NCBI GenBank assembly: GCA_949130485.1
Contig: OX422202.1
Location: 6,948,221 to 7,012,220, forward strand
DNA length: 64,000 bases
Direction: 5' to 3'
Origin: Agelas oroides
Taxonomy: Eukaryota > Porifera > Demospongiae > Agelasida > Agelasidae
Shown: positions 1 through 64,000 of the stretch, one piece after another
Numbering within the stretch: the first letter of the stretch is position 1
Layout: every line of letters starts with the position of its first letter
Program-made: the position numbers and the translations under genes
The notes under the pieces: generated by a model
The model's database searches: none
Told to the model about the DNA's origin: nothing
What the model saw: only the letters and a program-made list of their open reading frames with translations

Positions 1-313
1 CATCTTCACTGCCAATGCTCTGGATGCACTCTTCCACCTTCAACCGGAGACGCTTCCTCCACTTCTCTTCCTGCTCCCTGAACCTCTTCTCTCCCAGGAA
101 CTGTCTCATGGTGTAGATCAAGTCCCTCACACAACTGAAGTTCACAACCGGACACTCCTCCATGATATCACACACCTTGATGACATTCGCCGAGTTCACA
201 CTACCTTTCCACTGGAGAAGCTCTTCATGTTGTTCGAGGTAGTCCCAGAACTTGTGGTAGGCAGCCACATACTCTTCCCACTGCCCCTTGGTAGCCATGT
301 CTGGTGTAGCCAT
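1..313 (-). CDS. GIY-YIG family paralogue, first exon only (runs off left edge)
   Basis: Reverse-strand ATG at 313 opens a frame beginning MATPDMATKGQWEEY that stays open to base 1. It is nearly identical to the first exon of the complete paralogue at 6126-6426. It encodes the helical, charged N-terminal domain (about 100 residues, with the stretch MEECPVVNFSCVRDL). The window stops almost exactly where the sister copy has its first splice donor, so the remaining exons, including the GIY-YIG domain, should lie to the left. Function of this N-terminal domain is unknown to me. Confidence 0.7.
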   Translation of the reverse strand, partial: MATPDMATKGQWEEYVAAYHKFWDYLEQHEELLQWKGSVNSANVIKVCDIMEECPVVNFSCVRDLIYTMRQFLGEKRFREQEEKWRKRLRLKVEECIQSIGSED

Positions 314-839
314 GTCTAGTGGAGCTTCTGATCTATTAGCTCGGTGGTCACTAGTCTTCTAGCTATTACTGTATGTAACTTAGCTGTATTACACAAGTTC
401 TTGACAGTACAGCTGCAGTGCCTTCTTGGTTGTTGTCTCTGAACTTTAGCCGAGCTAGCTACGTACATGTCATATGCAATTGGAGGAATGTACATATTTA
501 CTGAGGAATGTCAGCTCATAGTTGTGTGCGCGTGGTACTTGCGTGCTGGAAGATTCTGTAATTACCTTGGTAATAAGATTTGCATGCTTGGTTACATTCA
601 CTTGACTACTCCCCCTCCTCCTCCTCTTGGTCTACCCAGACAACTAGTCAGGCTTAAACTAGTGATCATTGTTTCTCTGTGATTTTGAATGTGGATTGCC
701 TTGGCCCTCTGTTATATCTCTTGTTGGGACTCTTCATTGGTTTTACCCCATGTGTGGAAGATGCTATTATTATAAAATGTAGCGGTAGAATAAGATGCAT
801 GCGTACATCAACCAAAAGACTGATTCAATTTAGTGAGAA

Positions 840-1190
840 CAGCCGCTATCAGTAATCTTTTTGTTGCCAACTAACTTTTTACTCCATTTTCCATTTCAGC
901 ACATCCCATTGCTTTTAACTCATGTCTTTGGCGTTCTTCTTCAATTCTTCTAGCAGCTGATTCATCATTCCAAACTTCATGTTTGTCACGGACACATCTC
1001 CTTCTAGTGGCTCTTGTATCAGTATCCCTTTACATATCTCTTTATTTGTGGGTCCTAGGACAAACATCGCCACATAGTCTTATAGGTCCTCTCCTCTCTG
1101 ACTGAGTAGAGTGAAATTGAAGTGAACAAGCATCCTATCATCCTTTCCATATGTTCTTCACAAGACTTCTTTCAGAAAGTACCCCTGATT
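840..1190 (-). pseudogene. Eroded C-terminal fragment of a GIY-YIG paralogue
   Basis: Reverse-strand translation gives broken matches to the C-terminal half of the intact copy at 4508: RGEDL, then a stop, DYVAMFVLG, NKEICK, SVTNMKFGM and finally VGNKKITDSG, where the intact gene has VGNKIITDFF. In-frame stops and frameshifts separate the matches. The same fragment recurs at about 6958-7200 inside the segmental duplication, so the decay predates that duplication. Confidence 0.6.
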
Positions 1191-1333
1191 GGCTGGTTTG
1201 AACTTTTCAGGTGGATCATAGTTTATGTGCTGCACAAAATTACTACTTCCTCTTACATGTGTCTGTATGGGCGAGGACAGTATGGGTGAACGCGAGTACG
1301 ACATCGTGATTGCTGCCACCTTTCTGATATTTT

Positions 1334-3914
1334 TCATTCTGGTGTCCATAAAAACAGTTTGTTCCCCCTCATATCTTCTCCATGCCACTTTCCTTCTCTG
1401 TGGCCCCTCCACATTTCTTCTTCTCTGTGGCCCCTCCTCATTTCTTCTCTGTGGCCCCTCCTCATTTCTTCTTCTCTGTGGCCCCTCCTCATTTCTTCTC
1501 TGTGGCTCTCCTCATTTCTTCTCTGTGACCCCTCCTCATTTCTTCCCTGTGACCCCTCCTCATTTCTTCTCTGTGGCCCCTCCTCATTTCTTCCCTGTGG
1601 CCCCTCCACATTTCCTCTTCCCTGTGGCCCCTCCTCATTTCTTCCCTGTGGCCCCTCCTCATTTCTTCCCTGTGGCCCCTCCTCATTTCTTCCCTGTGGC
1701 CCCTCCACATTTCTTCTTCTCTGTGGCCCCTCCTCATTTCTTCCCTGTGGCCCCTCCTCATTTCTTCCCTGTGACCCCTCCTCATTTCTTCTCTGTGGCC
1801 CCTCCTCATTTCCTCTTCCCTGTGGCCCCTCCTCATTTCTTCCCTGTGGCCCCTCCTCATTTCTTCCCTGTGACCCCTCCTCATTTCTTCTCTGTGGCCC
1901 CTCCTCATTTCCTCTTCCCTGTGGCCCCTCCTCATTTCTTCCCTGTGGCCCCTCCACATTTCCTCTTCCCTGTGGCCCCTCCACATTTCTTCCCTGTGGC
2001 CCCTCCACATGTCCTCTTCCCTGTGGCCCCTCCTCAATTCTTCCCTGTGACCTCTCCTCATTTCCTCTTCCCTGTGGCCCCTCCTCATTTCTTCCCTGTG
2101 ACCTCTCCTCATTTCCTCTTCCCTGTGGCCCCTCCTCATTTCTTCTCTGTGACCCCTCCTCATTTCTTCTCTGTGACCCCTCCTCATTTCTCCTTCTCTG
2201 TGTTCCCCCATTTCTCCTTCTCTGTGTTCCCCCATTTCTCCTTCTCTGTGTTCCCCCATTTCTCCTTCTCTGTGTTCCCCCATTTCTCCTTCTCTGTGTT
2301 CCCCCATTTCTCCTTCTCTGTGTTCCCCCATTTCTCCTTCTCTGTGTTCCCCCATTTCTCCTTCTCTGTGTTCCCCCATTTCTCCTTCTCTGTGTTCCCC
2401 CATTTCTCCTTCTCTGTGTTCCCCCATTTCTCCTTCTCTGTGTTCCCCCATTTCTCCTTCTCTGTGTTCCCCCATTTCTCCTTCTCTGTGTTCCCCCATT
2501 TCTCCTTCTCTGTGTTCCCCCATTTCTCCTTCTCTGTGTTCCCCCATTTCTCCTTCTCTGTGTTCCCCCATTTCTCCTTCTCTGTGTTCCCCCATTTCTC
2601 CTTCTCTGTGTTCCCCCATTTCTCCTTCTCTGTGTTCCCCCATTTCTCCTTCTCTGTGTTCCCCCATTTCTCCTTCTCTGTGTTCCCCCATTTCTCCTTC
2701 TCTGTGTTCCCCCATTTCTCCTTCTCTGTGTTCCCCCATTTCTCCTTCTCTGTGTTCCCCCATTTCTCCTTCTCTGTGTTCCCCCATTTCTCCTTCTCCG
2801 TGTTCCCCCATTTCTCCTTCTCCGTGTTCCCTCATTTCTCCTTCTCCGTGTTCCCCCACTTCTCCTTCTCCGTGTTCCCCTCCTCACTTCTTCGTCTTTG
2901 TGCTTCCTCGCTAGATCTTTTCCCCCATTGGGATTATTAGCACCTTGTTTATTATTCATTCCATATTTCATGTTGGTCACGGAGAAATCTCCGTCCAACG
3001 ACTCTCGTATCAACTTTCCCTCCACATCTTCACGTAATTTGCTATCAGGCGTAGTCCCCAGAGCAAATACTGCCACATATTTTGACAGATCTTCTCCTCT
3101 CTGCTGTGCATACTGGTTGATTAATGCAAGGTTGTAATGAATGATCATAGCTTTGCCTCTTGCATGCTGCTTCATCCTCTCTACCAGGGATTGTGATGTC
3201 TCCCCGATGTACCCCTGGTCTGCTGCCTCTTTGGAGACGGTTGGATCAAACATTACAATGTAGTAGACCCAGTTGGACTCTTTAGCTGGATCAGTCTCAG
3301 TGGGGTACAGGCCGTACTTGCTTTTAGTTTGGACAATGTCCTGGAAGTGTTTGTTTTTGTGGAATTTAGTTGGAAGTGGTTCATGTTTCTGGTTGCACCA
3401 AGTAGCTTCACCAGCACTTGAAAATTGTGGGGTGTAGATCGTAAGCGCATCAGACTTTGGATCTTTGTGAGCTTTGTAGCATTTGGAAAGAGCCACCTTG
3501 TGATCGCTGTATGAACTGAGCACTGGTTCATGGAGTGGCCAAATTGAGATTCGTGTGAGAGTTTGTGGAATGTATTCAGATGGAAATAGTTTGCCTTTGT
3601 ACCAGTCAGAAACATACCAGTGAGCTGCCTGAATGCACTTGCCCTCAGGATTTAGTGCTTCCTCAGTTATTCTCCGCAGTAGTTCACAGCACTGACATGG
3701 CTTAAGTTCAAAGTACTTCTTCACATTGACACAGAAAGTGCGTAAAATGTTGTAGTTGAGGATGAGTCCTTGCTGGCGGTAAATGTCCTGTCCATAGACC
3801 TGCGGTTTGTATTCTTGAAGTGGTAATTTCCTCAGGCAACGTTGCAACTCAGATAACCGTTCAAATCTTCTGGTGAACTCGTCTTGAACTGTGGCAATGA
3901 AATGACAATGTGAC
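1334..3914 (-). CDS. GIY-YIG nuclease-like protein with arginine-rich minisatellite tail (copy 1)
   Basis: An open frame runs from a candidate acceptor at about 3915 (first internal Met at 3847) to a stop at 1334. The N-terminal half (QVYGQDIYRQQGLIL, then ISIWPLHEPVL) matches the sister copies. The GIY-YIG core follows: VYYIVMF, GYIGETSQSLVERMKQH, the putative catalytic Glu in GKLIRES, and NMKYGMN. Known GIY-YIG nucleases use these Tyr, Arg, His and Glu residues to cut DNA. After KDLARKHKDEE the frame enters a 24-bp minisatellite translated about 29 times as RRRNGGTQ, then degenerate GPQGRNEE units, then HREEEMRRG. The final Trp codon of copy 3 (WTPEW) is TGA here, removing 23 residues. The upstream acidic exon (~3950-4035) has a stop, and no copy of the first exon lies before copy 2 ends, so this gene may be N-terminally truncated. 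Expression is uncertain. Confidence 0.6.
1380..2905. repeat. 24-bp coding minisatellite in GIY-YIG copy 1
   Basis: From about 2185 to 2880 there are about 29 near-identical 24-bp units. From 1380 to 2185 the units are degenerate and of mixed 21-24 bp length. The period is a multiple of three and the unit contains no stop codon, so long frames are open on both strands. Only the minus frame joined to the GIY-YIG domain is likely to be meaningful. Confidence 0.9.
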
Positions 3915-4051
3915 TATCTGGCAGATACTACAGCATACTTGGTGGTCCTCACCTCTGTCAGTCAGTCTTGTGCGGAGCAAGTCGGATTGACTTCTGTTCC
4001 CAAATCAGCCTCCTTCTTGTCCTCAACAAGTGATCATCTTGTCTCTATTTC

Positions 4052-4335
4052 ATATGTGGACCCAAGAGCGCATAAGAACAGGCGGCTAGAGTAAGAGCGT
4101 GTAACTCCAATGGAAGCCCACAGTCTGTGCAAAATTATTGAACCATACTAAAAATAGAATACCCAGTCACGTGCTTAGTAACAATGCCTTCTATCTATGT
4201 TTACACAGCATGCACAGTGTGTGTTACTATTTTTGTACTGGCGGTAAATTCCAACTGGTTTCAAATTTTACGGAGTTACACGCTCTTACTCTAGCTGCCC
4301 GTTTTTATGCGCTATTGGTGGACCCCAGCCCTCTA
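4052..4335. mobile_element. Foldback (MITE-like) element with ~60-bp inverted ends
   Basis: The left arm at 4055-4112 (containing GCTAGAGTAAGAGCGTGTAA) is the inverse of the right arm at about 4268-4335 (TTACACGCTCTTACTCTAGC). The AT-rich interior has no coding potential that I can see. The element sits between copies 1 and 2 of the GIY-YIG cluster. Target duplications were not resolved. Confidence 0.6.
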
Positions 4336-4507
4336 ATTATTCCCTGTGACCCTTCACCCCATGTGGTGGAAGTTGATATTGTCATAAAATGTAGTGGTAG
4401 AATGAGATGAAATTCACAAATATTATGAAGTTTTCGCGGTCGAAAATATTCGCGGATGCACCATTGCAATGTATAAGCAAAATAACCTCAAAGACTGATC
4501 TACAAGT

Positions 4508-6426
4508 CTACTTAGTCTGCGGGAAAAAATCAGTAATTATTTTGTTTCCAACTAAGCTATTATTCCTTCTACTACTCTTCTTCATGGGCGTTCGACTCCG
4601 CAATGCTATTCCATGTGTCTCTTTCCCTCCACTCATTTTCAAAATGATTCGTCTCCTCCGTTTTCCACTTGGCTTCAAATTTTCAGTGTTTGATACTTCT
4701 TTTACCATTTCAGCAAATTCCTTCTCATGCTTGGCTTGTAACTCCTGTCTTTTAGTCGAGCAAGCTGTGCGTTGTTCCTCAATTTTTGTTTGATCAGGCT
4801 GTTTAGCTGATCCATGATTCATTCCATACTTCATGTTTGTCACTGAAAAATCTTGATCGGACAACTCTCCCAATTTTGCAAGTGAAACACCTTTCAACTC
4901 CCCTATTAGTATCCGCTCTACATGTTTGCATATCTCCTTATTTGTGTTTCCTAGGACAAACATTGCCACATAGTCTGATAGATCCTCTCCTCTCTGTTGC
5001 ACATACTGGTTTAGTGAAGTGAGATTGTAGTGAACAAGCATCTGATCATGTTCCCCTTTCGACCCTGTATGTTCTTTCCATCTTTTCAATGGACTTCTTT
5101 TAGTCATTCCAATGTACCCTTGCTCAGCTGCCTCAGGAGAGACGGTCGGATCAAACATCACGATGTAGTAGACCCAGTTGGACTTTTCAGCTGGATCAGT
5201 TTCAGCAGGGTACAGGCAGTAGTCTTCACCTCTGACTATGTCCATCACTCGCTGAAAGTGCGGGCTGTCAGTGATGTTTTGCAGAAATGATTCGGTTTTC
5301 AGCAGTTTCTTTGTACTATCTTCACACCCGTGCAGAAAGATGACTTCATTTTCTGTTGTATAGAGTGGAATGTAGATTGGTGGTGTGGTAGACTTTGTCT
5401 TACCCTGGTCTTGCGACTCTGCTCTGTTGGCTTCACAGCGCTTGACAAGTGCTTCACAGCGACTACTGTATGAACCGAGCACTGGCTCATGGAGTGGCCA
5501 GATTGAGATTCGTGTGAGAGTTTGCAGTATGTCTTCAGATGGAAGTAGTTTGCCTTTATACCAGTCAGGTATGTATTTGTCAACTGCCTGAGTGCACACA
5601 GCCTCAGAGTCCAGTGCTTCCTCAGCTACTCTCCGCAGTAGATCACAGCACTGACATGGCTCAAGTTCAAAGTACTTCTTCACATTGTTGCAGAAAGTGT
5701 GCAGAATGTTAAAGTTGAGGATGAGCCCTTGCTGGCGGAAAATATCCTGTCCATAGACCTGCCGTTTGTATTCTCTGAGTGATAGTGACCTCAGGCAACG
5801 TTGCAACTCAGATAATCGCTCTAACCTTCTGGTGAACTCGTCTTGAACTGTAGCAATGAAATGGAGACATTCTGACTGGAAGACCTCTATCATACTCCTT
5901 ATATGGTATGGAAACACTTTTCTTACAGCAAGCGATCCTTACTTGTGCCAGTCAGTTGGCGCTTCTGTGAAAAGTTGCAAGTTGGATTGACTTCCGTTTC
6001 CAAATCAACCTCCTCCTCTTCACTGCTAGCCTCTTCATCTGTGGTCACAGTCATCATTAAGTCAGATATCACACAAAACACATTTTTATTACCCAATAAA
6101 CACTGGGCTCTGATGGTCAACTTACCATCATCTTCACTGCCAATGCTCTGGACGCACTCTTCCACCTTCAACTGGAGACGCTTCCTCCACTCTTCCTCCT
6201 GCTCCCCGAACCTCTTCTCTCCCAGGAACTGTCTCATGGTGTACATCAAGTCCCTCACACAACTGAAGTTCACCACCGGACACTCCTCCATGATATCACA
6301 CACCTTGATGACATTCGCCGAGTTCACACTACCTTTCCATTGGAGAAGCTCTTCATGTTGTTCGAGGTAGTCCCATAACTTGTGGTAGGCAGCCACATAC
6401 TCTTCCCACTGCCCCTTGGTAGCCAT
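4508..6426 (-). CDS. GIY-YIG nuclease-like protein, intact copy with PIP-like C-terminus (copy 2)
   Basis: Three exons give an in-frame 586-residue protein: 6126-6426, 6038-5943 and 5871-4508. Introns are 87 bp (GTAAGT...CACAG) and 71 bp (GTAAGG...GTCAG). I chose the ATG at 6426 because the in-frame ATG of the paralogue at 313 is GTG here. Domains in order: helical N-terminal domain (1-100); acidic linker (EEEEVDLETEV); a region of about 220 residues of unknown fold (QVYGQDIFRQQGLIL, ISIWPLHEPVL); the GIY-YIG core at about 364-500 (WVYYIVMF, GYIG, LKRWKEH, Glu in LIGELKG, NMKYGMN); a Lys/Arg-rich tail (KRRRR); and the terminus NKIITDFFPQTK, like a PCNA-binding box with Asn in place of Gln. 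No reverse transcriptase is present. The likely role, inferred only from the family, is a DNA-structure or restriction-like nuclease. Confidence 0.75.
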
Positions 6427-6957
6427 GTCTGGTGTAGCCACGTCTAGTGGAGCTTCTGATCTATTAGCTCAGTGGTCACTAGTCTCCTAGCTATTACTGT
6501 ATGTAACTTAGCTGTATTACACAAGTTCTTGACAGTACAGCTGCAGTGCCTTCTTGGTTGTTGTCTCTGAACTTTAGCCGAGCTAGCTACGTTCACGTCA
6601 TATGCAATTGGAGGAATGTACATATTTACTAAGGAATGTCAGCTCATAGTTGTGTGCGCATGATACTTGCGTGCTGGAAGATTCTGTAATTACCATGGTA
6701 ATAAGATTTGCATACTTGGTTACATTCACTTGACTACTCCCCCTCCTCCTCCTCTTGGTCTACCCAGACAACTAGTCAGGCTTAAACTAGTGATCATTGT
6801 TTCTCTGTGCTTTTGAATGTGGATTGCCTTGGCCCTCTGTTATATCTCTTGGGACTCTTCATTGGTTTTACCCCATGTGTGGAAGATGCATAAAATGTAG
6901 CGGTAGAACAAGATGCATGCGTACATCAACCAAAAGACTGATTCAATTTAGTGAGAA

Positions 6958-7200
6958 CAGCCGCTATCAGTAATCCTTTTGTTGCCAACTTCATTCTTTT
7001 TACTCCATTTTCCATCCCATTGCTTTTAACTCATGTCTTTGGCGTTCTTCTTCAATTCTTCTAGCAGCTGATTCATCATTCCAAACTTCATGTTTGTCAC
7101 GGACACATCTCCTCCTTCTAGTGGCTCTTGTATCAGCATCCCTTTACATATCTCTTTATTTGTGGGTCCTAGGACAAACATCGCCACATAGTCTTATAGG
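6958..7200 (-). pseudogene. Second copy of the eroded GIY-YIG C-terminal fragment
   Basis: Same broken sequence as 840-1190, including the degraded VGNKxITD stretch and the SVTNMKFGM match, with small extra indels. It lies in the right copy of the segmental duplication, just downstream of copy 3. Confidence 0.55.
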
Positions 7201-7252
7201 TCCCCTCTTCGGCGATAATGTTCACTTTTATGTGCTGCACAAAATTATCCTA

Positions 7253-9559
7253 TTATGGGTGAGGATAGTATGGGTGAACGCGAGTACGACGTCGTGATTG
7301 CTTCCACCTTTCTGATATTTTCCATTCTGGTGTCCATGAAAATAGTTTGTCTCTGTGTCTCCTCATTTCGTCTTCTCTGTGTCTCCTCATTTCGTCTTCT
7401 CTGTGTCTCCTCATTTCGTCTTCTCTGTGTCTCCTCATTTCGTCTTCTCTGTGTCTCCTCATTTCGTCTTCTCTGTGTCTCCTCATTTCGTCTTCTCTGT
7501 GTCTCCTCATTTCGTCTTCTCTGTGTCTCCTCATTTCGTCTTCTCTGTGTCTCCTCATTTCGTCTTCTCTGCGTCTCCTCATTTCCTCTTCTCTGCGTCT
7601 CCTCATTTCCTCTTCTCTGCGTCTCCTCACATCATCTTCTCTGCGTCTCCTCACATCATCTTCTCTGCGTCTCCTCACATCATCTTCTCTGCGTCTCCTC
7701 ACATCATCTTCTCTGCATCTCCTCACATCATCTTCTCTGCGTCTCCTCACATCATCTTCTCTGCGTCTCCTCACATCATCTTCTCTGCGTCTCCTCATAT
7801 CGTCTTCTCTATGCCCTCCACTCATATCGTCTTCTCTATGCCCCCCACTCATATCGTCTTCTCTATGCCCTCCACTCATATCGTCTTCTCTATGCCCCCC
7901 ACTCATATCGTCTTCTCTATGCCCTCCACTCATATCGTCTTCTCTATACTTCCTCGCTAGATCTTTTCCCTCATTGGGATTATTAGCACCCTGTTTATTA
8001 TTCATTCCATATTTCATGTTGGTCACGGAGAAGCCATCTTCCATTGACTCTCGTATCAACTTTCCCTCCACATCTTCACATAATTTGCTATCAGGTGTAG
8101 TCCCCAGAGCAAATACTGCTACATACTCCGACAGATTTTCTCCTCTCTGGTGTGCGTACTGGCTGATTAGTGCAAGGTTGTAATGAATGATCATAGCTTT
8201 GCCTCTTGCATGCTGCTTCATCCTGTCTACCAGGGATTGTGATGTCTCCCCAATGTACCCCTGGTGTGCTGCCTCTTTGGAGACGGTTGGATCAAACATT
8301 ACAATGTAGTAGACCCAGTTGGACTCTTTAGCTGGATCAGTCTCAGTGGGGTACAGGCCGTACTTGCTTTTAGTTCGGACAATATCCATCACTCGCTTGA
8401 AGTGTCTGCTTTTGTGGAATTTAGTTGGAAGTGGTTCACCTTTCTGGTTGCACCAAGTTGCTTCACCAGCACTTGGGGTGTAGATTGCAAGCACATCGGA
8501 CTTTGGATCTTTGTGAGCTTTGTAGCGTTTGGAAAGAGCTTCCTTGCGATCATCGTATGAACTGAGCACTGGTTCATGCAGTGGCCAGATTGAGATTCGT
8601 GTGAGTATTACTGGTACACCTTTATATGGAAATTCTTTGCAATTGTACCATTCAACTGCCTGAATGCACAATGCCTCAGGGTCAAATGCTTCCCGAGTTA
8701 GCTTGTCTAGTAGTAGGCCACTGTCACGTGGCCCAACTTTAAAAATCCTCATCACATTGTTGCAGAAAGTGCGTAGAATATTGAAGTTGAGGATGAGCCC
8801 TTGCTGGTGGTAAATGTCCTGTCCATAGACTTGTTTTTCATACTTGTGGACTGGTAGAATGTTCAGCTCTCCTTGCTTCTCAAGCAAACCGTCAGCTCTT
8901 TTGGTGAACCCCTCGAGAACTATGGCATTGAAATGAAGACATTTTGGAAGAGGTAAATTGATAAGAACCATGAGACCCTTACCGCTATCCATCAGCTGGT
9001 GTGTTTGTAGGAAGTTGCATACTGGATTCACAACCACTCCAAGGTCAACCTTCTCCTTTTCTGTGGCGAGCAAGGTCACATATTACATTGTGTATTTCTT
9101 AATCATGGTTTAGTCTAGGTGAAAGTGGTTTATTTGAAGTTCTGTTTCTACATTGCCTGAGTCATCATTATACGCAAACCAGCTGAACTAATGTAGGAGT
9201 TTAACTTTGCATAATCCAACCAATAGGCTCGCAGTGCTTGCTAAGTAACCTATCTTCACCTTCTTTCCTACTAATGATTTCATTGCACCTCTCCACCTTC
9301 AACCCGAGACACTTCTTCCACTCTTCCTCCTGCTCCCTGAACCTCTTCTCTCCCAGGAACTGTCTCATGGTGTAGATCAAGTCCCTTACACAACTGAAGT
9401 TCACCACCGGACACTCCTCCATGATACGACACACCTTGTTGACGTTCGACAACCAGTTCAAAGTGCTCTCCCTTTGTAGAAGCTCTTCATGTAGTTCCAG
9501 AAGTCATGGTAGGCATTTACATACTCATCCCACAGCCTCTTGGTGGCTGGTGTAGCCAT
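7253..9559 (-). CDS. GIY-YIG nuclease-like protein with charged repeat tail, damaged first exon (copy 3)
   Basis: The main exon (7253-9060, acceptor CGCCACAG just upstream) encodes QVYGQDIYHQQGLIL, ISIWPLHEPVL and the GIY-YIG core (VYYIVMF, GYIGETSQSLVDRMKQH, GKLIRES, NMKYGMN). A repeat tail follows: 27-bp units as REDDMSGGH, then 24-bp units as EDEMRRHR, ending WTPEWKISERWKQ...YYPHP. The first exon lies at about 9201-9559 (ATG at 9559). Compared with copy 2 it has a 10-bp deletion near 9490, which shifts the frame into a stop, and its donor is weak. The gene may start internally or be a pseudogene whose 3' exon is still open. The tail is mixed acidic and basic, unlike the strongly basic tail of copy 1. 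Confidence 0.55.
7352..7950. repeat. 24/27-bp coding minisatellite in GIY-YIG copy 3
   Basis: About 18 units of 24 bp (7352-7800) are followed by about 5 units of 27 bp. The 24-bp unit is clearly related to that of copy 1 (shared core ACACAGAGAAG...GAAATG), so both arrays descend from one ancestral coding repeat that has expanded to different lengths. Confidence 0.9.
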
Positions 9560-10214
9560 GGTAGCTACATGTACCTCTTTGCTGGCAGCTGACATCTGTT
9601 AGAAATGGCCAAGCTTCACTTTCATGTAGACAGACTGTTTTGGAGATTGGAACTCAAGCCTGCTGCTGTTAAAAGTAACGTATAGCTTTGTACTTGAGAT
9701 AGTTTGAGAGGGTGTCCTTGGCTGTTTAGAGGTAAAGGAGATTAGCTAATGAATTGTTTGGAAGAAGATGGCTACATCATATTTTAAGACTCACAAACAA
9801 CACTTCCCCCCTGGTTTAATTGTGTACACCAAACACAGACGTACAGCTTTGTGTTGGCTTCGCTTGGTCCTCCAACTTGATCTCCTGATTGCAGGAAGTG
9901 TATTCATTGTAAACTGTTTGTTTTGTTGAGATTAATGAACCATGAATATAATGGGGTAAATTATGTAACAAAACTAACAAACTAAACTTGAATATTTATT
10001 ACTTGGTCCTCTCCTGCCGTCTTTTCCTCTTTCCCTCCTCTGTTTCTCCTTCACTTCCTCCCTTTGTTCTTCCATCCCTTCTTCCTTCCTCCTCACTCCA
10101 TTCCTTCCTTACTCCCCTCTCCCCTTCTCCCACCCTCCTCCCCCCCTCCCCTCCTCTCCCTCCTTCCTCCATCCCTCCCTCCCTCCATCCCTCCATCCCT
10201 TCCTCCTCCCCCAG
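9560..10214. other. Spacer between GIY-YIG cluster and first visible SORD exon
   Basis: No supported gene. I looked for the upstream sorbitol-dehydrogenase exons (zinc-binding domain) here and found none. The last 200 bp is a C/T-rich tract that serves as the polypyrimidine tract of the acceptor at 10213-10214. Confidence 0.6.
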
Positions 10215-13200
10215 GCCCCATTGGTCTAGTGTGCCTGCTGACAGCCAAAGCATGTGGTGCCTCAGAAGTTGTCATTACAGGTCAGTACCAGAATGATCAG
10301 TACCACAATGAATGAAAGGTCAAAGGTCATCGGGTGAGTGGGGAGTCTCACAAACCAGACTCACACAAAAAGCAAGTCTGGTTTGTGAGACTTGTAGGGG
10401 TTAACATACATTGCCTCTTCCCTCCTTCCTCCCCTTCCCTCCCCCTTTCCATCCCCTCTCCCCTCCCCTCCCCTCCCCCTTCCCTCCCCTCCCCTCCCCT
10501 CCCCCTTCCTCCCCTCTCCTCCCTCCCCTCCCCTCCCTCCCCTCCCCTCCCCTCCCCTCCCCTCCCCTCCCCTCCCCTCCCCTCCCCTCCCCTCCCCTCC
10601 CCTCCCCTCCCCTCCCCTCCCCTCCCCTCCCCTCCCCTCCCCACTCTCAGACCTTGATGAGGGTCGGCTACAGGTAGCCAGGACAATGGGAGCCACCCAC
10701 ACCCTGAGGGTCACCACCAGGGACAGTCGTGCTCTGGCTAGACAGATTGTTGATATCCTTGGGTCTCCCCCGGAACAGAGCATAGAGTGCTCCGGGGCGG
10801 AGCCAAGCATCGCCACTGCGATTTATGTGAGTTTGGGTGTGTGTGTGTCAGGGATAAGTAATTGAATTTGGCATGTTTTATTACTTGAGACAAAATTATC
10901 AATTACATCCGGTTATTCAATTACTACAACCCTGGTGTGTGTGTGTATGTGGTGGGAGGGGGGGGGGGGGGGGGGGGGGTACATGTACATTAGGCACCTC
11001 GTTGCATTGAGAATCTACAGAACATAGAAACATGATATTTCAGCAGTGTGTAAAGCTTGAGTTCAACTTTGACATCTTGTATGTGTGAATCTCAACAACA
11101 CAACTGGCTACCTCCTGGTATGCACCACACACACACAAACATGTCGTGTGTTGACAGGAGTTTGACAAGTCTGTTCTCCTCTCGTCTGCTTGGCCTAGTG
11201 TGACTGTATGCTGTTGCTATGGTTGTCATATCGCTAGCGGACATTCGTAACATTTTTAGTGTGGGAGTTGGTCCTCAAGCACCATTATTGTTAATGATAT
11301 TCACAAGTGTTTGGGGGTGAGGTTGCAGGTAAGATATTCATCAAGGAAATTGGTGCCATCCCAGGATTAATATGTTGGGAAAATCACACTAATTCATTAA
11401 TGGCAATGATTAATTGCTTTAAATTGTACTTACCCCAACTAAGACATCCTGGCTTTTGCATATTTCAACTGTCCCTCCTTTCCCTGTGTCTTCCCTACTT
11501 TCCACCCACCTTCTTTCCTTTCCTCCCTCCTTCTCCCTCCCTCCCTCCCTCCCTCCCTCCCTCCCTCCCTCCCTCCCTCCCTCCCTCCCTCCCTCCCTCC
11601 CTCCCTCCCTCCCTCCCTCCCTCCCTCCCTCCCTCCCTCCCTTCATCCCCCCTCCCTCCTCCTCAGGCAACACGCTCTGGGGGTGTACTTGTCCTGGTAG
11701 GGCTGGGTGCTCCAGAAGCCAAGCTGCCCATAGTGGATGCCTCAGTGAGGGAGGTCGACATCAGGGGCATCTTCAGATACTGCAACTGGTAATACAACCA
11801 TGGTACTATATTGTAGTCTGAAAAGAGTGTTCACACTCGCTGAAAGACCTCCCCATCAATACCTGTATTTCTTAGTAATAGTGAAGTCAAGCACTATTCG
11901 CCAAGGCTGAGAGAGGGAGGGGGTGGAGGAACAGGTATACACATAGCCACCATGATGTGCTTGGACAACGAAGGCTGCAGTAATCACTCACACTCACCCC
12001 CAACAATGCTTGTATTCTCTAGTATATTATTTCAATTGTCAGAAATGATGCTGACATTGGATCTTAGCTGGGGGTAACTTTAATCATTGTAACCGGATGA
12101 GTCAAATTCCGAGAAATTGGTTTATCGCCAAATTTTCAATGAATGTCATTATTTCAAGCCAGTTTGCAACATCATGTAAACACTTCAGTGGCTTCTCAGT
12201 TACAGTGGCCTGGAACAAGCAGTTCAGTGGCTTCTCAGTTAGCCTCGTTCCCAGGCCCTCTCCCTGTAAGCAATCAGGAACCGGACATGTACAGTGGCCT
12301 GGAACAAGCAGTTCAGTGGCTTCTCAGTTAGCCTCGTTCCCAGGCCCTCTCCCTGTAAGCAATCAGGAACCAGACATGTACAGTGGCCTGGAACAAGCAG
12401 TTCAGTGGCTTCTCAGTTAGCCTCGTTCCCAGGCCCTCTCCCTGTAAGCAATCAGGAACCAGACATGTACAGTGGCCTGGAACAAGCAGTTCAGTGGCTT
12501 CTCAGTTAGCCTCGTTCCCAGGCCCTCTCCCTGTAAGCAATCAGGAACCGGACATGTACAGTGGCCTGGAACAAGCAGTTCAGTGGCTTCTCAGTTAGCC
12601 TCGTTCCCAGGCCCTCTCCCTGTAAGCAATCAGGAACCAGACATGTACAGTGGCCTGGAACAAGCAGTTCAGTGGCTTCTCAGTTAGCCTCGTTCCCAGG
12701 CCCTCTCCCTGTAAGCAATCAGGAACCGGACATGTACAGTGGCCTGGAACAAGCAACATAGTCAGCCTCAACTTGCAGCCCGTAAAAAAATCAAACTAGA
12801 TGGTGTGAGCTAGAGGAACATTCAAGTGAGCTCTTGCCTAACGGGTACAATGGTCCGACCGGTTTCAACATATCAGAGTAGAATGTTCTAAACATGTCAC
12901 ATCATATCAGAGTAGAATGTTCTAAACATGTCACATCATATCAGAGTAGAACGTTCTAAACATATCACATCATATCAGAGTAGAATGTTCTAAACATGTC
13001 ACATCATATCAGAGTAGAACGTTAACATATCACATCATATCAGAGTAGAATGTTCTAAACATGTCACATCATATCAGAGTAGAATGTTCTAAACATGTCA
13101 CAACATATCAGAGTAGAATGTTAACATGTCACATCATATCAGAGTAGAATGTTCTAAACATGTCACATCATATCAGAGTAGAATGTTCTAAACATGTCAC

Positions 13201-14348
13201 ATCATATCAGAGTAGAATGTTCTAAACATGTCACATCATATCAGAGTAGAACGTTAACATGTCACATCATATCAGAGTAGAATGTTCTAAACATGTCACA
13301 TCATATCAGAGTAGAATGTTCTAAACATGTCACAACATATCAGAGTAGAACATGTCACAACATATCAGAGTAGAATGTTCTAAACATGTCACATCATATC
13401 AGAGTAGAACGTTAACATGTCACATCATATCAGAGTAGAACGTTAACATGTCACATCATATCAGAGTAGAATGTTCTAAACATGTCACATCATATCAGAG
13501 TAGAACGTTAACATGTCACATCATATCAGAGTAGAATGTTCTAAACATGTCACATCATATCAGAGTAGAATGTTCTAAACATGTCACAACATATCAGAGT
13601 AGAATGTTCTGGAACATAGTTACCCTACAATGTAACAGGATCTGTTCCAAACATGTAGAATATTCTGGAATATTAATGTAATACACCCATGGTATTATTG
13701 TACAATACAATGTACACACAAAGCTGTATTGTATTTATGTTATGAGTGTATCCTGCTGACAGCTACCCGACTGCCCTTGAGCTTGTGGCGTCTGGGCGGG
13801 TGAATGTGAAGCCACTGATTACACACACGTACAAACTGGAGGAGACGCTGCAAGCATTTGAGAGAGCCAAGACTGGGGAGGGAGGCACCATCAAGGTACG
13901 AGGAGAGGGAGGGGGGAGGGGGGGAGGGAGGCACCATCAAGGTACAAGGAGAGGGAGGGGGGAGGGAGGGGGAGAGGGATGGGTATGAAACAAGACAGAA
14001 AAGAGAAGAGAGAAGAATAAGTGGAAGCATTAAAGCTAAGGGCTGCATAAGAATGAAGTATGCGCTCCTATATTTTACGTACTTCCCTCCTGCCACCCTC
14101 TCCCATCTCCCTCCTGCCACTCCTCCTCCCTCATCTCCCTCCTGCCACTCCCTCCTCCCTCCGTCCCTCCTTCATCTCCCTCCTGCCACTCCCCCCTCCC
14201 TCTGTCCCTCCCCCATCTCCCTCCTGCCACTCCCCCTCCCTCCTGCCACTCCCCCCTCCCTCATCTCCCTCCTGCCACTCCCTCCATCCCTCCTTCATCT
14301 CCCTCCCTCCCTCAGGTGATGATAAGGTGCGGAACAGATGAACAATAG
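10215..14348 (+). CDS. SORD: Sorbitol (polyol) dehydrogenase, C-terminal half only
   Basis: Five exons join in frame to about 175 codons: 10215-10280, 10651-10826, 11667-11788, 13763-13895 and 14316-14348. The translation has the Rossmann NAD-binding turn ([20 protein letters not shown]), the acidic residue that contacts the cofactor ribose in VITDLDEGR, then [54 protein letters not shown] and [12 protein letters not shown]. These match the second half of animal SORD, a zinc medium-chain dehydrogenase that oxidises sorbitol to fructose in the cytosol. The first half (GroES-like fold, catalytic zinc ligands) is absent from the window. The first visible exon starts at phase 1, so it needs an upstream exon. 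Introns carry four tandem-repeat arrays. The enzyme would be inactive unless the missing exons lie left of base 1. Confidence 0.92.
10430..10642. repeat. CCCCT-type pyrimidine repeat in SORD intron
   Basis: Almost uninterrupted CCTCC/CCCCT repeats directly before the acceptor at 10649-10650. They form an extreme polypyrimidine tract. Confidence 0.9.
11525..11641. repeat. CCCT tetranucleotide repeat in SORD intron
   Basis: About 28 tandem CCCT units immediately upstream of the acceptor at 11665-11666. A G homopolymer (10958-10979) lies in the same intron. I saw no other gene in 10827-11666. Confidence 0.9.
12208..12757. repeat. 89-bp minisatellite carrying the hairpin-transposon tip
   Basis: About six nearly identical 89-bp units. 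Each contains TTAGCCTCGTTCCCAGGCC, which is the terminal motif of the hairpin transposons at 21703 and 60080. Short frames in it are repeat artefacts. It lies in the last long intron of SORD. Confidence 0.9.
12868..13611. repeat. ~34-bp minisatellite in SORD intron
   Basis: More than 20 units of about 34 bp (core ATATCAGAGTAGAATGTTCT). Some units are shortened to about 28-31 bp by loss of TCTAA-type segments. The variants alternate irregularly. Confidence 0.9.
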
Positions 14349-15404
14349 TTTCATATTGATGTTTTGTAGTGGCACACCCCGTGCAGGTTATACTGCTCTT
14401 AATATTGCAATTTTTAACAACCAATAGCATGCATCCTAATATAGTGGTGTTGGGCTAATATTGTGAGTGTGTAAAGTATATACTAATACAGAATTAATAG
14501 TGTGTAATAGACAGAGTGCATCCTCCTTGCACTAATATGGTGGTGTTGAGCTAATATTGTGAGGTGTAAAGTATGTACTGATACAGAATGTAATAGTGTG
14601 TAATAGACAGAGTGCATCCTCCTTGCACTAATATGGTGGTGTTGAGCTAATATTGTGAGTGTAATGGCTGATACTGAAAGTGCGACATTTCCTGTATCAA
14701 GCGACTTTGAGGAAGAGCTTTCCTTATCAAAAATGTGGGCATTGTACATGAATGTGGCATGTGAGTGTGTGTGTATATAGCAGTGGCTAATCTCGTTCCA
14801 AGACCCTCATCAAGACATTCTGAGTACCATACTGGGGACCTGACTAGTAAGTGGCATGTGAGTGTGTACTGCGCTCATGTATTGCACAAGCTAAAGCACA
14901 CACCAAATATACACCTCGCTGTCAGGCACTCATTTGATTCCTGCTTAACAAGGTATGCAGTAGTGAGTGTATCATTGCACTAATATAGGTGTTGAGGTAA
15001 ATATTGTGAACTTGCAAGGAACTCAGTGATGATACTGAAAGTGGTATTGAGCTAATAGTGTGGTGTAATGGCTGATACTGAAAGTGTGATGGTGAGAACG
15101 TTTCCTGGATCAAGAGACTTTGAGGAAGAACTGTTCCTTATCATAAATGTGGGCATTGTACATGCATGTGGCGTGTGAGTGTGAGTGTGTGAGTGTGAGT
15201 GTGTGCATACCACTCGCACATTGTTGGGTGCAAGACATACTTGCTCCTTTATTCTTTCCTGTTGACATATAAAGTGTATGCACTTAACGATGCGTGAGGA
15301 CATGGTAGAGAGAGCAGTGTAACATGTGCTGGAGAGTTCTGCAGATATTGTGAAGTGGGTGAAGTGAGTGAGAGGGAGGTTGAGGGAGACAAACTAGAGA
15401 TGAT
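14349..15404. other. Convergent spacer between SORD and POLR2F 3' ends
   Basis: No gene seen. It holds three to four diverged copies of a 60-120-bp repeat (around TGCACTAATATGGTGGTGTTG, 14440-15100). A reverse-strand AATAAA at about 15248-15253 could be the POLR2F polyadenylation signal. Confidence 0.5.
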
Positions 15405-18400
15405 TCATTCTACAATCAGTTCATCGACAGCCCAGTCCTCGTAGCTGCCATCTGGGAGGTACCTGCGGATCAGCATAGGGATTTTCTTGGCTCTGTATGT
15501 GTATGTGTGTGTGTGTGTGTTGTGTGTGTGTTGTGTGTGTATGTGTGTGTGTGCATGTGTGTGCATGTGTGTGTGTGTGTGGCGTGTGTGTGTATGTGTG
15601 TGTGTGTGCGTGCGTGTGTGTGGCGTGTATGTGTGCATGTGTGTGCATGTGCGTGTGTGTGTGCGTGCATGTGTGTGTGTGCGTGTGTGTGTGTGTGCAT
15701 GTGTGTGTATGCATGTGTGTGTGTGTGCATGTGTGTGTGTGTGTGATAAAGTTCCATTTAGTGTGTACATTCATAATCTGATGTTTGTTTTCATTTTGGA
15801 GTAAGTGTTCCAAAAAAAAAGAGTCTAGGTGCGGTTGTATAATTTTACCTCTTACACGTACCGGTTCTTCCACGTACCGGTCACTTGTGACTAAAAATTT
15901 CATACCTAAAACAGCTAACACTAGACCAAACTAGACAAAATGGGTATCAAATGCGTGTGTGTGTGTATGCATGTGCATATGTGTGTGTATACGTGATAAA
16001 TGTGATGACTTACTAAACATGCACACACACAGAAGCCATGTATAGAGGGGGTACATATACACACGTCACACACAGAGCTATGGGTTCGGGCTATACCTGA
16101 CTAGTGGTATACATGCACTACTACGTGTGTAGGTGCGCAGGTCCCACACATTCTATGTTAAGGTGGTGCGTGGCACAAGCTTGGAACAATTACCAGTGAA
16201 TACCCCCTGCATAGCTACATAAGTGGGTTTTAGTTTAATGAGATAACTCGTAAATTAGGAACCCCCAATAGCACACTTAAAGTTAACATTAAGGTATTCT
16301 CCCAACTGGGTACAATTGTAGCTAGTATGGAGAGGTTTCTGGAACTGCTGACAAACATCCCTAGTTCTGAGGAATGTGAAAGTGAAAGTTCTTAAGCTCT
16401 TTTGAGAGAAATGGAAAACCAAGCAAGTAAGTGCAGCCAGACAATGTCTTTCTATTGTACACACCACAAAATGAAAAATTCCCCACTGCTGGAAATGTCT
16501 ATTGTAGTTTTCATGGAACGTGGCTTCACTTCCAGAGGGCAGGAGGCAGGGGGGGTTAGGGCAAGGGGGGGGAGGAGGCAGGGGAGGCAGGGGGGGGGGG
16601 GGGGAGGAGGCAGGGGAGGCAGGAGGCAGGGGGGGGAGGAGGCAGGGGAGGCAGGAGGCAGGGGGGGGGGGGGGGGGGGCAGGAGGCAGGGGAGGCAGGA
16701 GGCAGGGGAGGCAGGAGGCAGGGGAGGCAGGGGAGGCAGGAGGCAGGGGAGGCAGGAGGAGGGGAAGCTCTACACTGAGTCCTTACCATCAGCAACGAAA
16801 TATTTTCAAAAGAAGCTGCTTCTCTCAAGATGAAAGGACAGCTGTACAGCTGCCTTTTGATCACGCATTCACCCTCCAAAGTATATATTTCGACATCTAC
16901 CAAGTTTTTCATTTTGTTGTGTGTCCTACTAGTATATAAAAGAATAAAAATAAAAAACTCCCTTTTGCTCGAAATTTCTGTGGCGACTCACCACACACCA
17001 CAGTGTATGAATACAATACCAGCTGTGTATTCATTGGGCGCTGGAACAGGTGACATGTACACGTGGGGAGACTGGGTTGTTGATAAACACTACACTATCG
17101 TGTACTGTCAGGTTATGGGATCTAGAATGGTCCACTCCACTACCATAATTTCAGGCGGTTGTCACGTGGTGAAAAACTGACCTTCAAGATGTTGAAAAGT
17201 TCAGTGACAGTGCTCTAGGAAATTATGGACCATGGCACTGACCATAGACTGCATGGATGAACGATGGAGACACAGAGAAGAGGCCAGGTATGACTGGAAC
17301 ACTGTAGGCTACACAAAGGAACCTAACTAAGGCTTCTTCTCCTCCTGCTTCACTGTTGCATCATAAAGTTTACAGTACACTGCTGCGACAGACTGAAGTC
17401 TGGAGCGAGATCAGGACACGATGGCTAACTGCATAACAAAAGGTGTTCGATGCCTCTTCTCCACGTTCAGCGAAGACACATTCCTTGCTAGCAAGCTTTA
17501 CCAACTGAGGAAGAACTTCTGTTGAATGTGAGTTCTGCTGCAACCGTTCAAGGCTTGACATCCTTGAGCACAGAACAAAAAGACTCAGTGAGTGTGCCAC
17601 ACCTTCAGACACCCTGTCATCCAGCAGGGGACACGTTTCACCAGACTTTCCCCTCTACACCCCAGCATACATACTGCACCGGGACCTTTCACCCCAGCAT
17701 ACGTACTGCACCAGGACCTTTCACCCCAGCGTACGTACTGCACAGGGACTTTTCACCTCAGTACGTATGTCCCGTACGTGCATACGTACTGCAAGTAACA
17801 AGGTCCTGGTGCATTTCTATGGCAAGAGGTTATCACTCCATCACTGTTCATTATTGCACCAAGATTGTTTTTGGTTTGTGCAGGAAACCGCACACACAAA
17901 GTGTTTGTAGTACTCGAGGTATCCTGTATGGCTGCTGCAGACTGCCATGCCATTTGGGATGTGCTTGTGACCAGGATTTCAGGTGGTGGTGCACAACAGC
18001 TGAAATCCTTGAGGCTAAGAAATTGCTGGTAAACCATTCAACACCTTCATCCCTCCCCCCCCCCCCCCCTCCCACTCAAGCTACGAGCTCAGAGATAGCA
18101 GGGAAATCCAATCCACCAAGTTTCTTTCTATCTAGTGAACAAGCTAGTGCGTATATAGCTCCAAAAGATGACGGTTTCAGCCCCAAACCTCCTCCTGAAG
18201 GTCATGCATGGATCAGGATCAGCTCCAAACCTCCTCCTGAAGGTCATGCATGGATCAGGATCAGCCCCAAACCTCCTCCTGAAGGTCATGCATGGATGAG
18301 GATCAGCTCCAAACCTCCTCCCGAAGGTCATGCATGGATCAGGATCAGCTCCAAACCTCCTCCCGAAGGTCATGCATGGATCAGGATCAGCTCCATGCAT

Positions 18401-21400
18401 GACCTTCAGGAGGAGGGTTCAGGGCATATAACAGCTAAAATACTTGAGGCAGAGAGGCCCCTACTGGCTTCAATGACGGGGTTGAATTGAACTGTTCAAA
18501 CCCTCCCCCTCGTCACGCCTACTGACCTGGAGATAGCAGGGCAATCCAATTTGCAAGTTTTTCAATCTAGCAAGCAGGCCGTGCTACATGCATAAGATTA
18601 ATATACAAATTACAAGTTCACAACTCTCCCCGGATACACAGTGTAGTAGTATGTTACCCCAATCATGATCTTGCAGGGATGTGGCGAAGATCAGACCTCC
18701 TGCCCATCAGAATGAAATTAGCAGCAATTTCTTGGCCTCAAGGATTTCAGCTGTTGTGCACACCCCCTCCCCCCCCCCCCCCCCCCCCCCTGAAATCCTG
18801 GCCACAAGCACATCCCAAATGGCATGGCAGTCTTTAGCAGCCATACAGGATACCTGAAATCCTGGCCACAACTCTCCCCGGATACACCATGTAGTAGTAT
18901 GTTTCCCCAATCACGATCTTGCAGGGAAGTGGCGAAGATCAGATCACAGATACTCGGAGCCAGTATCCTGCATGCAAGCCAAAAGTTATGACCAGAAAAT
19001 GTCGCTCACGAGGTTTTCTGGTTTCCTCTGTGTTTCCAGGTGCCCTGGGAACTAGCTGACTTCGTACTGAGTCTGAACAATAAGGGTTTTAATGCGTGTT
19101 TATGGGTTCGTGTTTTGAGTTTGTGGGTGTGTGTGTTTACATGTGTGTGTGTGTATTATATTATGACATGAAAACATTGGTGCCAAAGGTTTCGTGTGCG
19201 TGGGAATTAACCTGGGAAATAGCTTTTTAAAGATGTTCTGCGTGTTTATGTGTGTTAAGTTATTATCTGAAACGTTACCAATGACGGTTTTTGTGATTTC
19301 CTTTCATTCCCAAATCAAATAAGTCATGTGTGGATTGTGTGCGACTCACTTCAGTTCTTTCATGGCTATTTTGAGAGGATCCGTTTCTCCCTCCAACTCT
19401 ACCATCACCGGTGCACCCATGCTGGGGAGAGGATGTGAGGAAGGAGAGAGAGAGAGGAAAGAGGGGGAGGAGGGAGGGGGAGAAAAGAGAGAGATGAAGA
19501 AGAAAGAGGGAGGCAAGAGGGGGAGGCAAGAGGGGGAGGAGGAATGAGATAAAAAGGGTGTGAGGCATGTTCATCATTCTCTGTCACCAAAGTTGAATGG
19601 AACACAATCTCTGGAATGGATCGCAGTTGACTGTTACTAACAAGATAATTCAAAATCACATTAGCTTGAAATTGACTGGCACCCAACCCATTGCACTTTT
19701 CCTCCTCCAAAAACAAACAACTTCCTTCACTACTACATCACGATTGATGTGGCGAACACTACATTGCTAAAACTCTCAGGGTATGTGTCAACTAAATATT
19801 TCCTTTGACCCGCAAATGATGATAATAAGAGAGATGGGATGGGATATAGCCAGTGAAGACCTTGCCAGCCTTGCTAGCCATCTGGCATTGGCTAGCCTCG
19901 TTCCAGGCCTTCCCCACCTCCAGTTTTTGACTGTGAGCAACCAACACTGGGGGCAGTGGGAAACATGGGAACGAGACCATCAACACTGGGGGCAGTGAGA
20001 AACATGGGAACGAGACCATCAACACTGGGGACAGTGGGAAACATGGGAACGAGACCATCAACACTGGGGGCAGTCGGAAATGTGGGAACGAGACCATCAA
20101 CACTGGGGACGGTGGGAAACATGGGAACGAGACCATCAACACTGGGGGCAGTGGGAAACATGGGAACGAGACCATCAACATTGGGGACAGTGGGAAACAT
20201 GGGAACGAGACCATCAACACTGGGGGCAGTGGGAAACATGGGAACGAGACCATCAACACTGGGGACGGTGGGAAACATGGGAACGAGACCATCAACACTG
20301 GGGGCAGTGGGAAACATGGGAACGAGACCATCAACACTGGGGACAGTGGGAAACATGGGAACGAGACCATCAACACTGGGGGCAGTGGGAAACATGGGAA
20401 CGAGACCATTACACTGTCATTTAATATCCTGCTGCTCTAGACTTGTGTAGTAGTCAATCTTGACCATAAACCTTACACTATAAACTTTGGTGCAATCTTT
20501 ACTCCAGGCTTTTGAGAACTTGTACTGTGATAAAATCACATTGTCCTAGGAAGCAAAGACCTTGCACCTTGCACCCGATAGACTGACAGGTTGATTGAAA
20601 CCACATCCCTAAACCTTCTTCTCCGATTACATGAAATAATTGCATGATCCAATTCAACACAGCACATAGCCACAACCCCAGCCAGTGTGGAAATCAGGTG
20701 GACTGGCTCACGTTAGCCCCAGCCTCAACCTCTACACTGGACAGGTGGACTGACCATGAAGCTGAAAGGATTCACTTTCTGTGCACTCATCCTCTAGCCT
20801 GTTCACAGGCCACTACTAGATTTTATCTGTAGCCATGGAGAAATTTTCTCCCCACTGTGAGATAAAATCTGGGAGCGGCCTGGGAACGCAGCTACCCATT
20901 CTTATCAGAGGAGTTGATCAAACCAGAAATCTCTTCAGAACTGAGAAGAAAGCACCAGTATGTCTTTCTGTTCATGAGAGAAGTGCCTGGTACTAGTTTA
21001 GATAAGTCGTACGATAAACTTTAAATCAAATCTGCCTAAATTCTGTAGTCTCGTGCCCCGCCCACACACGCCTCCAAGAACCAATTGGTAAGAACCAATG
21101 AGATTGCGAGATCGGTAATTATTACTTCCCTTACAACAGTAAAAATTTTCATCTCTATTCAGTATCCGTACCTTTTTGAGCACATATGGCGTTGCTAGGT
21201 GATACAGTCGCAAAAGTGTGCGCTAGAAGACCCAGGTTTGAGTCCTGGCTGTATCTCAATTTCCTCTACTTCATCTTCCAGTGTGTACCCATCCTCATTG
21301 AAGAACTCAACCAAAAAGGAAGGTTGACCCATGGACATGAAAGGTCTTCACGGGCTGTTGATGGATGTCCTGCTTTAGTTCTCTCTGACCTACACAGGCT

Positions 21401-24400
21401 GTTGATGGATGTCCTGCTTTAGTTCTCTCTGACCTACACAGGCTGTTGATGGAAGTGCTAACACAAACCTAGCTATGACCTCAGACTCTTATAACCCCTC
21501 AACATCCCTATTTATAACCAATCAACTACAAGTCAATTTTAGCCTGTGAGTCCCTTCGCCATTCAATTTGTACAGACCCGAGACACTATAACCCACCCAC
21601 TTGTAAACAAGCTTTCAACTGTCAGGGACCCACGACCAACAAGCTCCTGTCCAGCTCAACTAAAAAGTACCAAGACCTCCTACAGTCAAGTTCAACAGCC
21701 ACCAGCCTCGTTCCCAGGCTCTTGTTCAGGGGAAGAGGAAAGAGAGCCTGTTACACACTGTTCGCGCATGCGCTAAGTTCCCTTGGTAACCTGCATACTA
21801 CTCCGCTACACTAAAATTACGGTCCATTTCTGTTTACCTGCTGAAATACCGCACTGCATGGTTATACTCCCTGTGGGACACATACGGGCGGTTTTAAAGT
21901 CAAAAACAATATCGCTTTGACGGTAACAGTCTGCATTGCTTCATTTGAGGCGATCGGTGAACTTCAAAGGGAAAAATTGCGTCAGTCACGTGCTGTATTG
22001 TTTAGCTGGAATGGACCAACGCGTGGACAATTCCTGCAAGCGAAGAGCAGAATACCTTCGTCGCTCCCCCGTCATTGTCCACACAGAGTGTGATCAGTGA
22101 CAGGCATCTTTTGTACGGGAGAAGTTGGCGTGCCTCGCGAAGGTTAGTAACGGAGCAGATTTCAAATACCCAGAAATCCTGGGGGAACTGAGCATGCACA
22201 AACAGTGTGTACCAGGCTCTTTTTCTCTGCCCACACACAAGAGCCTGCCATGGGAACGAGGCTAAACAGCCACTAGCTGTCACCCAGCCATGTTATGAAA
22301 CTATAAGGACTGAAGCCACAATTTTCACACCTGACAGCAAGGCAGACTTTCAACCATGGATTGAAACCATAACTGCCTGGGAACATGGAAACCCAGGCTG
22401 CAAACGGTACGAAAATTGAGGACATGATATGCTTGCGTTGAGTGGCTTAAGTAGCCCCAGTGTCAACACACACTTTGGAACATCCGGTATGTTGCCATGG
22501 CAACCACTCTAAACACGCAGCAGGCGGACTTTTAAGTGAAGTGTCACTAGAGCACACTCCGTACTTAGCCAATACATGGCTTCTATTGATGATGTTGACA
22601 AGTGGAGAATGTGTTTTTTCACTTTGAAATTTAGTGCCGAAAAGCCACAGGTAGAAAAAAGATCTAATATACTTGGCTGCCATTGTCCCTGTCCTCATTA
22701 ACTGCCTAATGAACTCTTAGACGTTTCACGAGTCTCATTAATGAGGGAAGATAAACATCTTACCTCATTATTCTAGTAGTAGCAAGCTTAAAAAATAAAT
22801 AGGTTGTGACCTTATGTTAGATTGGACTCATCATAAATTCCTGAAATTGAATTTCCTATGTAAAATTAGATCTTACGTTGCATAAGAATAACAATATGTG
22901 AGAATGCACAGCTAGGTGAGTGTATAGCTGTTTTTTCCTAAAATTGTGTTTCGCTTTCACAAGCCTTATAAGTGTATAGCTGTTTTTTCCTAGAATTGTG
23001 TTTCGCTTTCACAACCCTTATAAGTGTATAGCTGTTTTTTCCTAGAATTGTGTACAGACCTCGACAACTCTGTAACGGATAAAGGCAGTATGTATCAAGC
23101 ATCCTTTCACTAGTTTGACGGGTCTGGAGTACATTCTAAGCTATCCAAGTGTATAGCTGTCTTTTCCTTGAATTGAGTCCATACCTCATATAACTTTGCA
23201 ACCGATAAAGGCAGTCGAAGCGTCCGTCACTACCTACAGCTGGCTTTTCCTCCAATTGTGTACCTACCTCGTCAAACTATGCGACCTGTGAAGGCTGCAC
23301 CAACATGGCTTGGACTTGTAGGAAGGCCATGAAGGTTGGCTTCAGTCATTTTCTTATGCTAAATTAGCGTGCATAAATTAAGACTCCGGCTTATGCAAAA
23401 TTGGATTCATGATAAATTCCTGGGTAAATTTCTTATGTTAAATTGGATCATACGTAGTATTACGGTACCATTGTACCACAGTGATGGCTACTAAATTTCA
23501 GATACTCGCAGTCACACGGTAACACCTTCCAAGTAAGGAGGGAACCCACGCTCAGTGGTTTCTCCTACTCTACACACTCTATGGCATCTTCGCCTTCACT
23601 GGAAATAAACACACGTTTCCAGAGTAAGAAGCAGTTGAGAGGAAGGTGAAATCATGGTTCACTAGAAACTGAGCCTCTGACCTCTGACCTCTGAGCTACA
23701 ACCACCAGACAACCACTAGTTCGAAATTGAAACAAACAGTTGGTTTTCATCTTCAAATACCAATGAGTTGAGTGTTTATGTCGTTACTGTATTCCCTGCG
23801 TGCTACATACCTTATCTGCAAGGCCCTTGTTCCAAGCACACGAGCTCTCTCATACTTTGTCATGTATGGTGTCGTTGTTCTGCTGTGAGTTGGTATTGCC
23901 AGACTAGCGTCTGGTGAAGGGAGGAGGGAGGGAGGGAGGGAGGGAGGGAGGGAGGGAGGGAGGGAGGGAGGGAGGGAGGGCAGGCAGAGATAGTCAATCT
24001 ACACAGACATTGATAAATGTGAGGGTGTGTGAGATGGAAGGTTGAGTGTGAGATGTGAGGGTGTGCGAGATGGAAGGTTGAGTGTGAGATGTGAGGGTGT
24101 GCGAGATGGAAGGTTGAGTGTGAGATGTGAGGGTGTGCGAGATGGAAGGTTGAGTGCGAGATGGAAGGGTGTGTGAGATGGAAGGTTGAGTGTGAGATGT
24201 GAGGGTGTGCGAGATGGAAGGTTGAGTGTGAGATGTGAGGGTGTGTGAGATGGAAGGTTGAGTGTGAGATGTGAGGGTATTACCTTGAGGGAGAAACTCT
24301 ACAGCTCCCTCCTGCTCTCCACCATGCTCCTCTTCCTCCTGTGAGGGTGTGAGGGTGTGAGGGTGTGAGGGATGTGAGGGTGCGAGTAATAATAGACTAA

Positions 24401-27400
24401 GTCACCAACTGTACAGGAACAGCTATACAGGAGGCTTGAGGTATTTGAGTGACTGGGAGATTGGGAGGTATTTGAGTGACTGGGAGATTGTGAGGTGTTT
24501 CAGTGACTGGAAGATTGGGAGGTATTTGAGTGACTGGGAGATTGTGAGGTGTTTCAGTGACTGGGAGATTGGGAGGTGTTTGAGTGACCGGGAGATTGGG
24601 AGGTGTTTGAGTGACCGGGAGATTGGGAGGTGTTTGAGTGACCGGGAGATTGGGAGGTGTTTGAGTGACTGGGAGATTGGGAGGTGTTTGAGTGACTGGG
24701 AGATTGGGAGGTGTTTGAGTGACTGGGAGATTGGGAGGTGTTTCAGTGACCGGGAGATTGGGAGGTGTTTGAGTGACTGGAAGATTGGGAGGTATTTGAG
24801 TGACTGGGAGATTGGGAGGTATTTGAGTGACTGGGAGATTGGGAGGTATTTGAGTGACTGGGAGATTGGGAGGTATTTGAGTGACTGGAAGATTGGGAGG
24901 TATTTGAGTGACTGGAAGATTGTGAGGTGTTTGAGTGACTGGGAGATCGGGAGGTATTTGAGTGACTGGGAGATTGCGAGGTATTTGAGTGACTGGGAGA
25001 GTGTGAGGTATTTGAGTGACTGGAAGATTGTGAGGTATTTGAGTGACTGGGAGAGTGTGAGGCCTTAAGCGGGTGGTTTTGCACTATTTGGTTAATATTG
25101 CAGCACCATTTGGATGTGGTGAGTTTAGGTAAGAGCACCATTTGGATCACTTCCCAAATCTTGCCCATAGCAGTTACTATCCTGGCTTCTCACTTAACAT
25201 TTCAATAGCAATGTTGGGAGAGGGTGTTTCATACCTGCCTATTATTATGCACCATTTGGAAGTAGCGAGAACCCTGTTGTGAGGTATTTGAGAGTGTGAG
25301 GTATTTGCGGCAGTGACTAATCTGTTATATCTCACTTCCTTCCTCCCAACATTCCTCAACTTCTCTACCAGTGACTCCTAGGATCCCAGCAGTAAACAAT
25401 GAGAATATGAAATATGAGAAGGTGCAGGAATACATTACGAGATACATGGGAAGTAGGTAACATTAGGAGCACACGAGTCCATGAATGTTTTGGAGACATT
25501 AAGGATGGACATGGCAACTTATACATTAAGGACTACATCACTGACAACTGGGCAGAAGAGTTCACGAATGTTTCCAAGATATGACGGCGGGAAAGTTGAT
25601 AGTCATCAATGCAGGTTCGTGGTCCCCAGGTTAGGTTCATGGTCCCCAGGTTAGGTTCATGGTCCCCAGGTTAGGTTCATGGCCCCCAGGTTAGGTTCAT
25701 GGTCCCCAGGTTAGGTTCATGGTCCCCAGGTTAGGTTCATGGCCCCCAGGTTAGGTTCATGGTCCCCAGGTTAGGTTCATGGTCCCCAGGGTTGGATTAT
25801 CCTCAGAAGCGGCTGACAATCTCACAGAGACAGCTACTGAGTGTTAAGTGTTAGCACTGCCAGTACCTCCTCTCCACCTTCAGTTCACGTGAGACAATGT
25901 TCCAAGCCTTCCCTCTCTATTTTAGCATACTGCAAGAGATGAAATCCTGGAGCTGGCCTGGGACTGACAGGGATGACAAGAGATGAAATCCTGGAGCTGG
26001 CCTGGGACTGACAGGAATGACAAGAGATGAAATCCTGGAGCTGGCCTGGGACTGACAGGAATGACAAGAGATGAAATCCTGGAGCTGGCCTGGGACTGAC
26101 AGGAATGACAAGAGATGAAATCCTGGAGCTGGCCTGGGACTGACAGGAATGACAAGAGATGAAATCCTGGAGCTGGCCTGGGACTGACAGGAATTAACAG
26201 AAGAGCCAATTAACCAACCACCTAGCTCAGTCAGCCCCACTCAATTACCATGGAGATGTACTTTGAACCCACTTAAGATTTGTTGTTGCTCATATGCATA
26301 TAAGTGGCTGTTTTGCACACAGAGACCTTTGAACCTTGACTTGAGATTTGTAGCAGGATTCAGCATGTCAACATGGTCACCTTAATTCTTCACCAGAACA
26401 CACACATACACAACGGCCACAAAGAAACTGTAGGATTTCTGATTTCTCTTTTCTCAAGATATTGACAGAAGACAATGAGAGAGCACAGGAAGGAGGCGTA
26501 CGTAAACTCCCCCCGAAGACCTTGTGTTCTTGGCGTCCACTGTATTGCGTGGATTCTGTTGTCAACAATCAGTTGTCTAGGTTATTGCGTACAGTATACA
26601 AGCGTGATATTTATTTATGGTGTGTGTACATGTCTGAATACGTGTGACGTGAGCTGTTAAAAATTGTGGAGGAAATACGCCAGGTCCAGGTCAATAATCA
26701 TGAGAAAGTTGACAGCAAACTTTCTTGCAAAGCTTTCCTGTGTTAGAGAGTTTCACGGGACGTGCCTCGGCCACTCTCGGCCGTCAGGAATGCGACAAGA
26801 TGAATAATCACAAAGTCCAATTCCTTGCAGTTCAATAGATATTTTGCTTTGGTGCGTACCTTTCTATAAACAGGCACAGGGAGGGAGCGGGTATTTCCAA
26901 AACAGACGCCACACAAGAGTTTCTACCAATCGTATGCAATTTACAGGTCACAGGGAAGCACAGTTTGGGAATGATGCAGAATGATGCATTAGTCACGTCT
27001 CGGAGGGGAGAAGAGGCAGACAATGAGAGGAGAGGGGAGAGGAGGCCAGACAATGAGAGGAGAGGGGAGAAGAGGCCAGACAATGAGAGGAGAGGGAAGA
27101 AGAGGCCAGACAATGAGAGGAGAGGGAAGAAGAGGCCAGACAATGAGAGGAGAGGGGAGAAGAGGCAGACAATGAGAGGAGAGGGGAGAAGAGGCCAGAC
27201 AATGAGAGGAGAGGGGAGAGGAGGCAGACAATGAGAGGAGAGGGGAGAAGAGGCCAGACAAGGAGAGGAGAGGGGAGAAGAGGCCAGACAAGGAGAGGAG
27301 AGGGGAGAAGAGGCCAGACAATGAGAGGAGAGGGGAGAGGAGGCCAGACAAGGAGAGGAGAGGGGAGAGGAGGCCAGACAATGAGAGGAGAGGGGAGAAG

Positions 27401-30400
27401 AGGCCAGACAAGGAGAGGAGAGGGGAGAAGAGGCCAGACAATGAGAGGAGAGGGGAGAAGAGGCCAGACAATGAGAGGAGAGGGAAGAAGAGGCCAGACA
27501 ATGAGAGGAGAGGGGAGAGGAGGCAGACAAGGAGAGGAGAGGGGAGAGGAGGCCAGACAATGAGAGGAGAGGGGAGAGGAGGCCAGACAATGAGAGGAGA
27601 GGGGAGAGGAGGCCAGACAATGAGAGGAGAGGGGAGAGGAGGCCAGACAAGGAGAGGAGAGGGGAGAGGAGGCCAGACAATGAGAGGAGAGGGGAGAGGA
27701 GGCCAGACAATGAGAGGAGAGGGGAGAGGAGGCCAGACAATGAGAGGAGAGGGGAGAGGAGGCCAGGCAATGAGAGGAGAGGGGAGAAGAGGCCAGACAA
27801 TGAGAGGAGAGGGGAGAAGAGGCAGACAATGAGAGGAGAGGGGAGAAGAGGCCAGACAATGAGAGGAGAGGGGAGAAGAGGCCAAACAATGAGAGGAGAG
27901 GGGAGAAGAGGCCAGACAATGAGAGGAGAGGGGAGAAGAGGCCAGACAATGAGAGGAGAGGGGAGAAGAGGCCAGACAAGGAGAGGAGAGGGGAGAAGAG
28001 GCCAGACAATGAGAGGAGAGGGGAGAAGAGGCCAAACAATGAGAGGAGAGGGGAGAAGAGGCCAGACAATGAGAGGAGAGGGGAGAGGAGGCAGACAAGG
28101 AGAGGAGAGGGGAGAGGAGGCCAGACAATGAGAGGAGAGGGGAGATGAGGCCAGACAATGAGAGGAGAGGGGAGAGGAGGTCAGACAATGAGAGGAGAGG
28201 GGAGATGAGGCCAGGCAATGAGAGGAGAGGGGAGAGGAGGCCAGACAATGAGAGGAGAGGGGAGAAGAGGCCAGACAATGAGAGGAGAGGGGAGAGGAGG
28301 CCAGACAATGAGAGGAGAGGGGAGAGGAGGCCAGGCAATGAGAGGAGAGGGGAGAAGAGGCCAGACAATGAGAGGAGAGGGGAGAAGAGGCCAGACAATG
28401 AGAGGAGAGGGGAGAAGAGGCCAGACAATGAGAGGAGAGGGGAGAAGAGGCCAGACAATGAGAGGAGAGGGGAGAGGAGGCCAGACAATGAGAGGAGAGG
28501 GGAGAAGTGACCAGACAAGAGAGGAGAGGGGAGAAGAGGCCAGACAATGAGAGGAGAGGGGAGAGGAGGCCAGACAATGAGAGGAGAGGGGAGAGGAGGC
28601 CAGACAATGAGAGGAGAGGGGAGAAGAGGCAGACAAGGAGAGGAGAGGGGAGAAGAGGGCATTTAGAGCAGAGAAACCACTCAGCATGTTGTCTGATGGT
28701 TGTAGCTCAGTGGTCGGTGCAGGGGCCAATTTCCCAGTGAACAGTGAGATGGGATGGATGCTTAGTCTGAGCGAGCCTTTGAAAGAGCCTTTGACAGTTA
28801 CTTGGACAACAACTCCAACAATGTGGCTGGGAAATTGCGTGTGCAGGCTATCGGTAACCACAGCTTGTCAAGGTAATTAGGTTGGAATTAACTTAATAGG
28901 CTGTGCAGTCTCAGAGTGGGGCACCACCTGTCTATATTGTCCCACCTTAACGATTGCATCTGTAGTGGCTGGCTGGCATATCATTGGGGGCTTAACTTCA
29001 CAGCATGCCATGTGGCCCTCAGATAAGCATGCACTAGGAGAACACTTTGTCACCGAAACCTGTCCTAGAGTGGTATACCACCTATCTACACGTCCCACAG
29101 TGACACCAGTTATAGGCTTCCATGCATAGAGCAGGCTCATTCAGGAGGTGTAGAGATTATGCAATATTTATTTAGCAGGAAAACTATGAGCTACAGTTGG
29201 TCTTTGAAGAGACCGTAAAGGAAGGATTCTCTATTGGCGTTAATGACATGAAAAACTCTCAGGAGAAACCTGACCATGGCAGGGGCAGTAAGTAACAGCA
29301 AGTGACCGCATTGGTAGACTTCCTCTCATCAACACTTTGACAGCTGCAAGACGTCCCAACAACTCTTTCAACTGCAGTGTTCTTCCACTGCTGTTCAGGC
29401 ACATGCGTGTTCTCTGCAAGAAAGCCTTGGAACGAGGCGAGCATAAGGCAGACTTCTTATTGTAGTCAGCTCTTAACTTGGAACGAGGCTAGCATAATGC
29501 AGACTTCTTATTGTAGTCAGCTCTCAACTCCTGTTCAGACACACGTCACGACATTGAGAAAGACTCGTACTGGGAAGAGTGGTCTGGGGAGCACAAGCTA
29601 TAGTTTCAACTTGAGGCACACATCAAGACAATGAGGGAAGGGGCTCAAGGCTACGCAAACATTCACTTTGCAAGCTGTGAAGCCATATAGCTGTGATTAT
29701 GGCAGAGGCTCACAGTTAGTGGAAGACCAAGCACGTGTGCTGATCAATGGCCAACACCTAGTTCAGGTCCACCCGGCCAAGGGCTTCCCAGGATGGTCAC
29801 AAGGTACAAGGTACAAGGCCATTACATGAACTAGGATGAACTAGGGCTTCAATAGGAGGCTTGGGTGTGCAGCATTTGGCAAGAGTAGAGGACATCGACC
29901 CTCTCTGGTACTCTCTGGCCCTCGTGGTCGTCCAGCAAAAGGCAGCCCGCCACATTGCTATGCAGGGAGCTGAAGACTGGTATACACAAGGTTCGAATCT
30001 ACCAGTTGAAGAAAGACGAACTTCTATTGATGAAAACTACAGAGGAGTAATGGATGACTTGTGTGTGCACTCCTTTCTGGTGTTTGGCAGTTCTTTCTGG
30101 CACTTGGCAAGAGTAGGGTTGATCAGCTTATGATATGAGGGTGTGTTCAAGTCATGCTGCACCAGATGTCAACCAGGGTGTGTGTGGTAACCATGGCAAC
30201 CCATTCCTACGACCTACACACCCAAACATCACTAAGAACATTTGAGTTCCCAGACATTGTTCTGTGGGTACAAGTGCCCAAATGAGGTTTTTATAAATTC
30301 AAGTTCACCATGGCATCAGGTTTTTGTCAAATTTCGTTTTAAAGTTGGTAACAGAAAGCCTTGTTTCTATTTATGCAGGAGCCAGGAAAATTTTTCTTCC

Positions 30401-32776
30401 ATTCTCCCAGTCCTTGTTAACTAAGTATGATGAGGAAAGAAACACCTGTCACCATGGCGACGGTGGTACAAGTGCCCAAATTGAGGAATTACGAGCAAAG
30501 TAACCGCACCCCAAGATGCTCATGGAAGGTTAGTGCTGCAGGTTTACCTTGGCTCAAACACTTTAGAGTTCAGTGCTATACATAGGTGGAATCTTTGTTA
30601 GTAAGCTTTAGGGGAAAGAAGTTCACTGCTACTTAGCTACAAGACCTGAAGTAGAAGGCTTAAGAGATCAGGATTTTGGGGTAAGTGCACCATGCCATTA
30701 ACGAATATCAACTCAGATTGGATGTCCAACGCTTCCTCTGGCCTGTGTATTATATTGCATTGCATTATATTATATTACGCGGGTCCTTTAAGTTGCATCT
30801 TGGGGTGTAACATTACAGTTCACCATGGCATCAGGTTTTCGTCAAATTACGTTTCAAAGTTGGTAACAGAAAGCCTTGTTCTATTTATGCAGGAGCCAGG
30901 AAAACTTTTCTTCTATTCTCCCAGTCCTTGCTAACTATGTCCCTCCATATGATGAGGAAAGAACACCTGTCACCATGGCGACGGTGGCACAGCCTCAACA
31001 TTGGTATACATGTGGTTAAGAGTGTAAAGTTGCTTGACAAGCAGCCAAAATACAAGTGCAGATCACGCAAATCTAATATCCTTCCATAGAATATGAATTA
31101 GCTCCCCAACACATACACAGACATTTAAATATGGACGCTCCTTTGTTTCGAAACAACCCCCGGTTTTTGGCAAGCCGTGCTTCCACCAGCACATGTGTGT
31201 AGGCAACAGTGCAGCCATATCGGCCCCCTGCCCTGGCTAGACTCCAGTTTAGGAGTGAACCATCCCAGATATTCTACACTATGAAGGGTTGTGCTCAAAG
31301 GGGATGACTGCCTGTGTGGTAGAATACGGCCTTTGCCATTATATGGAAGTTAGAAAAATCCCTTCCATAAGTGTTCCAGCTTGGCACATGAACGTACTCC
31401 TGGTGTTAAAATTATGGGTTATTGTAAGTTTAGGAGCTGAGGTTATTGGTGTGAAATCTTTTCATTTATGCAGGAGTAAGCTGAGAAGCAACTGAAAGTT
31501 AAATTCTTACCCACTTCAGACTCTGGACCCCTATAACTAAACTATAAAAAGTATATTAATCATCTTGAGTAGACAGTTATTGCCACTTTGTGGGCAAATG
31601 AATCCTTACTGCAAGGTACCTTAAGTGATGACCCAGGAAGAAGCCCTACCATGACCTCATAGTGGCTAAGAATTAAAAATAGTTTTCAGTTAACAAAATT
31701 CTCCCAGTCCCAGCCTCAGCTTAGTCTCGTCCCCAGACCCCACCCTCTCACGAGGAGAAACGGTCTGGTGAACCAAGTCGAATTTCTTGGGCTAGCGCAC
31801 GCTTTTGCGACAATGTAACCTAGCAACGATCAAAACATTTTACGGCCAACCCGCTCAAAAAAGGTACGGATACTCGAATTGAGATCAACAAATTTAACTG
31901 TTGTAAGGGAAGTGCTACATAATAATTACCAATCTCGCAACCTCATTGGTCATTACCACTTTTAGGGAATAAGCCCAAGAAATTCGACTTCGTTCACCAA
32001 ACCGTTTCTCGCCGGGAGGTGCGCGTGGGCGGGGCACGAGACTAGCCTCAGCTCTCCACAGTGTTCATCAGATGTGGCACTAAATGTGCGATTTTGCACT
32101 GCAAGCAACTTTAACCATGTTAAAAGTAGCTCAGTCAAAGTTTGTCAAAATCTTGGCTGAGGTTGCAGGTATACAGAACTCACTTGAGGCTCATCAAAGT
32201 CGGCTGGCTCCTCATCCCCACTGTATTCTGCCCCATCATACCTGGAGAGAAGGAGGGGAAGGGAAGGAAAGGAGGGAGAGGAGGGAGAGGAGAGAAGGAG
32301 GGGGAGGGAGGGAGGGACCATGGGTGGCCCAAAACTTTAAAGACCTGTAACTCTCTCAACAAGATATCAACAATTTGTTTCTGTACTCTTGTCTATTAGT
32401 CTTTTTATATACCACCCTAGTTGAGCCAAGTGAGGACTCATTGTGAGCCATGTTATCGTCAGACATGTGAAATCACTCCCTATATCACCTGGCCCTCATA
32501 CATGTGTACATGTTGCATATACAATGAGATTTTTATATATATATATATAATGGGAGGGAGGGAGGGAGGAAAAGAGGGTGGGGGACGTGTCACCTGAGAT
32601 GTCACATGTGCGGGCTTACAGATTCCGCACGGGCGGCGCGGACACACACAGTGCGACTCTGCAGATCCTCTCGCGTCAACGTGACGTGCAGACGTGCTGC
32701 TACGACTACAAACACACACTCACTCACACTCTGATGACCTACTCTTCGGAACTCACTCGTCCATATCGTCCGCCAT
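15405..32776 (-). CDS. POLR2F: RNA polymerase I/II/III common subunit RPB6 (RPABC2)
   Basis: Six exons, in transcription order 32776-32757, 32241-32184, 24338-24284, 23910-23811, 19421-19350 and 15492-15405, splice in frame with GT-AG ends to a 130-residue protein (human is 127). The N-terminus is acidic (MADDMDE, then [19 protein letters not shown]), as in other RPB6 proteins. The conserved core follows: [40 protein letters not shown], and [19 protein letters not shown] with terminus VDELIVE. RPB6 is a small essential subunit of all three nuclear RNA polymerases that helps anchor the clamp. Exons of 20-100 bp are spread over 17 kb; the largest intron (24339-32183) is 7.8 kb of minisatellites and small transposons. 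The start ATG is 215 bp from the divergent CYB5R4 start. Confidence 0.95.
15497..15745. repeat. GT-rich microsatellite next to last POLR2F exon
   Basis: About 250 bp of GT with GCGT/GCATGT interruptions. On the transcribed strand it is CA-rich and ends at the acceptor ACATACAG of the last POLR2F exon. Long Cys-Val and His-Thr frames here are artefacts. Confidence 0.9.
16537..16765. repeat. G-rich GGCAGG/GGGAGGA array
   Basis: Irregular units of GGCAGGAGGCAGGGGA with runs of up to 17 G on the plus strand, inside the last POLR2F intron. Many G-quadruplex-compatible runs are present. Confidence 0.85.
17925..18855. repeat. Large inverted repeat (foldback) around a 42-bp array
   Basis: The segment at about 17925-18035 (ATGCCATTTGGGATGTGCTT...TGAAATCCTTGAGGC) recurs inverted at about 18718-18855. 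Five 42-bp units lie between them (18177-18395, core GGTCATGCATGGATCAGGAT). A four-copy ~32-bp repeat (17645-17765) precedes the structure. No transposase is visible. Confidence 0.65.
19939..20410. repeat. 39-bp minisatellite with alternating (78-bp) higher-order pattern
   Basis: Twelve units of 39 bp containing GGGAACGAGACCATCAACA. From the second unit on, GGGGGCAG and GGGGAC(A/G)G variants alternate. The unit includes GGGAACGAG, the inverse of the hairpin-transposon tip, and the array begins beside a copy of that tip at 19892. Confidence 0.9.
20796..20894. mobile_element. ~100-bp hairpin element related to the TAGCCTCG family
   Basis: The ends TAGCCTGTTCACAGGCC and GGCCTGGGAACGCAGCTA are imperfect inverses, and both continue into AGATTTTATCT. 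No clear target duplication was found, so this is probably an old copy. Confidence 0.55.
21046..21224. mobile_element. Truncated copy of the TAGTCTCG hairpin element
   Basis: Begins TAGTCTCGTGCCCCGCCCAC and matches, in inverse orientation, the right end and interior of the complete element at 31722-32044 (shared CTTACAACAGT, GTTGCTAGGT, GTGCGCTAG). The other terminal repeat is missing. Confidence 0.65.
21703..22264. mobile_element. 562-bp non-autonomous hairpin transposon, 9-bp target duplication
   Basis: Terminal inverted repeats of about 80 bp begin (C/T)AGCCTCGTTCCCA and share GAGCCTG(T/G)TACACACTGTT. The element is flanked on both sides by AACAGCCAC (21694-21702 and 22265-22273). There is no coding capacity. 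The 9-bp duplication is typical of the Mutator-like superfamily, which is an inference. Confidence 0.8.
22919..23260. repeat. Degenerate ~60-bp tandem repeat
   Basis: Three good and two diverged copies of a unit beginning AGTGTATAGCTGTTTTTTCC. They lie in the POLR2F intron between exons 23811-23910 and 19350-19421. Nothing else supported was seen in 22274-23810. Confidence 0.7.
23925..23980. repeat. AGGG microsatellite
   Basis: About 13 AGGG units just upstream (in transcription) of the POLR2F exon at 23910. On the transcribed strand it is a CCCT polypyrimidine tract. Confidence 0.9.
24019..24275. repeat. 36-bp minisatellite in POLR2F intron
   Basis: About seven units of 36 bp (GTGAGGGTGTGCGAGATGGA...) in the short intron between exons 24284-24338 and 23811-23910. 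Confidence 0.85.
24437..25064. repeat. 27-bp minisatellite
   Basis: About 23 units of 27 bp (GGTATTTGAGTGACTGGGAG...). The period is a multiple of three, so long frames (RYLSDWEIG repeats) are open, but there is no gene context. Confidence 0.9.
25618..25790. repeat. 20-bp minisatellite with 60-bp higher-order period
   Basis: Nine units of TTAGGTTCATGGTCCCCAGG. Every third unit reads GGCCCCC in place of GGTCCCC, which gives a trimeric higher-order repeat. Confidence 0.85.
25933..26193. repeat. 44-bp minisatellite
   Basis: Six nearly identical 44-bp units containing GGAGCTGGCCTGGGACTGAC. The period is not a multiple of three, so each reading frame cycles. Confidence 0.9.
27001..28660. repeat. 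30-bp purine-rich minisatellite, ~55 copies
   Basis: Units of 30 bp (GGCCAGACAATGAGAGGAGA + GGGGAGAAGA) run for 1.66 kb with point variants in a patchy order. The plus strand is strongly purine-biased. It lies in the 7.8-kb POLR2F intron, so the pre-mRNA carries the pyrimidine strand. Open frames on both strands are artefacts. Confidence 0.95.
28661..31721. other. Intronic DNA of POLR2F with dispersed duplications
   Basis: No supported exon. It contains a ~52-bp tandem pair with GGAACGAGGC at 29425-29530 and a ~165-bp duplication (30303-30470 and 30820-30990, around GCATCAGGTTTT and GGTAACAGAAAGCC) with a weaker third relative near 31440. Confidence 0.5.
31722..32044. mobile_element. 323-bp hairpin transposon (TAGTCTCG subfamily), 9-bp target duplication
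   Basis: Ends TAGTCTCGTCCCCAGACC and the inverse of TAGTCTCGTGCCCCGCCCAC, with TIRs of about 70 bp sharing GAAACGGT(C/T)TGGTGAAC and GTCGAATTTCTTGGGCT. Flanked by GCCTCAGCT on both sides (31713-31721 and 32045-32053). It is non-coding and ends 140 bp from a POLR2F exon. Confidence 0.8.
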
Positions 32777-32991
32777 TGTTCGCCGGCTTGCGCAAGTAGT
32801 TAACGGGGGAAACCCTAAGCTTACAGCAAATTCGATTAGCCCACTTCCTAAAAAATTCCCACCAAAAAATCGGGGGCGTTACCGAAAAACACCGTATAAA
32901 AAGGTACAATTGCACTGAGTTTGCAGGTAGCAGGTATACATACATTTCTCCTCGTGCAGAGAAAGTATCCAGTGTTGTACTGCTAAAAGCA
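32777..32991. promoter_or_regulatory. Divergent promoter region between POLR2F and CYB5R4
   Basis: Only 215 bp separate the two opposed start codons, so both 5' UTRs and core promoters must fit here (or use upstream exons that I cannot see). GTATAAAAAG at about 32893-32902 is a TATA-like box in the CYB5R4 direction, about 95 bp before its ATG. The local sequence is richer in CpG than the surroundings. Confidence 0.6.
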
Positions 32992-34760
32992 ATGGCATCT
33001 CCACTGCTAATAGTCCCAGCCCGGCCCTCTCTTGCAACCGTCGCGAGAAGCACCCCCCCTTCAAGCCCCACTGTCGTGCGAAAGCAGATGACGCTCCCAA
33101 ATTTTGCAGCAGCCCCTATGCTGACCATGTCTCCTCCGCCACCTTCCAGCCCTAAGACAAGCAAAATGCCCGGCAGCAAGTCGCCGCGCAGAAGAGCGCT
33201 TGGTCCGGGTTGCTCGCTGTTGGATTGGATTCGCCTTAGCCGCAGCGGAAAAGATCTAGCGGGCACTGGTGGCGAGAAGAGGGTCGTTACTGAAGCGGAG
33301 CTTGCGAAACACAACACTCTCGATGACGCTTGGACAGCCATCCGCGGTATGCTGCAGTGTTTGCAAGCGTACAGTTTGTTTTTTTTACCGCACGTCATCA
33401 ACGCGGAGAATTTTGCAGTACCCTGCACTTGGAGGCGTGATACTGCAAAGTGATCCGCGCTGGCGCGGGTTTGGCTTGCTAAACTATACAAAAGCTAGTT
33501 GCAGAAAAGCTCAACACCCACACACCCAGCGCTGATTTTCCACCAAAACAGAATTGCGCCAGAGATAGTAGAGTGACGGTTGCGCTCAGGTTGCAGGTGA
33601 AGTTACCATGTTTTTTTTTTGTTGTGTATGCAGGCAAGGTCTACAACATCACCCCCTACATGAAGTTCCACCCAGGAGGAAAAGAAGACCTGATGAAAGG
33701 CGCGGGAAAAGATTGCACTATTCTCTTTGACGAGGTGAGATAGTAATGCGTAAAAGATGCGCCTCCTGTATGCGCATGCGCACAAATGAAGACTCAATGT
33801 TGATGTTTTGCAATGCACAAAAGGACAACTTTTTTATAAATCAGAGTTCAGTAATTAGTACAGTTCTGCTCCTTGTTGTGGAGCTAAGACCTTGAACCAG
33901 TGAACCTATCTTCTCAAGTAGAGCAGGATATTCTTGTATGGTTGTATCCTAAGTTAGGTCATCAGACTGTGAACCTTACTGAGTGTGTGTTCTGGTTGCA
34001 GGCTCACAAAGGGGTCAATGTGGAGTCCATGCTTGCCAAGTGTCTGGTGGGCACCCTGGCTCCCCCTTCCCCCGCCACTCAGAGGAAAAACAGTCAATCT
34101 ATCGCTAAAAGTAAGCCAGAAATTGATTGTGAATCTGTGGTGCAGACTTTTGAGTTTTTATTTGAGTTCGGCTTCACCTTCTCCCCTCTCCTTTCCCCAG
34201 GACACTTCTCACTAGGGTCACGTGCAGCGACCCTCGGAACGCTCACCGTCCCCGCTACAGAGAGAGGTTACACACATAGACAAGGTATGCACACTCTCTG
34301 CTTGCCATTGTTGTGGTCAAGTACCCAATGTTCAGGACTTTAATTGCACTACACATGGACTCATTAACGCAGACCATTAATGGAGAAGCTTCCTGTGTTT
34401 CTAATGAGGAGCCAGTTTACATAGCTCAATGCTTAGATTGTGTAACCAACTATATTTGGTTGTCAACACCTTTTTAGATTAATTTTTAATTGAATATTAG
34501 TGTATTTACACTGGTAATTGTGAATCAAAGGGCAATTTTTCCCCTGTCTGGCCTCTATTGTAGAAATGATCTCAGGTATGTAGGGCATTGATGTTTGTCC
34601 TGGGTCAAGAAAAGGTCTTTGTTCTTTGCTGGGAAACCAAGTGATTAGCGTAGACCACAGTCGAAAATTGTCTCTCTTGTTAACAATGTACACACACACA
34701 CACACACACACGTACACCACACACACATGCGCACCACACACACACACACACACATGCACA

Positions 34761-34799
<39 letters not shown>

Positions 34800-37700
34800 C
34801 GCACACAGCACAGGGACGAAACATTTCAATTTTGATAACATCAGAGACGAGCTACAGGCGGCTAGTGCCTGCGAAGGTGAGACACATTTCCTCTAATTTT
34901 CAGTGTGGAAAGAAATTTGCAAACCTTTATTATTAATGTATCTACTCAAGTAGAAATTGCTTTTGGAATTTACCCCATCATTGAATTTCTCCTCTTTCTC
35001 CAGAGGAAGACGGGCAGCGTCAGCAGTCTCCGGAGAGCCCCATTAAGCCCCTCCTTCAGGAACCCCCAGCAACAACACCAGTAGCTGAGGAAAAGACGGA
35101 GGAGGCAGACGGTGATTCCTCCACGATCCTGACCCTTCCCGCAGTACCATCTAGAAGGAACTCAGATGCCAGCCGACCCAATCCACGGTGAGTAAAAACA
35201 CTAGTATAAGATTTTCTTGCAGATAACGTGTTTGTGCTTTGATGCATTAACAATAGCGTACTACAGTAGTGAATTTTGTAGTATTGTGTCCATATTAGGA
35301 GAGAGTGCTAAACATTGCTGTAGTGTGTCCATATTAGGAGAGAGTGCTAAGCATTGCTGTAGTGTGTAGTGTGTACAAATTGGCTAACGTACTATGCAAG
35401 TTTGTGATAACATGAGTTCAGTGTGGGCCATGTAAGTGCATATCATGGTGCGTTGCTAGCTGGAACTAAAGTTCACACGGAAACACAATAAAAACATTAT
35501 CATATGCAGTGCTAAATCTCGAGCATTAATCACAGTGTTTGGAAATGTCCTTATTTGGAAGGTAGTTTGATTCACACATCTCTGATGTGAATACTTGCAC
35601 TGAAAAACATTATATATGCATAATTGAATATGCTGCACTATTGACTATTAGCTCTGAAATAGATTATATAATTGTGAGGACTATACGTTTAATAATGATA
35701 TAATGCAATTGTCCCGCCTGCTGCAGGTTTGACTGGGTCCAAAGTGAACGAACAGTAGTCCTCCATATCCAGACACAGATGACGGTATGTTTAGTCTTCT
35801 TCTAGAGTAGCACTTGAGTGTGTGTGTGTGTGTGTGTGTGTCTTCAATTCCTCTCTGCATGGCCCTTACCCATTGTCGTGGGAAGCCTGCCACAATTCCC
35901 TTCCAATTCACTTCACAATAGCCCATCTTCCTGTGGTCAAGGACCATGTACCTCTTGGGACAATCAGTTCTTTCAAAACATCATAATGTGGTTTCCATTC
36001 ATTTGAATAATATGTATTTTGTTTTTTAGACTGTAAAGCCGTCAGACGTGGTTCTGGACGTGCAAGGACGGTGTTTCGATGGAACCGTCTACCTCAACGA
36101 CTGGGTCTACAACCTCAATATTGGTACGTAGGAGGCATGTAGTTGATTAAATTTTAAAACCTCTGCTTATCTTAGGCCAGTACTAGACTAACATCTGACC
36201 GGTCATGCTATTTGGCAGTGGCATTGGGTTGTTTTCATATCAGCGTCTCTAGGACAATACTTGCATCACAGGGGCCACTATCAGTGGTTGAGAGAGTAAT
36301 TGTGATTTCATAGATACTTGTGGCCAATGATCCAAACCTCAACTTGTTCTTATTTAGCCCTCTTCCTCTTCCTTTGATCCAAACCTCAACTTGTTCTTAT
36401 TTAGCCCTCTTCCTCTTCCTTTGAGGAAGTAATTCAGAAACTTTTAGAACCCCTTGACTTCTTCTTTTTCCCACTTCCTCCTCTCCTTCCCTCTTCTCCT
36501 CTCCCCTCCTCGCTCCTCTCTCCCCCCCCCCCCCCCCCCTCTCCTTCCCCCCCCCCCCCTCCTCTCTCCTCACTTCTGCAGCCTTGGCTCACCCTGTCAC
36601 ATCATCTCAAGGTGAGACATTTAAGGAAGCTAACTATCTCTTGTCTCCTATAATTAGACATTTCTTCAATATTTTTGTAATGTTGCTAATTTAGAAATTT
36701 GTCCTCTTCCTTGCAGTTGCTGTGAGTGGGTCACGAGTGGACATCACATTTCACAAAGAGACGCCACATGAGGAGTGGGAGACTCTTGGCAGCTTCCTCC
36801 CTAACCACGGGATGCTCATCACCAAGAACGCAAGAGGTGTGTGTTGTGTATGGAGGGAGGGAGGGAGGGAGGGACGGAGGGAGAAGGCAGGCTAGCTCTG
36901 GTGGTGCTGATATAATGATCTGTGGTGGGAAGTGTACTGTAATGCTCCTTTGTTTGTGCAGACTCACGGCTCCCATTGAAACCTGCCAATTTAGTGTGGT
37001 CACTGCCAAACATATTACTGTGGCCACAGCTCGTCCTAGTTTGTAGTGCAATGTGTACAAACACGGTTCCATGGTGATAGACCATTGTGGTTGACGTCTT
37101 TTAGCTTCAGGACAGCTGTGACAGCTGCCTTGACCAGCTCCCAGACGATACATGCACATTACCCCAGCTGCCATATAACCAGTGGATTTCTCTCTGTCTC
37201 CACAGAACCCAGGTTCCGTGAGGGTACGATTGAGTCAATCCAATCAGTGAGCCATGACTCGAAACTGTTCACAGTCAGATTGCCGGAGGCATCCTTCATG
37301 CTTATCCCGACTGGGCACCACGTCTCCATCAAAGCCAACATCAGAGGTATGTGAATTACCTTGGCTAAGAATTCATGTACATTTGATTACAGTGTCTCAA
37401 ATCAATTATCATTTTACTGCCAACCGTTCCCTCTCCCCTCTCTCGTCTGTCTCTTCCCTCCCTCCCCCTCCCTCTTCTCAGGTGAAGAAGTAGAACGTAG
37501 CTATACACCGGTTGTTCCCCTCAGTCAAAAACAAGCGCCCAGCGATGGAAGAACGATCAAGTTCATGATCAAGCTGTACTGCGACGGGCAAATGTCCCAG
37601 TACCTGTCACAACTCAAAGTTGGTAAGTGTAGCACCGTCTGTTGGCAGCTGTTACGCACGATTTGTGTACCTACATTTTGACTGGATTGGAATGCAGCTT

Positions 37701-40146
37701 AGGGGGACAGATAGTAAATATATTGTTTTATGTTAGAAACTAATGGTGCTATATGGGCAGCTGTGGAATTTGAATGCCGTGAAACCTCATGTTGTTGCTG
37801 CTGCTGTTGTGTGACTGTACTGTCTGAGAACGCTACTAGAACAAGTCACACCCACCAACTCCTGAAGTTGGAATGTTCCAGAAACCTTGGTCTAAGTGTG
37901 TTTTTGAGGGCTCTTTGGCTGGTAGTGAAGCTGACTTAACTAGAGTTGGGGGTTTATGAAATCACCACAGTTTAACTGTCTTCTCAGCTTGTGATGTAGC
38001 TGGCCTCTCTTTAATGAAGACCGCTATCTTTGGTATACATCGCCATAGCAACAGGTTATTGGAGGTAGTCATTGCCTTGTGAATGAGCTTTTACGTGACA
38101 TGACTTAGTATAGAAATAAATAATTTAATATATTCATAGAGTGTGCATACTGGTGTGAGGTGGGGGGGGGACAAGCCTAATGGTCTGATTGGCAGTCCTT
38201 GACCATGGGATGTGGAGTGTAGTGCGAGTAGATTCCAGTGATGGTAGGCAGGTCTGATATCACGCCTGGTGACAGAATTCCATGCCCCACCTGAAGTGCC
38301 ACTACAAATTAGTTCTAATTAACAGTAATAAAAAAAATGTATTTGTGCATTTCATGTGAATTAATCATCGGTATTTACCCCTCCCTTCCTCTCTCCCCCC
38401 CTCCTCCCTTCCTCTCTCCCCCCCTCCCTTCCTCTCCCCCCCCTCCCTTCCTCTCCCCCCCCTCCTCCCCCATCTCCTCTCTCCCTCCCTCCTCCCCCAT
38501 CTCCTCTCAGCTGATCACATCCAAATCGGCGACCCAGAAGGCACCTTCAACAGCTCACGACTCAGTTCCACACGCCATGTGCTCCTCATTGCAGCCGGCA
38601 CAGGTAGGACACTGGGTCATTTAATTAAGTAGTAAATATAAATATTCAATTAATGACAGTCATTATTTCTGCCAGATGTTTGCTTTGTGTTGACTACAAT
38701 AAGCAAACAGCCATGAATTGCATTAGGAACTAGGAGCTATGTTCATTCTTGCCCTGAAATGGGTACAGTCCAATCTTTTCCTTGTGAAACCAGTCTTTTC
38801 CTTCCTTGTGAACTGGTGAGGTGCTCTCCCTTAAAGCAATAGAGGAATGCATTCCAGAGTAGTGATGCATGTGCTACACTCTGCACTCTTCAGCAACCAG
38901 CTACCCAGTTCAGTGTATTCAGTGTTTTTAGCAGATCGACCACTTCCTGTCCAGTAGAACTTTCAGTTTACAAACACTTTCAGGAGTAAACATCATAATC
39001 TCATCTTATCCTCTCTCCCCCTCCCTCCCTTTCTCCCTCCCTTTCTCTCTCCAGGATTTACACCAATGGCCAAGGTGATTCGTGACCTCCTCTCATGTGA
39101 ACTAGACGATCAAGAACCAAGGTACAGGACACAACCTAACTCTTAATGATCTGATCTCATCCCTGAAATAAATACAACGTCAGCCATTAACCCTCCTCCT
39201 CCTCCTCCCTTCAGGAGTACAACACTTCTTTTCGCCAACAAGAGAGAACAAGACATTCTATGGAAAGAAGAACTGCAAAAGTTGAACAAAACAGCAAAAG
39301 GGTAAGTCCAGCTGAGCACGAGCCATTGAGTGCATGAGCCCCATACACACGGTGTAGCAAGCAAGTCAGAGAGAGAGAGGACGGCCATTTCACTTTTTAT
39401 TTACACACTCAATTATCACAAAGCACAACTTGCTCGCTCACTTACCTCAAGCACTGTGAGTAAACTAACAAGCCACCAGCATCCTAACTGAAGCTGTAGC
39501 CACCACTCTGCTCACAGGCTGTGGTAGATGATATCACCATGTGTGGAAACCTTGTCTGAATGGAGAAACCATAGCTAGCTAGAGAAGCATAGAAACTGCT
39601 TGTGGCCAATTAGCACACAAAAACTGGGAAAGGCCCTGGCCATTCACATAAATTTATTCTGCGAAAAGAAAAGAAAAGAAAACTGTTCACGTAATATGGC
39701 TGATGGGACATTCCTGTTAAAAATTAAAATCCCCTCTTCCCCCATCTTTCCTCCTCCTCTTCTTCCCCCTCTCTCCCTTTCCTTCAGGTTTGAAGTTGTT
39801 CACATACTTTCACAAGGAGGTAACTCCTGGAATGGTCTAAAGGGAAGGGTCGATGCAACCACGCTAAAAACTCACCTCCCCTGCGCCCCTTGTCACTCGG
39901 AGCGAGACAAGACGCTCGTCTGCATCTGTGGGCCAAACCAGTTCACAGCTGGAATTAGCAAGTAGGTTACATTACCATATATGGTAGCAGCTAGAGTACT
40001 ACTTACATGGCATTTGTGATATTGTATTCTAATTGAACAAACCTCCCAAATGTCAAGTTACATTCCCTCCTCCTCCCCCCCTCCCCTCCCTCAGTTTGTT
40101 GATGGATTTGGAGTACCCCGACGACTGTATACACTGTTTCACATAA
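32992..40146 (+). CDS. CYB5R4: Cytochrome b5 reductase 4 (NAD(P)H cytochrome b5 oxidoreductase)
   Basis: Seventeen exons join in frame to 650 residues: 32992-33346, 33634-33734, 34002-34110, 34201-34284, 34814-34876 (probable), 35004-35187, 35727-35784, 36030-36123, 36582-36611, 36717-36836, 37206-37346, 37482-37622, 38511-38603, 39055-39121, 39215-39301, 39788-39961 and 40095-40146. Order: Pro/Ser-rich N-terminus; LDWIRLSRSGKDL, diagnostic of this family; cytochrome b5 domain with heme ligands in FHPGG (His ~131) and AHKGVN (His ~154); an acidic linker longer than in human; CS domain (~299-400, FDWVQSE to GMLITK); FAD-binding RSYTPV (~452); NAD-binding AAGTGFTPM (~525); CICGP; and end YPDDCIHCFT, aligning with the human C-terminus. 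It transfers electrons from NAD(P)H through FAD to heme, at the ER in vertebrates. Shares a promoter region with POLR2F and converges on CEP162. Confidence 0.95.
34689..34798. repeat. CA microsatellite upstream of probable CYB5R4 exon 5
   Basis: CA repeats with ACC/ATGC interruptions end 15 bp before the acceptor of the 34814-34876 exon. Confidence 0.9.
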
Positions 40147-41147
40147 CACCACACAACAAACTGCTTTTAAACCATTGTTTGTGTCAACATTTGTTGTTTG
40201 TTTTTATCGTGCAATCAATTGCCTCATCTTCTGCAAGCCGACATTCACCACCATGCACCTCACCACATACCAACCGCAATATATCCAGTACTGAACACAG
40301 TACAAATCCTCCCACTTGTTTTCTTGTTATTGTATATCACCTCATCCAAAGAGAATTTATCAGTCCATGTTGAGAAGAAGTCCCTACCTCATCTTGTCTA
40401 CCTTTTTCAGTGCTCATGTGCATGCATGGAGACAAGATCGATAGATAGATAGATAGATAGATAAATTTAGATAGATAAATTTTAATTTTTAACAGGAATG
40501 TCCCATCAGCCATGGGCTGGTCGATCACAACGATTCCTACACCCTAATGTTCCACTACCAGTCTCATGTTTACACTACCAGGTTATTTCTTACAAAAACT
40601 CTCACACTGCTATACACACTGTGTGAGGTACACAGTTTCACGTATCGTTGATGGTAGTATATAAACATTCTCAGTAAGATAGAATGCTCCATTTTGAAAC
40701 AGTTTGTGAGAGTTTCATGAGCATGCAATGGTGCACAGTAAAGTTGAGAATGATAATCTCTCTTGTAGATAAAACTGGAGCTTCACCGCTCATACATAAG
40801 CTGAAAGCCCAATATACTTTGTCCAGAGCTTATGAGCTGCAAAGCTTTGTCCACGGATCCTCGCAAGTTTTTTTATCCAGTGACTACCAGTCAAGAGGCA
40901 TTGACAAACTGAATTAGTAGTTTGTCATAAGTCCACAGGCAGCCACTTTGCAAACCTCCCAATTGAGAGGCAACTTGCAAAGCAAACGATACTATGTTAG
41001 TGTGGGAGCAATCACCCACAACTGATAGCCACAGAGAGGTTGCGTACATGTTCTGATAAGAATATGTCACTATATACACAAATGTAGTGTATACACAAAC
41101 ACTGAGAGACGCTGCACACCACAAAGTGTGTTGTTAGCTTAGTGAGG
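40147..41147. other. Convergent 3' region between CYB5R4 and CEP162
   Basis: About 1 kb between two stop codons, presumably both 3' UTRs. It holds a short GATA tract (~40438-40465) and no further gene that I can see. Confidence 0.6.
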
Positions 41148-51884
<10,737 letters not shown>

Positions 51885-51891
51885 CTGAAGT

Positions 51892-51928
<37 letters not shown>

Positions 51929-51989
51929 GTGGAGGGGGAGGGGGGAGGCTACTGATTAACAATGGCAGTAGACACCATAACATGGGAGT

Positions 51990-53057
51990 TGCACACACTA
52001 GAGAGCACTGACACACGAGTGTAAGATAACAAGAGCACCACACTAGAGAGCACTGACACACGAGTGTAAGACAACAAGAGTACCACGCTAGAGAGCACTG
52101 ACACACGAGTGTAAGATAACAAGAGCACCACACTAGAGAGCACTGACACACGAGTGTAAGATAACAAGAGCACCACACTAGAGAGCACTGACACACGAGT
52201 GTAAGATAACAAGAGCACCACACTAGAGAGCACTGACACACGAGTGTAAGATAACAAGAGCACCACACTAGAGAGCACTGACACACGAGTGTAAGATAAC
52301 AAGAGCACCACACTAGAGAGCACTGACACACGAGTGTAAGATAACAAGAGCACCACACTAGAGAGCACTGACACACGAGTGTAAGATAACAAGAGCACCA
52401 CACTAGAGAGCACTGACACACGAGTGTAAGATAACAAGAGCACCACACTAGAGAGCACTGACACACGAGTGTAAGATAACAAGAGCACCACACTAGAGAG
52501 CACTGACACACGAGTGTAAGATAACAAGAGCACCACACCAGAGAGCACTGACACACGAGTGTAAGATAACAAGAGCACCACACCAGAGAGCACTGACACA
52601 CGAGTGTAAGATAACAAGAGCACCACACTAGAGAGCACTGACACACGAGTGTAAGATAACAAGAGCACCACACTAGAGAGCACTGACACACGAGTGTAAG
52701 ATAACAAGAGCACCACACTAGAGAGCACTGACACACGAGTGTAAGATAACAAGAGCACCACACTAGAGAGCACTGACACGCGAGTGTAAGATAACAAGAG
52801 CACCACACTAGAGAGCACTGACACACGAGTGTAAGATAACAAGAGCACCACACTAGAGAGCACTGACACACGAGTGTAAGATAACAAGAGCACCACACTA
52901 GAGAGCACTGACACACGAGTGTAAGATAACAAGAGCACCACACTAGAGAGCACTGACACACGAGTGTAAGATAACAAGAGCACCACACCAGAGAGCACTG
53001 ACACACGAGTGTAAGATAACAAGAGCACCACACTAGAGAGCACTGACACACGAGTGT
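51990..53057. repeat. 45-bp minisatellite, ~24 highly homogeneous copies
   Basis: Units of 45 bp (GAGCACTGACACACGAGTGT + AAGATAACAAGAGCACCACA + CTAGA) with very few substitutions. The period is a multiple of three, so a minus-strand frame runs through the array into the CEP162 exon at 51884, but the exon has its own acceptor. A run of short 'GCTAGCCACTGTG' repeats lies at 51445-51700. Confidence 0.95.
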
Positions 53058-53586
53058 AGACTCTGCCCCACTCCCATCACATACATAGTGTTTGGGAGGG
53101 GCACCTGAAATGAACCCTCCACACTTTCTCTCCCACAAACATGAGCTGAAGAAGGAAAGGCTTTCTGCCACAGTGTCTCACAGCCAACATACACTGCATC
53201 CTACGTAGAATGGTTTTGATACAGGTAGAGAGGTGGGACATGGGTCGTATGCAGTGGTGAGAGAGCTTGAGTATCATGGTCTGAAATGTGTTGGCAAGAA
53301 CATCCATAGCAGTTTGTTTGAACCAGCCACACCCCATGAAAAGGCAGCCATGTTGGAGTGATTTGCACGTGAATGTGAACTCCTGGACTGCACTACCAAC
53401 CAAGCACTGATTGGCTACATCATACTGTCCCAACGATTCGAGTTGAAATCATAACATGGGAGATGCTTAATGACACATGGTTTTGCTTACATTCCATTGT
53501 TCAACAACCAACCCCCCAAACTACAAAGTGTTTACAGTGAAAGCTAACAAGACTGTGTGTGCAGGTCTAGTCTGTGTGTGTGAGCC
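53058..53586. other. Spacer between CEP162 exons and membrane-protein cluster
   Basis: No exon of CEP162 or other supported gene found. An open minus-strand frame (53077-53433) has no recognisable feature and no matching splice context. Confidence 0.5.
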
Positions 53587-55353
<1,767 letters not shown>

Positions 55354-55488
55354 CACTCATAGTGTGTGCACACAATACCACAGCACACAGAACATCAGTA
55401 GTACATGTGTGTACGTTAGTAGCTCAGAATAGTTGAAGTTGAAAGTTGTTTTACATAAACTTTGTCAAGTAAATAACAGTAGTGTAAG

Positions 55489-56682
55489 TGACAACAACAG
55501 GCCTCCCCTCTCCTCTCTAACAGTAGTGTAAGTGACAATAACAGGCCTCCCCTCTCCTCTCTAACAGTAGTGTAAGTGACAACAACAGGCCTCCCCTCTC
55601 CTCTCTAACAGTAGTGTAAGTGACAACAACAACAGGCCTCCCCTCTCCTCTCTAACAGTAGTGTAAGTGACAACAACAGGCCTCCCCTCTCCTCTCTAAC
55701 AGTAGTGTAAGTGACAATAACAGGCCTCCCCTCTCCTCTCTAACAGTAGTGTAAGTGACAACAACAGGCCTCCCCTCTCCTCTCTAACAGTAGTGTAAGT
55801 GACAACAACAACAGGCCTCCCCTCTCCTCTCTAACAGTAGTGTAAGTGACAACAACAGGCCTCCCCTCTCCTCTCTAACAGTAGTGTAAGTGACAACAAC
55901 AACAGGCCTCCCCTCTCCTCTCTAACAGTAGTGTAAGTGACAACAACAGGCCTCCCCTCTCCTCTCTAACAGTAGTGTAAGTGACAACAACAGGCCTCCC
56001 CTCTCCTCTCTAACAGTAGTGTAAGTGACAAAAACAGGCCTCCCCTCTCCTCTCTAACAGTAGTGTAAGTGACAACAACAGGCCTCCCCTCTCCTCTCTA
56101 ACAGTAGTGTAAGTGACAACAACAGGCCTCCCCTCTCCTCTCTAACAGTAGTGTAAGTGACAACAACAACAGGCCTCCCCTCTCCTCTCTAACAGTAGTG
56201 TAAGTGACAACAACAGGCCTCCCCTCTCCTCTCTAACAGTAGTGTAAGTGACAACAACAGGCCTCCCCTCTCCTCTCTAACAGTAGTGTAAGTGACAACA
56301 ACAGGCCTCCCCTCTCCTCTCTAACAGTAGTGTAAGTGACAACAACAGGCCTCCCCTCTCCTCTCTAACAGTAGTGTAAGTGACAACAACAGGCCTCCCC
56401 TCTCCTCTCTAACAGTAGTGTAAGTGACAACAACAACAGGCCTCCCCTCTCCTCTCTAACAGTAGTGTAAGTGACAACAACAGGCCTCCCCTCTCCTCTC
56501 TAACAGTAGTGTAAGTGACAACAACAGGCCTCCCCTCTCCTCTCTAACAGTAGTGTAAGTGACAACAACAGGCCTCCCCTCTCCTCTCTAACAGTAGTGT
56601 AAGTGACAATAACAGGCCTCCCCTCTCCTCTCTAACAGTAGTGTAAGTGACAACAACAGGCCTCCCCTCTCCTCTCTAACTT
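55489..56682. repeat. 44-bp minisatellite, ~27 copies, with splice-site-like units
   Basis: Units read ACAGTAGTGTAAGTGACAAC + AACAGGCCTCCCCTCTCCTC + TCTA, with CAACAA insertions in some copies. Each unit contains a pyrimidine tract ending AACAG and, 4-5 bases later, GTAAGTGA. The array lies between membrane-protein copies 1 and 2. Bases 55354-55488 and 56683-57041 hold nothing else that I can support. Confidence 0.95.
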
Positions 56683-57041
56683 GGCATTTCAAGTGATCCT
56701 AAAGACTCTGACAAGGTATACTACCCAGTACACAAGTTCCATGTGTACGCTTGTTCAGGCTCACCCCCACCAACATTTCAGCCAACACCAATGCAATCAA
56801 CCAATCATCATGTGATCACAACTCACAAGGTTGTCAATGGCCATTCTGTGGAAACTCCCCAGTTAGTGTTTTCACGTGTCCAATGTTCAACTATCAACCT
56901 TGTGTTACCAAAACTCACTGATGGTTAACAGTGACTTTCCAACAGTGTTTTAACATGCTTACAGTGTTTACACAAACATCATATTCAAACTGAAAGCTAA
57001 TGTGTGCAGAAAGTGGCTCTAGTCTGTACTGAGAGGCTGCC

Positions 57042-58716
57042 ATGTGCTGCTCAGACCTAGTGTGCAGGATCGTGGCCATTGTGGTGAGTGTAACAGTCAG
57101 TTAAATTAGTGCTGCTCAGACCTAGTGTGCAGGATCGTGGCCATTGTGGTGAGTGTAACAGTGAATAAACAGCACTTTGCCTCAAAACATTATATACACT
57201 ATAGTGCTTATTTCTACTGAACAGTCATGGGAGGAAGGAGACTGAGGAGAGGAGGAGGGAGAGAGGGGGAAGAAAGGAGGGAGAGGGGAGAGAGAGGAGA
57301 AAGAGAGGAAAAAAGAGAGAGGGGTGGAGAGGGGGGTGAGAGGGAAAAAGAGAGAGGGGTGGAGAGGGGAAGAAGAGAGGGAAAAAGAGAGAGAGGAGAT
57401 GAGATGGTAGGGGAGGAAAGGGGTACATCAGAATGAAGAGGTAAGAAGTTGGATAGAGAAAGAAGAGAGAAGGGAATATCCTGCCTGGGTATACATTGGC
57501 TGGCCTCATGAACCAAGGTTAGATTCTGCACTGCAAGCTAAACCACACACCCCACATTTGTCTGCAGGTGCGGTTGAAGCTCCTGCTGTTGTCTGCAGGC
57601 GGGTGGATTGCATCAGTTGTGGGCCTCATCCTCATGTATAGCCAATTGTACAGCTGGTAAGAATGCACACAATAATTATATGTGGGGATGGTGTGGACAC
57701 GTAATATATGCAATACCCAAAAGCCATATACATGTAACTTGACCAGAAATCTGCTAAAAGCTTACTTACAAGCACCTTCATCCTCTTTGAGTGCTTTTAT
57801 GATCAGCAAGACTTGCCTCACGGAAGACAGAAGTGTGCGGTAGCGAAAGTGCCAGTTTTGTTACAAACCCCCATCCCAACATCTTCACTCCATTGTGAAA
57901 AGATGTAGGGATGGATGAGGCTTTGCATATTTAATTATTATTTCTTTCTTTATATATACATATAAATATGTGTACACTCCTCCTCCTCATTCTCCTAGGT
58001 CACAGTCAGAAGAGAGTCCATTTTATAAATTCATTCTGTACCTCACCACCCCACTCTGGATGTTTGTCATATCGGCCTTTTTCCTCTACTTGTTTCTGGT
58101 GGTCCACACGTTCATGTCTCAGTGCTTCATATCTCGGTGGAGGAACAATGCAGGGAACAGTGCACTGGTTATTGTATCCTCACAGCAATGAAAGGGGCTA
58201 ACCTCAATTAGAGCCCACCACACTTAACCTAGTTTATCGAGCCATCCTCTTGTACCCGGGCTCATGATGTGACAATGTAGGGTAGCCACACATTCTCTAC
58301 ATGTCCTTCACTAACTACACCCTCAGGTAAATTTCTTCAAAGTGTTGTATTTACATGGAGCAGGTGGGACAGTGATCTTTGCGGCTGTTCTGATCGCTAT
58401 GAAAAAGTTGAATTCAGACTTTGAGTCTGTTGAGTTGAGTGCTTACTGTGTGTTAGGAGGGTGCACCTTCTCCGTCTTGTTCTATGTGAGTGTGCATGTA
58501 CACATGTTTCAGAGGCTTCGAGGAGGGGTGAGCATATGTGTCCCCCCTTCCACACACACACACACACAGTGGATCTCAGAAATACTGTGGCCGCTGTTCC
58601 AACTGAGACGCTCACAAGAGAACATGCAAGAGAACACCATGGAGCTCAAGGAACCCTTCATAATTCCTCACTCTCTTGACACAATCTCATACTCCCCTGA
58701 CACTTGTGCACAGTGA
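57042..58716 (+). CDS. Four-helix membrane protein, tandem copy 2 (complete)
   Basis: Five exons, 57042-57083, 57568-57656, 57999-58173, 58327-58485 and 58570-58716, join in frame to 203 residues. Helix 1 is LKLLLLSAGGWIASVVGLIL, helix 2 TTPLWMFVISAFFLYLFLVV, helix 3 LHGAGGTVIFAAVLIA, and helix 4 AYCVLGGCTFSVLFY. Between helices 2 and 3 is the conserved MSQCFISRWRNNAGNSAL. The tail has QLRRSQEN and KEPFI. The acceptor of the last exon is formed by a CA repeat. Exon boundaries are the same as in copies 1 and 3. Function unknown; the size and four helices recall MARVEL-type or small tetraspan proteins, but no signature supports a name. Confidence 0.75.
57111..57160 (+). repeat. Partial duplicate of copy 2 exon 1 inside its intron
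   Basis: A 65-bp tandem duplication repeats most of exon 1 (from GCTGCTCAGACC) and its GTGAGT donor, but without the ATG. Using the second donor (57149) would add an in-frame stop. Confidence 0.85.
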
Positions 58717-59468
58717 CATACAGTAAACCACTCACAGTGTGTGAACACATTAATAGATTCCACCCTCATGGCTTCTGCATAATACTTGACTATAATCACC
58801 CTTATCACAACACACACAGAACATCATTATTTTCGCTCCGTGGGTAGGTACATGTACTAATGACTAGGCAGGTGCTGAATGTGGTATGCACAAGTTTGAG
58901 GTTGACAAATATAAAAACTCATGTCAGCCCTGCACGACAACACACAGACTGGGCATAGCTTCACACTAGTGTGGGGCTCACTCAGGTATGGCCCACACTT
59001 AGAGGTAGATTCATGGACTACCACAGTGAGGCTGAAAATGCAGGGTACATTGCACTCAAAAATGGCATCTTTCTTTCTGCAGTTAAACTAGGCTGAATTC
59101 ATCACTCATCTCTAGTCCCCTTCTTTGCTCTTCCCCACATTATTACACATATCATATGAAAGACTATATTACCATATAAGGCAGTACATCACTATTAATA
59201 GTTGCTTAACTATGACATATTTTGTGTAGGATGGGGGGAAACCCTGGAAGATTTTATCAGGTGTATGACTCAATTGGTAGTAGATGTTGCTGTCCCCCCA
59301 TGTGGATAACAGGCCTTCCCCACCTTTTATTCAATCAAAAACTAGGCAATGGAAGAAGGCCTGGGGACAAGACTGTAGATCTACCACACAGTGCCCCCAC
59401 ACTGTAACCATATTTTGGTCATCTCAGTTGCATGCCTGTTGTGTAAGTGAAACATTATGAACTTCATC
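58717..59468. other. Spacer after membrane-protein copy 2
   Basis: No gene seen. Around 59300-59380 there is a sequence pair (AGGCCTTCCCCACC ... GGAAGAAGGCCTGGGGACAAG) resembling hairpin-element ends. Confidence 0.5.
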
Positions 59469-59746
59469 AAAGGATGCTTACAATTTGTCTCAAAGTGTAG
59501 TTGAGAAGCTTCTCCCTTTTGTTATATTAGGATCATCTTGCAGAAAGCCTATAAATCAGCATTTCTGGTAAGGTTTGGTGTTTCTTTGATCCTACACATC
59601 TGCCCCTGGAGGAGTTCCTTGGTTGCATGGTTATGGTAGAAATGTAGCCAAATAGCTAGGCTTTCTGCAAGAAGATCCTAAGTTAACAAAAAGGAGAAGT
59701 GTCTCAACTACACTTAAGCTTTCAATCAAATTGGAAGCATCCCTTT
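59469..59746. mobile_element. ~278-bp foldback element with ~100-bp inverted repeats
   Basis: The left arm (AAGGATGCTTACAATTTG ... AGTGTAGTTGAGA ... TTAGGATCATCTTGCAGAAA) is mirrored by the right arm (TTTCTGCAAGAAGATCCTAA ... CTCAACTACACTT ... GAAGCATCCCTTT). The centre is short and non-coding. A different family from the TAGCCTCG elements. Confidence 0.75.
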
Positions 59747-59837
59747 AAGTTTGTAATGTGTCACGTACACAACAGGCATGCAACTGAGATGACCATAATA
59801 TGGTCGAAGTAACCCAAATGTTTTTACAGTGCAGCCC

Positions 59838-59993
59838 CTGTCAACATGCACTCCACTATACCACACAGTGCCCCCAGCCCCTGTCAACACTCCACTATAC
59901 CACACAGTGTCCCCAGCTCCTGTCAACACTCCACTGTACCACACAGTGCCCCCAGCCCCTGTCAACACTCCACTATACCACACAGTGTCCCCT
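59838..59993. repeat. Inverted outlier of the 41/38-bp minisatellite
   Basis: About four units of CCCCTGTCAACACTCCACTA + TACCACACAGTG, the reverse complement of the large array at 61618-63405. The last unit runs into GGGAAGAAGGCCTGGGGACA, a hairpin-element-like end. Confidence 0.85.
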
Positions 59994-60079
59994 GGGCAAT
60001 GGGAAGAAGGCCTGGGGACAAGACTGTAGATATGTGAGCAGAACCATGACACAAAATGGGGCTAATACTACTTGACAAG

Positions 60080-60189
60080 TAGCCTCGTTCCCAGGCCCCG
60101 CCCAGCTTTCCGTCGCTTATTAGTATGGTAAAGAGGCTTTTCCGTACTGCAAGCAATGGAAAGCTGGGCGGGGCCTGGGAACGAGGCTA
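60080..60189. mobile_element. 110-bp hairpin transposon (TAGCCTCG family), 9-bp target duplication
   Basis: An almost perfect palindrome: TAGCCTCGTTCCCAGGCC, then CCGCCCAGCTTTCC and the inverse at the other end. Flanked by CTTGACAAG at 60071-60079 and 60190-60198. Non-coding. Confidence 0.85.
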
Positions 60190-60784
60190 CTTGACAAGCT
60201 GGTCAGTATCAAATATGGAAGGCCTCACTGTGCACTGTTGAAAGGCAACTGTACTAGTGCATGTACACTCTCGTCACAGGCTGTGTACAACGCTCATAAC
60301 TGTCTTACCGCATCCTGATCAGGAACATGAGGATGGTGTTTGTGCATGCATGTACACCAATTCTTAACACAACTTAATCCCTTTTAACTGTGTACATGTG
60401 TGTTCTAATCCCTTTCAACTGATTACATACATACATCATAGTTTAGCTGAAACCCAGTGTTGTCAACAAACTACGCTGTGATCACAGTCCACAGTTAACA
60501 CTGTGTGTGAATGGTCTAAATGAGTTCATTGTGCCCACACACTCAATAGTCCATTGAATAATTATGGTAATGGCTACCTGAGTGGTGGTCAGTGCCCACC
60601 ATACTGTGACAGTTGGATGCTGAAAGTCTTGCTACCTGTCATGCACATAGTACCACATCCTTACCACAAGCTACCTGTCACATCCTTACCACAAGTGGTG
60701 TTTATATGTGTACAACATGAGCTGCTGGGTGAAACATGAGGCTGTGTTTTGGCATGTAGCTACCCATCACCACAGATGACATAT

Positions 60785-60824
60785 TAGCCTCGTACCCAGG
60801 CCACGTGGGCTGGGTACGAGGCTA
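60785..60824. mobile_element. 40-bp minimal hairpin transposon, 9-bp target duplication
   Basis: Consists of TAGCCTCGTACCCAGGCC, a four-base CACGTG-centred turn and the inverse end, and nothing else. Flanked by ATGACATAT at 60776-60784 and 60825-60833. It has the same end motif and duplication length as the larger members. Confidence 0.75.
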
Positions 60825-61346
60825 ATGACATATATACTAACACTAATGTGATCAACCAACCATGCATCCCCTCTTATCACAGTCCCCTCTTATCACAGTC
60901 CCCTCTTATCACAGTCAGTGTAGACCACTCAGCATGCATCACTGGCCATTCCACTGCATGGAATGGGTTCCTCCAGTGCCCACACACAAACCAAATATGG
61001 TAATCATTACCATTGGGGGTTAGTACCTACTGTTCCATGACAGCATGGAACAAGCATGCAGTATACCACATAGGTAGTAACCCTACTGGAACAAGCATGC
61101 AGTATACCACATAGGTAGTAACCCTACTGGAACCAAGCATGCATCATCAGGTTGCAGTGTCTACTATTTTGGAACTGTACATTATTCAATTACCTAAAAA
61201 GGAAGAAGGTACTTGCTTTAAAATCAAGGGGAAAGTTTTTCCAGGATGGTATTTGCAGGAAATGACAACAGTATAAAATGTACAGCAAAACAAGCTGTGC
61301 AAGCATTGGCATGCAGTGTTGACGGTGGTAGAGAGAAGAGTGGAAG

Positions 61347-63787
61347 ATGGCTTCTGAACTTGCAGTTAAAATAGTGAGTACAACACTATCGCTACGCTAG
61401 TAGGGCTTGTGTGGCCTGTGGGTATGTGGTCTGTGTAAACATGTACATGGGTTGGTTTTGGCCACAATAGCAGGGAGTGAATATCATTCATTTGCACATA
61501 CTGTACTATCATAAGTCTAGGCAAGTTTACAGTAAACTACAGTAAGTGTGAGCATGTGCATACAAAGTTTACACTGTACACGAATTGTTGTGTTACCACA
61601 CAGTGCTTGACAACATAGCACTGTGTGGTATAGTGGAGTGTTGACAGGAGCTGGGAGGACACTGTGTGGCATAGTGGAGTGTTGACAGGAGCTGGGAGGA
61701 CACTGTGTGGCATAGTGGAGTGTTGACAGGAGCTGGGAGGACACTGTGTGGCATAGTGGAGTGTTGACAGGAGCTGGGAGGACACTGTGTGGCATAGTGG
61801 AGTGTTGACAGGAGCTGGGAGGACACTGTGTGGTATAGTGGAGTGTTGACAGGAGCTGGGAGGACACTGTGTGGTATAGTGGAGTGTTGACAGGAGCTGG
61901 GAGGACACTGTGTGGTATAGTGGAGTGTTGACAGGAGCTGGGGACACTGTGTGGCATATGGTGGAGTGTTGACAGGAGCTGGGGGCACTGTGTGGTACAG
62001 TGGAGTGTTGACAGGAGCTGGGGGCACTGTGTGGTTTAGTGGAGTGTTGACAGGAGCTGGGGGCACTGTGTGGTATAGTGGAGTGTTGACAGGAGCTGGG
62101 GGCACTGTGTGGTATAGTAGAGTGTTGACAGGAGCTGGGGACACTGTGTGGTATAGTGGAGTGTTGACAGGAGCTGAGAGGACACTGTGTGGTATAGTGG
62201 AGTGTTGACAGGAGCTGGGGGCACTGTGCGGTATAGTAGAGTGTTGACAGGAGCTGGGGGCACTGTGTGGTACAGTGGAGTGTTGACAGGAGCTGGGAGG
62301 ACACTGTGTGGTACAGTGGAGTGTTGACAGGAGCTGGGGGCACTGTGTGGTACAGTGGAGTGTTGACAGGAGCTGGGAGGACACTGTGTGGTACAGTGGA
62401 GTGTTGACAGGAGCTGGGGGCACTGTGTGGTACAGTGGAGTGTTGACAGGAGCTGGGAGGACACTGTGTGGTATAGTGGAGTGTTGACAGGAGCTGCATG
62501 GGGCACTGTGTGGTACAGTGGAGTGTTGACAGGAGCTGCATGGGGCACTGTGTGGTATAGTGGAGTGTTGACAGGAGCTGGGAGGACACTGTGTGGTATA
62601 GTAGAGTGTTGACAGGAGCTTGGGTGGGGGGCACTGTGTGGTACAGTGGAGTGTTGACAGGAGCTGGGGACACTGTGTGTTGACAGGAGCTGGGGGCACT
62701 GTGTGTGAAGATTCAGCAGTTGTTGCAACAACAAACCTGCCTTGTCCACATGTAGCAAACCCACTACTTGAGAAAAGCAAAGTGGGGTCACTGCCAGGGA
62801 ATGACAGTTCTGAATTGTTGGTTGGATGAAAAAAAGTCGTCAAGTAAACAAGTTCTATGACAAAACGGCTGGTATTTTGTCTTGACAGGAGCTGGGGGCA
62901 CTGTGTGGTATAGTGGAGTGTTGACAGGAGCTGGGGGCACTGTGTGGTACAGTGGAGTGTTGACAGGAGCTGGGCGGGACACTGTGTGGTACAGTGGAGT
63001 GTTGACAGGAGCTGGGGGCACTGTGTGGTATAGTGGAGTGTTGACAGGAGCTGGGGGCACTGTGTGGTACAGTGGAGTGTTGACAGGAGCTGGGGACACT
63101 GTGTGGTATAGTGGAGTGTTGACAGGAGCTGGGGGCACTGTGTGGTACAGTGGAGTGTTGACAGGAGCTGGGGACACTGTGTGGTATAGTGGAGTGTTGA
63201 CAGGAGCTGGGGGCACTGTGTGGCATATGGTGGAGTGTTGACAGGAGCTGGGGGCACTGTGTGGTATAGTGGAGTGTTGACAGGAGCTGGGGGCACTGTG
63301 TGGTATAGTGGAGTGTTGACAGGAGCTGGGGGCACTGTGTGGTACAGTGGAGTGTTGACAGGAGCTGGGGGCACTGTGCGGTATAGTGGAGTGTTGACAG
63401 GAGACAATAAGGCATGGTATTGAGCACTCTAAGAAGGGAGATGTCCAAAGTTTTGACATTTTAGTTACAGAATGAGTTGAAGTGTACAGAGCTGCTGCTG
63501 AAGGAATTGGGTAGGGTATTCCCTAGAGAACTGTGTATAGCCCCAGGGGAAGGTATATTTACATCAGTGACTTCCCCTTGTCTGTGTTATTAAACACGGG
63601 AGTCAACTACTGTTTTGAGTTCCAAACAACAAACAATTGGTCTTTCCAAAATGTTGATATACTGGAACATTTGGTAACATGGAGGGTCTCCCCCCCAACA
63701 GGTTCGGCTGTTTCTTGCAGTCCTGTCAGCGGCTGGCTGGATCATATTCGTCATAGGGTTCGGCGAGATCTACCACCACCTTGAAAA
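61347..63787 (+). CDS. Four-helix membrane protein, tandem copy 3 (5' part; runs off right edge)
   Basis: Exon 1 at 61347-61373 encodes MASELAVKI and ends at GTGAGT. Exon 2 at 63702-63787 encodes VRLFLAVLSAAGWIIFVIGF and GEIYHHLEK, ending at GTAAGC in phase 2. Both exon phases and the helix-1 pattern match copies 1 and 2. The 2.3-kb intron is mostly a minisatellite. Helices 2-4 should lie right of the window. Confidence 0.65.
61618..62706. repeat. 41/38-bp minisatellite, first block
   Basis: About 27 units of CACTGTGTGGTATAGTGGAG + TGTTGACAGGAGCTGGGAGG, with shorter GGGGG variants, in intron 1 of membrane-protein copy 3. Long frames on both strands are artefacts. Confidence 0.95.
62883..63405. 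repeat. 41/38-bp minisatellite, second block
   Basis: About 14 further units of the same repeat, separated from the first block by 176 bp of unique sequence (62707-62882). Confidence 0.95.
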
Positions 63788-63905
63788 GTAAGCCCCCACC
63801 AGTGGTACAAGAAGCATAGAACGGTGGGAAGTTGTAGTTGCCTGCTCAGTGGTCAGGAATATTGGTTGCTCAAACCTCGACCTTGGGTGCCTCATACCTT
63901 CAAAT

Positions 63906-63926
63906 GTGTCACACACACCCATACCA

Positions 63927-64000
<74 letters not shown>
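63906..64000. repeat. CA microsatellite at right edge
   Basis: CA repeat running to the end of the window, in intron 2 of membrane-protein copy 3. Confidence 0.95.

Follow-up and report, generated by a model that had tools for sequence, protein, structure and literature searches.

A locally duplicated family of GIY-YIG nuclease genes within a sorbitol dehydrogenase intron of the sponge Agelas oroides

Gene array and genomic setting

The window, a stretch of 64,000 nucleotides (C20:6948221-7012220) from the 259,295,671-base, 141-contig genome of Agelas oroides searched here, carries on its minus strand four related gene copies, termed A, B, C and D, the last of which extends past the window, together with two decayed fragments (Table 1). 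These genes share one layout, in which a conserved region at the N-terminus is followed by an acidic linker, a middle region that is also conserved and, at the C-terminus, a GIY-YIG domain, and their predicted introns lie at shared sites. A sequence-only reading of this DNA had described at least four related minus-strand genes or fragments in tandem, with a GIY-YIG core whose catalytic residues are kept, an acidic linker and a middle part of unknown fold; this description is borne out, and the array is larger than it stated. When the array copies were compared with the window by tblastn, exon 3 was recovered three times, exon 1 three times and stop-bearing fragments twice. The array lies antisense within a single intron, 11.7 kb long, of a sorbitol dehydrogenase gene (about C20:6946765-6958434), and nine open reading frames (ORFs) from the remainder of the window gave sub-threshold Pfam rows or none.

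Table 1. Features of the array and its surroundings, in window coordinates unless prefixed C20
Feature	Position	Strand	Details and basis
Decayed GIY-YIG fragment, downstream of C	903..1271	-	stop codons
Copy D, front (exon 1)	1..298	-	intact gene, runs to C20:6946834 beyond window; exons C20 6948518-6948110, 6948045-6947950, 6947888-6946834
Copy C	1334..4030	-	exon 2 remnant about 4030-3953, exon 3 3888-1334
24/27-bp minisatellite, tail of C	1391..2880		repeat analysis
C GIY-YIG domain	2891..3298	-	catalytic residues kept: 3265, 3211, 3178, 3166, 3022, 2974
MITE-like element, front of C	4062..4318		47-bp inverted ends, 5-bp TGGAC duplication
Copy B, intact gene	4508..6426	-	predicted exons 6426-6126, 6038-5943, 5847-4508
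B C-terminal PIP-box/degron-like peptide	4511..4546	-	NKIITDFFPQTK (IITDFFPQTK); motif scan and shuffles
B GIY-YIG domain	4817..5188	-	alignments; Pfam GIY-YIG 16.4 bits; catalytic codons (first base) Tyr 5170, YIG 5116, Arg 5083, His 5071, Glu 4918, Asn 4837
B middle region, no known fold	5228..5847	-	QVYGQDI, TRISIWPLHEPVL; four-copy alignment
B exon 2, acidic linker	5943..6038	-	translation
B exon 1, N-terminal region	6126..6426	-	conserved KVCDIMEECPVVNFSCVRDL.YTMRQFLGEKRF in alignment; fold without known match
Decayed GIY-YIG fragment, downstream of A	7029..7226	-	stop codons
Copy A	7253..9559	-	exon 1 9559-about 9230, exon 2 9060-8983, exon 3 8919-7253
24/27-bp minisatellite, tail of A	7350..7947		repeat analysis
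A GIY-YIG domain	7940..8344	-	catalytic residues kept: 8311, 8257, 8224, 8212, 8068, 8020
Sorbitol dehydrogenase gene, downstream exons	10215..11708	+	its intron encloses the array

B is open across three predicted exons, and the predicted introns between them, both of GT..AG type, measure 87 and 95 bp; it is the copy previously read as 586 residues, a length that changes to 578 aa under the splice sites chosen here. D encodes 519 aa and is likewise open across three predicted exons, the first of which accounts for an N-terminal piece at 1-340 that had been joined to the copy at 3.9-2.9 kb as its front; it belongs instead to this fourth gene, which continues to the left. Exon 1 of A is frameshifted, its frame being lost after 33 codons, and C is without exon 1 and is a mosaic with a B-like front and an A-like remainder. 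In both A and C, most of the long open frame is in-frame 24/27-bp minisatellite, which is open in several frames and on its own is no evidence of coding.

Genome-wide searches with exon 3 and exon 1, whose counts are lower bounds because only the best candidates were scored, place the family at one locus only in 259 Mb, among the matches listed. Exon 3 of B gave at least seven matches at E<=0.001, every listed one within C20:6946837-6957176, and exon 3 of C gave at least seven up to E=10, all those listed falling in the array. Exon 1 gave at least five rows, representing B, D, exon 1 of A twice (once at E 0.36) and a place on contig C19 (E 2.8), which is at chance level; among the matches listed, those of the B N-terminal region above that level lie in the array only. 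Flanks within the array are 95% identical, and the array is young in parts. The family has undergone local duplication and exchange inside the sorbitol dehydrogenase intron, where two copies are intact and several are decaying.

GIY-YIG enzymes are common in selfish, homing and transposing elements, and this, coupled with the youth of parts of the array, would favour an element of that kind, which the sequence-only reading had suggested alongside genome defence. Such an explanation, disfavoured already, is very improbable in view of the single locus among the matches listed, the predicted spliced genes with shared introns and the local nature of the duplication. Because the searches place the family at a single locus, inside one intron, selfish-spread, Penelope and homing readings of the array are unsupported. 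Furthermore, positions 1-14000 of the window contain one inverted repeat pair, that of the MITE-like element, which is a common repeat of the genome and not part of the nuclease genes. Pfam scans covering the frames of the family found no reverse transcriptase, other array frames being seen as an ORF list, and the earlier statement that none lies nearby thus holds for the frames scanned by Pfam.

The GIY-YIG domain and its relatives

In GIY-YIG enzymes catalysis usually employs the Tyr as base and a metal held by the Glu. The Tyr of GIY, YIG, Arg, His and Glu occur in canonical order and do not vary in any of the 28 aligned rows, including all four array copies, each of which also has the Asn of VTN; all positions that the earlier reading had named for this core are therefore present in every copy. 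One predicted structure has the mixed b-b-a-a-b-a fold, but the alignment behind it included 24 known GIY-YIG rows; the exon-3 model built from the four array rows alone reached a pLDDT of only 34. Pfam GIY-YIG scores of the array copies (15.1-17.4 bits) lie under the gathering score of 22.6. Using hhalign, the array domain matched a profile of 20 GIY-YIG loci from the same genome with P=2.3e-6, a score reached by 0 of 200 shuffles, and this set is the closest match among the profiles tested. The domain is also the most constrained long part of the array genes, with a dN/dS of 0.07-0.31 in six of six copy pairs, compared with 0.30-0.67 in the front part of the middle region; values never exceed 1 in the computed comparisons, some windows of which are saturated.

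The closeness of the same-genome set raises the possibility, tentative but the foremost of the alternatives, that the nuclease was domesticated from a Penelope-like retroelement, losing its reverse transcriptase and a Cys pair and becoming fused to host sequence. This scenario concerns origin and is compatible with a host endonuclease family. The Penelope-like endonucleases of two checked loci, L052 and L071, share the core Y...YVG-x-T..L..R...H...E with the array, and a third locus, L063, which alone matches the array with P=6.1e-5, has a YVGETSQAL..RM..H stretch resembling YIGETSQSL..RM..H of A and C. L052 and L071 both carry reverse transcriptase (RVT_1 and a YIDD motif, respectively), whereas the array has none in the scanned frames. 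Penelope-like elements of this genome also have a Cys pair between GIY and YIG, absent from the array, and occupy many dispersed places, in contrast to the single locus of the array among the matches listed. A VTN rather than a GLN end, together with seven more residues between GIY and YIG than in the phage homing endonuclease I-TevI, further separates the array domain. The domain tree sets the four copies on a long branch of their own (100/100), not nested among ten own-genome rows (98/99); the tree cannot settle origin, however, because it is short, long-branched and midpoint-rooted.

To our knowledge, eukaryotic GIY-YIG families besides transposon enzymes are few, chiefly SLX1 and LEM-3/ANKLE1. 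The 2006 GIY-YIG classification is in line with few such families and describes SLX1 as having a RING finger and lacking the C-terminal Asn (PMC1564403), whereas the array keeps this Asn and gives no RING match in Pfam scans. One locus of the same genome, L064, is an SLX1-like exon, named by eye. LEM-3/ANKLE1 (PF22945), an animal GIY-YIG nuclease with a separate canonical copy on contig C22, resembles the array by eye in that 'DP' follows the first strand and a TN stands close to the end. This kinship was not borne out by profile comparison (P=0.18, a score reached by 67 of 200 shuffles), a weak test in that the LEM-3-type profile matches even the other two GIY-YIG sets only at P 0.042-0.044, nor did the genome's own LEM-3 as a single sequence match (P=0.74). 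In addition, the array is without the GKG that follows YIG in LEM-3/ANKLE1, and the exons of B give no Pfam match to its ankyrin repeats or LEM domain. The I-TevI profile reached P=0.0087 only, three copies gave P=0.02 against a homing profile in a first comparison, and the single sequence of E. coli UvrC reached P=0.37. Unlike I-TevI, the array consists of host genes with predicted spliceosomal-type GT..AG introns, and NUMOD modules, which along with a location in a group I intron or phage characterise GIY-YIG homing endonucleases, are absent from Pfam scans of the family's frames.

N-terminal and middle regions

The N-terminal region has no significant match in Pfam, NCBIfam, PADLOC or PDB sequences, and the middle region likewise has no significant family match. 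Pfam gave exon 1 and the middle region no row better than E 0.11, and nothing better than E 0.13 came from NCBIfam or from PHROGs, the latter queried with exon 3 of C and with three nuclease domains. Searching the PDB by sequence returned nothing for exon 3, a GIY-YIG domain or exon 1; the single row for the middle region, a HEPN toxin at E 1.3, was treated as chance. Among viral contigs, 19 stretches found with the exon-3 alignment and 17 with the exon-1 alignment yielded no confirmed relative, as did 32 stretches from prokaryotic genome contigs, and phages and plasmids gave no match at E<=1. A limited literature search found no paper on the family.

Proposed function and alternatives

The array is best explained, with a probability of roughly 0.7, as a host GIY-YIG endonuclease family that multiplies by local duplication and exchange and would act on nuclear DNA. 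The GIY-YIG domain would nick DNA by the usual chemistry of this fold, the middle and N-terminal regions may select substrate or partner, and the enzymes would work on nuclear DNA that is branched, damaged or foreign.

Copy B alone ends in the peptide IITDFFPQTK, which has the TD at positions 5-6 and the basic residue at +4 that define the PIP degron of CRL4-Cdt2 substrates (PMC8871960). Because Asn replaces the Gln with which a canonical PIP box starts, this peptide is called PIP-like only. Through it, B could perhaps be brought to PCNA-loaded DNA and then removed there; A, C and D are without the peptide, so their targeting would differ from that of B. A more elaborate proposal, which we consider doubtful, is that of an undescribed animal GIY-YIG family in which one paralogue is PCNA-tethered and destroyed by CRL4-Cdt2 while its sisters escape that control, the metabolic-gene intron serving as a nested, antisense nursery of nucleases. 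A further kind of GIY-YIG enzyme that expands locally, one copy bearing a PCNA-box-like tail, would add a new player to the cutting of fork DNA or to defence.

A second model proposes an immune effector, a nuclease directed against viral or transposon DNA whose duplicates diversify under conflict. Consistent with this are the duplication, the mosaic make-up of copies and the quicker divergence of parts other than the nuclease domain, as in the front of the middle region; a sponge study also lists a GIY-YIG gene as being under balancing selection, though it classes that gene with mobile elements (PMC7990798). This model is nonetheless unlikely, given that no dN/dS exceeds 1 (some windows being saturated), that three array proteins have no PADLOC match and that no immune domain is recognised. 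Less probable still is that the family is a decaying remnant, intact until recently and non-functional now, as the frameshift in A, the missing exon 1 of C and the two stop-bearing relics might imply; against this, all three predicted exons of B and of D are open, and constraint on the nuclease domain is seen in each of the six pairs. B and D, being intact, lend themselves to direct testing.

Architecture of the array and exchange between its copies

The GIY-YIG nuclease-like genes form a tandem array on the minus strand at window positions 1-9559. Here the sequence-only reading had counted at least four related minus-strand genes or fragments in tandem, and this count holds, as four copies (A to D) and two decayed GIY-YIG fragments with stop codons were seen (see table). 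Exon 1 encodes the N-terminal region, exon 2 the acidic linker and exon 3 the middle region, the GIY-YIG domain and the tail. The predicted introns that were checked all begin with GT, end with AG and are 61-95 bases long; the position of the second is common to all four copies, and the first was read in B and D. Compared with B and D, copy A is missing bases in exon 1, and translation from its ATG runs out of frame after 33 codons. Copy C has no exon 1, and copy D carries an internal repeat of a middle-region segment. In addition, in-frame minisatellites of 24/27 bp are found 3' of the nuclease domain in A and C.

Coordinates of the array and neighbouring features (window positions unless marked C20, the contig OX422202.1)
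Feature	Position	Strand	Remarks
Copy A	9559-7253	-	first in transcription direction
Decayed fragment	7226-7029	-	between A and B
Copy B	6426-4508	-	three predicted exons, open frame, 578 residues
MITE-like element	4062-4318		257 bp; 47-bp inverted ends, 5-bp TGGAC duplication; at front of copy C
Copy C	about 4030-1334	-	after B in transcription direction
Decayed fragment	1271-903	-	between C and D
Copy D	first 298 coding bases inside window, remainder to its left	-	519 residues
Sorbitol dehydrogenase exon, left of array	end near C20:6946765	+	
Sorbitol dehydrogenase exon, right of array	start C20:6958440 (10220)	+	
Further sorbitol dehydrogenase exons	10.7 and 11.7 kb	+	

The copies are mosaics. 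The front of copy C is closest to B (dS 0.36), whilst its nuclease domain is closest to that of A (dS 0.15, against 3.1 to B). Similarly, the front of copy D is closest to B (dS 0.22, and 0.08 in exon 1) and its nuclease domain to those of A and C (dS 0.47 and 0.49, respectively). Window positions 1-1096 and 6129-7210 share 95% identity. These sequence comparisons show local duplication together with unequal exchange or conversion. The MITE-like element at the front of copy C is a common repeat of this genome, with 2777 first-look candidates, 40 of which were scored, and is unrelated to the nuclease.

Constraint on the nuclease domain and its proposed activity

Nei-Gojobori estimates of dN/dS differ along the protein. 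All six pairwise comparisons of the GIY-YIG domain give values of 0.07-0.31; the front part of the middle region gives 0.30-0.67 and the linker 0.54-0.63, some of the synonymous distances being saturated. The TRISIWPLHEPVL stretch gives 0-0.16, a range drawn from 16 codons only. What the analysis shows is a set of open genes of several exons, at a single locus, whose nuclease-type domain is under constraint. By analogy with GIY-YIG enzymes in general, this domain would nick DNA in a metal-dependent manner, and the class of substrate proposed is branched, damaged or foreign DNA.

A link to PCNA is also proposed, through the C-terminal end of copy B, GNKIITDFFPQTK. According to PMC8871960, two features define CRL4-Cdt2 degrons: a TD pair occupying positions 5-6, and a basic residue at the fourth position beyond the PIP box. 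When B was shuffled 20,000 times, the pattern [ILVM]T[DEN][FYH][FY]...[KR], tested after it had been seen, turned up in 0.15% of cases, and it did so in 0.015% when the last 100 residues of B were shuffled; the same pattern without the basic residue and restricted to F or Y, likewise tested after the fact, occurred in 0.65% of shuffles. The core [ILVM]T[DEN][FYH][FY] was not found in A, C or D. Because the motif was tested post hoc, the B peptide has N in place of the PIP-box Q, and both relics, where their DNA aligns, retain ITD and not FF, the PIP-box/degron-like tail is treated as a lead, a candidate PCNA/CRL4-Cdt2 signal.

Genomic setting of the array

Plus-strand exons of one gene, which we take from similarity to be sorbitol dehydrogenase, flank the array on both sides; its Pfam ADH_zinc_N match is weak (E 0.011, below cut-off). 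The array, spanning C20:6946834-6957779, therefore lies antisense within a single intron of about 11.7 kb. Simple repeats occur in the other introns read of this plus-strand gene (C20:6945500-6960000, window to about 11.8 kb). Elsewhere in the window, long tandem peptide-like repeat frames, open in several frames, lie at 51702-53177, 26832-28706 and 61517-63428.

Selfish spread had been suggested for the family. In searches of the whole genome, whose match counts are lower bounds, exon 3 of B gave seven matches at E<=0.001 and exon 3 of C seven matches up to E=10, none of them beyond the array, and exon 1 gave four array rows and one chance row on contig C19 (E 2.8). This confinement of exon-3 and exon-1 matches to one locus, bar the chance row, speaks against a spreading element.

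Other GIY-YIG loci in the genome

The same genome holds 150 scored GIY-YIG places. A canonical LEM-3/ANKLE1 GIY-YIG domain (C22:1093830-1094594; two rows, one frame) is separate from the array, which forms its own long branch in the domain tree, long branches being flagged by the program. One locus, L052, is a canonical Penelope-like element with RVT_1 followed by GIY-YIG. Another, L071 (C1:30856500-30864500), has an open frame of 1012 residues in which a GIY-YIG domain stands at the N-terminus and a YIDD motif follows further on; Pfam gave no RT row in the part scanned. From its sequence, L071 looks like a permuted Penelope-like element. Eleven dispersed places have a 30.3-bit score identical to that of L071, and these dispersed, equal domain scores suggest that elements of this type have perhaps been recently active. 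Separately, nine short GIY-YIG frames (107-187 aa) lie within 0.34 Mb at C1:17134386-17468852.
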